IMG/VR virus record: IMGVR_UViG_3300005613_000113
Location: 1-46,924 of that record
Length of the DNA stretch: 46,924 bases
Direction: 5' to 3' (one strand)
From: a virus
Shown: piece after piece, positions 1 to 46,924 of the stretch
How positions within the stretch are numbered: the first letter of the stretch is position 1
Layout: the number at the start of each line of letters is the position of its first letter
The notes under the pieces: model-generated
Databases searched by the model: none
Told to the model about the DNA's origin: nothing
Seen by the model: only the letters and a program-made list of their open reading frames with translations
Program-made: the position numbers and the translations under genes

Positions 1-789
1 GGAGATTTACTTGCAGATGGTACAGTACCATTAACAGCAGATTGGGACGCTGGAAATAGTTCATACGATATAACAGCAGTAGAATTTAAAGGGGCTTTAA
101 AAGGACAAGCTGACACAGTAGCCACTATCACAGGTTTAGCCCCTGATACCGCTACCACTCAAGCAACCCAACCTAATATAACTACTTGTGCTAATCTGAC
201 TTCAATAGGCACGATAGGTTCGTTAGTAGCTACTACCGCCGACATAAACGCAGGAACATTTGACGGTATAGTGGGTGGCACAACACCAGCAGCTGGTACG
301 TTTACAACAATAGAAACAACAAGCGGTCAACTAAAATTCCCAGCCTCTCAAAACGCCTCAGCAGACGCTAATACATTAGATGATTATGAGGAGGGAACTT
401 GGACTATTGGGGTCGCTTTTGGTGGAGGAACTACTGGGATTACTTATAATGCAAGCTATGTAACTGGAAGTTATACAAAGATAGGTAACGTAGTAAATAT
501 TTGGGGATTTTGCGTTTTAACAAGTAAAGGAAGCGATACAGGAGCTGCTGAAATAACAGGTTTGCCTTTTACGCCAGCTAATGATTATAAAGGATATGGT
601 GGAATTAGTATAACACCAACTAACATCTCATTTGCTAACCAAATGGTGCCTAATGTAAAAAAAGGAGGAGCAACAATCCAATTCAAAGAAACAACAGAAG
701 GTGGAGCTACGACTACGATAACAGATGCTGAGTTTGCAAACAATAGTGATTTTGGTATTCATACAGCTTATATTATAAGCACACAATAA
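1..789 (+). CDS. Tail fibre / tail-spike protein, C-terminal part (5' truncated)
   Basis: The frame is open from base 1, so the start lies outside the window; 262 residues are visible. The sequence is rich in Gly, Thr, Ala and Asp, with fibre-like phrases such as ADWDAG and TTPAAGTFTT, and then NTLDDYEEGTW, which is common where the shaft of a phage fibre meets its C-terminal beta domain. The last 130 or so residues look like a compact beta-rich tip. It is followed directly by small secreted proteins. The likely role is receptor contact in the virion. The family is inferred from composition and motifs only; the exact receptor-binding fold cannot be told by eye. Confidence 0.75.
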   Translation, partial: GDLLADGTVPLTADWDAGNSSYDITAVEFKGALKGQADTVATITGLAPDTATTQATQPNITTCANLTSIGTIGSLVATTADINAGTFDGIVGGTTPAAGTFTTIETTSGQLKFPASQNASADANTLDDYEEGTWTIGVAFGGGTTGITYNASYVTGSYTKIGNVVNIWGFCVLTSKGSDTGAAEITGLPFTPANDYKGYGGISITPTNISFANQMVPNVKKGGATIQFKETTEGGATTTITDAEFANNSDFGIHTAYIISTQ

Positions 790-798
790 GGAGGAAAT

Positions 799-1128
799 AT
801 GAAATACTTACTACTAACAACACTACTAACAACACTACTAACAACACTACCAGTTTTCGCTCAACCAACATATACTGAGAAAGAAACATACCAAATTGAA
901 GTCTTGGAGGACGGACAATTACAGGTTAGAAAAGCAACCAGAGTTTACAAAGACGGCGTTGAAATATCTAAAACTTATCATAGACACGTAGTAGCCCCTG
1001 ACGCAACTGAAGAAGTCTTAGACAAACAACCAGCAAGAGTAAAGACAATAGCTAATGCAGTATGGACAGAAAAAGTAAAGAGTGATTATGAAGCAGAGAA
1101 AGTAAAAAGAGAACGCACGGCTCAATAG
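799..1128 (+). CDS. Small tail-fibre-associated protein with added signal peptide
   Basis: 109 residues with a clear AAGGAGG site 5-10 bases upstream of ATG. Residues 1-21 form a signal peptide (MKYLLLTT... ending VFA-Q). The mature part (TYTEKETYQIEVLEDGQLQVRK, KDGVEISKTYHRHV, ANAVWTEKV) resembles small phage proteins often found just after tail-fibre genes, which usually lack a signal peptide as far as I recall. The signal peptide is built from 12-bp tandem repeats. The mature part shares its layout with the next gene at 1266, so the two are probably paralogues. Function unknown; export to periplasm or membrane is inferred. Confidence 0.7.
   Translation: MKYLLLTTLLTTLLTTLPVFAQPTYTEKETYQIEVLEDGQLQVRKATRVYKDGVEISKTYHRHVVAPDATEEVLDKQPARVKTIANAVWTEKVKSDYEAEKVKRERTAQ
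811..846 (+). repeat. Three perfect 12-bp tandem repeats in a signal-peptide core
   Basis: The unit CTACTAACAACA occurs three times in a row and encodes LLTT repeats in the hydrophobic core of the signal peptide. Gain or loss of a unit would keep the frame but change the length of the hydrophobic core. Confidence 0.85.
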
Positions 1129-1129
1129 A

Positions 1130-1265
1130 GATATGCTAAGGCGGAGAAGTTAGACTTATAAACCGCCAAACGCCTCTACCAGTTGCAGTTCTAACCTGTG
1201 GCTGGCGTGCTTAAAACAGAAGGAAAGTTTTTAATAACCGGTTGTAGGAAAAAAGGAGAAAGAAG
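1130..1265 (+). other. Structured intergenic leader with two hairpins
   Basis: No gene is visible here. A GGCGG/CCGCC pair (1140-1144 with 1163-1167) and an ACGCC/GGCGT pair (1170-1174 with 1204-1208) enclose further short complementary pieces, including GTTAGA/TCTAAC. One segment looks like a tRNA T-arm (TTCTAAC loop), but no acceptor or anticodon arm fits. The region ends in the GGAG site of the gene at 1266. It could be an RNA leader or a decayed RNA gene. Confidence 0.35.
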
Positions 1266-1556
1266 ATGAAGTATCTATGGATTTTGATTATTTTAGGTTT
1301 GACACTTAACGTTTACGCTGAAACTTACACAGTAGAGAAAACAGAAAATGAGCCCACTTATGTTATAACTTATTATCAAGAAGTAACTGCCAGAGATGGC
1401 TCTAAAGTAGAAGTTGAAGCAAATAAAAAGTCTATGACGCCGGAATTGATTGACAGGAAAATAGCCGATAAAGAAAAGTCTATTGCTTCTTTACAGAGCG
1501 AAATCAAAGACTTAGAAGCTATCAAAGCTGATATTGCTAATATTGATGTGGAATAA
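1266..1556 (+). CDS. Small secreted coiled-coil protein
   Basis: 96 residues, with AAAGGAG upstream of ATG. Residues 1-18 are a signal peptide (MKYLWILIILGLTLNVYA). The middle (TYVITYYQEVTARDGSKVEVE) resembles the corresponding stretch of the gene at 799, which suggests duplication. Residues 60-95 (DRKIADKEKSIASLQSEI) form a coiled coil. It may act as a fibre chaperone or as an exported accessory protein; the function is not recognised. Confidence 0.65.
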   Translation: MKYLWILIILGLTLNVYAETYTVEKTENEPTYVITYYQEVTARDGSKVEVEANKKSMTPELIDRKIADKEKSIASLQSEIKDLEAIKADIANIDVE

Positions 1557-1620
1557 ACAAGGGGTGCTATGGGTAATTTAATGATTATATATAGGTAGTG
1601 AAAAAGTATAGGAGGTGTTT

Positions 1621-1818
1621 ATGTTAAATGTATTGACTTATCTTCTTCCGGCGATGTTAAAACTGTTGAAACCTGAAATACTTAAAAAAGCAGTTGATGC
1701 TTTGCTTGATGTTATTGAAAATTCTGTTGAGAAATCAGAAAATAAAATTGATGATATTATTGTACTGCCATTATGCAAATTAATTAGAGATACCTTTGGG
1801 ATTGAAGATAACGACTGA
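1621..1818 (+). CDS. Small conserved-type phage protein, 65 aa
   Basis: The start at ATG 1621 is chosen because AGGAGG lies at 1610-1615 with suitable spacing; a GTG six bases upstream would overlap that site. It begins with a hydrophobic helix (LNVLTYLLPAMLKLL), continues with an amphipathic helix (PEILKKAVDALLDVIENSVEKSENK) and ends PLCKLIRDTFGIEDND. It is probably membrane-associated. It overlaps the next ORF by four bases. Function unknown. Confidence 0.6.
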   Translation: MLNVLTYLLPAMLKLLKPEILKKAVDALLDVIENSVEKSENKIDDIIVLPLCKLIRDTFGIEDND

Positions 1819-2039
1819 TAATAGCTATAACTGCAGTTGCTCAAGCGATATCTGAAGGTGCTAAACTTTGGAATACTTGGCTTAAAAGTTTTGAAAGGCG
1901 AAGATTCAAAGCGGCGATTGAAGCTGCTGAGAAATATATTTTTGTAAATCAGAAATCTGGTGAGTTCAAAGATATAGATGATAGTCGAAAGAAAAAACTT
2001 TTAAGCCATTATTCTAGAAAGTTTTTTTCTTACAATTAA
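1815..2039 (+). CDS. Small phage protein with no ATG/GTG/TTG start (CTG proposed)
   Basis: An open frame of about 74 codons (ITAVAQAISEGAKLWNTWLK, FERRRFKAAIEAAEKYIF, KEKD-like charged end, SHYSRKFFSYN) has obvious coding character. An in-frame TAA at 1809 blocks upstream extension, and no ATG, GTG or TTG occurs near the start of the conserved-looking region. CTG at 1815, which overlaps the TGA of the preceding gene, is the best candidate, with translation by coupling; ATA at 1818 or 1821 is another option. A disabling mutation of the start codon is also possible. No slippery heptamer was seen for a frameshift from the upstream gene. Confidence 0.5.
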   Translation: MIIAITAVAQAISEGAKLWNTWLKSFERRRFKAAIEAAEKYIFVNQKSGEFKDIDDSRKKKLLSHYSRKFFSYN

Positions 2040-2062
2040 ATACAAATTGAAAAAATGAAATA

Positions 2063-3406
2063 ATGGCTGTCAATCAATATACACTTCAAGACCGTTCTAC
2101 CGCTGATAAGTATGCCTTGAAAATCGATAATACCGAGTTTTTATGGGATACTACCGTCGATGATGCTCAATCTGAACCGATAGTAGAAGATACAGTTAAC
2201 CTAGGAACATATTGGAAGTTATTTATCAACAATGGAGAATTTGGCTGGGAAGAAACTATTACAGTTCAAGATGACCAAATAGATTTAATAGACCAGACTA
2301 CATCATTCATTTATAGATTAAAAGTCAGTAATGGAGATTTTAATTGGGATTTTTTGATGTCTTCTTCTTCGAGTTCAAGTAGTTCCAGTTCTTCTAGTTC
2401 ATCAAGCAGTTCATTCAGTTCTAGTAGTTCCAGTTCATCAAGTTCTTCTAGTAGTTATAGTTCTTCTAGCAGTTCTAGTTCATCAAGCAGTTCATTCAGT
2501 TCTAGTTCTTCTAGTAGTTCCAGTTCATCAAGTTCTTCTAGTAGTTATAGTTCTTCTAGCAGTTCTAGTTCATCAAGCAGTTCATTCAGTTCTAGTTCTT
2601 CTAGCAGTTCTAGTTCATCAAGCAGCTCATTCAGTTCTAGTTCATCTAGCAGTTCTAGTAGTTCCAGTTCATCAAGTTCTTCCAGTAGTTATAGTTCTTC
2701 TAGCAGTTCTAGTTCATCAAGCAGTTCATTCAGTTCAAGCAGCTCTAGTTCTTCTAGCAGTTCTAGTTCATCAAGCAGTTCATTCAGTTCTAGTTCTTCT
2801 AGCAGCTCTAGTTCATCAAGCAGTTCATTCAGCTCTAGTTCTTCTAGCAGTTCTAGCAGCTCTAGTTCATCAAGCAGTTCATTCAGCTCTAGTTCATCAA
2901 GCAGTTCATTCAGTTCTAGCAGTTCTAGTTCATCAAGCAGTTCATTCAGTTCTAGTAGTTCTAGTTCATCAAGTTCTTCCAGTAGTTATAGTTCTTCTAG
3001 CAGTTCTAGTTCATCAAGTAGTTCATTCAGTTCTAGTTCTTCTAGCAGTTCTAGTTCATCAAGCAGCTCATTCAGTTCTAGTTCTTCTAGCAGTTCTAGC
3101 AGTTCTAGTTCATCAAGTAGTTCATTCAGTTCAAGCAGTTCTAGTTCTTTTAGCAGTTCTAGTTCATCAAGCAGTTCATTCAGTTCTAGCAGTTCTAGTT
3201 CTTCCAGCTCATCAAGCAGTTCATTCAGTTCTAGTTCATCTAGCAGTTCTAGTAGTTCCAGCTCATCAAGTTCTTCAAGTTCTGCTTCATCACTTCCATA
3301 TCAAGTTTATTTCAAAGATAAAACATATAATTATAAATTCAAAGATAAAACATATGATTATAAATTCAAAGATAAAACATATGATTATAGATTTGAAGAA
3401 CAATAA
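2063..3406 (+). CDS. Giant poly-serine protein of the virion module
   Basis: 447 residues. Residues 1-97 form a non-repetitive domain with internal similarity: phrases of the type LKIDNTEFLWD, LFINNGEFGWE and LKVSNGDFNWD recur about every 35 residues, suggesting three small beta units. Residues 98 to about 408 are almost pure serine, broken by single Phe or Tyr residues every 7-19 positions. The C-terminus has three copies of FKDKTYDYK. Both serine codon families (TCN and AGY) are mixed, so the tract is not a simple microsatellite. It sits just before the terminase genes. Likely roles are a virion surface stalk or an adhesin; this is inference. The start is taken as MAVNQY with only a weak ribosome site. 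Confidence 0.7.
   Translation: MAVNQYTLQDRSTADKYALKIDNTEFLWDTTVDDAQSEPIVEDTVNLGTYWKLFINNGEFGWEETITVQDDQIDLIDQTTSFIYRLKVSNGDFNWDFLMSSSSSSSSSSSSSSSSSSFSSSSSSSSSSSSSYSSSSSSSSSSSSFSSSSSSSSSSSSSSSSYSSSSSSSSSSSSFSSSSSSSSSSSSSSFSSSSSSSSSSSSSSSSSSSYSSSSSSSSSSSSFSSSSSSSSSSSSSSSSSFSSSSSSSSSSSSSSFSSSSSSSSSSSSSSSSSFSSSSSSSSFSSSSSSSSSSSFSSSSSSSSSSSSSYSSSSSSSSSSSSFSSSSSSSSSSSSSSFSSSSSSSSSSSSSSSSSFSSSSSSSFSSSSSSSSSFSSSSSSSSSSSSSSFSSSSSSSSSSSSSSSSSSSASSLPYQVYFKDKTYNYKFKDKTYDYKFKDKTYDYRFEEQ
2357..3289 (+). repeat. Long imperfect serine-codon repeat tract
   Basis: About 930 bases of near-repeats built from TCTAGCAGTTCTAGTTCATC-like modules, with TTC and TAT codons marking module ends. Shorter related tracts lie at about 13580-13870, 14330-14389, 14617-14670, 16900-16950 and 20584-20920. 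The near-identity of modules within and between genes would allow recombination and length change. Confidence 0.9.
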
Positions 3407-3420
3407 ATAAGGAGATAAAT

Positions 3421-3726
3421 ATGCCAAATAAGAAAAACTTGTATTATGTTGCGGATGATGTAACGTTCCGCGGATCATTCGAAATCAATGGCGTAGCGCA
3501 AACACCTGACGCTGATAGTGCAAAAGTTCAAATATGGAAAGTAGGATCTACTACTGCTGTATTAGCTGAAACTACAGCAACAATAGCCGGAACGCAGATA
3601 AGGTACAAATATACACCATTGGTAGTTGGTTCATTTGCATTATTTTTTTATGCAACATTTAATTCTGGGGCGGATAAACGTACAGGAACAATAGAATTTT
3701 TAGTAAAAAAGAAAGAGGCGCATTAA
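3421..3726 (+). CDS. Small beta-rich (Ig-like) virion-type protein
   Basis: 101 residues after AAGGAG. The pattern (YYVADDVTFRGSFEINGVAQT, SAKVQIWKVGSTTAVLAETTA, IRYKYTPLVVGSFALFFYA, RTGTIEFLVKKKEAH) suggests alternating beta strands like an immunoglobulin-type sandwich, as found in adapters and baseplate decoration. It lies between the poly-serine gene and the terminase small subunit. The function is inferred from fold-like pattern and place only. Confidence 0.5.
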   Translation: MPNKKNLYYVADDVTFRGSFEINGVAQTPDADSAKVQIWKVGSTTAVLAETTATIAGTQIRYKYTPLVVGSFALFFYATFNSGADKRTGTIEFLVKKKEAH

Positions 3727-3727
3727 T

Positions 3728-4327
3728 ATGATAAATGAAAAATCGTTAGCTAATTTAAGATTTAACAAAGATAAGAAAGAAGGATATGGATATAGGTATT
3801 CTTTACCTCAAGAAAAAGTTGATGAATTATTCAGCCATTTAGCTGAAGGTGCTTCATTGAAACAAGCAGCAAAAAATACAAAGATATGTTTTGAAACAGC
3901 AAGAAAATACTTTAGTAAAGGAGATGCTAAGCGAGGGATTAAACCACTTCAGTATCGTCTTACTATATTTCAAGATAGAATATCAGAAAAATTTAATGTT
4001 CTTCTTGAAGAACGAAGAACAAAAATGCTTCATATTATCAGGCAAACATTAGATAATATAGAAGAAAGAATAGCAGACAAAGTATGTAAATGTTGTGAAG
4101 GAGAAGGTACTCAAATCAATACAAAAACAGGCCAGAAAGAATTGTGTTTGGCGTGTAAAGGTGAAGGGAAAATAGTTAGTAAGTTAATGGATAAAACGAC
4201 AATGAAGGATTTTGAACGTTTAGCAAGGTTAGAAGTATTTCTTTCCGGTGGAGTAACTCAAAAAGAAGAAGAAAGAAAAATGTTAAGTGCAGAGGAGATA
4301 TCTCAAGATGGAAGTTTTGACGCATAA
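3728..4327 (+). CDS. terS: Terminase small subunit-like DNA-binding protein with zinc motif
   Basis: 199 residues. Residues 28-60 (EKVDELFSHLAEGASLKQAA, then CFETARKYF) fit a helix-turn-helix of small terminases. Residues about 118-148 carry two CxxC elements, CKCCEGEG and CLACKGEG, of the CxxCxGxG type known from the DnaJ zinc domain. It lies directly before the large subunit and overlaps it. The call rests on HTH plus position; the zinc motif is an unusual addition that may bind DNA or the large subunit. Confidence 0.7.
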   Translation: MINEKSLANLRFNKDKKEGYGYRYSLPQEKVDELFSHLAEGASLKQAAKNTKICFETARKYFSKGDAKRGIKPLQYRLTIFQDRISEKFNVLLEERRTKMLHIIRQTLDNIEERIADKVCKCCEGEGTQINTKTGQKELCLACKGEGKIVSKLMDKTTMKDFERLARLEVFLSGGVTQKEEERKMLSAEEISQDGSFDA

Positions 4328-5891
4328 TGTAGAAAGGATTGATTGGAAAAAAGAGATTGCAATGAGATCTCCTAATGATGCAAAGAAATGGCAATTTAGT
4401 GAGTATCGCCGTTGTGTTGAAGATAAAATTTATTGGTTTAATAATTATCTTTGGACGATTAACACCAATAGAACTCCGTCTATAAAACCATTTGTTCTTT
4501 GGAAACATCAAATAAAATTGATTAATCAATTAGATAAATTCCAAGATTTATTTATTGATAAAGCCAGAGAGCAGGGGGTGTCATGGTGCATTATGGCATG
4601 GGAATTGCATCAGGTGCTTTATACGAAAGGTTTTACCGCATTAAATATTTCAAGAAAAGAATCTGAAGTGCAAGATACAGGCAATACATTTCATTCTTTG
4701 CATGGGCGATTGTTATTTATGTATCAAAGGCTTCCTCAGTTTCTTAAGCCGAAGATACATAATCCATTTTTAATATTTTCTGTTCCTTCTATGAATTCAG
4801 TAATAAAAGGAGAATCATCTAATCCTAAAGCCGGTAGAGATACTCAATATAAATTTATATTATTAGATGAAGCAGCGTTTATTGATTGTCTTGATGAAAT
4901 GTGGAAAGGCGTTCGTCATGCTTCAAATGCTATATGCTTAAACTCCACTCCACCTAGTGAAAGTACAAATAATAAATTTTGTGAGATAAAAGATATGCCT
5001 AATTCCGGATTTGTTAAGATGAGATTTAATTGGAATGATAATCCTGAGCATGATAAAGCATGGTATGACAGGAAAACAGCTTCTTTAACTGAACAGGAAA
5101 TAGCGCAAGATATGTTAGTGCAGTATGATAAAGCAAGGACTAATAGGTCTTATCCGGAATATGACGATGGAATTCATCTTTTAAATCATAAAGTATATTA
5201 TAATCCAAAATCTAAATTATATTGTTTTATGGATTTCGGGCTAGCCGGAGAACCATTTGTATTTGCTCAAAAAGATTTTGAAGATAGGTTATTTTTTATT
5301 TATTATAAAATATTTATCAATAAACTTACTTCTGAATTGTATCGTGAGCTTTTAAAATGTCTTGATGCCATAGGATATTATGGTGATATAGAGGATATAA
5401 TATATATAGGAGATAAATCAGGGGCTAAAAGAAATCGTGTTACTAAAACAAGTGTGATTGATGATTATAAAAGCGTATCTAATGGGAAGATAAGAATACG
5501 CACGCGTGAACTTTCTAATTATGAAAAGATGAAATGTACTAAGATATGTTTGAAGAAATATATCCATGGCCGTCCGCAGTTTAATATATCTAACGATCTT
5601 AGTTGTCTAGATTTGGCTAAGTGTATGAAAAATGTAACAACGAATAGAACAGGAACAGACCATATAGATAACAAATACACACACGCTGTGAATGCTGTTG
5701 AATATGGAATAAATTATTTGTTTCCTACTTCAAAAGCAGCAGGCATTGTTGTCAATCTGGACCCGGGAGATACGATAAAGGATTCAAGTGGCAACATAAT
5801 AAGAAGGGTTGAGAAAAATAGGATACAAGGTACTTCTGTTTCAGGTGTTATCGGTGATAAAAGGATAGAAAGAAGGAGCTATATATTATGA
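4308..5891 (+). CDS. terL: Terminase large subunit (packaging ATPase/nuclease)
   Basis: 527 residues from ATG 4308, chosen because AGAGGAGAT at 4291-4299 sits correctly before it; a GTG at 4287 lacks this. The ATPase domain shows a deviant Walker A (KAREQGVSW, near residue 83), Walker B with catalytic acid (FILLDEAAF, near 182) and a coupling motif (LNSTPPSE). The nuclease half shows MDFGLAG, IYIGDKSG and a final NKYTHAVNAVEYG segment, with acidic residues placed as in RNase H-fold terminase nucleases. It cuts and translocates phage DNA into proheads at the portal. It overlaps terS and portal by a few bases, typical of a coupled operon. Confidence 0.93.
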   Translation: MEVLTHNVERIDWKKEIAMRSPNDAKKWQFSEYRRCVEDKIYWFNNYLWTINTNRTPSIKPFVLWKHQIKLINQLDKFQDLFIDKAREQGVSWCIMAWELHQVLYTKGFTALNISRKESEVQDTGNTFHSLHGRLLFMYQRLPQFLKPKIHNPFLIFSVPSMNSVIKGESSNPKAGRDTQYKFILLDEAAFIDCLDEMWKGVRHASNAICLNSTPPSESTNNKFCEIKDMPNSGFVKMRFNWNDNPEHDKAWYDRKTASLTEQEIAQDMLVQYDKARTNRSYPEYDDGIHLLNHKVYYNPKSKLYCFMDFGLAGEPFVFAQKDFEDRLFFIYYKIFINKLTSELYRELLKCLDAIGYYGDIEDIIYIGDKSGAKRNRVTKTSVIDDYKSVSNGKIRIRTRELSNYEKMKCTKICLKKYIHGRPQFNISNDLSCLDLAKCMKNVTTNRTGTDHIDNKYTHAVNAVEYGINYLFPTSKAAGIVVNLDPGDTIKDSSGNIIRRVEKNRIQGTSVSGVIGDKRIERRSYIL

Positions 5892-7261
5892 AAAAACGAA
5901 AAAGTTATACAGAACCAGATTCAAGCAACGTTATATTGAATTTTAAAGAAAGGAAAAAAAGAGCGATAGAAATAAATAAAAGATTAGCTGAAGCATATCC
6001 GATGGTTGGAGGATCTGGCGAAGATTCATTGTGGCGGTCTTTAACAACTAATCAAATAAGAGATTTAAGCCTTCTTACGCAAAATAGAATGCAAGACATT
6101 GCATTTTATTTATACGATAGCAATCCTATGGCCGGAAGGATTATTGAAATTATAGAAGATTTTGTTATTGGTGATGGATTTACTTATTCGGCAAAGGATC
6201 CTAGTGTAAAAGAAGTTCTTGATGACTTTTGGAATGATCCCGATAATAATCTTGATGAAGAAATGAATGTTAATGTTGTTGAATTATATTTGTTTGGAGA
6301 ATTATGTTTACCGACTTGGGTTAACTCAGCTAACGGTGCAGTTAAATTAGGATACATTGATCCTAAGACAATACTAAAAATAGTAAAAGATACAAATAAT
6401 CCTAAAATAAATAAATCTCTTATATGGAAAAAGTTCGGAAGAAATTCTAAAGAAGAAGTAATGGATATTATAAATGTTGATAGGAATATCCGTTCAGACA
6501 ATTACGGCAAGTTAACTGGTAAATGTTTCTATTTCACAGTTAATAAGGTAAGTTCTGCAACTCGTGGTAGAAGTGTATTACTGCGATTAGCTGATTGGCT
6601 TGATGGATATGACCAATTTCTTTTCACTAGGCTTGAAAGAGCATTTTTATTGAATTCATTTATTTGGGATGTAGCTTGTGAAGGAATGAATGAGGCTGAA
6701 TTGCAAGAATTTGTTAAAAAATTAGCACCACCTCGACCAGGTTCAATAAGAGCGCATAATGAAAAAATAACTTGGAAATCTGAAACACCTAAATTAGAAT
6801 CTGCTGATGCGTCAGGAGAAGCTGCATTATTTAAAAATCAAATATTAGGTGGTGCAGGTTTTCCAGGCCATTGGTTTGCCGAAGGAGATAAAACTACACG
6901 TGCAACTGCGATGGAGATGAGTTTACCTACTCTAAAAAACTTAAAAACAAAACAGAAAAAAGTTAAGTTCATTATTAAGAGAATGTTTGATTTTGTTATA
7001 GATCAAGCAATAATTGCTAAAACATTAAAAGCAGACGTTGATAGAACATTTAAAGTAATACCTTCACCTATAGTTTCAAGAGATAGCAGCAAAGGAACTG
7101 CTGAAGCTATGTCTGGATTAATATCAGGATTAGCGCAAGCTTCTGATAAAAAGTGGATTGATGATAAAAAAGCAAAAACTATTATTAACGCCGTTATTTC
7201 TCAATTAGGTGTGGATATAGAAAGTGATACTGATAATGATAATGATAACAATGAAGAATAA
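5888..7261 (+). CDS. Portal protein
   Basis: 457 residues, starting in a four-base overlap with terL. Features typical of portals are QDIAFYLYDSNPMAGRIIEI near the N-terminus, DPKTILKIVKDTNNP in the clip/wing region, and a long C-terminal helical stem (TATEMS-like helix RATAMEMSLPTLKNLKTKQK). The acidic end (DTDNDNDNNEE) is encoded next to a direct repeat that also forms the start of the next gene. The portal forms the DNA channel at one capsid vertex. Gene order terL-portal supports the call. Confidence 0.9.
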   Translation: MKKRKSYTEPDSSNVILNFKERKKRAIEINKRLAEAYPMVGGSGEDSLWRSLTTNQIRDLSLLTQNRMQDIAFYLYDSNPMAGRIIEIIEDFVIGDGFTYSAKDPSVKEVLDDFWNDPDNNLDEEMNVNVVELYLFGELCLPTWVNSANGAVKLGYIDPKTILKIVKDTNNPKINKSLIWKKFGRNSKEEVMDIINVDRNIRSDNYGKLTGKCFYFTVNKVSSATRGRSVLLRLADWLDGYDQFLFTRLERAFLLNSFIWDVACEGMNEAELQEFVKKLAPPRPGSIRAHNEKITWKSETPKLESADASGEAALFKNQILGGAGFPGHWFAEGDKTTRATAMEMSLPTLKNLKTKQKKVKFIIKRMFDFVIDQAIIAKTLKADVDRTFKVIPSPIVSRDSSKGTAEAMSGLISGLAQASDKKWIDDKKAKTIINAVISQLGVDIESDTDNDNDNNEE

Positions 7262-7289
7262 AAAGGAGATGATAACAATGAAGAATAAA
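7242..7289 (+). repeat. 21-bp direct repeat spanning portal end and methylase start
   Basis: Two identical 21-bp copies lie at 7242-7262 and 7269-7289. The first contains the portal stop codon; the second contains the methyltransferase start codon. The six bases between them help form the AAAGGAG ribosome site. The arrangement suggests a local duplication that created or rebuilt the start region of the downstream gene. Confidence 0.9.
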
Positions 7290-8948
7290 GGGTTTTTAAT
7301 TGCATTATTAGAAAATTTTTCTTTAGATAGGATTGACGTTACATCTAATAATTGTAATTTTATGGAAGGTGTTAAAGGCGCGTTTGGTTCTCCGGGAGGA
7401 AAATTCTTTGTTGCTGGAAAATTAATAGCAATGTTTCCCGAACATAAAAGATATGTTGAATCATTTATTGGCGGTGGATCAGTATTGTTCAGAAAGAAAA
7501 AAGGAGAAGAAGAATATATAAATGATAAAGATAGTGAAATTGCTACTTGTTTTAAATTTATGCAGAATTTAACAGATCAGCAGTTAGAAGCATTGAATAA
7601 ATTTGATTGGAAAACATCTAAGGTTACTTTTGGGAAATTGTTATCTGAATGGAAAGAAAATAATACTCATAAGGATCCGGCTTATCAATTTTATCGCTAT
7701 GTTTATGTTAAAGCAGCTTCAGATGCAGGTGAGATGCGTTCTTATGATGACCGGGCCGAAGGCGATGTTATGAAAGTAACTTCGCGGTTAATGAAGATAA
7801 AAGAACGATTGCAAGGGGTAACCATTGAAAACATGGATTATAGAGAATTTATAAAAAAATATTCTAATGCAGAATCTTTTACATTCATGGATCCACCTTA
7901 TCCTTCTGCAAAGATGAATTGGAAGTGGTGTCCAACACAAGAAGAATTTGAATCATTTACAAAAACAGTTCCGGGTAAGTGGATGATAACTTATGAAGTT
8001 TGTGATGGTTGGAAAGAAGCAAAATATACTCGTAAAATACTTTCTCAATATAATCTTGCCGCACCGAGTTCTGGACACATGACTAGAAAATCAGAATTGT
8101 TAGTTGTTAATTATTCAATCAAACAAAATAATTCTTATTTGGAATCTGATTTTGATATAGATTTGATGAAAGAATCTATTGAGTTTCTTAGCGTTAATGA
8201 CCTTTCTAGAATATATGAATCATCTGATATTTTAGAAAAAGAGCTTAAAGAAATACTTAAATTATATGCCTCTAAACGCAGAGGTGATGAAGTGAAAAAA
8301 ACTTTTGAACAGTTAAAAAGCTCATTTCGTAATTGTGTATCAAAAATAATAGAATCAAAAAACACTAATTTTCACCCGGAAAAATTATCTCCGTTTGCAT
8401 TGGAATTATTTGATAGATATACTGAATATAATTACACAACAATTAATGCTGATGGGAGTAAACAATCGTTTAATACGTTGAAAGAATTAAAAGAAAGCAA
8501 CATTGATTATAATGAATATGAATTTAACATTAAAATGAAAGAAGCAGAAAAGAAAATAGGTAATTTTACATTTTACAACCAATGGTGGAGAGGAAAAAAA
8601 GACAGGATAGATAATTTTGTTGTTTCTACTGATTTAGGTATGGATATTTATCTTAATGAAAGTTTAATCAGTGAAGATTTTAAAGAATCAACATTTTATA
8701 TTAAACCTTCAAAATACATTATCAATAAATTTTCAGAAGGAATAACATTCATTTCACCAGATAGTGAATTGAATGTCACTGATATGCTTTCTTGGGTAAA
8801 AGTATTAGATAAAGGAAACATATCTATCCTTGAAAGTACAGAATTAGAAAAAACAATAGAATTTTCTGGGGGAATTTTAAAAGGTATATATATTTCAAGA
8901 CGTAATGACGAAAGCAATGATTTCTGGACATTAAATAAAAAAAATTAA
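7278..8948 (+). CDS. DNA N6-adenine methyltransferase (D12/Dam class) with large unknown C-terminal domain
   Basis: 557 residues from ATG 7278, which follows AAAGGAGAT; earlier in-frame ATGs lie inside the portal gene. Residues 30-285 show the D12 class: FGSPGGKFFVAGKL (motif X region), ESFIGGGSVLF (AdoMet motif I) and FMDPPYPS (catalytic DPPY, near 204). Residues about 290-557 are an unrecognised domain, rich in charged helices and then strands, not part of usual Dam enzymes. It lies between portal and prohead genes, an unusual place for a methylase. It could protect phage DNA or mark it for packaging. The methylase call is strong; the fusion role is unknown. Confidence 0.88.
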   Translation: MKNKGFLIALLENFSLDRIDVTSNNCNFMEGVKGAFGSPGGKFFVAGKLIAMFPEHKRYVESFIGGGSVLFRKKKGEEEYINDKDSEIATCFKFMQNLTDQQLEALNKFDWKTSKVTFGKLLSEWKENNTHKDPAYQFYRYVYVKAASDAGEMRSYDDRAEGDVMKVTSRLMKIKERLQGVTIENMDYREFIKKYSNAESFTFMDPPYPSAKMNWKWCPTQEEFESFTKTVPGKWMITYEVCDGWKEAKYTRKILSQYNLAAPSSGHMTRKSELLVVNYSIKQNNSYLESDFDIDLMKESIEFLSVNDLSRIYESSDILEKELKEILKLYASKRRGDEVKKTFEQLKSSFRNCVSKIIESKNTNFHPEKLSPFALELFDRYTEYNYTTINADGSKQSFNTLKELKESNIDYNEYEFNIKMKEAEKKIGNFTFYNQWWRGKKDRIDNFVVSTDLGMDIYLNESLISEDFKESTFYIKPSKYIINKFSEGITFISPDSELNVTDMLSWVKVLDKGNISILESTELEKTIEFSGGILKGIYISRRNDESNDFWTLNKKN

Positions 8949-9520
8949 TTAATCTTTTTATTTAGTAGTCCTCTTAAATGTAATGAATAAGTTTTCCACA
9001 TAGTTAGTTTTAGAAGTTTAGATATTTGATGTAATGTATAACCATATTGTCTTTTGAATTTAGAACTTGTAAATCTATGATAGAGTTTTTTATGACAAGA
9101 TAAACATAGTACTTTTAAATTGTCTAAATTATGATTTGTTTTAGAGAAGTCTTTATGATGTATTTGAAATTTAACATTTGATTTTCCGCATTCTTCACAT
9201 TTATTATTTTGTTTGAGTTTAATTAATCTATTTTTTTTATATTCTCCTTTATTTTTATATAAAGAGATACCTCCTCGCCAATTTGAATTATATTTTCCTT
9301 TGCGACAGTCTATAGTTAATTCCATTGGTTTATTTTTTTTAAATCTATCTAAATGCCTATGACATAATGTCGATTCTCCCCAAATCATCTTATTACAATT
9401 AGATACCTTGCATTTTCTTTTTTTGTAGCCACCTCTTAGAATAATAGCATAATAGTGTTTTAAACAGTACCCTTTTGCGTAATAATTACTTTTACATTTT
9501 GGAAATAAACACTTTTTCAT
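8945..9520 (-). CDS. HNH homing endonuclease
   Basis: 191 residues on the strand opposite to the surrounding late genes. The N-terminal part has paired Cys/His elements (CLFPKCKS, CLKHYY, CKVSNCNK, CHRHL), then a GKYNSNWRGGISLY segment typical of phage HNH enzymes. The HNH core is CEECGKSNVKFQIHHKD, then NLDNLKVLCLSCHKKLYH. Its tail overlaps the end of the methylase gene by four bases. Base composition is even more AT-rich than its neighbours. It is probably a free-standing mobile endonuclease inserted between the portal/methylase and capsid genes. Confidence 0.88.
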   Translation of the reverse strand: MKKCLFPKCKSNYYAKGYCLKHYYAIILRGGYKKRKCKVSNCNKMIWGESTLCHRHLDRFKKNKPMELTIDCRKGKYNSNWRGGISLYKNKGEYKKNRLIKLKQNNKCEECGKSNVKFQIHHKDFSKTNHNLDNLKVLCLSCHKKLYHRFTSSKFKRQYGYTLHQISKLLKLTMWKTYSLHLRGLLNKKIN

Positions 9521-9585
9521 ACATATATTTTATTACAAAGAGTATCATTGTGCAAGGGTATTTTTTGATAATTTTGTTTTTTTTC

Positions 9586-9614
9586 TTGACATTTACGAAA
9601 TATAGGACTATATT
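9586..9614 (+). promoter_or_regulatory. Sigma-70-type late promoter
   Basis: TTGACA at 9586-9591 and TATATT at 9609-9614 are separated by 17 bases. It points into the capsid operon and starts about 45 bases before the first start codon. Two DnaA-box-like sites lie just downstream. Confidence 0.8.
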
Positions 9615-9627
9615 TTAATTATACAGG

Positions 9628-9647
9628 TTATTCACAAGTTATCCACA
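9628..9647 (+). promoter_or_regulatory. Two tandem DnaA boxes in the capsid-operon leader
   Basis: TTATTCACA at 9628-9636 and TTATCCACA at 9639-9647 are 11 bases apart, the same unit and spacing as the array at 45251-45501. The second is the canonical high-affinity E. coli DnaA box. It abuts the AGGAGG ribosome site of the next gene. Confidence 0.7.
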
Positions 9648-9657
9648 GGAGGTAAAA

Positions 9658-10197
9658 TTGCCTTACCCGTCGGAACACGCATGTCGCGTAGCTGAGCCGT
9701 TACCACACAACTCAGGTGTGTTTGCTAGAAAATCTATAGCTCCCGGTATTAGTGTTATATTGCAAAAATCTAAAGGCGATACTGGTTCTCCGATGAAGAT
9801 CCAGTCTTATCGATTTGGTAAACATCAATTTACCACAGAAGAAGCTAAAGTTTGGTTAAAAAAACATAACATAGATTATATTTCATTTGAACCGGCTAGC
9901 ACTCCAGAAAAACAAGAAAACAGAGCAGACGTAATTAATAGAATAACTAAAGAATTGTCAGGTGCTATTGTTGAGGCTAGAGGTGATGGTGTAGGTGTTG
10001 GTGGTGATAAACAAGGCGATGGCGGTACAGACGTTTGTATATGTCCTAAATGCAAAGAAGAAATAAAGCATAATAGAGGTATTCCTTGTAATGAAGTCAA
10101 ATGTCCTAAATGCGGTACACCAATGGTAGGAAAGCCGGAGAGTAAAAAAGAAGCAATTTTATACATAACTAAAGAATTATCAAAAGCAATTTTTTAA
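9658..10197 (+). CDS. Phage head-module protein with zinc ribbon, TTG start
   Basis: 179 residues starting at TTG, 7 bases after CAGGAGGT. The opening MPYPSEHACRV... followed by an IQSYRFGKHQFTTEEAKVWL segment is a domain I associate with phage head/prohead gene clusters. Residues about 127-157 hold a zinc ribbon: CICPKCKEE, then CNEVKCPKCGTPM. Two similar amphipathic phrases (ITKELSGAI and ITKELSKAI) flank it. It ends one base into the start of the protease-capsid gene. Its exact role is unknown; a part in prohead assembly is likely from position. Confidence 0.6.
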   Translation: MPYPSEHACRVAEPLPHNSGVFARKSIAPGISVILQKSKGDTGSPMKIQSYRFGKHQFTTEEAKVWLKKHNIDYISFEPASTPEKQENRADVINRITKELSGAIVEARGDGVGVGGDKQGDGGTDVCICPKCKEEIKHNRGIPCNEVKCPKCGTPMVGKPESKKEAILYITKELSKAIF

Positions 10198-12782
10198 TGA
10201 AATATAACCATTTAAATATTGCTGCGTTTTTAGAAAGCAGCCCTTCAGGTGATACTTGGAAGGTAATGGTTATTGAAGAAGGTCTTTCTAAGAACGGCAA
10301 ATATTACACAAAAGAAGCCCTCCAAAAAGCAATTCCTCTATTTGAAAAATCAAAAGTTTGTTTTTATGAATGGAAAGATAAGCATTTTGACCATGTTCCT
10401 TTATCAATAGAAAAAATACGCCCAGAAGGTTTTCCTCTACAAACTGCCGGGTATATTGACAACGTGAAGTTTGAAACTGTTAAAGTGGAAGGCAGAGAAG
10501 TTGCCGGGTTAACTGCATCTTTACATTTGCTAGAAGAAAATTCAAGAGTTAAAGATTTGAAGAAAATGCTTATGAACGCTTGGCAAAAGGGGTTAAAGAA
10601 CTTGCTTGGGCTATCTATAAATGCTGAAGGGCCGTCAAGTGTACGTATGCTTAATGGTCAACCGGTAACAGTTGTAAACGGTATAAGTAGGGTTTTCAGT
10701 ACGGATTTCGTAACTCAACCAGCTGCAGGTGGCGGGTTACTTAAAATAATAGAAAGTATTAACACAAAAGGAGGTATTGAGCAGATGTTTAAAAGAATTC
10801 TTGAATCGTTGAAGAAGTTTAATTCTAAAATACTGGAAAGCGTTGATATTGCTAATATCACAGAGGAAGAAGTAATTAGTATTTTTGAATCATTGGTCAA
10901 AGAAGCAAAAAGTAAAAAGTCAGATAAAGCTAAAGGACTTGAAGATGTCGTAAGTAAAATGAAAGATAAGAAATATGATGAAGCAGAAGCTTTATTAAAC
11001 GCGATAGCAAAAGAAAAAGAATTATCAGATGATGAATTACTTAATACTGATGATGCAGATTTGAATCCTATTCAGCTAAAGAAAAAGAAAGAATTAGCAA
11101 AGGCGCAAGAAGATGGTGCTGCTACTGAGGCTAAGAAAAAAGAAGAATTAGAAAAGAAAAATAAAGATTTAGAATCAAAATTTGATAATATTAAGAAGCA
11201 ATTAGATATAAGAGAATGCAAAGAAATGTTAGAAGTTGCTTTAGGAGAAAGTAATCTTCCAGAGGTTATTAAGCATAAAATTCGCAATTCGTTTAAGAAT
11301 AAAATATTTAAAGAATCAGAAATCAAAGAATCTATCAAATCAGAACGTGATACATTGGCAAAATTAGTTGAAAGCAATGCAATCGTTGATTTTGGTGGAG
11401 ATTTTGACGGTTCTTTTGTAAAAAGAGATCCTATCACTCGTATCCAAGCTTCATTAGATTTGATGTTAGGATATAAGCCTAACGAAGAAGAAAAGGATAA
11501 ATATAAAGACATCGATGGATTTAGGTCATTAAAAGAAGCTTACGTGGCATTTACTGATGATGCAGAAGTATCAGGAAGATTAGGCCCACGTGCATTAGCT
11601 AGATTAAGCGAATCAGTCATTGATGATAACACTACTTTTTCTTATGCTTTAGGTTATTCTATGCAAAGGAGAATGTTACCTGAATATAGAGCAATACCTG
11701 AACTTTGGAAAAAAATAGCAGTAACGACAAGCATCAAAGATTTTAAATTGCAAGAAAGAATTCAGTGGGGCGGTTTTGGTGTATTGCCTACTGTGCAAGC
11801 AGCGAGAACAGTTGCCGGAACACCGATAGATAGTGCAACACCTACTTACCCTGAGTTAGGATTCCCTGGTGATACTGAGGCAACTTACGCTGTGATGACT
11901 AAAGGTGGATTAATTACTGTTACCAGAAGATCAATCATTGATGATGATTTGAAAGTATTAACAGGAATTCCTAAAAGAGTTGGAAAAGCTGCCGGATATA
12001 CATTGAATCAGTTCGTATTTGATTTAATGTTAGGGTATGGAGCTTCAGGAATCAATACTGCAACTATTTATGATAGTGCAGTTCTTTATGTCGCAGCACA
12101 TAAAAACTATCGTACAGGTGCGTTAGGTTATGATAACCTTCAAGATTTATTGAATGATATGTGGTATCAATGTGAGTTAGGATATAAGACTGATGTTGTT
12201 GATGATCCTTTAACTGCTGGTGCTACTACATTAAATGTTACCGGTGGAACTGGTCAATATTTTAAGGCAGGAGATTATGCTTGGTTAGACGGTGAAATTG
12301 TAAGAGTAGATGCAGTGTCAACTGACGCTTTGACGATTGCCAGAGGATTGTTCGGTACTACTGCGGCTGAACATGCAGCAGCTGTTGATGTCCGCAAGGT
12401 AACACAGTTCTTAGCATTAGAGAAACCTATTTTGTGGGTGCCTAGAGCTTTGAATGGTACTGCATTAGCTTTACAGAAATCAGATAAGAATCCAGAAAAC
12501 GCTGAAGGTGGCATCAATACACTTCGCGACCAATTCGAAGTACAGCAAAGTCCGTTCTTACGCGGAGATGAGAATAATTATTACATTTCAGCGAAAACTT
12601 CTGATGTAGAAGGTGTAGAAATAGGATTTTTAAACGGTAAAGAAGAACCGGAAATTTTAGTTCAAGATCAGCCTACTGTCGGTAACGTGTTTACTCACGA
12701 TACTATTAGGTATAAAGTTCGTCATGAATACGGAGGTGCAGTTGTTGATTTTAGAGCATTCGCAGGGTCTATAGTAACTTAA
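10197..12782 (+). CDS. Prohead protease - scaffold - major capsid protein fusion
   Basis: 861 residues. Residues 1-190 look like a prohead maturation protease domain (GLSKNGKYYTKEALQKAI, FEWKDKHFDH-like segment, NLLGLSINAEG, FSTDFVTQPAAGG). Residues about 197-400 are a charged, helical scaffold with coiled coil (KKKEELEKKNKDLESKFDNI). Residues about 410-861 are the capsid protein (FSYALGYSMQRRMLPEYRAI, FVFDLMLGYGASG, FRAFAGSIVT). A beta module of about 70 residues (about 665-735; LTAGATTLNVTGGTG, DGEIVRVDAV, TIARGLFGTTAAEH) is inserted in the capsid part, a type also seen in fibres. An internal start gives a scaffold-capsid form. The protease must cut itself free, as in HK97-like maturation. 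Confidence 0.85.
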   Translation: MKYNHLNIAAFLESSPSGDTWKVMVIEEGLSKNGKYYTKEALQKAIPLFEKSKVCFYEWKDKHFDHVPLSIEKIRPEGFPLQTAGYIDNVKFETVKVEGREVAGLTASLHLLEENSRVKDLKKMLMNAWQKGLKNLLGLSINAEGPSSVRMLNGQPVTVVNGISRVFSTDFVTQPAAGGGLLKIIESINTKGGIEQMFKRILESLKKFNSKILESVDIANITEEEVISIFESLVKEAKSKKSDKAKGLEDVVSKMKDKKYDEAEALLNAIAKEKELSDDELLNTDDADLNPIQLKKKKELAKAQEDGAATEAKKKEELEKKNKDLESKFDNIKKQLDIRECKEMLEVALGESNLPEVIKHKIRNSFKNKIFKESEIKESIKSERDTLAKLVESNAIVDFGGDFDGSFVKRDPITRIQASLDLMLGYKPNEEEKDKYKDIDGFRSLKEAYVAFTDDAEVSGRLGPRALARLSESVIDDNTTFSYALGYSMQRRMLPEYRAIPELWKKIAVTTSIKDFKLQERIQWGGFGVLPTVQAARTVAGTPIDSATPTYPELGFPGDTEATYAVMTKGGLITVTRRSIIDDDLKVLTGIPKRVGKAAGYTLNQFVFDLMLGYGASGINTATIYDSAVLYVAAHKNYRTGALGYDNLQDLLNDMWYQCELGYKTDVVDDPLTAGATTLNVTGGTGQYFKAGDYAWLDGEIVRVDAVSTDALTIARGLFGTTAAEHAAAVDVRKVTQFLALEKPILWVPRALNGTALALQKSDKNPENAEGGINTLRDQFEVQQSPFLRGDENNYYISAKTSDVEGVEIGFLNGKEEPEILVQDQPTVGNVFTHDTIRYKVRHEYGGAVVDFRAFAGSIVT
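10766..10787 (+). promoter_or_regulatory. Internal ribosome binding site and start for scaffold-capsid form
   Basis: AAAAGGAGGT at 10766-10775 is followed nine bases later by an in-frame ATG at 10785 (codon 197), exactly between the protease-like and scaffold-like parts. Such a strong site inside a gene is unlikely by chance. It would yield a 665-residue scaffold-capsid protein in excess over the full-length protease fusion, like the nested C/Nu3 arrangement of lambda. Confidence 0.8.
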
Positions 12783-12802
12783 AAACCGAATTAATGGCAA
12801 TG

Positions 12803-12851
12803 GCCGGGGGAATAATCTCCCGGCACAGCTGTTAGACTGTAAAATGTCTAA
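12803..12851 (+). other. Two hairpins between capsid and decoration genes
   Basis: The first (12803-12824) has a 9-bp stem GCCGGGGGA/TCTCCCGGC (one G-U pair) with an ATAA loop. The second (12832-12851) pairs TTAGAC with GTCTAA. Neither has a T-run, so mRNA stabilisation or processing fits better than termination. Confidence 0.6.
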
Positions 12852-12868
12852 TGTTAAGGAGGCATTAA

Positions 12869-13216
12869 ATGTCAAAGTTTACCAGGTATAAATACGGAGT
12901 GGCGAATGAAAGAGGTGTTGCTACCACAAAAGCTGCAAGTTATGCTATTCTTGAAACTGATATTCTAAGAATTGGTCAATTTTTTAAAATTAATGGTGCA
13001 TATACGTTAACATTGCCTGCAGCTAGTTCAGCATTAAAAGGCGTTAGTGTATATATCCATGGTAATAATGGTTCATCTAAAGTTGCTGTTACTGCCGGTT
13101 TCGGTGGCGGTGGCGCTAGCTATGATACTGTAACAATAGGAGCTTATAATACTGTTGAATTCTGGTGTGATGGCAGTTATTGGTATGCGTTATCAAACGC
13201 AGTTGGTGCTAGTTAA
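12869..13216 (+). CDS. Capsid decoration / head-fibre base domain, copy 1
   Basis: 115 residues after AAGGAGG. Beta-rich sequence: LRIGQFFKINGAYTLTLPAA, GVSVYIHGNNGSSKVAVTAG, FGGGGASYDTVTIGAYNTVE, FWCDGSYWYAL. The protein matches the N-terminal 112 residues of the next gene nearly throughout, so they are tandem paralogues. Position right after the capsid gene suggests a decoration or head-fibre protein. This copy is the domain alone, without the serine stalk and lectin-like domain of copy 2. Confidence 0.6.
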   Translation: MSKFTRYKYGVANERGVATTKAASYAILETDILRIGQFFKINGAYTLTLPAASSALKGVSVYIHGNNGSSKVAVTAGFGGGGASYDTVTIGAYNTVEFWCDGSYWYALSNAVGAS

Positions 13217-13234
13217 AAATAAGGAGGCCCAATT

Positions 13235-14389
13235 ATGCCAAAACCTACCAGATACAAATACAGTGTAGCTAATCGTAGAGGCACAACTTTAAGCAAATCT
13301 ACAAATTACTCTTTAACAGAGGATGATGTTTTAAGAAGTGGTTCTTTATTTGTCAAATTAACTTCTAATGTTACTTTAACTTTACCTGCCGCTAGTGATA
13401 ATTTAAAAGGTGCTAGTATTTTTGTAGAAACATCGGATCAAGGCAGTGTTTATGTCGCTGCTGGTTTTGGTGGTGGTGGTGCTAGTTATGACACTGCTGT
13501 TTTAGGAAAATATGAAACAGCAGATTTCTGGTGCGACGGCAGTTATTGGTATGCATTAAATGTAACAGTATCCGGAAATACTTCTAGTTCTTCTTCTAGT
13601 AGTCTATCGTCAAGTTCATCTAGTTCTTCTTCTAGTAGTCTATCGTCAAGTTCATCTAGTTCTTCAATTTCTTCTAGCTCAAGTTCATCTAGTTCTTCAA
13701 GTAGTTCAAGCTTTTCAAGTTCTTCTAGTAGCTCTAGCTCATCTAGCTCGAGTTCATCAAGTTCTTCTAGCAGCTCTTTAAGTTCAAGTTCATCTAGCTC
13801 GAGTTCTTCCAGTTCATCAAGTAGTTCATTCAGCTCTAGTTCTTCTAGCAGTTCTAGTAGTTCTAGTTCTTTGAACCAAGAATGGTTTGGAATAACTAGC
13901 TCTAATCTTCACTCTGATTGTGGAGATGATGGTGGTGATACAACTGTTGAAAATGCACTTGATGGTTTGAATGTTTGGAAACATTCTGCCGATGAAACAC
14001 ATTGGTTTATAGTTGACCTTGGACAAAGCCGTTGGGTAAGTCAAGTAAGAGGGAGAAGTGGTGGAGATTTAAGTTGGGATCCTACTAATGTAAATATTTA
14101 TGTTAGCGATTCAGCAGTAGATTTCGGAAGTGCTACTAAATCAGGAATTACCACATGGCAAGACACAGGAATTTGGCAAGAAATTGCTCTTACGCAAAAG
14201 TATGGACGCTACGTAAAAGTAGAAATAACTTCTACTGAGCATGCATCAAAATATTTAGAGTTTGGAGGGCCTTCTGGAGGATTCTTCAAGATATTTGATG
14301 TGTACGTAGAAGGTGAGATGTCAAGCTCATCAAGTTCTAGCAGTTCTAGCTCGTCTAGTTCGAGTTCTAGCTCTAGTGAAAGTAGTTAA
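13235..14389 (+). CDS. Decoration-like protein with serine stalk and F5/8C carbohydrate-binding domain
   Basis: 384 residues. Residues 1-114 are a paralogue of the previous gene (LPAASDNLKGASIFVE, AGFGGGGASYDTAVLG, FWCDGSYWYAL). Residues about 115-211 are almost pure serine with rare Leu, Ile and Phe. Residues 212-361 fit an F5/8 type C (discoidin) fold: NALDGLNVWKHSADETHWFI, VDLGQSRWVSQVRG, VNIYVSDSAVDFGS, GRYVKVEITS, FKIFDVYVEG. A second short serine tail ends the protein. Such domains often bind sugars or glycans. The architecture suggests a glycan-binding tip held off the capsid by a flexible stalk. A capsid location is inferred from gene order and the shared base domain. Confidence 0.8.
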   Translation: MPKPTRYKYSVANRRGTTLSKSTNYSLTEDDVLRSGSLFVKLTSNVTLTLPAASDNLKGASIFVETSDQGSVYVAAGFGGGGASYDTAVLGKYETADFWCDGSYWYALNVTVSGNTSSSSSSSLSSSSSSSSSSSLSSSSSSSSISSSSSSSSSSSSSSFSSSSSSSSSSSSSSSSSSSSSLSSSSSSSSSSSSSSSSFSSSSSSSSSSSSSLNQEWFGITSSNLHSDCGDDGGDTTVENALDGLNVWKHSADETHWFIVDLGQSRWVSQVRGRSGGDLSWDPTNVNIYVSDSAVDFGSATKSGITTWQDTGIWQEIALTQKYGRYVKVEITSTEHASKYLEFGGPSGGFFKIFDVYVEGEMSSSSSSSSSSSSSSSSSSSESS

Positions 14390-14397
14390 AAATTAAT

Positions 14398-14424
14398 TCC
14401 CGGTGGGGTATATCCCCACCGGGA
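14398..14424 (+). other. Perfect 11-bp GC-rich hairpin after the decoration gene
   Basis: TCCCGGTGGGG pairs fully with CCCCACCGGGA around a 5-base loop. No T-run follows; the next ribosome site AAAGGAG starts six bases later. It most likely stabilises the upstream mRNA end or tunes readthrough. Confidence 0.75.
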
Positions 14425-14442
14425 TATTAAAGGAGATATATA

Positions 14443-14679
14443 ATGTCAGCCCCAGCTTATAAATGTCCGTTCAAAAGTAACGCAGGTGCAGGTATTACTT
14501 GTGAGAATGTTGCATGTGGTCTGTATAATGTGATTAAAGAAGAATGTAATTTCATTATAAATGAACGCAAAAGACAACAACTCATGGGTAGTTTACCTTC
14601 TAACGTAAATACATACTCGAGTTCATCAAGTTCAAGCTCGAGTTCATCTTCATCTTCATCTAGTTCAGAAGCTTCATAA
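14443..14679 (+). CDS. Small Cys-containing protein with serine tail
   Basis: 78 residues after AAAGGAG. Residues 1-58 contain four Cys (YKCPFKS, ITCENVACGL, KEECNF) that could form a compact metal-bound or disulphide domain. Residues 59-76 are a serine run, then EAS. It is placed between the decoration protein and the neck protein, so a virion or head-associated role is likely. No family recognised. Confidence 0.55.
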   Translation: MSAPAYKCPFKSNAGAGITCENVACGLYNVIKEECNFIINERKRQQLMGSLPSNVNTYSSSSSSSSSSSSSSSSSEAS

Positions 14680-14688
14680 GGAGGTTAT

Positions 14689-15411
14689 GTGTCATATACT
14701 AGAGAAGATTATTTATCTCGCTTAGAAACTGCTTTGCAGGACGATGCTGAAAAACTTCAGCCTGATGATAAATATAGAATTTTATCTCAGGCTGTTATTA
14801 TTTTTTCAAAAGATAAGCCTTACACTAAGATGAAAGAAGAAACAGGAGATGGTTCTTCTTACGACTTTGCTTTACCTACTGATTGGGTAGAAGGTACTTC
14901 TTATATTGTTGGGCCTATTGAATATCCGGCTGATGATTACCAAAATCCTAGTTACCTTGAACAAATGGATTGGAAGTTCTTTAAAAAGCTTGTTGGTGAT
15001 GTGATGACAACTTATATTAGGATATTGACTTTCATTCCTGCTAATGATAAAAAATTGAGATATGAATATGCGTTGCCTCAAACGTTAAATGAAACAACTT
15101 GTACAATAAATGATAGTTATATAGAAGCAGTCGTTAATTTGACTGCTGCTCTTTGTTTCTGGGCTCTCGCGGCAAAATTTGCACAAAGTACAGATTCAAC
15201 AATCGAAGCTGATGTTATTGATTATCAACGGAAATCTGATCTTTATACAGGATTGGCTAAAGAGAAGATATCCATTTATAATTCATTAATGGGATTAGGT
15301 GTTGAATCAAAAGAATCTGGTGCAGCCTCAGCCGGTATAGCGGTCAAGGATCTTGACATGGAATATTCATGGAAAGAAGATATGTTGACGCATCCGGTTA
15401 GATGGAGGTAA
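14689..15411 (+). CDS. Head-tail connector / neck protein
   Basis: 240 residues from GTG 14689, placed after AAGGAGG; an ATG two bases earlier is out of frame. The N-terminus (REDYLSRLETALQDDAEKLQ) is helical. The C-terminal part, IEAVVNLTAALCFWALAAKFA, then VIDYQRKSDLYTGLAKEKI, fits head-completion adapters that bind below the portal. Gene order between capsid/decoration and tail terminator supports this. Exact family (gp15/gpW-like or other) is uncertain. Confidence 0.6.
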   Translation: MSYTREDYLSRLETALQDDAEKLQPDDKYRILSQAVIIFSKDKPYTKMKEETGDGSSYDFALPTDWVEGTSYIVGPIEYPADDYQNPSYLEQMDWKFFKKLVGDVMTTYIRILTFIPANDKKLRYEYALPQTLNETTCTINDSYIEAVVNLTAALCFWALAAKFAQSTDSTIEADVIDYQRKSDLYTGLAKEKISIYNSLMGLGVESKESGAASAGIAVKDLDMEYSWKEDMLTHPVRWR

Positions 15412-15436
15412 TTCCCCAGTCAAAGAGATAAAGGAG

Positions 15437-15489
15437 AAGGCGGAGATAGATGCAATTTCATTTTTTCTTGTTATCTATCCTTCCGCTTT
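15437..15489 (+). other. Long imperfect hairpin before the tail terminator gene
   Basis: The arm AAGGCGGAGATAGAT (to 15451) pairs with ATCTATCCTTCCGCTTT (15473-15489) around a 21-base loop with a T-run. The next gene starts only seven bases later with no clear ribosome site, so the fold may affect its translation or may be a weak terminator. Confidence 0.5.
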
Positions 15490-15496
15490 AGTTTAA

Positions 15497-15943
15497 ATGT
15501 CATTATCATTAATTAGAACACAAATAAAAACTAAACTTGAAGCTATTTCAGGTGTAGAAAACGTTTATGATTATAAACGTTTTTGTAGTGATTTAGCAAC
15601 ATATAAAGATTTATTTATAAAAGATTCCAAAGTAAATACTTGGGATATAGAAAGGACTAATTTTGAGAGAATAGGGCATGGGGGGTCAGGTGATGTTGAA
15701 GATATAAACCATACTTTTGTTATTCGTGGTTTTTATTCATTTTATAACGAATTAGCTACAGAAAAAACATTCCAAGACTTAGTTGAAACTATTTGCGCTA
15801 GTTTTATTAACGATCCAACATTAGGAGGGTATGCAAACATTGTGCATATACCTATTATCGGAGAGTTCAGCACAGTTATGTTAGGTGCAGTTTTATGTCA
15901 TGCAGTAAATATAGTTATTAATATTGGTGATAGAATTATTTAA
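15497..15943 (+). CDS. Tail terminator / tail completion-like protein
   Basis: 148 residues. The sequence (IRTQIKTKLEAISGVENVYDYKR-type opening, then THTFVIRGF-like strand NHTFVIRGFYSF, then EKTFQDLVETICASFINDP, and a C-terminal strand AVNIVINIGDRII) fits the small alpha/beta tail terminator or gpU type that caps the tail tube. It comes just before the tube protein. No Shine-Dalgarno site is visible upstream, which is unusual in this operon. Confidence 0.6.
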   Translation: MSLSLIRTQIKTKLEAISGVENVYDYKRFCSDLATYKDLFIKDSKVNTWDIERTNFERIGHGGSGDVEDINHTFVIRGFYSFYNELATEKTFQDLVETICASFINDPTLGGYANIVHIPIIGEFSTVMLGAVLCHAVNIVINIGDRII

Positions 15944-15954
15944 AGGAGGAAAAT

Positions 15955-16953
15955 ATGGCTAAAATAACACGTGTCGCTCAATTAGCCGGAAAGGTCGAAA
16001 CAACTAGCGGAGAAGCTGAAACATTAGCTGCTGCACAAGCCACAATATTAGCTTATGAACCTGTAATGGACGCTGAATTTGAGCAGTTTAAAAGAAATCC
16101 AGTAATTAAAACAATGTCTAGGTTTGGATCTGAACCGGGGGCAAGGAAAATGGCGCTTTCATTTAAAGCAGAATTAATGGGTCCAGCTTCAGGATCAAAA
16201 GGTACAACACTTCCGATAACTCCATTTCTAACTGCGTGTGGTTTTTCTGAAAGTCTTTCTGCAGGCGTTTCGAATACTTATGTTCCAATATCAAGTGATT
16301 TCGTTACTTGTACGATAGCAAAGTATTTAGACGGAATAAGGAAGACAATGTGTGGATGTGCTGGCAATGTAAAGTTTCAATTTAAAGTTGGAGAACCTGT
16401 GTTTTGTGAATTTGCGATGCAAGGAAAATATGACGAGCATAGCGATACAGCATTATTAACTCCAACGTATCCGGCGCAAGTTCCGTTTATTTTTATGGGG
16501 GCTACAGTTACTATTGATGGGGATAGCTTAGTGTTAGATGCTTGCGAAATAGATATGCAAAATGAGGTTGTTATTTCTCCTAGGCCTCAAGATTCAAGCG
16601 GTATTGATTACGCAAGGATTGTTGGAAGGAATCCACAAATGACATTTGATCCGGAATTGGTTTCTATTGCCAGTCATGATTTTTACTCAAAAATACTATC
16701 TAGAGATACAATGGCAGTGGTAATCACTATCAATGATTCAAATGGTAATAATATTTACTTTTCTTTGCCTGCTGTAAGATACACTAGTTTAAAAGAGTCT
16801 GATAGAAGTGGTATCGCGGCAATGAACGCGACTTGCGAAATCTGTAAAAATTCTGATGGTGGTAACGATGAAATTAGTATTACTATGGGAACGTCATCTA
16901 GCTCTAGTTCGTCAAGTAGTAGTTCCAGTTCTTCTAGCAGTACATCATCATAA
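15955..16953 (+). CDS. Major tail tube protein with short serine tail
   Basis: 332 residues after AAAGGAGG. Beta-rich body with MAKITRVAQLAGKVETTSGE at the start, PVIKTMSRFGSEPGARKMALSF-type strands, FEFAMQGKYDEH-like segment (VFCEFAMQGKYDE) and KNSDGGNDEISITMG near the end. This matches the layout of tail tube proteins placed between terminator and chaperone genes. Residues about 311-332 are a serine tail (with Thr). A serine tail on every tube subunit would coat the tail; this is inference. Confidence 0.75.
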   Translation: MAKITRVAQLAGKVETTSGEAETLAAAQATILAYEPVMDAEFEQFKRNPVIKTMSRFGSEPGARKMALSFKAELMGPASGSKGTTLPITPFLTACGFSESLSAGVSNTYVPISSDFVTCTIAKYLDGIRKTMCGCAGNVKFQFKVGEPVFCEFAMQGKYDEHSDTALLTPTYPAQVPFIFMGATVTIDGDSLVLDACEIDMQNEVVISPRPQDSSGIDYARIVGRNPQMTFDPELVSIASHDFYSKILSRDTMAVVITINDSNGNNIYFSLPAVRYTSLKESDRSGIAAMNATCEICKNSDGGNDEISITMGTSSSSSSSSSSSSSSSSTSS

Positions 16954-16961
16954 GGGATTAT

Positions 16962-17438
16962 ATGAGTAGTGGTTTTAAATGTAGGATAGAAATTGATGCG
17001 GATATTCCTAATTTTAGCAATGCCTCTGTTCCTTTAAAACAGATTGCTAATAAAATTGCTGTTAATTCACGTAAGAATATCCGCAATCAAACTAATCTTG
17101 ATGGTTCTTCGTTTGCTAAGCTTTCGGTAAAAACAATTAAAGATAAAAAAAGAGAAGGATCTTCATATCCTTATAGGGCATTATACAGAAAGGGCATTAT
17201 GTACAATGCGATACATGTTTACAACAGGGGGAAAAATGTATTCGAAGTAGGAATAATTCCAAGAGGAAAACCTAGAAGAGATTATGTTGGGTACATACAC
17301 CAAGAAATAGGGCCGATAATACGGTCATTTTTAGGAATGAATTCACAAATTGCTAAATGGGCTAAAGATAGGTTTAGCCGGTGGATAAAAGAATGCAAAG
17401 AAAAATCTGTTAAGAGAAAAATTAATTATAATTATTAA
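16962..17438 (+). CDS. Phage virion morphogenesis protein (tail completion, gpG/HK97 gp10 type)
   Basis: 158 residues. It has the pattern of this family: KQIANKIAVNSRKNIRNQTN, then LDGSSFAKLSVKTIKDKKRE, then a RALYRKGIMYNAIHV segment (pattern L-x(n)-G-x-L/M-x-x-s/A-I) and FEVGIIPRGK with YVGYIHQEIG. Members help tail assembly or completion. It lies between tail tube and tail chaperone genes. The order (terminator, tube, then this gene) differs from the more usual position before the terminator. Confidence 0.75.
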   Translation: MSSGFKCRIEIDADIPNFSNASVPLKQIANKIAVNSRKNIRNQTNLDGSSFAKLSVKTIKDKKREGSSYPYRALYRKGIMYNAIHVYNRGKNVFEVGIIPRGKPRRDYVGYIHQEIGPIIRSFLGMNSQIAKWAKDRFSRWIKECKEKSVKRKINYNY

Positions 17439-17449
17439 AGGAGGTTATT

Positions 17450-17860
17450 GTGGTTGATCCAATCAGTGTCGGAATGACAAAAGAATATTCATTAAAAAAT
17501 GATAAGGATAATCCTACTGTGTGGCTTATAGGCCCTTTGGATTCTTTTATGAAAGCAAGAATAATTAAAAGTTTTGGAAAAATTGAAGTACAAGACGGAA
17601 AACCTGTTTATGTTCAAGGAGAAATTGATTTTACAGAAAATAATTTCTCCATAGTTAGATACGGATTGAAAGGATTTAAGAATTTTAAAATCGATGGCAA
17701 AGAAATAGAATTTAAAATAACTAAAGAAAAAATATTTGATAGAGAACTAGATATAGTTGACGATGAGATTTTAAAAATGATTCCATTATTTGCTATTAAC
17801 GAATTAGCGTCTGAAATATGGGGTGAAAATCAAGTAAGTGAGGAACTTGAAAAAAACTAG
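17450..17860 (+). CDS. Tail assembly chaperone G-type
   Basis: 136 residues from GTG 17450 after AAAGGAGG. It has the size and place of the lambda G equivalent, directly upstream of the tape measure gene. Sequence: VWLIGPLDSFMKARIIKSFG, INFTENNFSIVRYGLKGFK-type core, ending SEELEKN. The last codons form the canonical slippery sequence A AAA AAC just before the stop. A minority of ribosomes would shift by -1 and make a fusion with the ORF at 17863. Chaperones bind the tape measure during tail assembly and are not in the virion. Confidence 0.85.
   Translation: MVDPISVGMTKEYSLKNDKDNPTVWLIGPLDSFMKARIIKSFGKIEVQDGKPVYVQGEIDFTENNFSIVRYGLKGFKNFKIDGKEIEFKITKEKIFDRELDIVDDEILKMIPLFAINELASEIWGENQVSEELEKN
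17851..17857 (+). promoter_or_regulatory. -1 programmed frameshift site (A AAA AAC)
   Basis: In the zero frame the codons are GAA AAA AAC TAG, so the heptamer A-AAA-AAC stands directly before the stop. A -1 slip leads to CTA GCA and then into the frame of the next ORF with no stop between. A TGGCA/TGCCA pair shortly downstream could form a stimulatory hairpin. Confidence 0.9.
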
Positions 17861-17862
17861 CA

Positions 17863-18168
17863 TTGGCAGTCGAGGTGTCTAATCTTGGCCTTGATTGCCA
17901 CAATTGCAATGAACATCAAAAAAAATTCAGAGGTTGTTATGGGAATCCGGTTCAACCATATTTAATAGACGGAAAGCCAGCTGACAGATGCGTAGCAAAA
18001 ATGTTACCTATAGAGGTCAAAGAATATATTAAATATTATGGATATTACAAAAAAGGATTTTTACCGTTTCGAGGCGGAGTATCAGAACAACCGGCAAAAT
18101 TATTAGATATATTCGATATTTTAGAATCAGCAGAAGCAGAAGCAATGAAAAATAAGTATAAGGTGTAA
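17863..18168 (+). CDS. Tail assembly chaperone T domain, made as G-T frameshift fusion
   Basis: 101 residues after TTG 17863, but the natural product is probably the fusion from 17450: 136 residues of G, Leu-Ala, then this ORF, about 239 residues in all. TTG has no ribosome site. The domain starts LGLDCHNCNEHQKKFRGCYG, a Cys-rich pattern I associate with T domains of tail chaperones, and ends in helices (DIFDILESAEAEAMKNK). The T domain recruits the tape measure and tube proteins. Confidence 0.85.
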   Translation: MAVEVSNLGLDCHNCNEHQKKFRGCYGNPVQPYLIDGKPADRCVAKMLPIEVKEYIKYYGYYKKGFLPFRGGVSEQPAKLLDIFDILESAEAEAMKNKYKV

Positions 18169-18169
18169 T

Positions 18170-20002
18170 ATGGCTGCAGGAAACCAAGATTTTAAAGTTT
18201 TTTTGTCTTTTAAAGATGAAGCCACAGGCAAGTTCATTAAAGCTACTAATGAACAAATAAACGCTGTTAAAAAGGTCGGTATTACTGTTCAAAAAGAAGG
18301 AAAAGCAGTAGGTATCAACTTAGATAAAATGGCTCAAGGACATGAGAAAGCTGGTAGAGCCGCTAGAAATCATAATCGTATAATTACTGAACTTCAAGGA
18401 AAAATCGGTTCATTGCGTAATATAATGCTTTTATATTTCTTTGCAATGAGAATACCATTAAAGATATTTAAAGCAACTACCGAAGCTGCGATTATCCAAG
18501 AAAACGCAATGATGAAATTATCTGCTGCTTTTCGTGCAACAGGGAGAGGTTCTAAAGAAGGGATAGACGGAATAACTGAATTGGCTTCATCTTTACAGAC
18601 TCTAACAGGATATGGAGATGAACAAATAATTTCATCAGCTGCATTATTAGCAAATTATAAATTGACAGATGCTCAGATAAAAAAACTTCTTCCTACAATG
18701 CTTGATATGACTGCTGCGTTAAAAGCCGGTGGGAAAACAGTTGATGTTGAGGCAGTGGCAAAAAGATTAGGGTTAGCGTTTACCGGGCAAGCAAGCTATT
18801 TAAAACGTTATGGTATTACTATTGATGAAACTACTGCAAAATATGGTTCATTTGAAGAAATATTGAAAGCGGTAAAATCTTCTGTTGATGGAATAGCTGA
18901 AGCTATGGGTAAGACGTATGAAGGGCAAAGAAACATATTAGCTGCTTCTATCGGAGATTTAAATGAACAATTAGGTATGATAGTTACAAAATCTCCTATT
19001 GTCATTTCTGCAATGCGGTTAATTGGTGAACAAATTACAAAATTCAAAGAAAGCATAAAAACTGCCAGAGAAAGCACTAAAAACTTTGTAGATAGCTGGG
19101 GTAAAGCAGCTGCAGCAATAATTGGTGTATTTGGAACTTTAGGTTATCTTGTAGGCAATTTTGCTCAAGGAATGAGGGCTATTACTCTTGCAATATCAAA
19201 AATTATAGAGTTGGGAACATTTTTAAAAACAGGTAATTGGGATAAAAATTTAAAAGCATTTTCAGATGACATAACTAAAAATATTAATGACGCTGCTGAA
19301 GGCTTAAAAAATCCGATAAAAGGCATGGTTGATACTTATGAAGGATTATTATTGGAAGCAGAAAAAATATATAAGAGTATGGTTGATGGCATGGATGGTA
19401 TAGTTGAAAAAGCCAATGATAATATAATAAATACTTTTAGTGCGACTTTAGAAATGACTACAACGTTTGCTTCAAATATGGTTACTGCATTATCTGACGG
19501 ATTTTTTAAAATCGTTAAAGGAGATTTTGAATCGTTAAAAGACGTTGTAGTTTCATTTGGCGATACAATGCTTAAAACAATATTAGAAATTATTTCTAAA
19601 TTAATGTTAATGTCTATTTGGAAACAATCTGCCGGGTTTTTAGGATATACAGCTGTCGCGACTTCCGGTCATACAGGCGGTTATTTTATGAATCAAGACA
19701 ATAGCTTTGGTTTTAGAAAAAAGTTTCATTCCGGTGGAGAAGTTCCTGCGACATTGCTTGAGGGGGAGGGTGTATTAAGTAGAGTTGGAATGAATAATTT
19801 AGGAGTTGACAATTTAAATCGTCTTAATCGCGGTGAAGGAATGAGTTCAGGACAAGTTGTTAATAATTATTATATTCAAACGATTGATGAACGGTCATTT
19901 AGAGAAAGGCTTCAACAAAACGGTGATATATACTCAAATGCTGCCGGAAGAAGCATAATAGACAATCAATCATTAAGAAAAATTTCACAAAGATATGGCT
20001 AA
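18170..20002 (+). CDS. Tape measure protein
   Basis: 610 residues, starting one base after the T stop. It has a charged helical N-terminus, a hydrophobic segment (NIMLLYFFAMRIPLKIF), a long helical body (QNAMMKLSAAFRATGRG, LSSLQTLTGYGDEQIISSAAL-type) and a second hydrophobic part (AAAAIIGVFGTLGYLVGNFA). The C-terminus has HTGGYF, FHSGGEVPATLLEGEGVLSR, a Gly-rich ending common in tape measures. With the usual rule of about 0.15 nm per residue, the tail would be roughly 90 nm. It sets tail length and aids DNA passage. Confidence 0.9.
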   Translation: MAAGNQDFKVFLSFKDEATGKFIKATNEQINAVKKVGITVQKEGKAVGINLDKMAQGHEKAGRAARNHNRIITELQGKIGSLRNIMLLYFFAMRIPLKIFKATTEAAIIQENAMMKLSAAFRATGRGSKEGIDGITELASSLQTLTGYGDEQIISSAALLANYKLTDAQIKKLLPTMLDMTAALKAGGKTVDVEAVAKRLGLAFTGQASYLKRYGITIDETTAKYGSFEEILKAVKSSVDGIAEAMGKTYEGQRNILAASIGDLNEQLGMIVTKSPIVISAMRLIGEQITKFKESIKTARESTKNFVDSWGKAAAAIIGVFGTLGYLVGNFAQGMRAITLAISKIIELGTFLKTGNWDKNLKAFSDDITKNINDAAEGLKNPIKGMVDTYEGLLLEAEKIYKSMVDGMDGIVEKANDNIINTFSATLEMTTTFASNMVTALSDGFFKIVKGDFESLKDVVVSFGDTMLKTILEIISKLMLMSIWKQSAGFLGYTAVATSGHTGGYFMNQDNSFGFRKKFHSGGEVPATLLEGEGVLSRVGMNNLGVDNLNRLNRGEGMSSGQVVNNYYIQTIDERSFRERLQQNGDIYSNAAGRSIIDNQSLRKISQRYG

Positions 20003-20924
20003 TACTGATATTCTAACATTAACTCCGGAATTTGGTTTACAAGAAAGTATTAATTTTAAAACCAATATAAGTGATTCTGAAAGCGGTGTCGAACAACGCG
20101 ATGCTTTATGGGATCATGGGTTGAGAGATTATGAACTTACTTGTAAATTTTTAACTAAAGCAGCAATGGATTTAATCTGGAGTTTTTATATTTCCAGATT
20201 AGGTGCTTATGATTATTTTTTAATTAAAATTTTGTCTGAATATCAAGCAGAAGATGAAGAAGTTGGATCTGCTGACGGCGGAACTGCTGAATTCTTATTA
20301 CATAATTTTCCAGTAGATACAACCGGAAATAGTTCTTGTACGGTTGGTGGAGTTGCTAATACAAATTATACATTAAGCAATAATTTTACAACTGAAAAAT
20401 CATACATTACATTTGACCCTATTCCTGCGTCTGGTGCAATTTTGTTATCTTATGATTATTATTTTAAAGTTAGATTTCTTGAAGATAAGTTGACAAGAGA
20501 ATTGGCAGCTTATCAATTATTGCATACAGGAATTAAATTGAAAGAGATTAGATGGAGTACATATTCACCTCCTGAAGGAAATTTTAGTTCTTCAAGTTCT
20601 TCTAGCTCAATGAGTTCCAGCTCATCATCAAGTTCTAGTAGATCATCTAGTTCTTCTTCCAGTTCATCATCAAGCTCATCAAGTTCATCTAGTTCTAGTT
20701 CTTCTTCATCTAGTTCTTCATCTTTTTCAAGCAGTTCTTCCAGTTCATCAAGCTCAAGTCATTCAAGTTCTTCATCTAGCTCAAGCAATTCATCTAGCTC
20801 ATCAAGTTCTAGCAGTTCTTTCAGCTCAAGCAGTTCATTCAGTTCAAGTTCATCAAGTTCTTCTAGCAGTTCTTTCAGCTCAAGCAGTTCATTTAGTTCA
20901 AGTTCATCTAGCTCTAGTGGTTAA
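19995..20924 (+). CDS. Distal tail / DUF2460-type protein with long serine tail
   Basis: 309 residues, overlapping the tape measure by 8 bases. Residues 1-195 match the DUF2460 (gene-transfer-agent gp12-like) pattern: LTLTPEFGLQESINFKTNIS, QRDALWDHGLRDYELTCKFL, IWSFYISRLGAYDYFLIK, and YYFKVRFLEDKLTRELAAYQ. Residues about 196-308 are nearly all serine with Met, Arg, Phe, His and Asn as single breaks. It is probably the distal tail ring below the tube. The serine part would project from the tail tip. Confidence 0.8.
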   Translation: MANTDILTLTPEFGLQESINFKTNISDSESGVEQRDALWDHGLRDYELTCKFLTKAAMDLIWSFYISRLGAYDYFLIKILSEYQAEDEEVGSADGGTAEFLLHNFPVDTTGNSSCTVGGVANTNYTLSNNFTTEKSYITFDPIPASGAILLSYDYYFKVRFLEDKLTRELAAYQLLHTGIKLKEIRWSTYSPPEGNFSSSSSSSSMSSSSSSSSSRSSSSSSSSSSSSSSSSSSSSSSSSSSSFSSSSSSSSSSSHSSSSSSSSNSSSSSSSSSSFSSSSSFSSSSSSSSSSSFSSSSSFSSSSSSSSG

Positions 20925-20935
20925 GGAGATGTTAA

Positions 20936-21796
20936 ATGTTAAGTTTATCAGCAACGTTAATAGCAATAAAAAACCAATTACAACACAAACCAGTAGAGAT
21001 ACATGATATTTATTTAGGCTCTCAAACTTCTGAAGATTCTAATACACTTCATTACGTTAATTTTTACTTTCCATTATATTTTTTTACTTATTTAGGCCAT
21101 ACCTCACAAGTATATTCTCCATTAGGCATATCAAGAAGCGCTATTAAAAAAGGTTCTCAAGGAGAAATAGAACGTGTTGGGTATCAATTAGACAATGTCA
21201 ATAAAACTATGTCTGAATTTGCAGCAAGCCATGATTTTAGAAATAAACGAATTGTTACTAGATTGATATTCAGGGATCATTTAAGTTCTTACTTAGATGC
21301 AAAAATAGTATTTGACGGATTCATTCAAAATTTAGTTTTTTCAAGGAAGCAAATGTCAGCGTCTTGTACTCCAGTAATTGGCTCATTAGGTTTTGAAACA
21401 GGGTGGCCTTATCAAATTGCCTGTAATGCTAGGTTCGGTGATGCTTATTGCCAAATAAATAAAGAGGCAGCAGAAAATAAAGTTACAGGAACAGTTACAG
21501 ATGGAACGACAACTACTGTTATTGATACAATTAATTTAATACAAGCAGACGATTATTGGAATTGGGGAACGATTACTTTTACTTCCGGGAACAATAATGG
21601 TTCATCAAGAAAAATATTAGACTTTGACGCGGCAACAGACGCTTTAACATTAGATTATGCTTTAGACACAGCAGCTACAGCCGGAGATGAGTATGTAGTT
21701 TATCGTGGTTGTGATAAAACATTAAATTCTTGCGATACTATATTTTCTAATACTATTAATTATCATGGTTTTCATACAATACCTTTAACGAAATGA
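20936..21796 (+). CDS. Tail-tip hub protein, BR0599/DUF2163-like
   Basis: 286 residues after AAGGAG. The N-terminus (NQLQHKPVEIHDIYLGSQTS) and the Cys-containing C-terminal motifs (IACNARFGDAYCQIN; YRGCDKTLNSCDTIFSNTIN, ending YHGFHTIP) are typical of the phage BR0599/DUF2163 family next to NlpC/P60 and DUF2460 genes. It forms part of the tail-tip hub. It overlaps the next gene by four bases. Confidence 0.85.
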   Translation: MLSLSATLIAIKNQLQHKPVEIHDIYLGSQTSEDSNTLHYVNFYFPLYFFTYLGHTSQVYSPLGISRSAIKKGSQGEIERVGYQLDNVNKTMSEFAASHDFRNKRIVTRLIFRDHLSSYLDAKIVFDGFIQNLVFSRKQMSASCTPVIGSLGFETGWPYQIACNARFGDAYCQINKEAAENKVTGTVTDGTTTTVIDTINLIQADDYWNWGTITFTSGNNNGSSRKILDFDAATDALTLDYALDTAATAGDEYVVYRGCDKTLNSCDTIFSNTINYHGFHTIPLTK

Positions 21797-22188
21797 TAGA
21801 TTTGAATAAATTAATCGGCATACCTTTTAAATTAAACCATAAAGATTTTACTGCTTGTGATTGTCGAGGTATTGTTTATTTATACTACAAGTATGTTAAG
21901 GGAAAAGAAATACCATTTACTGATGGGAAAAATATATTTTTTAGGGATATTAAAAAAGATAGAGAGCGTATGATAAATGTTTTAAAATCCTTTTCAACTC
22001 CGATAGGACTTAATGATTTAGAAGAAGGAGATATAGTAATAATTGATAATCCTAATGGTGTTGGTTCATTAGGAGTTTGTATAAATAATAAACAAATATT
22101 GCATATGGATAAATTCATCGGATCGTGCCTTACCCGACTAAGGTATTTAAAAGAATTTGTTTTAATGGGGTATAGACCAAATGCTTAA
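21793..22188 (+). CDS. Tail-tip NlpC/P60-type peptidase
   Basis: 131 residues. The catalytic Cys region is TACDCRGIVYLYYKY (usual DCSG), followed by LNDLEEGDIVII and GVCINNKQILHMDKF with the likely catalytic His. Such enzymes in siphovirus tail tips cut peptidoglycan during DNA injection. The serine of DCSG is replaced by Arg here, which is a variation and not a loss of the nucleophile. It stands between hub and J-like genes, as in gene transfer agents and many siphoviruses. Confidence 0.8.
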   Translation: MIDLNKLIGIPFKLNHKDFTACDCRGIVYLYYKYVKGKEIPFTDGKNIFFRDIKKDRERMINVLKSFSTPIGLNDLEEGDIVIIDNPNGVGSLGVCINNKQILHMDKFIGSCLTRLRYLKEFVLMGYRPNA

Positions 22189-24997
22189 GAAAATATACAT
22201 TTTTTTATTGTTTTTGTTCGGCAGTATCGATTATGTTTACGCTGATGTAGTTGGTGCAATTTGGGCTGTCGGTGTAGTAATAGTTGATTATATATGGCTG
22301 CATCCTGTTATCTCTGCATTAACTGCTATTTCTATTGGTTATTCATTAATGAATTCAACTAAATTAGATAAATTAGATGCATCAGGTTCAAAATATACAT
22401 CTAGAGAAATATCTAATACTTTTTCTAACGAAGGGATAGTACCTATAATATACGGAGGTCCAATCCTTGTTGGCGGTAATATAATATGGCAGTCAGACCC
22501 CGGAACTACTATTCAACGATTTATTGGTTTTTGTATCGGAGAAGTCCAGTCAGTAACTGATGTAATTGTTGATGAAAAAGATATTTCTACATTATCCGGT
22601 TGTAGTTATACCGCATATACAGGTACAACAACTCAAGAAGTTGATTCAAGAGGTTCTGCTACCGTTAAAGGATTAAGAGATGTTTGTTATATTGCCACAA
22701 CATTGACTGCAGGAGATGATGTAAGCAGTAATCCAACATTAGGCGCTCAAATACGAGGAAGAAAAGTATCGATTTGGGATTCAGGCATACATCAATGGAC
22801 TGATACAAAAGTATTTTCTAAAAATCCAGCCGCAATAATTAGAGATTACTTAGGTTTAAGCACAGTTGTTGGGGGTTGTGGTGTTTCTTCATCATTTATA
22901 GATGATGACAGTTTTGGTGATTTTTACGAACATTGTGAAGAAGGTGTAAGTAATGGAGAAGGAGGAACTGAAGAAAGATATGAATTAACTATTTCCTTAG
23001 ATACCAAACATTCCGCATTAGATAATTTAGCAAAAATGTTAATTACTTGCAACGCACAATTAATTAGAAGCGGTGCAAAATATAAAATAGTTTATGAAAA
23101 ATCTGGGGAAACTTCTGTAATGGCATTTACTGAAGATAATATTAATAATGATACATTTACTTATGGTTATGGTAAATCAGATGAAATACCGAATAAAATA
23201 GGCATTGAATGGGTATCGGCATTAGAAATAAAAAATCCTAAAAGAATTGCATGGGCTGAAGATGAATTAGATCAAGATAATAGAGGCATAAAAGAAAGTA
23301 AAACTGAAATGTATGGAATCACAAGACAATCACAAGCATCTCGTCAGGCAAATAAATTATTGTATGAGGGGAAGTTAAATGATGTTTGGTGTGAATTTGA
23401 ATCTACGATTGAAGCAATGCATTGCGAACAATATGACATTGTTTCAGTTACTCATTCAAGACCGAGTTGGACAGCAGCATTATTTAGAATAGTTAATATA
23501 ACTGAAGCCAGTTTTGGTAAAGCTAAATATACTTGTTACGCATATAACAGCTCGGTGTTAGATGATGGCTTTGGTTCAACATTTGATGATTGGGATTATG
23601 GAAGCCCGCCTAAAGTCTATGAATCTGTTACCGATGTTACTAATATTTCATTATCTGAAACCGGTTGGGTAAATACTGATGGAACTTGGACTGTTGTTCT
23701 TGATGTCAGTTGGACTGAACCGGCAACAAAACGTGAATTATTAAAAAATTATATTATTGAAATAGCAAAATCAGGAGATTCTTATGTCGCTTATGGGACA
23801 GCTCCGGCTTCTTCTACAACATTTAGAATAAGCAGTGGATTAAACAGCGGCCAAACATACAATATAAAGATTAAAACACAGTCAGTAAATGACATTATAT
23901 CTACCGGACGTATTTCCAATCCAATTACATTAGTCGGTAAAACAACTAATCCTTCTAACGTTCCTAACTTCACATATTCTTGGGGGAAAAATATAGAATT
24001 ATCGTGGGGTATTGTTACTGATTCTGACCTTTCTGGGTATGAGATAAGAGATGAAGATGCTAATTTTGGAACTGATGACGCACATTTGATTTATCGCGGG
24101 TTAGCGAATAAGAAAGTTTTGATTCCTTCAAGCAGAGCTCCCGGAACTTATTGGATACGTGCTATTAATTCAAGTGGAAATTATTCTATTACTTCTGGTC
24201 AAATAACACCGGTGAATGCTGCACCTGCAATACCATTATCTTTGACTGCTGATATAGTTTTTAATATAGCGCGATTATATTGGACTGATGATTCCGCTAC
24301 TGATGTTGAGTATTATGAAATTTATTATTCAAGAACTAACGCGTGGGGTGGTGAAGAAAAATTATTTGGAAGAGTTCCCGGCCGTAATTGCACAATTCAA
24401 GGAGAAAGTTCACAAAATGGTATGTCTGATGATGACGGTATATCTAATACAAATTATATTACTGATTTAGATTTAGCCGGGTGGGGTCCTGATTATTGGA
24501 AAGGAAGTTATATTGAAATAATTTCTGGGACAGGGGTTGGTGAAGAATTAAAAATTTCAGCTTATGATACTACATTAGGAAAATTTACTATGGTTGATAG
24601 TTGGTCATCTCCTCCGGATTCTACTTCTAAATTTTTTTTACACCCAACTAGATATTATAAAGTTAGAGGCGTTGATGGTTTCGGTGCAGGAAGTTTTACA
24701 TCAGCAGTAGAAGTAAAATATACGGAATTCACAGAAGGAATGCTTGGAGATCAAATAATAACAGCAAGAAAAGTATATGCCGGAGAAGTGATTACATTAT
24801 CAGCGCAAATAAAAAATGCAATAATTCAAAATGCTCATATTATTGATTTATCTGCTGATAAAATTACTGCCGGTAGTTTAACTGTCGCAGTTAATGTTGG
24901 CGGAACTGGGAAAATAATAATAGATGGAGAAAATGATGTCATAAAGGTATATGATGCTTCAAGCATATTAAGAGTAGAATTAGGTAAATTATCATGA
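22181..24997 (+). CDS. Tail tip / host-specificity protein, J-like, with hydrophobic N-terminus
   Basis: 938 residues, overlapping the peptidase gene by 8 bases. The N-terminus has a signal-peptide-like segment (IYIFLLFLFGSIDYVYA) and a second membrane segment (residues about 24-58). Then GIVPIIYGGPILVGGNIIW and IGFCIGEVQSVTDVIVDEKD fit J/TipJ-type hubs. Residues about 490-800 contain fibronectin type III-like repeats (WTVVLDVSWTEP, FTYSWGKNIELSWGIV, IARLYWTDDSATDVEYYEIY). The C-terminus (IDLSADKITAGSLTVAV) is like J-family ends. It contacts the receptor and plugs the tube. Confidence 0.85.
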   Translation: MLKKIYIFLLFLFGSIDYVYADVVGAIWAVGVVIVDYIWLHPVISALTAISIGYSLMNSTKLDKLDASGSKYTSREISNTFSNEGIVPIIYGGPILVGGNIIWQSDPGTTIQRFIGFCIGEVQSVTDVIVDEKDISTLSGCSYTAYTGTTTQEVDSRGSATVKGLRDVCYIATTLTAGDDVSSNPTLGAQIRGRKVSIWDSGIHQWTDTKVFSKNPAAIIRDYLGLSTVVGGCGVSSSFIDDDSFGDFYEHCEEGVSNGEGGTEERYELTISLDTKHSALDNLAKMLITCNAQLIRSGAKYKIVYEKSGETSVMAFTEDNINNDTFTYGYGKSDEIPNKIGIEWVSALEIKNPKRIAWAEDELDQDNRGIKESKTEMYGITRQSQASRQANKLLYEGKLNDVWCEFESTIEAMHCEQYDIVSVTHSRPSWTAALFRIVNITEASFGKAKYTCYAYNSSVLDDGFGSTFDDWDYGSPPKVYESVTDVTNISLSETGWVNTDGTWTVVLDVSWTEPATKRELLKNYIIEIAKSGDSYVAYGTAPASSTTFRISSGLNSGQTYNIKIKTQSVNDIISTGRISNPITLVGKTTNPSNVPNFTYSWGKNIELSWGIVTDSDLSGYEIRDEDANFGTDDAHLIYRGLANKKVLIPSSRAPGTYWIRAINSSGNYSITSGQITPVNAAPAIPLSLTADIVFNIARLYWTDDSATDVEYYEIYYSRTNAWGGEEKLFGRVPGRNCTIQGESSQNGMSDDDGISNTNYITDLDLAGWGPDYWKGSYIEIISGTGVGEELKISAYDTTLGKFTMVDSWSSPPDSTSKFFLHPTRYYKVRGVDGFGAGSFTSAVEVKYTEFTEGMLGDQIITARKVYAGEVITLSAQIKNAIIQNAHIIDLSADKITAGSLTVAVNVGGTGKIIIDGENDVIKVYDASSILRVELGKLS

Positions 24998-25554
24998 CCA
25001 CTTACGGTTTAAAAGTATATGATTCATTAGGATCTGATTATACTGTTATAACACCAAAAATAGGCAGCATTGTCAGCTCAGGAAGGCTTACGATGCCTAA
25101 TACTTTGAATGGTGATGATACTTACGGCCTTGTAATTGATTTACCTGGAACTGATCCTATCCCAAAATCAGATATTACCGTTTTAATTTCTCCTATTGAA
25201 CATACATATAAAATAACTAATATTCTATATTCATATCAGCATATTGGGTATATGGATTCATCTATTTCTTATTATACACATGCTAAACCAACAGGAATAA
25301 TGACATCTTGGACAGCCGGAGATTTAACGCCTGGAGATTCAGATAATTTTGATAATTTTGCTGGAATATTCCCAGTATGTTTTTGGGATATTAAAGGCGG
25401 TACTTCTTTTACTTCTGTACAATTATTCGCGGCTACTTGCTATTTAGTTTATGATACTAGCGCAGAAGAATATATAAAAGTTTTTTCAATAGGAGATAAT
25501 GGAGTTAATAAAATTGAATATGTGATAGCGATAAAGAATTACGATTATGAGTAA
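24994..25554 (+). CDS. Tail-tip accessory protein, paralogue A
   Basis: 186 residues starting in an ATGA overlap with the J-like gene. Opening TYGLKVYDSLGSDYTVITPK, then IGSIVSSGRLTMPNTLNGDD and YGLVIDLPGT, is shared with the next two genes. The body is beta-rich and ends IEYVIAIKNYDYE. The position after J suggests a minor tail-tip or fibre-attached protein. Confidence 0.6.
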   Translation: MTTYGLKVYDSLGSDYTVITPKIGSIVSSGRLTMPNTLNGDDTYGLVIDLPGTDPIPKSDITVLISPIEHTYKITNILYSYQHIGYMDSSISYYTHAKPTGIMTSWTAGDLTPGDSDNFDNFAGIFPVCFWDIKGGTSFTSVQLFAATCYLVYDTSAEEYIKVFSIGDNGVNKIEYVIAIKNYDYE

Positions 25555-26677
25555 TTATGGATTAAAAATATTTGATACTATTGGAAATAGCAGTTTAATA
25601 GTTCCAAACCTTGCACAAATAATTTCATCAGGTACTACAACAATGCCTAATGTTCTTAACGGAGATGACACTTATGGTGTTGATATAGATTTACCCGGAG
25701 ATTATGATATTGATAATGCTGATTTAGGTATGATTGTCCAGATAAGAGATTTTAATTATCGTGTAGTATTGCGTGAATTTACTTATGCTACAAATAAATA
25801 CTGGTGTATATTTTACGCTGATGATAACTATACATATTATGAAAAAAATATTGATACCGGAGAAATGACTGTTTGGACTCCGGGCGATAGAACTGCTTAT
25901 GATATAACAGAATGGAATCCGTTGATAAAAATTTCATTAACGGCCGGTTGGGATAAATCTGGAAGTACATCAAGATCGATGAGAATATTTGCTGCGGTAC
26001 ATTATGGTTTTTTACAAATCTCAGGAGGTTCGGCATCGACTACAACTCTTTACGGTAGAGATACCACTCAAACTGTTAATGCTCAAACAGGATATATATT
26101 ATCCGAAACTCAAGGATCAACATTACAATCATACTCGATAATAAGCGATATTAGTTATAAATATATTGCGGCTGTGATAACTAACTGTAATATTTATAGA
26201 GTTCACTATCCTAGTGGTGCAACACAAATAGGAAGTCTTGTTGCTTCTCATACAGGTTTTGAAAGGGGCGGAGAAGCCCAAGTAAGCGGAACTTGGGCAT
26301 GTCCTCTTACCAATCTTACACCAGGTGATGCAATCTGTATCGTTATGAATGTTTGGTGTTATTTTAGAGATGCCGGGTGGGGTGCAGGCAATAAAGCATT
26401 TGCTATCATTTACATCACAACAGTATCACAAGATTGGTGTACATTAGAATCTAATACATGGACTATATACAGATACATTACAGCTACTGAATTAACAGAA
26501 GGAGGGAATTATGCCACAGTTACATTATCTTGGGGTAATTCATCAAAAGAAGTTAAAGCAACAGGAGTTAAATATACACCTTTAGCATACTCTGCAAAAA
26601 GTGTTGCGACAATGGGGGATAATGGTGTATCAGAAGTAGATTATATGATTTATATGAAAAAGTATAGGGGCGATTAA
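25547..26677 (+). CDS. Tail-tip accessory protein, paralogue B with about 190-residue insertion
   Basis: 376 residues, overlapping paralogue A by 8 bases. Residues 1-160 match A and C (YGLKIFDTIGNSSLIVPNLA, SSGTTTMPNVLNGDDTYGVD, IDLPG; RIFAAVHYGFLQISGG). Where A and C have a short link, this copy has an extra domain of about 190 residues (TLQSYSIISDISYKYIAAVI, GTWACPLTNLTPGDAICIVM, TVSQDWCTLESNTWTIYRYI), before rejoining the shared end (DNGVSEVDYMIYMKKYRG). The added domain is not recognised; a jelly-roll-like beta domain is possible. Confidence 0.6.
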   Translation: MSNYGLKIFDTIGNSSLIVPNLAQIISSGTTTMPNVLNGDDTYGVDIDLPGDYDIDNADLGMIVQIRDFNYRVVLREFTYATNKYWCIFYADDNYTYYEKNIDTGEMTVWTPGDRTAYDITEWNPLIKISLTAGWDKSGSTSRSMRIFAAVHYGFLQISGGSASTTTLYGRDTTQTVNAQTGYILSETQGSTLQSYSIISDISYKYIAAVITNCNIYRVHYPSGATQIGSLVASHTGFERGGEAQVSGTWACPLTNLTPGDAICIVMNVWCYFRDAGWGAGNKAFAIIYITTVSQDWCTLESNTWTIYRYITATELTEGGNYATVTLSWGNSSKEVKATGVKYTPLAYSAKSVATMGDNGVSEVDYMIYMKKYRGD

Positions 26678-27228
26678 TGGTTTATGGACTTAGAGTAAAA
26701 GATACAATAGGAAATGCAGCAATAATAACTCCAAAAATATCTAATATAATTAGTTCCGGAACTACTGCTATGCCTACTGCGTTGAAAGGTGATACAACTT
26801 ACGGTGTTGATATAGATTTACCCGGAACAGATTCGTATAGAATAGAAGATGTTGGCGTTCAAATAAGAATAAGATATTCTACATATTCTTTTTCTGGTTT
26901 AACAATAGGTGATGATGAAGGCGGATATGGTTTTGAACGATTTGTTTATGTTACCGGAACTACCTATTATACTCGGAATGTTGCCACAGGTGCGATGACC
27001 GCATGGGTGCCAGTACAATACACAGATAGTTTATACAATTCATATCCTATTGCATTTTGGGATACATTAGGAGATTTAACTTTTACATCAATAAGATTGT
27101 TCGCGGCGATGTGTTATCTTTGTTATGACGCTTCCGCTTCAACATATAAGCAAGTATATACAATAGATGATGTCAAATTAATTGATTACGTTATTTATTT
27201 AAAAAACTTACAAAATGTAGAGGTGTAA
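26677..27228 (+). CDS. Tail-tip accessory protein, paralogue C
   Basis: 183 residues, sharing one base with the previous stop (TAATGG). YGLRVKDTIGNAAIITPKIS, SSGTTAMPTALKGDTTYGVD and FTSIRLFAAMCYLCYDASAS align along the whole of paralogue A. Three coupled copies in a row suggest a structure made of different, related subunits at the tail tip. Confidence 0.6.
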   Translation: MVYGLRVKDTIGNAAIITPKISNIISSGTTAMPTALKGDTTYGVDIDLPGTDSYRIEDVGVQIRIRYSTYSFSGLTIGDDEGGYGFERFVYVTGTTYYTRNVATGAMTAWVPVQYTDSLYNSYPIAFWDTLGDLTFTSIRLFAAMCYLCYDASASTYKQVYTIDDVKLIDYVIYLKNLQNVEV

Positions 27229-27230
27229 TA

Positions 27231-27596
27231 ATGCTATTAGGATATGATAAGGAAGGAAATATCAAGTTTATATTTACTGATGAAAAATATTTAGAAATGA
27301 AATACCCTGGAAACACTGCGAAAATAAGCAACTTTTGGAAAAATATAAAACATGGATTAACAGAATTATTTATACCAATAGATGTATTCAGAGATTGGAG
27401 TAATTATAAAAATTACAAAATAGTAAAAGGAATGATAGTCAAAAAAAATAAAGAAGAAATAAAAAATAAAACTCAACATAGTAGTATTAAAAAAATGAAA
27501 AGTGGAGGTGCAATAAATAACATAATAAATAGTATTCCAAAAGAACCGCAAGGAGAGTATCATGGAAAATGGGAAACTTGTTACCCGGAGAAATGA
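27231..27596 (+). CDS. Hypothetical protein, 121 aa
   Basis: Follows GAGGTG with correct spacing. It begins MLLGYDKEGNIKFIFTDEKY and has a basic middle region (VKGMIVKKNKEEIKNKTQHS). The layout, a small N-terminal beta domain and basic tail, gives no clear family. It overlaps the next gene by 35 bases in another frame, which is more than usual in this operon. It could be a tail accessory protein. Confidence 0.5.
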   Translation: MLLGYDKEGNIKFIFTDEKYLEMKYPGNTAKISNFWKNIKHGLTELFIPIDVFRDWSNYKNYKIVKGMIVKKNKEEIKNKTQHSSIKKMKSGGAINNIINSIPKEPQGEYHGKWETCYPEK

Positions 27597-27819
27597 TGTA
27601 GGAAATAAAGTATTAACTGCTGTAATATCTGCAATGGTAGTAGCTATAATGGGAATGACTATATCGATAGCCGGACAGGCTAACGAAAAAGCAAACATTA
27701 ATTGTGTAGCATTAAAAGCTCTTGAAATAGCACAACAATTCACAAAAGAATATACTTATGCGGCTATTAATGAAATAAAATCAGATATAAAAGAAATTAA
27801 GAAAGCTGTAATAAAATAA
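27562..27819 (+). CDS. Small membrane protein, lysis-associated candidate
   Basis: 85 residues after AAGGAGAG. It has one transmembrane helix (residues about 18-38, VLTAVISAMVVAIMGMTISI) and a C-terminal helix (TYAAINEIKSDIKEIKKAVI). This resembles XhlA/holin-helper types in shape. It starts a run of four short membrane or helical genes after the tail module, a common place for holin and spanin genes. Confidence 0.5.
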   Translation: MENGKLVTRRNDVGNKVLTAVISAMVVAIMGMTISIAGQANEKANINCVALKALEIAQQFTKEYTYAAINEIKSDIKEIKKAVIK

Positions 27820-27832
27820 CAATGGAGGTATT

Positions 27833-28012
27833 ATGCCGCATAAACAAATTGAAATATTTGAAAAAATATTTATGAAATTGATGGATAATCCTTCTACCAG
27901 GTGGATCATTAAAAATATGATTGACTCTAGGGATAACATTGATTATGCTGAATTAGATCTTAAGTTAAGAAAACTTGAGTTAGAAATAATAAAAAAAGGA
28001 GGGATACGATGA
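27833..28012 (+). CDS. Small helical protein, 59 aa
   Basis: ATG 27833 follows TGGAGGT. Sequence MPHKQIEIFEKIFMKLMDNP... then amphipathic helices (AELDLKLRKLELEIIKKGGI). No membrane segment. Its stop overlaps the next start as ATGA. It was found by direct reading of the gap between two longer genes. Function unknown; coupled expression with the following membrane protein suggests a shared role. Confidence 0.55.
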   Translation: MPHKQIEIFEKIFMKLMDNPSTRWIIKNMIDSRDNIDYAELDLKLRKLELEIIKKGGIR

Positions 28013-28167
28013 AAAAAACAGTGGCAAAGGTAATTTTACTAATCGGATTATTGGTGTGTACGATAGTGTTGTTTAAAACAATATTTTTAGGAGTTGTCGT
28101 AGGTGCTTTGGCGTCTATAGTCTATTTTTCTTTAACAGGAAGCACACTTAATTGGAAAAAGAAATAA
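28009..28167 (+). CDS. Holin-like small membrane protein, 52 aa
   Basis: It starts in an ATGA overlap and has AAAGGAGGG upstream. Two transmembrane helices are visible: VAKVILLIGLLVCTIVLF and TIFLGVVVGALASIVYFSL, with a short basic end (NWKKK). Size, two helices and a charged tail fit small class II-type holins. No endolysin gene is adjacent, only a secreted hydrolase elsewhere at 44426, so the holin role is a guess from shape and place. Confidence 0.5.
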   Translation: MKKTVAKVILLIGLLVCTIVLFKTIFLGVVVGALASIVYFSLTGSTLNWKKK

Positions 28168-28168
28168 T

Positions 28169-28540
28169 ATGGAAAAACCTTCTAATGGAAAATTTAGCTT
28201 AAAATATTTTATATTTGGTCAAGGGTTTAAAGACTGGTTATCGGCATGGGGGTCTGGGTGGCGTATAATTGTTACATTGGTAATAATTTTTTTAATTGGA
28301 ATAACTATCTACAGAGCATTTTTCAAAAAAGACCAAACTCAATCGCAGCATTTGAATGTATGGCCGTTTAGTTTCTCAACAGTAACATATACTCCTCAAC
28401 AATCACAGAAACAAGAGGTTAAAAAACGTGCTTGGTGGCTGCCTACTATTTTTGTTGAAGGATATGGTTTTACAGAAACTAGCACTAATAATACTCGGAC
28501 AGGAATTGGCAGTAAAATCGGTGGTAGATTTGAATTCTAG
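28169..28540 (+). CDS. Single-pass membrane protein, 123 aa
   Basis: It starts one base after the preceding stop. One transmembrane helix (WRIIVTLVIIFLIGITIYRA, residues about 31-50) is followed by a polar part and a C-terminal beta-like ending (TGIGSKIGGRFEF). Last gene of the rightward module. It could be a spanin-like or virion-release protein, but no spanin signature was seen. Confidence 0.5.
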   Translation: MEKPSNGKFSLKYFIFGQGFKDWLSAWGSGWRIIVTLVIIFLIGITIYRAFFKKDQTQSQHLNVWPFSFSTVTYTPQQSQKQEVKKRAWWLPTIFVEGYGFTETSTNNTRTGIGSKIGGRFEF

Positions 28541-28546
28541 CCAGAA

Positions 28547-28600
28547 TATGCCTAAATCAATCAAAAACGGCATAATTTGCCATTTAAATATTTAGGCATA
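28547..28600. terminator. Inverted repeat at convergent gene junction
   Basis: TATGCCTAAAT at 28547-28557 pairs exactly with ATTTAGGCATA at 28590-28600; a short GGCA/TGCC hairpin lies inside. AT-rich sequence with T-runs follows on the plus strand (TATATTTTCTC). It stands between the rightward late genes and the leftward accessory genes, so bidirectional termination is the simplest role. Confidence 0.6.
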
Positions 28601-28657
28601 TATTTTCTCATATATAACGTTTTCTTTGCACCTAGCTAATCCTCAGCAAAAAAACTA

Positions 28658-28843
28658 CTATTCTTTGTTGATTGTTAACAATGCACAGCATAAAAACCCC
28701 ATAAACGACCCAAGGGAAGAAAATACAATCGCAACCATCATATATCCGGATTTAATAGCCATAGATAATGATATTAAATATATAATTACTAAAAAACACA
28801 TTACAGTAATTCCGCCAGTAATTGTTACATTACGATCCGTCAT
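28658..28843 (-). CDS. Small membrane protein with two helices, 61 aa
   Basis: The start at 28843 is fixed by AAAAGGAGGGG eight bases upstream; a longer frame to 29017 runs through structured RNA and lacks such a site. Helices: VTITGGITVMCFLVIIYLIS and SGYMMVAIVFSSLGSFMGFL. A holin-type fold is possible. Its leader carries the cloverleaf-like structure at 28866-28934. Confidence 0.55.
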   Translation of the reverse strand: MTDRNVTITGGITVMCFLVIIYLISLSMAIKSGYMMVAIVFSSLGSFMGFLCCALLTINKE

Positions 28844-28865
28844 AATTCCCCTCCTTTTAATAAAT

Positions 28866-28934
28866 GCGGCCGGTGTATTCTCATACACAACTTGTTGTAT
28901 GCACCAAGTCAGGTTTATACTTAACCACGACCGC
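28866..28934 (-). ncRNA. Cloverleaf-like RNA in leader of membrane protein gene
   Basis: On the minus strand a 7-bp closing stem (GCGGUCG with CGGCCGC, one G-U) encloses three hairpins: GGUU/AACC with a 7-base loop, GACUUG/CAAGUU with a 10-base loop, and GUGUAU/AUACAC with a GAGA tetraloop. Two of the pairs are G-U only on this strand (A-C on the other), so the RNA is leftward. It is not a canonical tRNA: no T-loop and the middle loop is ten bases. A regulatory leader or tRNA-like element is possible. Confidence 0.55.
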
Positions 28935-28947
28935 GATATATAATTAT

Positions 28948-29027
28948 CCCAAATCAGCCTCTTCACGATTACTCGCTGTACGGCGCTATTGGCTACCGGT
29001 AGTCTTTTCCCGTTCATCTGATTTGGG
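28948..29027 (-). repeat. Perfect 10-bp inverted repeat enclosing 60 bases
   Basis: CCCAAATCAG (28948-28957) pairs with CTGATTTGGG (29018-29027). Inside are a self-complementary CTACCGGTAG and a CGC/GCG hairpin. On the minus strand it lies just upstream of the cloverleaf, partly inside a 31-codon ORF. It may be an extension of the same structured RNA. Confidence 0.5.
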
Positions 29028-29081
29028 TAGAATCACTAATTCTTTTTTAAGTTTTTGTTTTTTAGATATTTTTCTTTTCAT
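28986..29081 (-). CDS. Possible 31-residue basic peptide
   Basis: It starts in an ATGA overlap with the upstream 18-codon ORF. Sequence MKRKISKKQKLKKELVILPK, then SDEREKTTGSQ. It is strongly basic at the N-terminus. The ribosome site is weak (GGTGGG). Coding status is uncertain because its 3' half also forms an RNA stem. Confidence 0.35.
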   Translation of the reverse strand: MKRKISKKQKLKKELVILPKSDEREKTTGSQ

Positions 29082-29134
29082 CTAAACACCCACCAGGTTA
29101 ATAATGCTGCTAATATTAGTGCTATCCAAAACAT
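29078..29134 (-). CDS. Possible 18-residue membrane peptide
   Basis: It starts three bases after the stop of the gene at 29138 with AAGGAATAA upstream. Sequence MFWIALILAALLTWWVFR is a single hydrophobic helix with an Arg end. Coupled start and stop with both neighbours support expression, but its size makes the call weak. Confidence 0.35.
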   Translation of the reverse strand: MFWIALILAALLTWWVFR

Positions 29135-29137
29135 TGG

Positions 29138-29500
29138 TTATTCCTTATCCTTAGGATGACAAACTGAATCACATCCGTGCCAATCTAAGATTTTCTTTAT
29201 GTATGGACAACAATTAAACCAAAATGCCATTGTCATCTCTGCTAATAGAAAATCAGGAGTATCACAATCGTTTTCTATACTGTGTTTGTTGATTAGCTCT
29301 TCCAAGTCTTTTCTAATCTCTTCATAACTCGGATTTCCCTCTCTTTGTTTTTTAGCAAATAAATCTCCATAGTCTATTATTTCATCAACGCTTAATCCCT
29401 CGAGCCAATCTGGAAAATCATCTACCATACATTCATCAGTTCCTACATATTGGTCTGCATGTTTCTCCATTAAAAATTGTTCAAAACATACTTTCTTCAT
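29138..29500 (-). CDS. Hypothetical acidic protein, 120 aa
   Basis: Starts after AAGGAGG. Acidic and Cys-containing: KKVCFEQFLMEKHADQYVGT, DDFPDWLEGLSVDEIIDYGD, FWFNCCPYIKKILDWHGCDS. Probably a small helical cytoplasmic protein. It is part of the accessory leftward operon between 30999 and 28658. No family recognised. Confidence 0.5.
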   Translation of the reverse strand: MKKVCFEQFLMEKHADQYVGTDECMVDDFPDWLEGLSVDEIIDYGDLFAKKQREGNPSYEEIRKDLEELINKHSIENDCDTPDFLLAEMTMAFWFNCCPYIKKILDWHGCDSVCHPKDKE

Positions 29501-29510
29501 TTACTCCTCC

Positions 29511-30140
29511 TTATTCATTAACATATCTTTTTAATGCTTCCTGGATAGTACTTTCCGAGTATTTCTTACCGTTTACTTCTATCATAGCTTCAGGTTTTGC
29601 CACATCTATTCCTGTTATCCTTTTAAACATATCTGCATTAAACTCTGGTAATGATTTTACATATTCTATCGCTTTCGCAGGCATATCTTTCCACGCTTCG
29701 TATGGCTTATCCCATGTTTTAAGAGTTGGACAAATATCAGAAGCATTTACTTTAGACCAATCATTACCGCATTTTACATACAATTCAAAAGCATTATTGA
29801 ATTTAGGATACCAACCATTTAATTCTTTATGTAATGTACACCAGACTTCATTAAATCTTTCCTCTGAAACTTCCACGCCAAAAATAGACCAACTTTTCTT
29901 TTTATCTGCTAAAAATATTGCTTTATCCACACCATAAGAGTTGAATATTCCATAAGACCCATTAACTCCATAAGACCAATTAACTCCATAAGACCAATCA
30001 ACTCCATCAGACCCATTAACTCCATAAGACTTATTAACTCCATCAGACCCATCAACTCCATAAGACTTATTAACTCCATCAGACCCATTAACTCCATAAG
30101 ACCAATTAACTCCATTAGACCCATCAACTCCATTATCCAT
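29511..30140 (-). CDS. Hexapeptide-repeat protein with unknown C-terminal domain
   Basis: 209 residues after AAGGAGG. Residues 3-71 are about twelve hexapeptides of the type G-V-(N/D)-x-S-(Y/D/N), such as GVNWSY, GVNGSD and GVNKSY. This regularity fits a solenoid such as a beta-helix. Residues 75-209 form a globular part (SWSIFGVEVSEERFNEVWCT, TLKTWDKPYEAWKDMPAKAI, MIEVNGKKYSESTIQEALKR). The repeats come from 18-bp DNA units. Function unknown; protein or DNA mimicry or surface binding are options. Confidence 0.6.
   Translation of the reverse strand: MDNGVDGSNGVNWSYGVNGSDGVNKSYGVDGSDGVNKSYGVNGSDGVDWSYGVNWSYGVNGSYGIFNSYGVDKAIFLADKKKSWSIFGVEVSEERFNEVWCTLHKELNGWYPKFNNAFELYVKCGNDWSKVNASDICPTLKTWDKPYEAWKDMPAKAIEYVKSLPEFNADMFKRITGIDVAKPEAMIEVNGKKYSESTIQEALKRYVNE
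29938..30131 (-). repeat. Eighteen-bp tandem repeats
   Basis: About eleven imperfect 18-bp units of the form CCATTAACTCCATAAGAC on the plus strand lie in a row, with small changes in the first and last codon. The unit keeps frame, so copy number can change without breaking the gene. Confidence 0.85.
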
Positions 30141-30165
30141 AATAACCTCCTTTTGTTTTTATAAT

Positions 30166-30306
30166 CTATATATCTTTTTTAATCGCTTTTGCTAAACAAG
30201 TATGGCATAAAGAATACCGGTTATAAATATTTAATTTTTTCCCGCATTCTTTACAATAAATTTGATTTTTCTTTCTTAATTCTTCTACTTGTTTTTGATG
30301 GGCCAT
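30166..30306 (-). CDS. Zinc-ribbon microprotein, 46 aa
   Basis: It starts after AAGGAGATTAATC. Sequence has two CxxC knuckles, YCKECGKKLN and LCHTCLAKAI, 18 residues apart, with a helical basic N-terminus (QKQVEELRKKN). This is a typical small zinc-ribbon that may bind nucleic acid or a partner protein. Found by direct reading of the gap between two longer genes. Confidence 0.65.
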   Translation of the reverse strand: MAHQKQVEELRKKNQIYCKECGKKLNIYNRYSLCHTCLAKAIKKDI

Positions 30307-30308
30307 GA

Positions 30309-30602
30309 TTAATCTCCTTCTATTATTGTTCCTCCAAACATTTCTATTATTTTTTTTACGAATTCATTTTGCATTGCTTTTCTATGATAATATAAAGATC
30401 CAAATCTTGCTTTCTCCGCTTTAGATAATGCATTCCAAGCGAAATCCAATGGTTCTTCAAATTTGAGTTTAAAATTTTTAGTTACAATTTCCCATTTTTT
30501 ACTATCAGTTTTCAACGCTTTTTCATTTTCAATGATATATTTAACTGCTTTGTTAAAACGTTCAGAAGCCTTTTTGAATTCAATTATTCTATTTGTATTC
30601 AT
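30309..30602 (-). CDS. Hypothetical helical protein, 97 aa
   Basis: Overlaps the upstream gene by 14 bases. Helical and basic: IIEFKKASERFNKAVKYIIE, WEIVTKNFKLKFEEPLDFAW, SLYYHRKAMQNEFVKKIIEM. No family recognised. It belongs to the operon from the promoter at 31024-31044. Confidence 0.5.
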   Translation of the reverse strand: MNTNRIIEFKKASERFNKAVKYIIENEKALKTDSKKWEIVTKNFKLKFEEPLDFAWNALSKAEKARFGSLYYHRKAMQNEFVKKIIEMFGGTIIEGD

Positions 30603-30999
30603 TAATTTTTACCTTCCGTTTATTATAATATTTTTTATTGTATTGTTTGATCCTTTCTTTCTTTGTTTCTTTACTGGATAACGCATACGTTGCCCGGAAA
30701 ATCATTAATTCTTTTTTATTCTGCTTATAGAATATCCGCATGTTTTCTTTACTTGATTCAAAGAATTTACGTTGATGTTCTTCTAGTTTGTGTTTATTCT
30801 GCTCATAGAAAGCATGCTTATACGTTTTATATTCTTTACGAATAGCATTCGGTGTTTTCAATGGAACAATAGCATTCATTGGAATTTGTTGAAAAACATC
30901 AATTATAAAATCAATGGTTTTAACTATTGTTTCATCACAGTGTTTTGATAAAAATTTTATATAATTATATGTTTTATTATTGATTCTTACCAGCTTCAT
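30589..30999 (-). CDS. Basic helical protein, 136 aa
   Basis: Very rich in Lys, Tyr and Asn with repeated FYEQNKHKLEEHQRKFFESS and FYKQNKKELMIFRATYALSS segments, then a strongly basic tail (ERIKQYNKKYYNKRKVKINE). This suggests nucleic-acid binding. The tail resembles the Lys/Tyr-rich linkers of HNH endonucleases, but no HNH core is present. First gene of the accessory operon. Confidence 0.5.
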   Translation of the reverse strand: MKLVRINNKTYNYIKFLSKHCDETIVKTIDFIIDVFQQIPMNAIVPLKTPNAIRKEYKTYKHAFYEQNKHKLEEHQRKFFESSKENMRIFYKQNKKELMIFRATYALSSKETKKERIKQYNKKYYNKRKVKINEYK

Positions 31000-31023
31000 T
31001 TTGCTCCTTCATCTGTGTTTTTT

Positions 31024-31044
31024 GGTATAGCAAGTGTTCCAAGC
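31024..31044 (-). promoter_or_regulatory. Leftward promoter-type repeat, copy 1
   Basis: On the minus strand GCTTGGAAC, one variable base, CTTGCTATACC is found here and again at 46460-46480 with a single change. Read leftwards it contains an extended -10 (TGCTATAC). It lies 25 bases before the operon starting at 30999 and right after a terminator-like hairpin, as expected of a promoter. Confidence 0.55.
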
Positions 31045-31063
31045 TAATTTTTTAAGCAAATCG

Positions 31064-31107
31064 AAAAATGCAACATCAAAAACAGCCTAAAAATATGTTG
31101 CATTTTT
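31064..31107 (-). terminator. Terminator hairpin at end of replication operon
   Basis: AAAAATGCAACAT pairs with ATGTTGCATTTTT over 13 bp. On the minus strand the stem is followed by T's. It would end transcripts from the primase operon just before the next promoter. Confidence 0.65.
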
Positions 31108-31441
31108 TCTTCCAAAAACACGTTTTTACCCTAAAATAGGCATTTTTCGCGTAACGCGTAACGGTTTCTGTTTTTCCGAAATCCAATGTTTTCAATACTT
31201 TTTTCATTTTTTTAAAACCGTTATACCGTTATGGTTTATGCACAAAGTAACTATTTTTCCACCATTTTTGAAACTTAATATTTTTTTTTTCAATTTCAAT
31301 AATTTACGAAAAATAGTTTTTTCTTGCTTTTTTATAATGCTGTAACGGTTTCTAAAAATTAAAAAAAGCATTGAAAACATTGAGTTCGAAAAAAAATAAA
31401 CCGTTATACCGTTACGCGGCTCAAAGTTCCATGCTAAACCA
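31108..31441. promoter_or_regulatory. Duplicated operator-like cassettes (CCGTTA repeats)
   Basis: No gene is visible. Two copies of one layout occur: GTAACGGTTTC, about 50 bases with CAATGTTTTCAAT or its reverse, then AACCGTTATACCGTTA (31216-31231 and 31399-31414). The same 16-mer occurs reversed at 38712-38727 and a partial copy at 38601-38615. Extra units CGTAACG lie at 31150-31164. The sites frame both ends of the replication operon and are candidate binding sites for the RHH protein at 38732. Confidence 0.6.
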
Positions 31442-34081
31442 CTATTTTTCACTAAATAAATCATTTTGGATTCCTTTATTATCCTCTACAACTTCTACAA
31501 TTTCATCATCAATTAATCCTTCCGGTGCGTCAGCAATTTCAGGATTTACTATCGATCCGGTAATGGCATTATAAAAAGTATCTTTATCACAGGGATACTT
31601 ACTATATATGTCTTCTATTTTAGGTAAAAATCCTAATGTCGAACTTGACCATTCTAACCCGCGTCTTGATATTCTAAATACTGATGCTTTTCCTCTGCCA
31701 CCGGATCCTTTTTCAGCATACTCAATAAGGTTTGCTTTCATTAAAACATACATCCATTTTTTTACTTTATCTACTTTCCAGTCAATATACTCTGATACAT
31801 CTTTATATTTAAACGTAAATTCAGTATCAAAATCACATCCTTCTGGCTGCCATTTATCACTCATTGTTTTTACTGCTTTCCATAATTGCTCTGCTGATGG
31901 GCCTATTTCATAAATGGTATATGTCAAAATGGATTCTGCTACGGTTTTTGCAACAAAATAATCAGCTAATGTTGACATTAAATATATTGTTCCGTCATCT
32001 TGCTTTTTTTGTTCTCTATGGAATTGGTGTAGTATTGTAACTATTTCAATCAACACTCTAAATCTTTCTCTATCTCTTCTTATTCTTACCGGCTTATCAG
32101 GGAACACAGAAAATACTTCTATGGCATAAGGTATGATTACTTTAAAGTCCGGATTAAGTAATCGCTGTATATTTTTCCATAAGTTAAGTTCTTTTTCATC
32201 TATTTTAAATGTTTCTCCCATTGCTTTACGAACTGTTATATCTCCTATCGCTTGTGTTAATTGTGGAGAATCATCACTAAACACAGAAAAGTTTCTAGTT
32301 TCATTCTCATCAAACATTTGTGCTTTAGTAGTTGTGATAAGAAATCCCACAGGGCCTTTTACTCGTTTTGTTACAGTTTCCATTTGCCCTGAATGTTGAT
32401 CTTTAATCGGCATCATTAATATTAAATCTCCTTCCGATTGAGCAGTACGTATAGAATAATCTGCTGATTCAGATCCAGGCAATTCATTGATATAAATAAT
32501 CCTGTTTTGCATTCCGTCTTCAGGTAAATGATAAAAAGCATTTTGTGTCGCTCTGGTTATAAAGTGATAACCTTCTTCCGGTATCAACCGCTGGACACAT
32601 TGGCAAGAAAAAGATTTTCCACTTGAAGCTTCTCCTTTTACTGTTATCGACAATGGTTCTTTTGTAATTCTTGAAGTATAGCAAAGATAAACCATTAATC
32701 TTAATATTTCTTCACCAACAACACCCATTCTATTTGTTAAAGAAATAATATTATGTAATATACTTTTATTCTCAGTAAGATATTTTATCGCTTCATTTTT
32801 CTCACCTTCAGTCATAATATATAGTTGTTTTGGTGCAGTTAATCTATCATGTTCTTCTTTTTCTAATTGTTTCTTAATTAAATCTTCTAATTTAATTAAA
32901 TCAGAATCAATTTCCGGGTCTTGTGATGATTTTACAAATCTTGCCCTATTGGAAGCCATACTTAATTTGATAGAATCTTTAAATATTATTTTTCCTGATT
33001 TAGATAGTGTCAGTGATACTTTAAAATTGCCTGATCTCATGAATTCAAAATTTGCTAATCTGAATTCATAATCTTTCTTTCTAAACACCATGATTTCCTT
33101 ATCCCTAAAAATCATTGTAATAACACCTTGTTCTATTTGTTCCTTTCGCATTTGTGAACTTGTAAGCGGACAAATATCTTTATTACAATAATTTTGAATT
33201 ATAGCGTCATCACAACCATAGCTTTTATAACCGCCTTTGAATACAGAATTTATTATTTTAGTTAATGATCTCTCTGGTAACGGAACTTCATTCTTTGAAT
33301 TCCAACTATTTATTAACATTGCAATATCTGATTGCTGCATGCCTTTTTCTTTATAATTTATAACCAATCTAAAACACGCATTATCGCGATGGCCTTTAGG
33401 AACTCCTTCTTTTATTTTTGCTATACAAGGAAGTTCTTTTGTCGGTGTATACTGTGAAGTATCAATACCTGTATCTTGCATTGATACTTTTTTTCTACTT
33501 AAACCTTTTCCAATTATAGGTATTTCAATAAGTGTAACATCTGACTTTTTAATTTTAGAAAGGTCTTTTATATTATCAATAAAATGTTTATTATCATCAT
33601 CAACAAATATTGTCCGACCGTTTCCTACATCACCTCCGAACAAAGGTAAATTAATGTAGTTTCCATAAGGGTGAGAATCACAAATATTATCTTGCTTAGG
33701 GAAAATTTCACAAATAATACCCATGTCATTTAATATATTCTCAAATACTAACCTTGGTTTAACTGCTTCTATTGGTTTATTAAAAAAACACCAGATATGG
33801 TATCCTTTGCTTTTACTTCGCTCTATATAAATATTTAATCTTAGTTCGTCTAGTTTTTCTTTGATTGATAATGCTTTTTCAAAATTGTCCTCATCTAAAT
33901 CTATTGCTATCCATTTAACAATTTCTTTGTCATATATAGGATAAATACCCATTCGTTGTATTCCGTCTATATGCTTTTGGTATATTTCTTCTGTTATTTT
34001 TTGTTTTAAACAAAAGTTATTTAATCCATAAGCATTATCACGTCCAGAAAATAGTTCAGAAAATCTTTTAATATCACTCAT
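31442..34081 (-). CDS. Primase-helicase (AEP/TOTE-type primase fused to D5-like helicase)
   Basis: 879 residues. The N-terminal part starts RFSELFSGRDNAYGL, which fits TOTE-type archaeo-eukaryotic primases, with WIAIDLDEDN (catalytic acids) and KSKGYHIWCFF. A middle part holds a Cys cluster (SYGCDDAIIQNYCNKDICPL). The helicase part has Walker A GEASSGKSFSCQ near residue 480, Walker B RIIYINELPG near 530, and a C-terminal winged-helix-like region (FKYKDVSEYIDWKVDKVKKW). It would unwind origin DNA and lay down primers. It lies at the promoter-distal end of the operon. Confidence 0.85.
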   Translation of the reverse strand: MSDIKRFSELFSGRDNAYGLNNFCLKQKITEEIYQKHIDGIQRMGIYPIYDKEIVKWIAIDLDEDNFEKALSIKEKLDELRLNIYIERSKSKGYHIWCFFNKPIEAVKPRLVFENILNDMGIICEIFPKQDNICDSHPYGNYINLPLFGGDVGNGRTIFVDDDNKHFIDNIKDLSKIKKSDVTLIEIPIIGKGLSRKKVSMQDTGIDTSQYTPTKELPCIAKIKEGVPKGHRDNACFRLVINYKEKGMQQSDIAMLINSWNSKNEVPLPERSLTKIINSVFKGGYKSYGCDDAIIQNYCNKDICPLTSSQMRKEQIEQGVITMIFRDKEIMVFRKKDYEFRLANFEFMRSGNFKVSLTLSKSGKIIFKDSIKLSMASNRARFVKSSQDPEIDSDLIKLEDLIKKQLEKEEHDRLTAPKQLYIMTEGEKNEAIKYLTENKSILHNIISLTNRMGVVGEEILRLMVYLCYTSRITKEPLSITVKGEASSGKSFSCQCVQRLIPEEGYHFITRATQNAFYHLPEDGMQNRIIYINELPGSESADYSIRTAQSEGDLILMMPIKDQHSGQMETVTKRVKGPVGFLITTTKAQMFDENETRNFSVFSDDSPQLTQAIGDITVRKAMGETFKIDEKELNLWKNIQRLLNPDFKVIIPYAIEVFSVFPDKPVRIRRDRERFRVLIEIVTILHQFHREQKKQDDGTIYLMSTLADYFVAKTVAESILTYTIYEIGPSAEQLWKAVKTMSDKWQPEGCDFDTEFTFKYKDVSEYIDWKVDKVKKWMYVLMKANLIEYAEKGSGGRGKASVFRISRRGLEWSSSTLGFLPKIEDIYSKYPCDKDTFYNAITGSIVNPEIADAPEGLIDDEIVEVVEDNKGIQNDLFSEK

Positions 34082-34114
34082 TATATACTCCTAATTAATT
34101 AATTAATAATACGT

Positions 34115-34140
34115 TGGCGCTAAGAGAATTCTTAGCGCCA
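34115..34140 (-). other. Perfect 10-bp hairpin before primase-helicase gene
   Basis: TGGCGCTAAG pairs with CTTAGCGCCA around a 6-base loop. No T-run follows on the minus strand, so partial termination or RNA processing between the two genes is more likely than full stop. Confidence 0.65.
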
Positions 34141-34152
34141 GATACGAATCGA

Positions 34153-34899
34153 TTACTCTGATTTTTCTTCTGTCAATTCAACATCGATGTCTGCTTTACG
34201 TCTGTATAATGAATCAAACATTTGTTTTGCTAACAAATATTCTTCATCTGTACAACGTCTAACAATGCTGATAGTCGGAACAGCATAAGTGCCTTTTGTT
34301 CCTTTCTCTATTTTTGAAGATACTTTGTAAACTCGAGAGAACATATCTTCTCCAGAATATCTTGCCATTGAAAGAAATGTTTTCGCCACTTTAACAGCTG
34401 TTTTCATCATTGACAAAGATAATGGAAATTGATTTAGCCTACCAACAATCATGCAAGGGAAATTATAAACCATTGAAAATTTAGGTGGTTCTTTTCCCTC
34501 CCAAGCGGATCCCGGGACTTCTTCGACATATTTATCCAAGTATTGTTCATATTCATCGATAGCCATTGTTACTTTGATGTTATCTCTAGACATCATTACA
34601 AGCCCTCGCTCAAGATCAAATTGCGCTCTAGTCTTAAACATAAACAATGGTATTATTTCAACCTCATCACCGAATATTTCTCCTGTTAAGTTATTGAATA
34701 ATTGCCCCATTTTTGCTTTGCCTTCTGTACATACTTGAGATAATGCTTGGGCAATACCAAGCCTGGCTATTCTAATATCGCCTTCGTCCATAGATTCAAA
34801 TCCTGCCGGTGTGTGTGTAGATCCTTCGCCTCCTGAGATCCTTAATGATAGGTCTTTATTCTCTTGTGATTCTAATTCATTCTTTTTTTCTTCAGACAT
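34153..34899 (-). CDS. Phage replication protein, probable ssDNA-binding type
   Basis: 248 residues after AAGGAGG. It has GDIRIARLGIAQALSQVCTE, then GKAKMGQLFNNLTGEIFGDE and VEIIPLFMFKTRAQFDLERG; this layout is common in phage proteins next to helicase and nuclease genes that I remember as ssDNA-binding or recombination-linked. Charged tail ELTEEKSE, as in SSBs. Exact function not proven. Confidence 0.55.
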   Translation of the reverse strand: MSEEKKNELESQENKDLSLRISGGEGSTHTPAGFESMDEGDIRIARLGIAQALSQVCTEGKAKMGQLFNNLTGEIFGDEVEIIPLFMFKTRAQFDLERGLVMMSRDNIKVTMAIDEYEQYLDKYVEEVPGSAWEGKEPPKFSMVYNFPCMIVGRLNQFPLSLSMMKTAVKVAKTFLSMARYSGEDMFSRVYKVSSKIEKGTKGTYAVPTISIVRRCTDEEYLLAKQMFDSLYRRKADIDVELTEEKSE

Positions 34900-34910
34900 C
34901 TTATCCTCCT

Positions 34911-35315
34911 TTATTTTACTGTTGTTATTGATATAACCGGTTTAAAGAAATATTTAAATAGATTTTCTGGAATTGGTTCTCCATTTTTCAGCAACTCGGA
35001 GATAAAGGAAGATAAGGTTCTGTTATGTATAGATGGTTTTATCAAATCTGATCTACCACAATCTTCTGAAATCCACCTTAAAGCTTCTTCTTTATTATCC
35101 TTATCAATACTGACATAGAGTATTTCTTTCCTGACAGCAGAGCAATTTAAAGCCATACTTTTAAATGATTTTAATTCTCTATTGTCCATATACTCTATGA
35201 GAGCCAATTCCGCCTCTTGTTTCACCTTTTTTGCTTCAGATAAAAGTGTTTCTAATTCTGTTACTTTTTCTCTAGCATCAAGGACTGACTGAAGCAACTC
35301 TGTTTCTGATAACAT
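34911..35315 (-). CDS. Coiled-coil replication-module protein, 134 aa
   Basis: N-terminal coiled coil (LLQSVLDAREKVTELETLLS, KKVKQEAELALIEYM) and a mixed C-terminal domain (LYVSIDKDNKEEALRWISED, ending FFKPVISITTVK). It lies between the probable ssDNA-binding gene and small genes in the replication operon, three bases from its neighbours. It may be a recombination or replication accessory. No family recognised. Confidence 0.5.
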   Translation of the reverse strand: MLSETELLQSVLDAREKVTELETLLSEAKKVKQEAELALIEYMDNRELKSFKSMALNCSAVRKEILYVSIDKDNKEEALRWISEDCGRSDLIKPSIHNRTLSSFISELLKNGEPIPENLFKYFFKPVISITTVK

Positions 35316-35317
35316 TT

Positions 35318-35542
35318 TTATTTCACCTCCTTAGTGTTTGGTTGTTCTTCTTTTAATTCCCATATAACTTTGCCTTCAGGATTTTTCAGCACAACATACC
35401 CTTTGCAATAACGCTTATCAGCAACACGACTTGCGTTAATTTTATGTACTGATAAAACCTTTGCACTAAAGTTATCTCTTGCGTGGATAGCTTGTGTAGT
35501 AGTTAGCTTTTCATAAGTTGCTGACAGTATGTAAATCTTCAT
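35318..35542 (-). CDS. Small protein, 74 aa
   Basis: Start at 35542 (MKIYILS) chosen because AAAGGAGGG lies eight bases before; an ATG 21 bases further up has no such site. Sequence IYILSATYEKLTTTQAIHAR, DKRYCKGYVVLKNPEGKVIW. Compact alpha/beta domain, single Cys. Function unknown. Confidence 0.5.
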   Translation of the reverse strand: MKIYILSATYEKLTTTQAIHARDNFSAKVLSVHKINASRVADKRYCKGYVVLKNPEGKVIWELKEEQPNTKEVK

Positions 35543-35555
35543 TCTTAACCCTCCT

Positions 35556-35747
35556 TTAGTCATTTAAACCTAGATAATTGGCATTATTATATTTAATGCC
35601 ATCTGCAGACGTATCTCTCCAATGCCCGGATACATATGATCCATCAGATCGACTGTAGCCATTGATGTATTTAATATCCGCTATTTGTAAATCCCTTGTT
35701 GAAGTCCAGCATACCATAGCCAAGAATACCCAGAATAACTTTTTCAT
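35556..35747 (-). CDS. Small exported peptide, 63 aa
   Basis: It follows AGGAGGTGAG. An N-terminal hydrophobic segment (MKKLFWVFLAMVCWTS) looks like a signal peptide; a Cys at 13 is not in a good lipobox. The mature part has INGYSRSDGSYVSGHWRDTS, a motif I have met in small secreted bacterial and phage proteins (YxRGYxRxDGTYV type). Function unknown. Confidence 0.5.
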   Translation of the reverse strand: MKKLFWVFLAMVCWTSTRDLQIADIKYINGYSRSDGSYVSGHWRDTSADGIKYNNANYLGLND

Positions 35748-35760
35748 TTTCTCACCTCCT

Positions 35761-35934
35761 TTATTTCATTGCCTCGTTCCAAGATTGTTTCATTTGAAAC
35801 CCCTGTTCCAAATTATATATCTTTTTTTCTAAATCATTTCTCTTTATATCTATAATGTCATAATTTTTATAAGGTTTCTGTATCGTTGTACACCCAGATA
35901 TTATTATTAATAAAAGAATAGATATCTTATACAT
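35761..35934 (-). CDS. Small lipoprotein, 57 aa
   Basis: Found by reading the gap before the nuclease gene, whose stop it overlaps. The N-terminus YKISILLLIIISGCTTIQKP is a lipoprotein signal with a lipobox I-S-G-C at 12-15. The rest is a short helical part (IIDIKRNDLEKKIYNLEQGF). It could be an outer-membrane spanin or a superinfection-type lipoprotein; being in the replication operon argues for an early role. Confidence 0.6.
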   Translation of the reverse strand: MYKISILLLIIISGCTTIQKPYKNYDIIDIKRNDLEKKIYNLEQGFQMKQSWNEAMK

Positions 35935-36247
35935 CGTATTTCTCCTTTACTATTTTTTTTATCCTTTCTATAAACTCGTCCATAGTTTCATTTCCTTCTA
36001 TGTATAACAACGCTTCTCCACCGGCATTAATGAAAGAAGTCATTTGATATCCTTGATATATAGTTAATGCGCCATCTTTACTTTTGAATTCAATAGCAAA
36101 TGGTATTCCTTTAATAACTAAAAACCCGTCAAAAGGTTTTTTATTGCCTAAGTTTAATGTATCTGGAATCTTATACCAAAAACAATTAGGATCTGCTTTA
36201 TTTATTTTTCTTTTAAATACTTGATATAGCCGTCTTTCATTTGCCAT
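35927..36247 (-). CDS. PD-(D/E)XK nuclease (VRR-NUC / resolvase-like)
   Basis: 106 residues from ATG 36247, which follows AAAGGAG; earlier ATGs lack a site. The motif set is typical: early Glu-rich helix (NERRLYQVFKRKI), then KPFDGFLVIKGIPFAIEFKS with the D and E-x-K residues, and LTIYQGYQMTSF with a Gln that often joins this active site. Such phage proteins process branched or flap DNA in replication and recombination. It stands within the replication operon. Confidence 0.75.
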   Translation of the reverse strand: MANERRLYQVFKRKINKADPNCFWYKIPDTLNLGNKKPFDGFLVIKGIPFAIEFKSKDGALTIYQGYQMTSFINAGGEALLYIEGNETMDEFIERIKKIVKEKYDV

Positions 36248-36407
36248 TTTTAACTCCTTTCTCATTATCATTTAAAAATTTTTGCATAGCTTCTCGTAAA
36301 TAATGAATAAATTTATTGTGGCAATCATTACAAAGCCCATAAATGGTTAAAGGCATTTTTAAAGATGACTCATCTATTCCGCATTTTCTACATTTATGAT
36401 TGCTCAT
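36237..36407 (-). CDS. Zinc-finger microprotein, 56 aa
   Basis: Begins MSNHKCRKCGIDESS, with a second pair CNDCHNKFIHY; the two CxxC pairs are 17 residues apart. It overlaps the nuclease start and the SNF2 C-half stop by a few bases, and AAAGGAGGAAAA stands before its ATG. Found by reading the gap. Likely DNA- or protein-binding cofactor of the nearby helicase or nuclease. Confidence 0.6.
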   Translation of the reverse strand: MSNHKCRKCGIDESSLKMPLTIYGLCNDCHNKFIHYLREAMQKFLNDNEKGVKNGK

Positions 36408-37216
36408 TTTCCTCCTTTAAGCATATTCAAACAAGCCTCTGATAAATTTTGTTTTGTTTTTAATGCTTTATATATTACTTCGTCAATCGAATTTTTAGCG
36501 AGCAACTGAAAGTATGTTGTATTACTTTTCTGGCCGATTCTATGGCATCTATCGCATGCTTGGACATATTCTTCATAACTATAAGATAATGAATACCAAA
36601 TAGAATAACTGCACATCTGTAAATTCAATCCATGCCCCCCCGATTTTGGGTGAGCAATAAGAAATCTTTTCTTTCCTAATTGAAAGTCTTTAATATTTTT
36701 TTCTTTTTCCTTCTGTGGTATAGTGCCATTTAATAATACAGCGTCATCTCCTAGCTTTAGCTTTAGCTCTGCTGATTCCCAATGATATTGAATCCAAATT
36801 ATTATTTGTTTATCGAAAGGTATTTCATTTATTACTTCTAACAAAACTTTAATCTTTGAATCGCTTACTTTTACAGGAAGTCCATCTGTGTTGATTACGA
36901 AGCCTCCTGTAATTTCTCTAAGTTTACAAATCTTTGATAATTCATTGGCAGCTAACGTTGTTGAGTCTTTAAATATTAAAATATTTTCTTTCTTCATTAT
37001 CTCATAAGCTTTCTCTTGTACTGAATCCATATAGACTAATCTTGTTTCGAATATTTGCTCAGGTAAATATAAAGCATCTTCTTTTTGTAATGAAAACGCT
37101 TGGCGTGATATTCTATCCATAATAGCTTCTTTTGCCCCATTCATAGGTTTGTATTGATACCCTCCATACCCGGTAGAATAAAAAAAGCTATTACGATATT
37201 TATAGAAATTGCTCAT
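36404..37216 (-). CDS. SNF2-family helicase, C-terminal half (split gene)
   Basis: 270 residues. It begins SNFYKYRNSFFYSTG, which is the normal continuation of the half encoded at 37775. It contains helicase motifs IV-VI: DKQIIIWIQYHWESAELKLK, FLIAHPKSGGHGLNLQMCS and QACDRCHRIGQKSNTTYFQL (motif VI with its arginine). The start overlaps the HNH gene by 17 bases and uses AAGGAAAA from the HNH 3' end as ribosome site. The two halves probably assemble into one DNA translocase. Confidence 0.85.
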   Translation of the reverse strand: MSNFYKYRNSFFYSTGYGGYQYKPMNGAKEAIMDRISRQAFSLQKEDALYLPEQIFETRLVYMDSVQEKAYEIMKKENILIFKDSTTLAANELSKICKLREITGGFVINTDGLPVKVSDSKIKVLLEVINEIPFDKQIIIWIQYHWESAELKLKLGDDAVLLNGTIPQKEKEKNIKDFQLGKKRFLIAHPKSGGHGLNLQMCSYSIWYSLSYSYEEYVQACDRCHRIGQKSNTTYFQLLAKNSIDEVIYKALKTKQNLSEACLNMLKGGK

Positions 37217-37772
37217 TTAAATTTTCCTTCCATTTAGGTTTAATATATTTCTGTGCTATTTTTTTCCATTCTTTTGCTGAAAAAAAGTTATTTTTTAAAA
37301 GATTGCAGAGAGGACAAGCAAAACATATATTATTTAAATCATACCCTTTGTTGTTATTCATTCTATCAATAGTAAATCTTTTAGTATTTTTTACTTTTCT
37401 TACAAAATCGATATTTAGATCTTCTAATTCGCAATAATAACATTTGTGTTTTTGATTTTTAAACCATTCATAAAAATCTTTTTTAGTAATAGTCAAAGAT
37501 AAATTTGAATTTGAAGAGCGATCTTTTATTGCTTTATAAGCACTGACCCATGGATGTTTTTCTTTATATATTTTATTGTATTCGTATATATGGTTTTTAC
37601 ATCTTAAGTAACTTTGGTGTTTTAATTCTTTGTATTTTTTTGTTTTTCTTTTTGTTTTAATCTTATCTTTATTTTTAGAATAATATTTTTTCCAAGAAGT
37701 TTTTATTTTTTCTTTATTTTTTAAACGATATTTTTTTGCTGCTAAAAGTCTTTTTTCTTTGTTTTTATACAT
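37200..37772 (-). CDS. HNH homing endonuclease inserted in SNF2 helicase gene
   Basis: 190 residues. The N-terminal 75 residues are a Lys-rich linker with repeated KNKEKIKTSWKKYYSKNKDK-type segments (DNA-binding). The HNH core is CYYCELEDLNIDFVRK, then FTIDRMNNNKGYDLNNICFA and CPLCNLLKNNF. It sits exactly between the two halves of the SNF2 gene, two bases after the first stop and overlapping the second start by 17 bases. It is not an intein (stop codons) and no intron-sized RNA flanks it. Confidence 0.88.
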   Translation of the reverse strand: MYKNKEKRLLAAKKYRLKNKEKIKTSWKKYYSKNKDKIKTKRKTKKYKELKHQSYLRCKNHIYEYNKIYKEKHPWVSAYKAIKDRSSNSNLSLTITKKDFYEWFKNQKHKCYYCELEDLNIDFVRKVKNTKRFTIDRMNNNKGYDLNNICFACPLCNLLKNNFFSAKEWKKIAQKYIKPKWKENLNEQFL

Positions 37773-37774
37773 AT

Positions 37775-38578
37775 TTATCCCAACAATGTATCGTTAATGA
37801 ATTCTATTTGAGCCCAGAATTCCAACAAATTATTTGGCGCTGGTATGCCACTCAGTATAATACGATGTTTAATGCTATTTTTATATTTCAGTATCACTTT
37901 TGTAATTTCTGAGTTAGGATTTTTCATTTTGCTGGATTCATCAACAATAAAACAGCTGATTTTTTCTTCTATCGGTATTTTAGACATTTTAACTAATTTT
38001 TTAAATCCTTCAAAGTTGACAACATATACATCATAGTTATTGTTCCATTCTTTATAATTATTCCAAAGGACAACAGACCGAAGATTACTCCATTTATTTA
38101 TTTCAGATATCCAAACACTTTCTAAAGTAGATAATGGCGCGATAATGATTGCCGGAAGTTTCCAATACTCTAATAGTTTTATAGCAGTTAAAGTTTTTCC
38201 TAACCCGGGATCCATAAACAAAGCGTAGCTGTCAAACATAGTTGATAAGAGTATAGCTTTCTTTTGATGTTCATAGCACATCGAGATATCAACATCTTTC
38301 AATTCATTTATTAAACAACTAGATGATTTTATTTTGTTTGCGAGGTTTACTCTTTCGTGATATTTCTGCCGTTCATTGCGTAATCGTTCATAAACAATTT
38401 TAGTATCTAAATTATATTGCACATTTAGATTGTCTATAATATCAATTAATTTACGGATAGGAAATACCCAAGAAGATGTAGATTTATTAAATTTATAATC
38501 GCCGATTGCTTTAACTAATTCTTTTTCTTCATATCGGCATTTTACGATTGCCAAATCGTTTTCAGTCCAGACTTGCAT
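37775..38578 (-). CDS. SNF2-family helicase, N-terminal half (split gene)
   Basis: 267 residues after AAAGGAGA. It has a HARP-like or small N-terminal part, then YEHQKKAILLSTMFDSYALF, Walker A DPGLGKT (near 123), APLSTLESVW, FIVDESSKMKN (DEAH-like box, motif II) and LSGIPAPNNLLEFWAQIEF (motif III). It ends INDTLLG and then a stop. In intact SNF2 helicases the same point leads into the sequence that opens the ORF at 37216. Gives the ATPase half of the split enzyme. Confidence 0.85.
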   Translation of the reverse strand: MQVWTENDLAIVKCRYEEKELVKAIGDYKFNKSTSSWVFPIRKLIDIIDNLNVQYNLDTKIVYERLRNERQKYHERVNLANKIKSSSCLINELKDVDISMCYEHQKKAILLSTMFDSYALFMDPGLGKTLTAIKLLEYWKLPAIIIAPLSTLESVWISEINKWSNLRSVVLWNNYKEWNNNYDVYVVNFEGFKKLVKMSKIPIEEKISCFIVDESSKMKNPNSEITKVILKYKNSIKHRIILSGIPAPNNLLEFWAQIEFINDTLLG

Positions 38579-38600
38579 AAATCAAATCTCCTTTTTCAAT

Positions 38601-38727
38601 TATACCGTTATAAGCATTAATGGAAAAAATGATTTTCAACATATTATATCATTGAAAACACATTATAACATTGACGTTTTTTGTGTCAAGTGCTTTTTTT
38701 CATAATACTTATAACGGTATAACGGTT
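38601..38727 (-). promoter_or_regulatory. Operator-like repeats flanking the replication promoter
   Basis: TATACCGTTATAAG at 38601 (downstream of the promoter) and TAACGGTATAACGGTT at 38712-38727 (upstream) share the element seen twice at 31216-31414. A TTTTCAA/TTGAAAA palindrome lies between. Sites on either side of the promoter suit repression, possibly by looping, by the RHH protein encoded next door. Confidence 0.6.
38662..38689 (-). promoter_or_regulatory. Strong sigma-70 promoter of replication operon
   Basis: On the minus strand TTGACA (38689-38684) and TATAAT (38667-38662) are both perfect and 16 bases apart. The start point would be about 80 bases before the SNF2 N-half ATG at 38578. 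Confidence 0.88.
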
Positions 38728-38731
38728 TTAT

Positions 38732-38920
38732 TTATTGCTTGATTATTAACGTTTCCGGTTTCTCCATAGCACGCCGGACAAGCAACCTAATTAGTGCTGA
38801 ACGTGAGGATATCTCCGGTATTTTCTTTTTTACTTTCCTATCAAGGAAAGTAATTTCACATTGAGTGAACCCTACCAACACATTAATTTTACGATCTTTT
38901 GCATTTACATTCTTTGTCAT
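38732..38920 (-). CDS. Ribbon-helix-helix DNA-binding regulator
   Basis: 62 residues from ATG 38920, which has AGGAGGTT upstream; the six-base-longer TTG start is within that site. Sequence fits RHH proteins: strand INVLVGFTQCEITFLDRKVK, then helix-turn with SSRSALIRLLVRRAMEKPE. It lies directly upstream of the replication promoter and TAACGG repeats, which makes it a good candidate for their repressor. Confidence 0.7.
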   Translation of the reverse strand: MTKNVNAKDRKINVLVGFTQCEITFLDRKVKKKIPEISSRSALIRLLVRRAMEKPETLIIKQ

Positions 38921-38931
38921 TAACAACCTCC

Positions 38932-39150
38932 TTATTCTTTGTCTTGATTTGCTGCCGGGATATAATCAATTCCGCGCTTTCTCATCTCTGTAATTAAAAT
39001 ATCTGTCATTTTTTTAATAACATATTCATTCTCAAAAGGCCCATGAATATGTATATGCCCAGAAGCATTAGCTACAATAACTAAATGCTCTGCAGCATTG
39101 TCTAATTCAGGTATGTTATTTTTGTTTTTACAATTAAATGGACAAATCAT
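38932..39150 (-). CDS. Hypothetical small protein, 72 aa
   Basis: Starts in overlap with the RNase H stop (ATGATT... coupling). It has an N-terminal Cys pair (MICPFNCKNKN), then LVIVANASGHIHIHGPFENE with alternating His, and a helix (YVIKKMTDILITEMRKRGI). The His pattern might bind metal. No family recognised. Confidence 0.5.
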   Translation of the reverse strand: MICPFNCKNKNNIPELDNAAEHLVIVANASGHIHIHGPFENEYVIKKMTDILITEMRKRGIDYIPAANQDKE

Positions 39151-39557
39151 TACTTACCTCCTTCCTTAGCCGCTTTATCAGCAAGATTAATTAATTGACG
39201 AGGCACCCAATCTATTTGAAGTTTGGATATCTGTTTTTTTAATTTTAAAAATTCTTGGTAAAGCGATTTAGTATTTTCATGCTTAACATTCCAATAACCT
39301 TTAGCTTGGTTGATAACTATTTTACTATCAGAAAAGATATATTTATCTAATCTCTCATTATACATCTTAGCTAATTTCATAGATTCAATCAATGCTAACC
39401 ATTCTGCCTGTATGCTTGTCTTAATACCAATACTTGCTGAATATCGATAATTAGGACAAACAATCTTTGAGTTCTTAGTCCTATCCCAAGCAACGATTCC
39501 TATTGAAGCCGGCCCGGGATTACCTTTACTAGAACCATCACAAAGAATTACTATCAT
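39150..39557 (-). CDS. RNase H-like protein
   Basis: 135 residues. RNase HI fold motifs are present: IVILCDGSSKGNPGPASIGI (first Asp), SIQAEWLALIESMKLAK (Glu), YIFSDSKIVINQAKGYWNVK (Asp), and DWVPRQLINLADKAAKEGGK near the C-terminus (Asp). All four acidic residues can be placed. It may remove RNA primers or RNA-DNA hybrids in phage replication. Shares single-base overlaps with both neighbours. Confidence 0.85.
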   Translation of the reverse strand: MIVILCDGSSKGNPGPASIGIVAWDRTKNSKIVCPNYRYSASIGIKTSIQAEWLALIESMKLAKMYNERLDKYIFSDSKIVINQAKGYWNVKHENTKSLYQEFLKLKKQISKLQIDWVPRQLINLADKAAKEGGK

Positions 39558-41137
39558 TATTTTAACATCTCCTTTGGTACTTTACCTTTAATCCTTGAGC
39601 CAATTATTTCTTTAATGATTTCTGCTTTCTTTTCTTTCCAAGTTAAACTACCAATTTTAAGTTTAAGTTCTTTTGATAATTTTTGCAAACCGGCTTTTGA
39701 AAACTTCATTAAATATTCCTCGGTAATTTCAAATTGTTTAGCAATATTTAAAGAAGCTTCTTCGCCCAATGATTGTAGTTCTTCTGTTGTGTAATTGTTT
39801 AATCTGCTTAGTACCACTAATTTAATTATTGATACTAACTTAGCATTAGTCAAACTTTTTAAGTTGTCAATATCTCTTAATTCGTAATTTGACTTTTTGC
39901 CTTTCAAACTTAAATACTCGGATATTGATTCACTGCTTGCATTTTCTTGTAAGAATAATTGATGAAGCAATATTCTGTTAGATTGGACATCTTTGACATT
40001 GGAAAGCAATCCGTTAATAAAGAATTGTCTTTTAAACAAATCAACTCTGCTTGCTTTCTGTCTTGCTTCATATTCTATCGAAGCATCTTTTTCTGGATCT
40101 CCGGTCTTAGGCAATGATGTTGCTCTGCGTTCTATTGCTTTTGATTTTCGCATTGTTCTTTTAAAACAATCTTTGTTTAAGCAAACAGGTTTTTCTTTCC
40201 CATTAGGTCCGATAATATATGCAAATGTCGGACAAGTTTTTAAACATTCCTTTTCAAACTGTTCTTTCGGAAAACCATTACCTTCATAACTTGTAAAGTC
40301 AACTATATCCTTTAACGATTCGTATTCTTTTGAACCATATCTAGGCTCTTCTTTGATTACAATTACTTTTTTTCCTTGTTTTTTGTAAGCAGATTCTTTT
40401 TCTTTCTGGACTTCTTTTATCTTTTTTGAGAAACAATCACTATTCATACATTTACCTTTTAAAGAATTATCTTTATCAAATAAATCATTGAATAATGAAC
40501 CATTGAACGTGCAACTTTTGCAATCTTTTTTATCGAAACAAGCATTTTCTAATCTTTGTGAATAATTATTCAATTCACTTTCTGCTTTCGTTGGAGAATA
40601 TCGGTAACGAATAATATCAGCGGCTAAATGTTTTTGAAACTTAGCATTAGATAATCTTGTCAATACGAAACCATGATCTTCTGATATTTTTCCTTGCTTA
40701 ATCATAGTCTTTACTTCATTGCATAAATTAAGCAAAGCTAATATTCTTTTAATCCGATATTCAGATTTCCCTGTAACCACCATGATGTCTTTTGCCTGAT
40801 AATTTTCTCCTAATGATTTATATGCTAATGCTTCATCAATAGGATTTAAATCTTTTCGTTGAAGATTCGCAACTAATTGATATTCAACGCGGTCATCTTT
40901 GTCTGCTTTGATTGCTAATATAGGAACATCAGTCAACCCAGCATACTTTGCAGCGTTAAATCTTCTATGGCCGTCAAGCAAATCAAATTTTCCGCCATTT
41001 TTTCTTACCAATAAAGGTTGAAGTATTCCTTTTTCTTTCAGCGATGTAATTAAACTTGATAAACTTTCTTTTGTAATATCCTTTCGAATATTTTCACCGA
41101 TAGATACTTGATCTATTTTGACTGTAGATAATTCCAT
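39557..41137 (-). CDS. ParB/Spo0J-like nuclease-domain protein with Cys clusters
   Basis: 526 residues after AGGAGGTAG. Residues 1-110 are a ParB N-terminal domain: IDQVSIGENIRKDITKESLS, LQPLLVRKNGGKFDLLDGHR, RFNAAKYAGLTDVPILAIKA; then QLVANLQRKDLNPIDEALAY and an HTH region. The middle holds paired Cys motifs (ACFDKKDCKSCTF, KGKCMNSDCFSKK, CLKTCPTFAYIIG, PVCLNKDCFKRTM). The C-terminal 150 residues are helical. It may bind DNA or regulate transcription; partition is doubtful because no ParA is seen. Confidence 0.8.
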   Translation of the reverse strand: MELSTVKIDQVSIGENIRKDITKESLSSLITSLKEKGILQPLLVRKNGGKFDLLDGHRRFNAAKYAGLTDVPILAIKADKDDRVEYQLVANLQRKDLNPIDEALAYKSLGENYQAKDIMVVTGKSEYRIKRILALLNLCNEVKTMIKQGKISEDHGFVLTRLSNAKFQKHLAADIIRYRYSPTKAESELNNYSQRLENACFDKKDCKSCTFNGSLFNDLFDKDNSLKGKCMNSDCFSKKIKEVQKEKESAYKKQGKKVIVIKEEPRYGSKEYESLKDIVDFTSYEGNGFPKEQFEKECLKTCPTFAYIIGPNGKEKPVCLNKDCFKRTMRKSKAIERRATSLPKTGDPEKDASIEYEARQKASRVDLFKRQFFINGLLSNVKDVQSNRILLHQLFLQENASSESISEYLSLKGKKSNYELRDIDNLKSLTNAKLVSIIKLVVLSRLNNYTTEELQSLGEEASLNIAKQFEITEEYLMKFSKAGLQKLSKELKLKIGSLTWKEKKAEIIKEIIGSRIKGKVPKEMLK

Positions 41138-41151
41138 GTAACTACCTCCTA

Positions 41152-41322
41152 TTAGTTTATTGTCATGTTGACAATATCAGGTTTTTCTTGAAACAAATCT
41201 TTTCTAAGATAAATCTTCTTGGGAAATAACAGTGGAAAAACTTCTTCAGAATTATACGTAAAAATATAATATCTATCAGTTTTTCCACTATATTCGAAAC
41301 AAATACTTACAATATCTTTCAT
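41152..41322 (-). CDS. Hypothetical protein, 56 aa
   Basis: AGGAGGTGAT, which also forms the end of the upstream ORF, precedes ATG 41322. Sequence MKDIVSICFEYSGKTDRYYI, then FTYNSEEVFPLLFPKKIYLR. Found by reading the gap. It is a small alpha/beta protein with no family recognised. Confidence 0.5.
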   Translation of the reverse strand: MKDIVSICFEYSGKTDRYYIFTYNSEEVFPLLFPKKIYLRKDLFQEKPDIVNMTIN

Positions 41323-41327
41323 TTATT

Positions 41328-41444
41328 TTAATCACCTCCTTTCTTTCTATCTTTTTTCACTTTTATCCATAATAAAATAACAAACACAAATAGGCATAGC
41401 ATAACTGTGTAGCAAAAAGTTTGTTCAGCTATTACGTATTCCAT
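41328..41444 (-). CDS. Single-pass membrane microprotein, 38 aa
   Basis: MEYVIAEQTFCYTVMLCLFV, then FVILLWIKVKKDRKKGGD: one transmembrane helix and a basic tail. Its last codons GGA GGT GAT form the ribosome site of the next gene. It may be translated by coupling from a ten-residue ORF (41476-41444) whose stop overlaps its start. Confidence 0.5.
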   Translation of the reverse strand: MEYVIAEQTFCYTVMLCLFVFVILLWIKVKKDRKKGGD

Positions 41445-41472
41445 TACTCTGCTATCCTTTTATAAGTAGTTT

Positions 41473-41580
41473 TCATTTTTTCCCTCCTTTATTTTTAACA
41501 TTCCATTCTCTTTGATGGAAGCATACTCCTAAAAGTTCGTTGAGCTCTTCCATTGTTAATTTAGGAGTCCCTAATATCAC
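41473..41580 (-). CDS. Possible 35-residue protein with GTG start
   Basis: From GTG 41580: ILGTPKLTMEELNELLGVCF, then HQREWNVKNKGGKK. The end supplies AAAGGAGGG for a following ten-residue ORF. The start is unclear: an ATG with a better site (AGGGGGTGATAA) opens only a four-codon ORF that stops just at this GTG, which suggests coupling or a disrupted start. Confidence 0.4.
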   Translation of the reverse strand: MILGTPKLTMEELNELLGVCFHQREWNVKNKGGKK

Positions 41581-41613
41581 ATAACCACCATTTTATCACC
41601 CCCTTTTTGTTTT

Positions 41614-41658
41614 TTATCTCTCATCAGTTATGTTTTAAACATAATACGCCGGAGATAA
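41614..41658 (-). ncRNA. Hammerhead-like RNA relic (no GAAA/stem III)
   Basis: On the minus strand: UUAUCUC, CGGCGUA, an 8-bp hairpin (UUAUGUUU/AAACAUAA), CUGAUGA, GAGAUAA. The first and last pieces pair perfectly (7 bp), as stem II; the hairpin equals stem I; GUA fits a cleavage triplet. The GAAA and stem III present in the other two elements are replaced by CGGC. It is probably a decayed or incomplete hammerhead and should not cut in the standard way. Confidence 0.55.
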
Positions 41659-41725
41659 GTGAGCTCGGCAGGATATGATTATATCCAGCTACGCTCACAC
41701 TCATGACAGCAGCTTTGTGCCTATT

Positions 41726-42676
41726 TTAATTACTCACCAAAGCTAAAGCAGTATCAAAAGCTTTCATCTTTAATGCTGCGCCACTTCCTAACCAAATGCT
41801 CTTTAACTTGTTTGAAGCATTATTGTTTTTAACACTTCTTTCATGGTCGACATATCTTGTTACAGCATTGTAAGCACTCCAGACTGTATCTTTAATCTCC
41901 GGATATTCCGGGCGATTGTGGAGATGCATCAAATCATAAATTTGATTTTGCTTTCTTGAAGATATATCAATATCATTTTCTCCACAGATAAGAGAGGTGA
42001 AGTAAACTTCCGCTTGCTCATCTCTTATCTCATTCTTTGAGAACTCTTTAATCGAATTCTCAAAGTCAGAGTAAAAAGTAACTGCTATTCCTAAAGCTCT
42101 TTGTGCTTCTCGGATCTTGCTATTGATATTCCCAGTATGCCTTATTGATATTCCGTCTTTTGTTTTTGACAATGCAGCTGATAAAGTATTCTGGCAAACA
42201 ACTCTTACCGGAGTGAAAAACATCTTTAACGCTGAGCAGCCATCGTGAGAATTGGTAAGCAAAAGATACTTCTCAACTATATCTTTTTTTGTAACTTCAA
42301 TGATTTCAGGTAGTTTTGCAAGTATCCAAATGCGCTCTCCTTTTCCTAAAGCTCCGGCTGTATGGTACATCGCAAACTTTTCACCAACTACTGAATCAAA
42401 GAAGTCAAAAGATTCAACGTTCTGGACAGGTTTATAAAGATTACCAACTATTCCTAAAGGCTCATTGGTATCAACTCTTACGGTAGCGAATTTACCTTCA
42501 ATCTCTTTTTGATTTTCCGTATAAACCTTTTGTAAATCTACTTGATAATCAAGATTAGCCGCTTCAATAGCTTCTTTTGCTGTAGCTGGATTATCAAGCT
42601 CAGTTCCCAAACCATGCCAAGGCTTTTGCCCTGTGTAAAACATTCTATTCCCATTCTCATTAAGATTATGTGCCAT
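41726..42676 (-). CDS. DUF932-family phage/plasmid protein
   Basis: 316 residues. Typical features: NRMFYTGQKPWHGLGTELDN at the start, TAKEAIEAANLDYQV, then SHDGCSALKMFFTPVRVVCQ and NTLSAALS, and VTRYVDHERSVKNNNASNKL. These match the DUF932 (TIGR03299-like) family found widely in phages and plasmids, whose role is still unclear. It lies between small zinc-type genes. Confidence 0.85.
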   Translation of the reverse strand: MAHNLNENGNRMFYTGQKPWHGLGTELDNPATAKEAIEAANLDYQVDLQKVYTENQKEIEGKFATVRVDTNEPLGIVGNLYKPVQNVESFDFFDSVVGEKFAMYHTAGALGKGERIWILAKLPEIIEVTKKDIVEKYLLLTNSHDGCSALKMFFTPVRVVCQNTLSAALSKTKDGISIRHTGNINSKIREAQRALGIAVTFYSDFENSIKEFSKNEIRDEQAEVYFTSLICGENDIDISSRKQNQIYDLMHLHNRPEYPEIKDTVWSAYNAVTRYVDHERSVKNNNASNKLKSIWLGSGAALKMKAFDTALALVSN

Positions 42677-42685
42677 TTAACCCTC

Positions 42686-42874
42686 CTACGCTTTTACAAA
42701 ATTTGTACTTTTTTCACTCTCATCTTTTCCTTGATTGAAACACTCATCGCAGTTACAAGATACCTTGCCTGTTCCTTCCCACATTACCCAATCTCTTGAA
42801 TCCAAAGATGCACCGATAAAAAAAGATACTTCCTTTTTTATCTTCCCGCAGTAATCACACTTTAACTTACTCAT
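42686..42874 (-). CDS. Zinc-finger small protein, 62 aa
   Basis: ATG 42874 follows AAAGGAGGTGAG; a GTG nine bases earlier is inside that site. Cys pairs: LKCDYCGKIKKEV near the start and VSCNCDECFNQGK near the end; between is IGASLDSRDWVMWEGTG. Probably zinc-bound. It is the first gene after the second hammerhead (42966-43034). Confidence 0.6.
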   Translation of the reverse strand: MSKLKCDYCGKIKKEVSFFIGASLDSRDWVMWEGTGKVSCNCDECFNQGKDESEKSTNFVKA

Positions 42875-42903
42875 GCTTCTCACCTCCTTTTAGAATAGAT
42901 TTA

Positions 42904-42942
42904 TAAAGAGATAATAATTATTTAACTTTTACTATCTCTTTA
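42904..42942 (-). other. Perfect 10-bp hairpin between ribozyme and gene
   Basis: TAAAGAGATA pairs fully with TATCTCTTTA around 19 AT-rich bases. It would fold at or near the 5' region of the RNA left after ribozyme cleavage and could protect it or tune translation of the gene at 42874. Confidence 0.65.
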
Positions 42943-42965
42943 CAGATAATTTGCTGAATTCTTAT

Positions 42966-43034
42966 GCCTCATCAGAGCCAGTATCTCTGGCTGACATCTC
43001 CGATTAACTTTCGTTGTATCAGAGATGTTTCGGC
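42966..43034 (-). ncRNA. Hammerhead ribozyme (type II), copy 2
   Basis: Minus strand, 5' to 3': stem II strand GCC; core GAAA; stem III CAUCUC/GAGAUG with a 21-base loop; cleavage triplet GUC; stem I AGCCAG/CUGGCU with AGAUA loop; core CUGAUGA; stem II strand GGC. Every conserved core base of the hammerhead fits, with C15.2-G16.2 and A15.1-U16.1 pairs. Stem II is only 3 bp. Predicted cut is between 42993 and 42992. It lies between the Api92-like gene and the zinc-finger gene. Confidence 0.88.
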
Positions 43035-43044
43035 TATCAGTCTT

Positions 43045-43587
43045 TTACCCTCCTCTATTGCCAAAATAATCACCTGATAAATATTGAATAACTTTTCCGC
43101 CTTCAACCTCTAATATTCCGTTAAAGCCCATTCCACATTCAAAATACCGCAGCTCAAAGTTTAAATAAGGAAACATCTTACTCATTTTTTTAATCAATGG
43201 CTCAGGCGGCGACCAAGCAGAATTGAATTGATAAAAGAGCTCATCGTTTGTATCTATCTCTAATTTTACATCATAACAACCCCACTTTGTCCCCCACTCT
43301 TTTACACACCAACTATACCCTCCGGAATTATAACCATCTTTAATGTATGGAAACTTTTCTAACGCTTTTTCGTATGCGTCTTTTTCTCCTTTCAATTCTT
43401 CAATCAACCTATTGCGCTTTTCATCTTGTTCTTTCGCTTTTTTATCTTGCTCATCAAATTCTTTAGGATAAGGAATAAATTTATTAGCAGATAATAGGCA
43501 ATCTCCTTCTTTAGCGAAAGCTTTAAACTTTGCTATGTCTTTAATAGAGCCGGTAACTCTTAATTCATTATCAACGTGATTAGGCAT
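43045..43587 (-). CDS. Api92/DUF1281-like ferredoxin-fold phage protein
   Basis: 180 residues after AAAGGAGG. The start MPNHVDNELRVTGSIKDIAK, the middle YSWCVKEWGTKWGCYDVKLE, then FQFNSAWSPPEP-type phrase (YQFNSAWSPPEPLIKKMSKM) and ELRYFECGMGFNGI are typical of the Api92-like (DUF1281) family of phage and plasmid proteins. A charged helical insert (KKAKEQDEKRNRLIEELKGE) sits after residue 45. The role is unknown; it stands in the accessory operon just upstream of a ribozyme. Confidence 0.8.
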   Translation of the reverse strand: MPNHVDNELRVTGSIKDIAKFKAFAKEGDCLLSANKFIPYPKEFDEQDKKAKEQDEKRNRLIEELKGEKDAYEKALEKFPYIKDGYNSGGYSWCVKEWGTKWGCYDVKLEIDTNDELFYQFNSAWSPPEPLIKKMSKMFPYLNFELRYFECGMGFNGILEVEGGKVIQYLSGDYFGNRGG

Positions 43588-43588
43588 A

Positions 43589-43735
43589 TCAACCTCCTTT
43601 ATTTCTTAAAGCAAAATAAATAGCGTATAGTTGTTTCTTGCTCATCTTTATAAACTTTGCTTTACTTTGCGGATAAGCAATAGACAACGCCCCGACGATC
43701 TCCCACTTATGCTTTGGTATATAATAGTTATACAT
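43589..43735 (-). CDS. Small basic protein, 48 aa
   Basis: ATG 43735 with AGAGGTAAGAG upstream. Sequence MYNYYIPKHKWEIVGALSIA, then PQSKAKFIKMSKKQLYAIYF. Likely a small helical domain similar to DNA-binding microproteins of phages. Its 3' end (AAAGGAGG) is the ribosome site of the Api92-like gene. Found by reading the gap. Confidence 0.55.
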   Translation of the reverse strand: MYNYYIPKHKWEIVGALSIAYPQSKAKFIKMSKKQLYAIYFALRNKGG

Positions 43736-43754
43736 CTCTTACCTCTTTGTACTT

Positions 43755-43955
43755 CTATATTCCAAACATGTCTTGATACATTTCTGCTATCTCTGCACTT
43801 TCCTCAATATCAAATATTGCGTTTGGAACGCTTGGATAATCTTCGTCGAGCTTTTGTCTTTCTGGAGTTAATCTATCCCGGCAATCATTACAGAGATAAC
43901 TATAGTCTGAAATCATTGTGTCTTTTTTGCACTTTTGACATATACCTTTTTTCAT
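43755..43955 (-). CDS. Zinc-ribbon small protein, 66 aa
   Basis: After TAGGAGG. It has CQKCKKDTMISDYSYLCNDC: two CxxC pairs 13 residues apart, then a RDRLTPERQKLDEDYP segment and an acidic tail (IEESAEIAEMYQDMF). A small zinc-bound adaptor is likely. Confidence 0.6.
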   Translation of the reverse strand: MKKGICQKCKKDTMISDYSYLCNDCRDRLTPERQKLDEDYPSVPNAIFDIEESAEIAEMYQDMFGI

Positions 43956-43967
43956 ATTATCCTCCTA

Positions 43968-44141
43968 TTAAAAGTCTGCTGTGTGGACAATTTCTTTTCC
44001 GTCTTTTTCACATAAATAGATGCTTATCTGATAACTCTTTTTTACTTTTAACTGCTTTGCTAACTTTAACTGCGCTGCATACGTTGTTTCGGCATAGACT
44101 TCATACTTTTTGCCCTTATATAATCCGATATAGCCGTTCAT
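43968..44141 (-). CDS. Small conserved phage/plasmid-type protein, 57 aa
   Basis: ATG 44141 after AAAGGAGGTGAGAG. Sequence NGYIGLYKGKKYEVYAETTY, AAQLKLAKQLKVKKSYQISI, YLCEKDGKEIVHTADF. I recognise this pattern from small proteins found in phages and mobile elements, function unknown. It is the first gene after hammerhead copy 1; its mRNA 5' end would be set by ribozyme cleavage. Confidence 0.65.
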   Translation of the reverse strand: MNGYIGLYKGKKYEVYAETTYAAQLKLAKQLKVKKSYQISIYLCEKDGKEIVHTADF

Positions 44142-44168
44142 CTCTCACCTCCTTTTTTTTGTTTTGTT

Positions 44169-44227
44169 ATAGCTCGTCAGTATGTTTTCAAAACACAGAC
44201 GGCGGAGATAATCCGCCGTTTCGCTAT
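44169..44227 (-). ncRNA. Hammerhead ribozyme (type II), copy 1
   Basis: Minus strand, 5' to 3': stem II strand AUAGC; core GAAA; stem III CGGCGGA/UCCGCCG with a UUAUC loop; cleavage triplet GUC; stem I UGUGUUUU/AAAACAUA; core CUGACGA; stem II strand GCUAU. Stem II is a perfect 5 bp. All invariant core bases fit the hammerhead (position 7 is variable). Predicted cut is between 44198 and 44197. The structure starts at the stop codon of a short ORF and ends 28 bases before the next ATG. Confidence 0.93.
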
Positions 44228-44278
44228 TTAGTCTTTATAACTTTCCGGAAATAACCAATTTAACATCTCTTCGTCCAT
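44228..44278 (-). CDS. Possible 16-residue peptide
   Basis: AAAGGAG stands before ATG; sequence MDEEMLNWLFPESYKD. Its stop touches stem II of the hammerhead. It is too short to be sure of; the good ribosome site is the only support. Confidence 0.35.
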   Translation of the reverse strand: MDEEMLNWLFPESYKD

Positions 44279-44317
44279 AAAACTCCTTTTGTCTTTTCCG
44301 CTGTAACGATTTAACGT

Positions 44318-44416
44318 TTAGCGAAGCGGACACTTTTCGCAGTCTTTTCTACTGCAATTATTGCATATATTGAACAACCTTCTCATCACCTTTTTAATCT
44401 TTTTAATCTTTTTCAT
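44318..44416 (-). CDS. Cys-cluster microprotein, 32 aa
   Basis: ATG 44416 after AGGAGATAAAG. Basic helix (KKIKKIKKVMRRLFN) followed by CNNCSRKDCEKCPLR with five closely spaced Cys/His-like ligands (four Cys). It could bind zinc or an iron-sulphur cluster and nucleic acid. It directly follows the hydrolase gene. Confidence 0.5.
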   Translation of the reverse strand: MKKIKKIKKVMRRLFNICNNCSRKDCEKCPLR

Positions 44417-44425
44417 CTTTATCTC

Positions 44426-44815
44426 CTATTTGTAAAATACTTGGTCTTTGTATTCATAAACTTTTGTTAAAGATTTCACCCAATAAGGAGTGCCAAAAGC
44501 TTTGATATTCTCCCAATGGGTAGCGCCGTTAGTTATGTCTTTTTCGCTTGATTCATTCCACGCTTTTTCTGCTAACCGCCAAACCCATTCAGGCTCTTTG
44601 TCAACGTGTTTTGCGTTAACTCCATATACACCTTTTAGCGTTTCGCGATTTCGAATAGCGCAAGCGACAGATAACATACCTGTATAGCCTTGATTGCTTG
44701 CTTCTCCGATGATTGCCCTTATAGCTTTTTGCTTATCAATCTGTCCGGCATAAACCGAAGTATGAAAGATAAGCAAGAAGATTAAGGAAAGTAAACGTCT
44801 TTTTGCTTTATTCAT
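44426..44815 (-). CDS. Secreted cell-wall hydrolase (SleB/Hydrolase_2 family), endolysin candidate
   Basis: 129 residues from ATG 44815, which follows GAGGAGGTT; the longer frame to 44830 lacks a site. Residues 1-23 form a signal peptide (RRLLSLIFLLIFHTSVYA). The catalytic domain has AIRAIIGEASNQGYTGMLSV (Glu), ACAIRNRETLKGVYG, then TNGATHWENIKAFGTPYWVK, as in SleB/CwlJ-type hydrolases. With a signal peptide it would reach the wall without a holin. Being outside the late lysis region is unusual; it may act in lysis or in early remodelling. Confidence 0.8.
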   Translation of the reverse strand: MNKAKRRLLSLIFLLIFHTSVYAGQIDKQKAIRAIIGEASNQGYTGMLSVACAIRNRETLKGVYGVNAKHVDKEPEWVWRLAEKAWNESSEKDITNGATHWENIKAFGTPYWVKSLTKVYEYKDQVFYK

Positions 44816-44816
44816 A

Positions 44817-44966
44817 TTAAACCTCCTCAATTCTGCATTCTGACAACCAGAAGTCTTGCTTACAGCAATAGATACCGAAGCGCGTTTCCTCTTTTGGATT
44901 TATTTCTCTATTGCAAAAAGGGCAATAGAACTTGCGCTTTACCATATCTTTTAATGATATAAACAT
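44817..44966 (-). CDS. Zinc-ribbon microprotein, 49 aa
   Basis: ATG 44966 after AAAGGAGGTGAG. Sequence FISLKDMVKRKFYCPFCNRE, then GIYCCKQDFWLSECRIEEV. CxxC followed by CC and C gives a likely zinc site. It stands two bases before the hydrolase start. Found by reading the gap. Confidence 0.6.
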   Translation of the reverse strand: MFISLKDMVKRKFYCPFCNREINPKEETRFGIYCCKQDFWLSECRIEEV

Positions 44967-45100
44967 CTTTCTCACCTCCTTTGTGTTTTTATACGGTTAA
45001 TCTATTCTAAATTAAATGCTGAGATATAAAGACGTTGGAAAGCTGGGAGGGGGAATACCTCCACTACTCTCCAATAAAACAACTCAATAACATCTTCACT
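44967..45100 (-). other. Leader with nested inverted repeats
   Basis: No gene is visible. TTGGA/TCCAA (45035-45039 with 45070-45074) encloses GGAGG/CCTCC. It lies upstream of the 44966 operon on the minus strand and downstream of the AT-rich repeats. It could be an attenuator or part of the replication origin. Confidence 0.4.
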
Positions 45101-45153
45101 ATTATATATACTATATAGAGAAACTTACTATATATTATATATACTATATAGAG
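45101..45153. repeat. AT-rich 20-bp direct repeats next to DnaA array (possible unwinding element)
   Basis: A 20-bp unit (ATTATATATACTATATAGAG) occurs at 45101-45120 and 45134-45153. It is almost pure A/T and lies 100 bases from the DnaA-box array, as expected of a duplex unwinding element. Confidence 0.6.
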
Positions 45154-45250
45154 TGCAATTTTTAACTGCTTAAACATTTCGTCAATGAGATAAAACATTT
45201 CAGAGATAATATAACTGGATAGCGCTTTGAACTCGGCTAACGAGCAAAGT

Positions 45251-45501
45251 CTATCCACAGCTTATTCACAGCTGTGAATTCATTTATCCACAGCTTATCC
45301 ACAGCTGTGAATTCATTTATCCACAGCTTACTCACAGCTTATCCACAGCTTACTCACAGCTTATCCACAGCTTATCCACAGCTTACTCACAGCTTATCCA
45401 CAGCTTATCCACAGCTGTGAATTCATTTATCCACAGCTTACTCACAATTTACTCACAGCTGTGAATTCATTTATCCACAGCTTACTCACAATTTACTCAC
45501 A
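45251..45501 (+). other. DnaA-box array, probable replication origin
   Basis: Nineteen direct units of TTATCCACA (10 or so exact), TTACTCACA, TTATTCACA or CTATCCACA start at 45251, 45262, 45284, 45295, 45317 and on to 45493, all on one 11-bp register. The four empty register positions hold inverted TGTGAATTC boxes that form TTCACAGCTGTGAA-type palindromes. TTATCCACA is the canonical DnaA box. Regular helical phasing suggests a cooperative filament of host DnaA or a phage initiator. Titration of DnaA is an alternative. Confidence 0.8.
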
Positions 45502-45510
45502 TTTTTAAAA

Positions 45511-45532
45511 CAATTGGGTATATTGGCAATTC
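45511..45532. repeat. Inverted copy of operator-like site, left
   Basis: Contains ATTGGCAATTC; the reverse complement GAATTGCCAAT recurs at 46099-46109 with further similarity (CCCAATTG against CCCAAATTG). The two lie on either side of the coiled-coil gene, in opposite orientation. Confidence 0.6.
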
Positions 45533-45547
45533 AAAACTTTTAAAAGT

Positions 45548-46066
45548 TTATGCTTTAATTTGTGTTTTTTTTGTGTCCCATAGTAACCCTGCTTCATAAA
45601 CGATGTTATCAGCAACGCGATTATCTCCGTTTATTCCTTGCTTTTTCAATTCTGCTTTAAAAATTTTTTTCCAATCGGCATTGCTAACATCAATTGTGAT
45701 GTCATTTATTCCAATTCGTTTGAAAATCATCTGCTTATCAACGAAAATCCATTCTTGTTTTCTACGTGGCAAGGAATTTTCTGTTTTGTAATTGACAAAG
45801 TTTAAAATCTCTTTGGCAAAGGAAACTCTTTCTTTGATTTCTTTCATTGATTGCTTAAAAGTATTCTTTGCTTTTATTGCGTTTGCGTTTGCGTTTTCTA
45901 AAATGCTTTTGGCTTCGGCAATTTGTTTTTGTTTATCTTCTTCGCTTAAGCAATCAGAATATTCTGTCGCAATGATTTGTTTTTGTCTTCTCATTTCTTG
46001 CTTTAATTCTTCTTGCTTTGCTTTTAATTCCTTTGCTTTGTTTAGTAATTCGGTAATTTTACTCAT
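45548..46066 (-). CDS. Coiled-coil protein near the origin, 172 aa
   Basis: ATG 46066 follows TAGGAGTAAAAAAA; the longer frame to 46108 has no site. Residues 1-95 are a long coiled coil (LLNKAKELKAKQEELKQEMR, then IAEAKSILENANANAIKAKN). The C-terminal part (WIFVDKQMIFKRIGINDITI, DVSNADWKKIFKAELKKQGI) is mixed. It lies between the DnaA array and a strong promoter, framed by inverted GAATTGCCAAT sites. It could be a regulator or accessory of the origin; no family recognised. Confidence 0.5.
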   Translation of the reverse strand: MSKITELLNKAKELKAKQEELKQEMRRQKQIIATEYSDCLSEEDKQKQIAEAKSILENANANAIKAKNTFKQSMKEIKERVSFAKEILNFVNYKTENSLPRRKQEWIFVDKQMIFKRIGINDITIDVSNADWKKIFKAELKKQGINGDNRVADNIVYEAGLLWDTKKTQIKA

Positions 46067-46098
46067 TTTTTTTACTCCTAAAATTTTTGTAAAATTTC

Positions 46099-46120
46099 GA
46101 ATTGCCAATGTCCCAAATTG
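46099..46120. repeat. Inverted copy of operator-like site, right
   Basis: GAATTGCCAAT then GTCCCAAATTG. It lies between the promoter at 46144-46171 and the start at 46066, a typical operator position; the partner is at 45511-45532. Confidence 0.6.
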
Positions 46121-46143
46121 TCAATGAACAATTTTCTAGAATC

Positions 46144-46171
46144 ATTATCGCAAATATATATATATTGTCAA
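46144..46171 (-). promoter_or_regulatory. Sigma-70 promoter of coiled-coil gene
   Basis: On the minus strand TTGACA (46171-46166), 16 AT-rich bases, GATAAT (46149-46144). The transcript would start about 70 bases before ATG 46066. Confidence 0.75.
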
Positions 46172-46212
46172 TGATTTTCTTTTAAAATATTTTAGAATAT
46201 TTTAAATATTGC

Positions 46213-46240
46213 TTGACAATTTATATATATATGGTATAAT
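46213..46240 (+). promoter_or_regulatory. Sigma-70 promoter facing right
   Basis: TTGACA and TATAAT, both perfect, with 16 bases between. It is back to back with the leftward promoter at 46144. The 46247-46500 stretch downstream has no convincing gene, so it may make a leader or untranslated RNA. Confidence 0.75.
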
Positions 46241-46505
46241 GGCAAAAGTTAGAAAAAAAAATGTTGGAAATCTGTACCACCACAACCATATACAGCTTCG
46301 AACTCTATTTTCCACCTCTCCACTTCTCATATTCTTTTACACTTCTTTAACTTTTTATTACCCGGATCGTTACATTACACACAATGCTGCCTATCTTTTT
46401 CCCCTTTTCTCAAATCCTTATTTTTATTTTTACATTAGATTTCTATTTCAATTCAATATGGTATAGCAAGAGTTCCAAGCATTATCAAAAAATCCAAAAT
46501 AATTC
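46241..46505. other. Stretch without a convincing gene
   Basis: Short frames exist on both strands but lack ribosome sites and normal composition. The main feature is the leftward promoter-type repeat at 46460-46480. Confidence 0.5.
46460..46480 (-). promoter_or_regulatory. Leftward promoter-type repeat, copy 2
   Basis: Matches the site at 31024-31044 in 20 of 21 bases (GGTATAGCAAG, one change, GTTCCAAGC on the plus strand). Its minus-strand reading has the extended -10 TGCTATAC. It faces the genes to the left. Confidence 0.55.
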
Positions 46506-46534
46506 TTGACATTATCTCAATTTTGCTATATATT
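46506..46534 (+). promoter_or_regulatory. Sigma-70 promoter of small RNA candidate
   Basis: TTGACA at 46506-46511, 17 bases, TATATT at 46529-46534, with TG upstream of the -10 region. Confidence 0.75.
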
Positions 46535-46540
46535 TTAACT

Positions 46541-46652
46541 ATCTGACAAACATAAGATTATCTGTGGCGCAAGAGCTAAATAAAAAAAGATGAGAATAGA
46601 TAAAATAAATGTAAGCAAGAATTCAGTCCTGAATATTTCAGGGCTTTTTTTA
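46541..46652 (+). ncRNA. Candidate small RNA, about 110 nt
   Basis: A strong promoter, about 85 bases without a proper start codon and ribosome site, and then an intrinsic terminator define a short transcription unit. It could be a trans-acting small RNA or a leader with an attenuator for the gene at 46679. No known RNA family recognised. Confidence 0.45.
46625..46652 (+). terminator. Intrinsic terminator
   Basis: AGTCCTGAA pairs with TTCAGGGCT (9 bp, one G-U) around a TAT loop and is followed by seven T's. Orientation is rightward. Confidence 0.9.
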
Positions 46653-46678
46653 TTTATACACCTATCGAGGAGGTATGA

Positions 46679-46924
46679 ATGACATTTATATTGTCGATGG
46701 CGAGTTTGATACTATACCGTTTAGGCGGAATGAAAGGAAAATGGTTCAATACCAAAATAAGGGATTTGGGTTGTCCGACAGCAGCATTAGTATGGATGTT
46801 AATATTTACGCGTGGATATTCATTATTCACTCATTTCATTGCCTTTGGCTTGCTATTCGCGTCATTGACTACTTATTACGATGAAAGCAAGAATAAAATA
46901 AAGGATTCATTGGCAAGATTGATA
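46679..46924 (+). CDS. Phage membrane protein, N-terminal part (3' truncated)
   Basis: Open to the window end, 82 codons. ATG 46679 is chosen over ATG 46675 because the AGGAGG site is seven bases before it rather than three, and because this frame reads as a membrane protein: MTFILSMASLILYRLGGMKG, then WFNTKIRDLGCPTAALVWML and SLFTHFIAFGLLFASLTTYY. The layout, with LGG and RDLGCP between helices, resembles small phage inner-membrane proteins of unknown function. Start of a rightward operon that runs out of the window. Confidence 0.65.
   Translation, partial: MTFILSMASLILYRLGGMKGKWFNTKIRDLGCPTAALVWMLIFTRGYSLFTHFIAFGLLFASLTTYYDESKNKIKDSLARLI

Follow-up and report, generated by a model that had tools for sequence, protein, structure and literature searches.

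How should a conserved helicase gene be read when it lies in two open reading frames with an endonuclease gene between them, and can its two products still work as one enzyme? The locus that raises this question belongs to the window, by which we mean the whole stretch of 46,924 bases that was analysed, an uncultured virus record. Terminase, portal, head protease and tail genes are found on the plus strand, and a replication module of ParB-like, RNase H-like, SNF2 helicase, Pam3 gp34-like and AEP-type primase genes occupies the minus strand. When 12 kb of the window were compared with cultured phages by megablast, no match was returned. The primase gene (31442-34081, minus strand) is of the AEP-TOTE type with a PriCT_1 domain, and 6 of the eight related phage records contain homologues of it; the homologues in L096 and L097 each have one TAA within the match.

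We consider it likely that a free-standing HNH endonuclease of the homing type split the SNF2 gene, and that its two products are synthesized as separate chains which reassemble, where the reassembly and the homing are the steps that we infer. The features of the locus are summarized in Table 1.

Table 1. Coordinates in the window of the split SNF2 gene, the inserted gene and the candidate expression signals.
Feature	Position	Strand	Basis
SNF2-N: N-terminal part of SNF2-type helicase/ATPase, motifs I, II and III	37775..38578	-	Pfam SNF2-rel_dom 3.4e-23; PHROG 62 positions 698-869; Shine-Dalgarno
Free-standing HNH endonuclease gene, 190 aa	37200..37772	-	PHROG 1035 and 3118; PacI match; GC 0.215
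SNF2-C: rest of SNF2_N region, Helicase_C lobe, motifs V and VI	36404..37216	-	Pfam Helicase_C 2.5e-15; PHROG 62 positions 871-1138
Segment absent from the intact gene: from TAA stop to new ATG, 564 nt, in frame	37214..37777	-	LLG|SNF junction alignment
Candidate sigma-70-type promoter, TTGACA-16-TATAAT, TG before second hexamer	38662..38689	-	12/12 consensus matches; consensus match only
Predicted ribosome-binding site AAGGA of SNF2-C, in HNH coding sequence	37225..37229	-	8 nt from ATG; RNA predicted open

The SNF2 gene in the window and in its relatives

The three genes follow one another head to tail in the order SNF2-N, HNH and SNF2-C. Two bases (37774-37773) separate SNF2-N from the HNH gene, which overlaps SNF2-C by 17 bases (37216-37200), and so the arrangement described by the sequence-only reading, an SNF2 gene split by an HNH gene with this gap and this overlap, was reproduced to the base. 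SNF2-N encodes 267 aa ending in ...INDTLLG*, and SNF2-C encodes 270 aa beginning with MSNFYKYRNSFF. Together the two proteins carry SNF2_N, Helicase_C and motifs I-VI, the composition of the SNF2 helicase/ATPase family distributed over two chains. From Table 1 it can be seen that their matches to the profile of PHROG family 62 (DNA helicase) are contiguous, and therefore the split is not due to chance. The hits of defence-system models (ZorD, DpdE, DrmD) to the two halves reflect no more than generic SNF2 helicase similarity, and no defence role is proposed. The break lies after motif III, within the SNF2_N domain at about position 181 of 290 of the Pfam model, and not in the linker that joins the two RecA lobes. 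Since a domain is cut and not a domain linker, reassembly is less trivial.

Relatives were sought in viral contigs with SNF2-C; peptide patterns from SNF2-N had given no match there. Profiles of both halves were then applied to all loci collected, and it was found that both halves belong to one open reading frame in 80 of the 80 judgeable loci, one further locus being cut by its contig end, so that the split is seen only in the window. Intact relatives had been proposed as a check on the reading, and the closest of them (L002-L012, all viral contigs) are 75% identical in the N half and 90% in the C half. The 8798-base SNF2 region of L002-L012 is letter-identical in ten virus contigs that stem from different metagenome samples. 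Further closer relatives, also from viral contigs, are L014, L019, L020, L013, L021, L015 and L022. In Thermoanaerobacterium phage THSA-485A, with 26-32% identity, the matches of the two halves abut at bases 37283/37282 within one annotated SNF2 gene. Co-conversion, suggested by the higher identity of SNF2-C than of SNF2-N to L002, was dropped as an idea, because the halves differ in rate in other pairs too.

The junction was aligned for the window and 58 distinct intact proteins. The break falls between two adjacent residues and, setting aside the stop and start codons that are new, nothing is lost or gained: the window has INDTLLG|SNFYKYRN, compared with INDSLLG|SNFYKFRN in L020 and VNDRLLG|SNFYAFRN in L022, and the junction in the intact relatives reads INDSLLGSNFYKFRN or VNDRLLGSNFYAFRN. 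The expectation that the halves would rejoin to a normal uninterrupted SNF2 sequence is thus borne out residue by residue, and the alignment indicates that the insertion made two cistrons of one conserved SNF2 gene and removed no residue. The same exactness bears on whether the split is an assembly chimera in a metagenomic contig. In favour of a chimera, the record comes from an uncultured virus and the split turned up in no second copy; against it, both sides of the junction are residue-exact, a new ribosome site is present, and the order ParB-like, RNase H-like, SNF2, primase is common to the window and the phage of L002; we regard the chance of a chimera as minimal.

A different HNH gene (Pfam HNH 4.5e-5) is found at 2606-3007 of L015, 168 bases upstream of an intact SNF2 gene. 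Therefore the SNF2 locus may be attractive to such genes.

Identity and probable mobility of the inserted gene

The HNH protein matches phage families of HNH endonucleases and endonuclease VII (PHROG 1035, 3.7e-12; PHROG 3118, 1.9e-9), while its score against the Pfam HNH model PF01844 is below the cut-off. Among solved structures it matches PacI with an E-value of 1.5e-7, the aligned elements being CxxC, IDR, N and CxxCN, and the PacI-like motif CxxC...DR...N...CxxCN extends over residues 111-157. PacI holds a single metal by Asp and Asn, with a tyrosine as the likely base (PMC4081073). The predicted CxxC zinc pairs and Asp/Asn metal ligands accordingly assign the window protein, at the level of sequence, to the HNH endonuclease superfamily as a PacI-like member. 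It shares the motif CxxC...DR...GY..N...CxxCN with PacI and PacI-like phage HNH proteins (PMC4081073, PMC12724721), but differs from them in its Lys/Asn-rich N-terminal extension, which is basic, and in the position of its gene inside another gene. A single-sequence AlphaFold2 model of the protein reached a pLDDT of 48 and was set aside. Two 38-base direct repeats, 82% identical and spaced 45 bases from start to start (37654-37736), encode part of the Lys/Asn-rich N-terminus.

The motif is common to small free-standing HNH genes of other phages and plasmids. Close relatives were not found by tblastn in the viral contigs and the one-genome-per-species contigs, and a distant alignment gave four HNH loci with 29-34% identity in the core only. 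The gene appears foreign to the phage, because its GC content is 21.5% compared with 30-31.5% in the neighbours and because no HNH homologue was found in eight related phage records, in a search that had no positive control. A second HNH endonuclease gene (PHROG 1271, 3e-10) is present in the packaging region of the window at 8945-9520, on the minus strand, which there is the opposite strand, directly after a methyltransferase-like open reading frame.

If the insert were a self-splicing intron or another spliced element, with the HNH frame overlapping its core, the SNF2 message would be restored by splicing. Such an element would suit an insert of 564 nt that is in frame and whose ends are exact with respect to the family alignment; group I introns also often carry HNH endonucleases, and Rfam can match phage introns poorly. 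The tests nevertheless point the other way. Rfam gave no intron match around the insert at E<=5, though in a control on a T4 stretch the nrdB group I intron was recovered at 2.2e-6; the td intron, which is truncated where the stretch ends, went unreported, which marks the sensitivity of Rfam as imperfect. The insert RNA folds slightly more weakly than the mean of its shuffles (z +1.1), and neither Rfam nor folding revealed the conserved core RNA of a group I or II intron. The HNH frame takes up the whole insert but for 2 bases and, checked by hand, a frame-keeping junction of the group I type (insert preceded by U and ending in G) removes at least 2 residues. We therefore consider a spliced element very unlikely, in agreement with the earlier claim that there is no intron, and an intein, which had likewise been excluded, is ruled out by the stop codons. 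What is left has two properties of a free-standing homing endonuclease gene: it lies outside any intron or intein, and its occurrence is sporadic, being absent from the relatives' intact alleles.

Expression and condition of the two halves

The comparison with intact relatives shows that a PacI-like free-standing HNH gene entered the SNF2 helicase gene residue-exactly after INDTLLG. The three genes would be transcribed jointly, probably from the sigma-70 consensus located 84 bases upstream of the SNF2-N start region, which is likely to drive all three. SNF2-N has a Shine-Dalgarno sequence, AGGAG, 9 nt from its ATG; its translation would begin from this site of its own and end at the new TAA. 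No Shine-Dalgarno sequence can be recognised in front of the HNH gene. It starts 2 bases past the SNF2-N stop, which suggests translation by termination-reinitiation, probably at a low level. The start codon of T4 mobE overlaps a stop codon, and reinitiation was proposed there too (PMC2988022). SNF2-C would start from the AAGGA within the last HNH codons, in line with the sequence-only reading, which had the HNH gene supply this site. When the 307 ATGs of the region were scored with one 5-mer test, only 29 had a site of this sort. Judging by precedent, spread of the HNH gene most likely depends on its enzyme, which would cut or nick the intact SNF2 copies of co-infecting phages.

The condition of the halves decides how much weight should be given to another explanation, namely that a recent HNH insertion broke the gene, that SNF2 function was lost or is covered by another enzyme, and that the halves are decaying. 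The split is known from one genome only, as would suit decay, but neither half has a frameshift or a premature stop, all helicase motifs are kept, and SNF2-C has a ribosome site such as few ATGs of the region possess. Evolution is not accelerated either: dN/dS against L002 is about 0.09 in the N half and 0.04 in the C half, with dS near saturation, and relative-rate tests with three outgroups (24 vs 30, 34 vs 26 and 34 vs 26) give no excess on the window branch. Among the columns conserved at 90% or more, 34 of 37 are kept in the window, and two of the three changes also occur in the intact L002. The third, D316Y in SNF2-C (numbering of the joined protein), is confined to the window; the other aligned sequences that have a residue at this site, 57 in number, all show Asp. 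The site lies outside the helicase motifs. Hence the earlier supposition that the halves carry no inactivating mutation is upheld insofar as no obvious one was found and the motifs are intact, and is weakened by D316Y at an otherwise invariant site. We judge decay to be unlikely.

A structural model of the intact L002 protein (pLDDT 89) matches SNF2-type remodellers in the PDB with a best E-value of 4.6e-24. In this model the break, at residues 267/268, falls in a loop (263-269) between the helices 251-262 and 270-277. The motifs, the unaccelerated evolution and the predicted loop position of the break fit two pieces that still assemble, and the SNF2 pieces most likely associate non-covalently into a working motor. 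Identical values would be expected for a split that is very recent, as a result of the purifying selection that preceded it.

We give roughly even chances to a more specific form of this explanation, in which the SNF2 motor would be an obligate non-covalent pair, cut in its first domain after motif III, and the HNH gene would hold the start signal for translating the second piece, which would tie retention of the HNH gene to expression of the motor. The insert would be hard to lose, because the ribosome site in front of SNF2-C lies within it and a sloppy loss would silence SNF2-C.

Comparison with known split genes

A search of openly available papers gave no HNH-split SNF2 gene in phages. This kind of split is already known, and an SNF2 motor as its victim is, to our knowledge, new. 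A SNF2-type DNA motor is thereby added to a short list of ribonucleotide reductase, topoisomerase and DNA polymerase, and if the pieces assemble they would provide a natural two-chain SNF2 ATPase for probing the need of covalent continuity in such motors.

The phage genes known to be split by endonuclease genes are nrdA of Aeh1 (mobE), the T4 topoisomerase gene (mobA) and perhaps gene 43 of Aeromonas phage 25, and in the split genes that were studied the pieces form active enzymes (PMC2988022). When compared with nrdA/mobE of Aeromonas phage Aeh1, the window likewise has a free-standing HNH gene in a conserved phage gene, which would give two polypeptides with no splicing (PMC2988022). The parallel drawn earlier with phage nrdA split by a homing endonuclease holds in that one gene became two cistrons with no residue loss, as judged from the 80 intact loci and the junction alignment. 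The Aeh1 target is ribonucleotide reductase, whereas that of the window is SNF2, and the split nrdA product is fully functional (PMC2988022). The ribosome site of mobE is sequestered by an RNA hairpin in Aeh1, whereas in the window no such site is recognisable in front of the HNH gene (PMC2988022).

In the T4 topoisomerase large-subunit gene, as in the window, an HNH gene (mobA) made two cistrons of one large DNA-enzyme gene, and in T4 the split products assemble (PMC2988022). The two cases differ in the enzyme, in the 23-base overlap of mobA with its upstream gene, and in the HNH protein, which is of another, PacI-like type in the window (PMC2988022). The DNA polymerase of Aeromonas phage 25 (43A/43B with seg43) is similarly a replication gene split together with an endonuclease gene, and its halves co-purify and are active (PMC2988022). 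However, that endonuclease is segD-like, the seg genes being GIY-YIG, and it may have entered a gene that was already split (PMC2988022).

Follow-up and report, generated by a model that had tools for sequence, protein, structure and literature searches.

Two conserved type II hammerhead ribozymes predicted to divide a leftward tailed-phage transcript

Introduction

Perreault et al. (2011; PMC3088659) proposed that hammerhead ribozymes of phages cut long transcripts into gene-sized mRNAs. According to the available text of that study, clustered phage hammerheads cut in vitro, and those of A. tumefaciens also do so in E. coli. Its Figure 3 presents prophage clusters (the A. tumefaciens ardA triple, C. 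scindens and A. caulinodans) in which same-strand copies surround single genes or short blocks, with the same proposed role, and it also describes HHphage of haloviruses HF1 and HF2, a variant of high-salt archaeal viruses positioned a short distance ahead of the initiation codon of an early phage gene. De la Pena et al. (2017; PMC6155905) note a link to phages and, in the portion of their text available here, leave the role of prokaryotic hammerheads open.

Here we describe two hammerheads, HHR1 and HHR2, in a virus record of 46,924 bases that carries terminase, capsid, ParB-like, helicase and primase genes; this whole stretch is referred to as the window. The pair belongs to a ribozyme kind already described in phages. 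HHR2 resembles the type II family RF02276 (Perreault et al. 2011; PMC3088659) in element order, core letters, open stem II, two closed stems and phage context, but it scores below the family cut-off of 37 bits, lacks a pseudoknot to the immediate tail and has a stem III that ends in a second small hairpin. Like the published prophage clusters, insofar as that source covers them, the two copies share a strand, but they occur in a different phage and among different genes, and their cleavage is predicted. HHR2 also precedes a gene start, as HHphage does, although its core is standard. The Janusvirus arrays described below likewise consist of type II hammerheads between co-directional genes, there in a non-structural region and with 11, 9 and 9 copies compared with the two of the window.

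Identification of HHR2 and HHR1

Every type II element that the initial annotation had named for HHR2 was borne out to the base on the minus strand (Table 1), and the cut that it placed between 42993 and 42992 coincides with the site predicted from the element layout. One amendment concerns stem III, which had been given as 6 bp; these pairs are present, but the helix is longer, and its tip bears a further AAC-GAAA-GUU hairpin. The core is complete (C3 U4 G5 A6 N7 G8 A9 in CTGATGA, G12 A13 A14 in GAAA), the A15.1-U16.1 pair is present (A 43028 with T 42994), and the cleavage-site residue, C 42993, is other than G. The minimum-energy fold of -27.1 kcal/mol contains all three helices, of which I and III are closed and II is open, and none of 200 shuffled sequences was equally stable (z = -4.44).

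Table 1. Coordinates of HHR2, HHR1 and neighbouring features in the window
Feature	Position	Strand	Basis or remark
HHR2, type II hammerhead ribozyme	42966..43034	-	sequence, fold, Rfam, covariance models, conservation in relatives
HHR2 stem II, GCC / GGC	43034-43032 / 42968-42966	-	5' arm / 3' arm; 3 bp, open
HHR2 GAAA	43031-43028	-	
HHR2 stem III, CATCTCTGAT / ATCGGAGATG	43027-43018 / 43004-42995	-	10 bp, one G-U
HHR2 stem III hairpin, predicted to close the upstream product at its 3' end	42995..43027	-	fold, sequence
HHR2 U16.1-C17	42994-42993	-	
HHR2 stem I, AGCCAG / CTGGCT	42992-42987 / 42981-42976	-	6 bp, loop AGATA
HHR2 stem I hairpin, predicted to close the downstream product at its 5' end	42976..42992	-	fold, sequence
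HHR2 CTGATGA	42975-42969	-	
HHR1, type II hammerhead	44169..44227	-	scans, R1, Rfam scores
16-aa mini-ORF (MDEEMLNWLFPESYKD) before HHR1	44228..44278	-	stop codon abuts HHR1 stem II
57-aa ORF directly downstream of HHR1	43968..44141	-	ORF
DUF1281_C-match gene, upstream of HHR2	43045..43587	-	domain match
Leader from HHR2 to next gene: UAUCU (could pair with loop I AGAUA), second long hairpin, ribosome-binding site	42877..42965	-	
62-aa Cys-rich ORF, first gene downstream of HHR2	42686..42874	-	start 42874
DUF932 gene, second gene downstream of HHR2	41726..42676	-	domain match

Covariance-model searches, suggested by the initial annotation as a check, gave a clear signal with one model and a sub-threshold one with the other. 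Against RF02276, HHR2 reaches 33.2 bits (E 6e-4 for a 5.8-kb search space and 1.1e-6 for the full 46.9-kb record), which is no gathering-level match at the 37-bit cut-off; this cut-off is a database threshold rather than a property of the ribozyme, and HHR2 is classed by its architecture, not as an Rfam match. HHR1 scores 25.3 bits, also below the cut-off (E 1.4e-4 over the record), and between 41100 and 46924 no Rfam family besides RF02276 matches at E<=1. We built a second model from 60 hammerheads belonging to loci L112 and above; this model, R1, excludes the window and its relatives. It scores HHR2 (43034-42966) at 43.3 bits, E 2.6e-12, and HHR1 (44225-44171) at 32.0 bits, E 1.8e-8, these E-values being rough owing to a short calibration, and it finds nothing else in the window at E<=5. 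A structural scan of the window likewise yielded two sites, compared with four matches in all among 200 dinucleotide shuffles, none of them with >=19 pairs. On sequence and predicted fold, the identity of HHR2 as a type II hammerhead is well supported.

HHR1 lies 1.2 kb upstream of HHR2 on the same strand, among phage genes, and features CUGACGA, a 5-bp stem II and a 7-bp stem III; its layout predicts a cut between 44198 and 44197. The UUUUG of its loop I is able to pair with CAAAA in the tail. Loop I of HHR2 forms no pseudoknot with the immediate tail, and its sole 5-bp partner (AGAUA:UAUCU) is 17 nt away, so the speed of HHR2 in vivo is uncertain.

A third candidate, on the minus strand at about 41665-41610, was rejected: its 3' half resembles HHR1, but it has neither GAAA nor a proper stem III, and R1 gives no match at E<=5. 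It is at most a relict. The hammerhead-like remnant in this region (41560-41700, minus strand; stem I, CUGAUGA and GAGAU) follows the DUF932 gene and stands just ahead of a ribosome-binding site and a very short reading frame.

Conservation and covariation in related phages

Searching with the DUF932 gene, we found ten contigs that belong to a single related phage (about 64 kb, 84% protein identity), in which two hammerheads were present in 5/5 records searched. A third phage (L106; 63%) was found by DUF932 alignment, and the structural scan places two hammerheads at the same places in it (scores 52 and 44); in 3.0 Mb of shuffled loci the scan returned no match at score >=32. R1 finds only HHR2 in L106 (E 0.0012), and Rfam detects neither of its hammerheads. 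Other routes to relatives gave little: megablast of window positions 38500-46900 against phages returned no match, the DUF932 alignment found nothing in genome contigs, and tblastn of DUF932, the capsid protein and the methyltransferase of phage contig G010 (see below) gave distant matches only in phages.

The initial annotation had taken the difference in stem sequence between the two copies as strong evidence of selection on structure. Alone this is weak evidence, but the comparison of orthologues provides strong evidence, since both copies are kept in the two relatives with the compensatory changes that had been suggested as a check. Across the three phages, 17 of the 18 comparable pairs of HHR2 are paired in all and 10/18 show double changes; for HHR1, 17/17 are paired and 8/17 show double changes. 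The pairs were counted with hand-set arms in a register chosen to fit the structure, as the automatic alignment of the HHR2 trio was poor, with a short window row. The core letters are intact in both relatives while the stems change, and a single pair is broken, a C-U at 15.2-16.2 of the L106 HHR2. This copy also contains one U inserted after CUGAUGA. Most hammerheads of G010 share the insertion, which therefore appears to be common in nature.

Gene surroundings and proposed mechanism

HHR2 lies between co-directional genes. The stop codon of the DUF1281_C gene (43047-43045) is 13 nt ahead of the HHR2 GAAA; relatives of this gene were sought in viral contigs and none was confirmed. A second hairpin between HHR2 and the ribosome-binding site is predicted in both the window and the 84% relative, with different arms. 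A sigma-70-like site on the minus strand (46171-46144, 11/12 matches) lies ahead of the minus-strand genes, although such matches are not proof.

We consider it likely that HHR2 functions as a type II hammerhead within a leftward tailed-phage transcript and that, with HHR1, it divides this transcript into units. During transcription, the stretch of RNA from the stop at 43045 to the start codon at 42874 would fold and cut itself between 42993 and 42992. By analogy with the known chemistry of the class, the upstream RNA would then end in the stem III hairpin with a 2',3'-cyclic phosphate, and the downstream RNA, encoding the 62-aa protein and DUF932, would begin with a 5'-OH on the stem I hairpin. 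The type II element order is what would leave both new ends hairpin-capped, stem III at the 3' end and stem I at the 5' end; judging from the known layouts, the other two hammerhead orders would leave one end unpaired. HHR1 and HHR2 together would split the transcript into units that differ in abundance and decay, and we infer that cutting would set mRNA stability gene by gene. In the simplest reading, a polycistronic message would be diced constitutively, and the resulting units would have protected ends. Dicing into gene-sized units, as already proposed by Perreault et al. (2011; PMC3088659), is partly supported, in that it fits the architecture found here and the arrays of other phages.

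Several further features of the window were recorded. On the plus strand, ten exact copies of TTATCCACA, which we take to be the DnaA-box consensus, occur within about 200 bp (45251-45479) at multiples of 11 bp, and this cluster is possibly a replication origin; in 10.9 kb of locus L006 there is no exact copy. Three plus-strand ORFs (2063-3406, 13235-14389 and 19995-20924) have serine contents of 66%, 36% and 38%, arising from degenerate AGTTCT-type tandem repeats, and an 18-bp repeat in a minus-strand ORF (29511-30140; about 10 copies at 85% match) encodes a repeated hexapeptide. Window 44426-44830 and L106 1846-2259 encode proteins that, compared by eye only, share a similar N-terminal leader (MNKAKR..FLLIFH) and differ in the remaining sequence, as if an enzyme domain had been swapped behind one signal sequence.

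Type II hammerheads in other phages

We surveyed other contigs with stem-specific patterns and with patterns that place no constraint on stems I and III, stem II being fixed as GCC/GGC. The structural scan of the resulting loci revealed at least 504 hammerhead contexts, at least 490 of them distinct, mainly in viral contigs. Among the stem-free pattern matches listed, 131/137 and 123/134 from virus contigs passed the structure filter; bacterial genome contigs were noisier (60/121 among the matches listed). The class in which an extra U separates CUGANGA from stem II accounts for at least 137 pattern matches in viral contigs. In the 60 hammerheads outside the clade of the window, 95.0% of pair cells are paired and covariation is 0.688, compared with 0.159 after shuffling, in rows that were chosen by structure.

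A pseudoknot between loop I and the tail just 3' of stem II is common in type II hammerheads but not universal. Such a pseudoknot of >=4 bp is available in 299/488 hammerheads among the matches listed, where 88 would be expected with swapped tails. Where a locus contains two or more hammerheads, all lie on a single strand (91/91 loci among the matches listed), with a median spacing of 599 nt.

The largest array, that of G010 (L077 874-13935), comprises 23 hammerheads by structural scan and 20 by Rfam at E<=0.001 in the first 14 kb, most of them with the U insertion between CUGANGA and stem II. When ten proteins from this array were compared with PHROGs, matches to anti-restriction, Ku-like and DNA methyltransferase proteins were obtained and the other seven had no match. 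In the Rfam search that included G010, 11/30 records had no match at E<=0.001. The cultured Streptomyces phages Janus, Hank144 and Triumph (Janusvirus; L467, L468, L469) contain 11, 9 and 9 hammerheads, respectively, by structural scan, which found none on the other strand. These sit among thymidylate synthase, kinase, antirestriction and acetyltransferase genes, and in the stretch of Janus examined, 10 of the 13 annotated gaps of >=60 nt hold one. Searches for types I and III in the same phages gave one weak match to RF00163 in 10 records (E 0.0026) and none to RF00008 in 11 records at E<=0.01. Megablast of loci L302 and L309 returned no matches.

Position behind stop codons

We analysed placement in 380 distinct hammerheads from loci L112-L466 with >=400 nt on each side, loci below L112 being excluded; this set includes related phages, so that the counts are not independent. 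In 241/380 among the matches listed, a same-strand ORF (>=60 aa) has its stop codon ending 1-14 nt before GAAA, most often at 2-4 nt, compared with 2.8% of random positions. The other distances, again among the matches listed, are 15-40 nt (34/380), more than 40 nt (65/380) and a stop inside the ribozyme (14/380), with no such stop in 26/380. An earlier set gave 39/65 versus 5.2% at random. The next start with a Shine-Dalgarno sequence is most often 20-25 nt after the hammerhead. Within 12 nt of a stop, we found the stem III arm for 63% of 354 hammerheads but only 20% of 92 terminator-like hairpins. Placement directly behind the upstream stop codon is thus a strong rule but not a universal one, since published gene calls for Janusvirus often put the stop 15-50 nt away. 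We found no report of this placement, or of the Streptomyces phage arrays, in the open-access literature; most subscription papers lay outside the search, and this is not proof of novelty.

This rule invites a reading in which cutting is regulated: a ribosome at the upstream stop, or a 30S subunit at the downstream start, would cover stem II and GAAA or the tail, so that only untranslated RNA is cut. The close approach to stops, the distance to the next start, the excess over terminator-like stems and the mini-ORF stop that abuts HHR1 stem II would all be expected. However, compact genomes could yield equal spacing if a ribozyme merely had to stay untranslated, the distance is often 15-50 nt in Janusvirus and is 13 nt for HHR2, and related phages contribute some of the sequences. 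Placement allows such ribosome gating as a possibility and does not prove it, and as an account of the pair we judge it unlikely. A broader version appears a little more doubtful still. It holds that type II hammerheads are general dicers of phage transcripts, with one per junction in extreme cases; that, set behind stops, they would be held open by terminating ribosomes and cut only if the upstream gene is unread; and that type II would be used as the sole layout leaving closed hairpins on both ends.

Hammerheads and gene exchange

The neighbours of the pair have changed. Comparison of the window with the 84% relative shows that HHR1 keeps its upstream mini-ORF, a similar one standing directly before HHR1 in both relatives, while the gene that follows differs; HHR2 keeps its downstream 62-aa ORF (69% identity over the alignment), and the gene upstream is unrelated. 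The three phages suggested that hammerheads mark gene-swap boundaries. In a first control, junctions with a hammerhead kept their partner gene in 2/22 and 2/33 cases, compared with 44/127 and 43/126 for nearby junctions, but the effect was lost when they were compared with hammerhead-free junctions with gaps of >=50 nt (35/140, p 0.17; 28/206, p 0.39), and we rejected the idea. A hammerhead was found in only 143/2970 called junctions because simple ORF calling misses small genes.

The same exchanges would be expected if the ribozymes were passengers, catalytic folds conserved without benefit to the phage and spread with gene cassettes by recombination, and the sharing of stems by hammerheads within one phage is also consistent with this. 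However, the comparison with gapped junctions offers it no help, and the retention of both sites in three diverged phages, with compensatory changes, makes a passenger origin improbable. That no ribozyme acts in practice, the hairpins of stem III and the other stems being terminators or mRNA-stabilising elements and the core a chance match or relict, is hardly credible: the terminator-like stem III and T-rich run of HHR1 and the sub-cut-off Rfam score of HHR2 speak for it, but the core letters are kept while the stems change, R1 detects both copies with the E-values given above, and no T run follows HHR2 stem III.

Significance

Division of the leftward transcript by two working hammerheads remains the reading that we prefer. 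The pair adds one more well-supported case to the question of what hammerheads do in prokaryotes, as raised in the available text of De la Pena et al. (PMC6155905). The survey offers, in addition, a cultured system, Streptomyces phage Janus with its 11 copies, and a quantitative stop-codon rule, with which dicing and its dependence on translation may be tested.

Follow-up and report, generated by a model that had tools for sequence, protein, structure and literature searches.

Natural type II hammerhead ribozymes, together with clusters of hammerheads flanking prophage genes, were reported in 2011 by Perreault et al. (PMC3088659), and the cutting of long phage transcripts into smaller messages was proposed in the same work (PMC3088659). 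When hammerheads of consensus type were assayed in vitro, 14 of 18 cleaved and 4 of 18 were inactive, and a tandem hammerhead array of A. tumefaciens was cleaved in E. coli (PMC3088659). What such ribozymes do in bacteria and phages has been regarded as unsettled since 2011 (PMC3088659), and a 2017 review still treats the function of prokaryotic hammerheads as an open question (PMC6155905).

Here we describe two type II hammerheads (copy 1 and copy 2) in one phage genome. The window analysed is the whole 46,924-base virus record from IMG/VR. In comparison with the Rfam family RF02276, Hammerhead_II (PMC3088659), the order of parts is the same, running from one stem II strand through GAAA, the stem III hairpin, UH, the stem I hairpin and CUGANGA to the other stem II strand. 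The fixed core bases are shared as well, and so is the intergenic placement in phage or prophage operons with several motifs per genome. Copy 1 differs in its stem I hairpin, which has 17 nt (21-23 nt in the other main form), in having no identifiable pseudoknot between loop I and the 3' tail, and in a score under the gathering cut-off. The prophage clusters of Clostridium scindens, Azorhizobium caulinodans and Agrobacterium tumefaciens (PMC3088659) likewise lie on one strand and flank small, inconstant genes. Those clusters were tested and proposed to cut long transcripts. The motifs described here are read from the sequence of a phage that has not been cultivated, and genes for DUF932, DUF1281-like and ParB-like proteins lie close to them. 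HHphage of the haloviruses HF1 and HF2 (PMC3088659) resembles copy 1 in standing directly ahead of a start codon within a phage operon; there an RNA 5' end was mapped near the cut, but the core is a variant one and the host virus is a halophilic archaeal virus, while the core found here is consensus. The non-circularly permuted hammerheads SGC, CSG and GCS (PMC10085705) are built from the same three blocks, S, G and C. Both copies have the order GSC, which rules out these three orders for them.

Copies 1 and 2 add to a known kind; the new part is a comparative pattern of hairpins across the hammerhead types. Of the hairpin that we find beside type III ribozymes we found no account in PMC3088659 or in the literature searched, subscription papers and preprints excepted, and we regard it as only provisionally new.

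Sequence and predicted fold of copy 1

On the minus strand (44227..44169) the DNA letters of copy 1 are ATAGC-GAA-ACGGCGGA-TTATC-TCCGCCGT-C-TGTGTTTTGAAAACATA-CTGACGA-GCTAT, or as RNA AUAGC GAA ACGGCGGA UUAUC UCCGCCGU C UGUGUUUUGAAAACAUA CUGACGA GCUAU. The blocks follow each other in the type II order G-S-C, so that stems I and III are closed and stem II is open, and copy 2 is arranged likewise. With CUGACGA, GAAA and GUC (the latter providing the UH cleavage dinucleotide) the set of fixed core elements is complete. Stem I can be drawn either as 7 bp with a triloop or as 6 bp with a pentaloop. Folding to minimum free energy yields the three-way junction of a hammerhead itself (-20.2 kcal/mol, z -3.6), and the stem III hairpin that would remain at the 3' end after the cut has -14.2 kcal/mol.

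Table 1. Positions of the hammerheads and neighbouring features in the window
Feature	Position	Strand	Basis or detail
Type II hammerhead ribozyme, copy 1	44169..44227	minus	core, stems, fold, covariance scores
Copy 1 stem II strands	44227-44223 + 44173-44169	minus	5 bp
Copy 1 GAA	44222-44220	minus	
Copy 1 stem III	44219-44212 / 44206-44199	minus	8 bp with the A15.1-U16.1 pair
Copy 1 GUC	44200-44198; C17 = 44198	minus	
Copy 1 predicted cleavage site	44197..44198, after C17 (44198), before 44197	minus	hammerhead consensus (NUH)
Copy 1 stem I hairpin	44197-44181	minus	17 nt
Copy 1 CUGACGA	44180-44174	minus	
Type II hammerhead, copy 2	42966..43034	minus	grammar scan, RF02276 33.2 bits, R1 36.8 bits
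Degenerate hammerhead-like element	41614..41658	minus	UUAUCUC-CGGCGUA-UUAUGUUUAAAACAUAA-CUGAUGA-GAGAUAA
Conserved 16-codon mini-ORF MDEEMLNWLFPESYKD	44228..44278	minus	own AAGGAG site
Ribosome site AAGGAGGTG before 57-aa ORF	44154-44146	minus	
57-aa ORF downstream of copy 1	43968..44141	minus	ATG at 44141

A preliminary description had presented copy 1 as a complete type II hammerhead that follows the consensus at every fixed base and whose outer pieces pair as stem II. Core, fold and the score of model R1 (see below) agree with this, and the outer pieces AUAGC and GCUAU do form 5 bp. Its placement of the cut at GUC, between 44198 and 44197, is what the consensus predicts. Its stem lengths need partial correction: stem III of 7 bp stands (8 bp when A15.1-U16.1 is counted), while the 8 bp given for stem I shrink to 7 bp at most.

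A contact between stems I and II was sought as loop-tail pairing. The best one has 3 bp, no better than in shuffled sequences, and a loop I-3' tail pseudoknot was set aside for copy 1. Should such a contact be missing, cleavage may be slow. Judged by its letters and predicted fold, copy 1 is very probably a true type II hammerhead, of a form that is compact and has no pseudoknot.

Detection by covariance models

At gathering thresholds, Rfam gave no RNA match over the whole window. RF02276 scores copy 1 with 25.3 bits (E 0.0026 in a 201-base search) and copy 2 with 33.2 bits, both under its gathering score of 37. We therefore built a covariance model of our own, R1. Its 29 training motifs are compact type II hammerheads of phages, most of which have the short stem I, and neither the window phage nor its kin contributed to them. 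As the grammar that picked its members demands pairing, pairing statistics of the training alignment are circular; the score of the window's own motif is not. With R1, copy 1 reaches 50.9 bits (E 1.8e-15 over the window) and copy 2 reaches 36.8 bits (E 7e-11, filters off), E-values being rough. The covariance search suggested in the preliminary description thus turns out differently with the two models, below the gathering score with RF02276 and strong with the independent R1.

A loose type II grammar scan of the window returned exactly two sites, copy 1 and 43034-42966. In simulated sequence of the same dinucleotide make-up, the loose criteria give an expected 0.017 matches per strand, and with stems of about the length of copy 1 there were 0 matches in 60 runs. 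Among the phage type II matches listed, the length of the stem I hairpin is bimodal, with 17-18 nt in 38/99 and 21-23 nt in 51/99. Complete motifs of the short form also fail the RF02276 cut-off, for example all five of locus L092. Since other complete phage motifs are missed as well, we regard the shortfall as a limit of the model. By core and predicted structure, copies 1 and 2 are hammerheads; they are not so as RF02276 matches. The gathering cut-off misses the short-stem-I phage form also in L038, L054, L032 and others.

Copy 2, conservation and a degenerate element

Copy 2 begins 10 nt past the stop of a DUF1281-like gene and has a stem III of 11 bp, a 17-nt stem I hairpin and a stem II of 3 bp. 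Downstream of it, a 65-aa cysteine-rich protein and a DUF932 protein are encoded. The latter is 84% identical to its counterpart in a group of ~64 kb contigs, and these relatives carry both copies. Each copy was compared as two sequences; the near contigs carry near-identical loci and so amount to one independent comparison. In copy 2, 3/19 pairs show compensatory double changes and 2/19 one-sided ones, with 0 broken. In copy 1, 17/18 pairs are identical and 1/18 has a one-sided change, with 0 broken and 0 double changes. The sole altered core base in both copies is N7, the one position that is free to vary; it is C in one phage and U in the other. Stems are kept by compensatory change in this one independent relative. 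Four viral scans for further kin yielded just the ~64 kb group of near-identical contigs, and genome contigs yielded none.

In copy 2, pairing is conceivable between the loop I sequence AGAUA and the tail UAUCU. This sequence is identical in both phages, and hence there is no covariation for the pairing. The leader that separates copy 2 from the following ribosome site (42883-42965, minus strand; 5705-5790 in the relative L006) may contain a second hairpin, whose strands would be UAAAGAGAUA...UAUCUCUUUA in the window and UGCUGAUAUA...UAUCUCAGCA in the relative, with three compensatory pairs; the relative's predicted fold differs from that of the window.

A third, degenerate element keeps stem I (a 17-nt hairpin) and CUGAUGA, without GAAA and without the 5' arm of stem III, and UUAUCUC pairs perfectly with GAGAUAA across it. 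It has sequence in common with the 3' half of copy 1 and scores 9.1 bits against R1. It is absent in the ~64 kb relatives. The element was considered as a non-circularly permuted hammerhead, for which the S and C blocks are there but a GAAA (G) block that would fit is absent nearby, and as another ribozyme, for which Rfam gave no match. Its region (41614-41725, minus strand) follows DUF932, and a long imperfect hairpin precedes the element.

Gene context of copy 1

The stop codon of the mini-ORF (44230-44228) is flush with the start of copy 1, and from the end of copy 1 to the ATG at 44141 there are 27 nt, with the AAGGAGG ribosome site inside this gap. The location precisely between a stop codon and the next ribosome site, as first described, is thus borne out. 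The 57-aa ORF has no Pfam or PHROG match. In the relative the mini-ORF reads MDDEMLAWLFPESYRD (L006 3918-3968); of the codons that differ, 5 are changed synonymously and 3 non-synonymously. In both phages it directly precedes copy 1 and has its own ribosome site. There, copy 1 and the mini-ORF are followed by a 52-aa ORF and then by a hydrolase gene. Gene order around copy 1 is shuffled (window 44830-43968, minus strand, against L006 3900-4603): the SleB-like hydrolase gene comes after copy 1 in the relative and before it in the window.

Hammerheads between phage genes

For a survey, viral contigs were scanned with patterns for each permutation and the hits filtered by a stem grammar. Its counts are of matches listed, ignoring relatedness, and gene calls are heuristic. 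We found at least 281 distinct hammerheads in at least 171 loci (type I at least 131, type II at least 99, type III at least 51). Phage hammerheads avoid long ORFs: among the matches listed, 1-5% fall within one, compared with 29-40% of random sites. Between stop codon and ribozyme the median gap is 0 nt for type I, 4.5 nt for type II and 30 nt for type III, and between ribozyme and start codon it is 28, 26 and 20.5 nt, respectively (matches listed). A stop codon lies within 12 nt of the motif start in 45/80 type II, 69/111 type I and 4/43 type III matches listed. In 14/84 of the type I matches listed, the upstream gene stops on the UGA of the core CUGANGA; such loci include L146, L150, L166, L169, L187, L213, L270 and others.

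All of the multi-hammerhead loci listed are one-stranded (59/59), and 46/59 hold a single type throughout. Up to seven hammerheads occur in one phage locus, always on one strand (type II loci L050, L068, L092, L271 and L364; type I loci L166, L177, L213 and L215), and mixed-type loci exist as well (L355, L372). Among 130 downstream proteins of the matches listed, no Pfam family appears more than twice, and a tie of hammerheads to one kind of downstream gene was rejected for this absence of a common family.

Hairpins at the cut ends

The three permutations leave different products. After cleavage at the predicted site, the upstream message of types I and II would end in the stem III hairpin, with a single base between it and the cut, whereas that of type III retains no stem III hairpin. 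The downstream message would begin with a hairpin in types II and III and without one in type I. It was considered whether type II is favoured as the sole type with hairpins at both cut ends; this was dropped as a general rule, since types I and III are found between phage genes just as readily.

The gap of 30 nt in front of type III ribozymes contains a hairpin of its own. In the 34 nt 5' of the ribozyme, the mean z of folding is -2.23 for type III, against -0.39 for type I and -0.05 for type II (matches listed), and a minimum free energy of -8 or lower occurs in 67% of type III flanks, against 14-20% for types I and II (matches listed). The 3' flanks of all three types have mean z of -0.02 to -0.37 (matches listed). 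For a fresh type III sample, the prediction that at least half would have the hairpin was recorded beforehand. It was present in 58/75, at -8 kcal/mol or lower and ending within 4 nt of the ribozyme, and 49 of these 58 strong hairpins are exactly flush with it. As a control, 27 type I motifs in the fresh-sample loci average z 0.0. Pooling gives 89/126 type III matches listed, in 38 sequence families defined by shared 9-mers, one family accounting for 39; the pooled hairpins have a median of -15.7 kcal/mol and start at a median of 7 nt past the stop codon. Flush examples are found in L266, L299, L346, L354, L355 and others.

Stem III hairpins have medians of -9.9 kcal/mol in type I and -12.8 kcal/mol in type II; stem II hairpins have -4.5 kcal/mol. 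The former are much stronger than the latter, and stronger than catalysis is known to need. Bacterial 3' exonucleases act poorly on an RNA end that combines a hairpin with a 2',3'-cyclic phosphate. As the downstream 5' hairpin is missing in type I, the feature common to the three permutations is a hairpin-capped upstream 3' end. Because this feature is common and such an end is a poor exonuclease substrate, we read these ribozymes, copy 1 included, as elements that separate cistrons, and the product for which they are selected may well be the upstream 3' end.

Discussion

A possible course of events at copy 1 is as follows. The minus-strand phage operon would be transcribed as one long RNA, in which copy 1 folds as soon as it is made. 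It would then cut behind C44198, at a point past the mini-ORF's stop codon and ahead of the ribosome site that serves the 57-aa gene, and so separate their messages. The upstream message would keep the strong, GC-rich stem III hairpin, with a 2',3'-cyclic phosphate one base further on, and the downstream message would begin with a 5'-OH at the stem I hairpin. That copy 1 cleaves, we hold with high confidence, and it is likely, somewhat less firmly, that its cut separates cistrons in infected cells. A more tentative view, slightly short of an even chance, is that copy 1 is selected mainly because it forms and protects the upstream 3' end. Cutting of a polycistronic mRNA by copy 1 is our best inference, and the same idea has been proposed for prophage hammerheads (PMC3088659).

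Another reading would take copy 1 for an intrinsic terminator or attenuator, or for an inactive relic, with a chance likeness to a hammerhead. Its stem III is indeed a GC-rich 8-bp hairpin, its RF02276 score is under the Rfam cut-off, and the degenerate third element nearby indicates that copies can decay. A U-run after stem III is absent, though, the fixed core bases are intact in both copies of both phages, and the stems of copy 2 are compensated. With the strong score of independent R1 and a chance expectation far below one, this explanation is very improbable. Gating by translation is a further reading. A ribosome at the abutting stop codon would cover the stem II strand and GAAA, so that cutting would take place on ribosome-free RNA only, and the mini-ORF would serve this gating. 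The mini-ORF stop is flush with copy 1, stop codons are similarly close to many type I and type II motifs, and some type I upstream genes stop within the catalytic core itself. Compact phage genomes yield the same spacing, however, and type III motifs, with just 4/43 close stops among the matches listed, do not follow it. We consider gating improbable.

The main purpose might instead lie downstream, in a 5'-OH, hairpin-led message that is shielded from 5'-end-dependent decay and has its ribosome site opened. The downstream product of copy 1 would start at the stem I hairpin, and the ribozyme ends 27 nt before the ATG; the halovirus hammerhead stands 13 nt before a start codon, with a mapped RNA 5' end at most 3 nt from the cut (PMC3088659). 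Such a message had been given as the outcome of copy 1 in the preliminary description. As a general purpose it is not supported: type I occupies the same position and leaves no downstream 5' hairpin (3' flank z -0.02, the level of shuffles), and the downstream genes are unrelated and share no common family. It seems unlikely to us, if less so than gating. The main rival to the upstream 3'-end reading is coaxial stacking: the extra hairpin of type III would stack on its short open stem III and steady it, and the types would share only the intergenic cut. Exactly flush positions in 49/58 strong hairpins of the replicate sample are what stacking would produce. Yet in types I and II, where the open stem is just as short, neither side is flanked by a hairpin of this kind, and their stem III hairpins are far stronger than stem II hairpins. 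Stacking is thus the least unlikely of these alternatives, and still on the unlikely side.

We suggest that the common job of phage hammerheads is to provide a clean, hairpin-capped end for the message of the preceding gene. In its full form, this upstream 3'-end reading says that phage hammerheads of all permutations, cutting shortly past a stop codon, may be protein-free makers of mRNA 3' ends, and that type III, which by itself leaves no hairpin-capped end, has repeatedly acquired a separate flush hairpin; we give it a probability of about 0.4. If it is true, shortening stem III (types I and II) or removing the extra hairpin (type III) would make the upstream mRNA shorter-lived and leave cleavage intact. 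The comparison thereby sharpens a vague idea of transcript processing into a test of an upstream 3'-end role, and the window adds two clean, naturally placed hammerheads that the curated Rfam model misses.

One more feature of type II motifs, which looks genuine in a few phages and is absent from the window, concerns the tail right after stem II. In 5/99 matches listed, this tail is the reverse complement of the core and matches its N7, being CGUCAG with C7 and CAUCAG with U7; about 0.3-0.6 such cases are expected by chance. The sites are L029 3075-3131, L051 398-450, L054 781-835, and L096 2226-2287 and 1266-1331. By pairing with the core in an alternative hairpin, such a tail might mask it.
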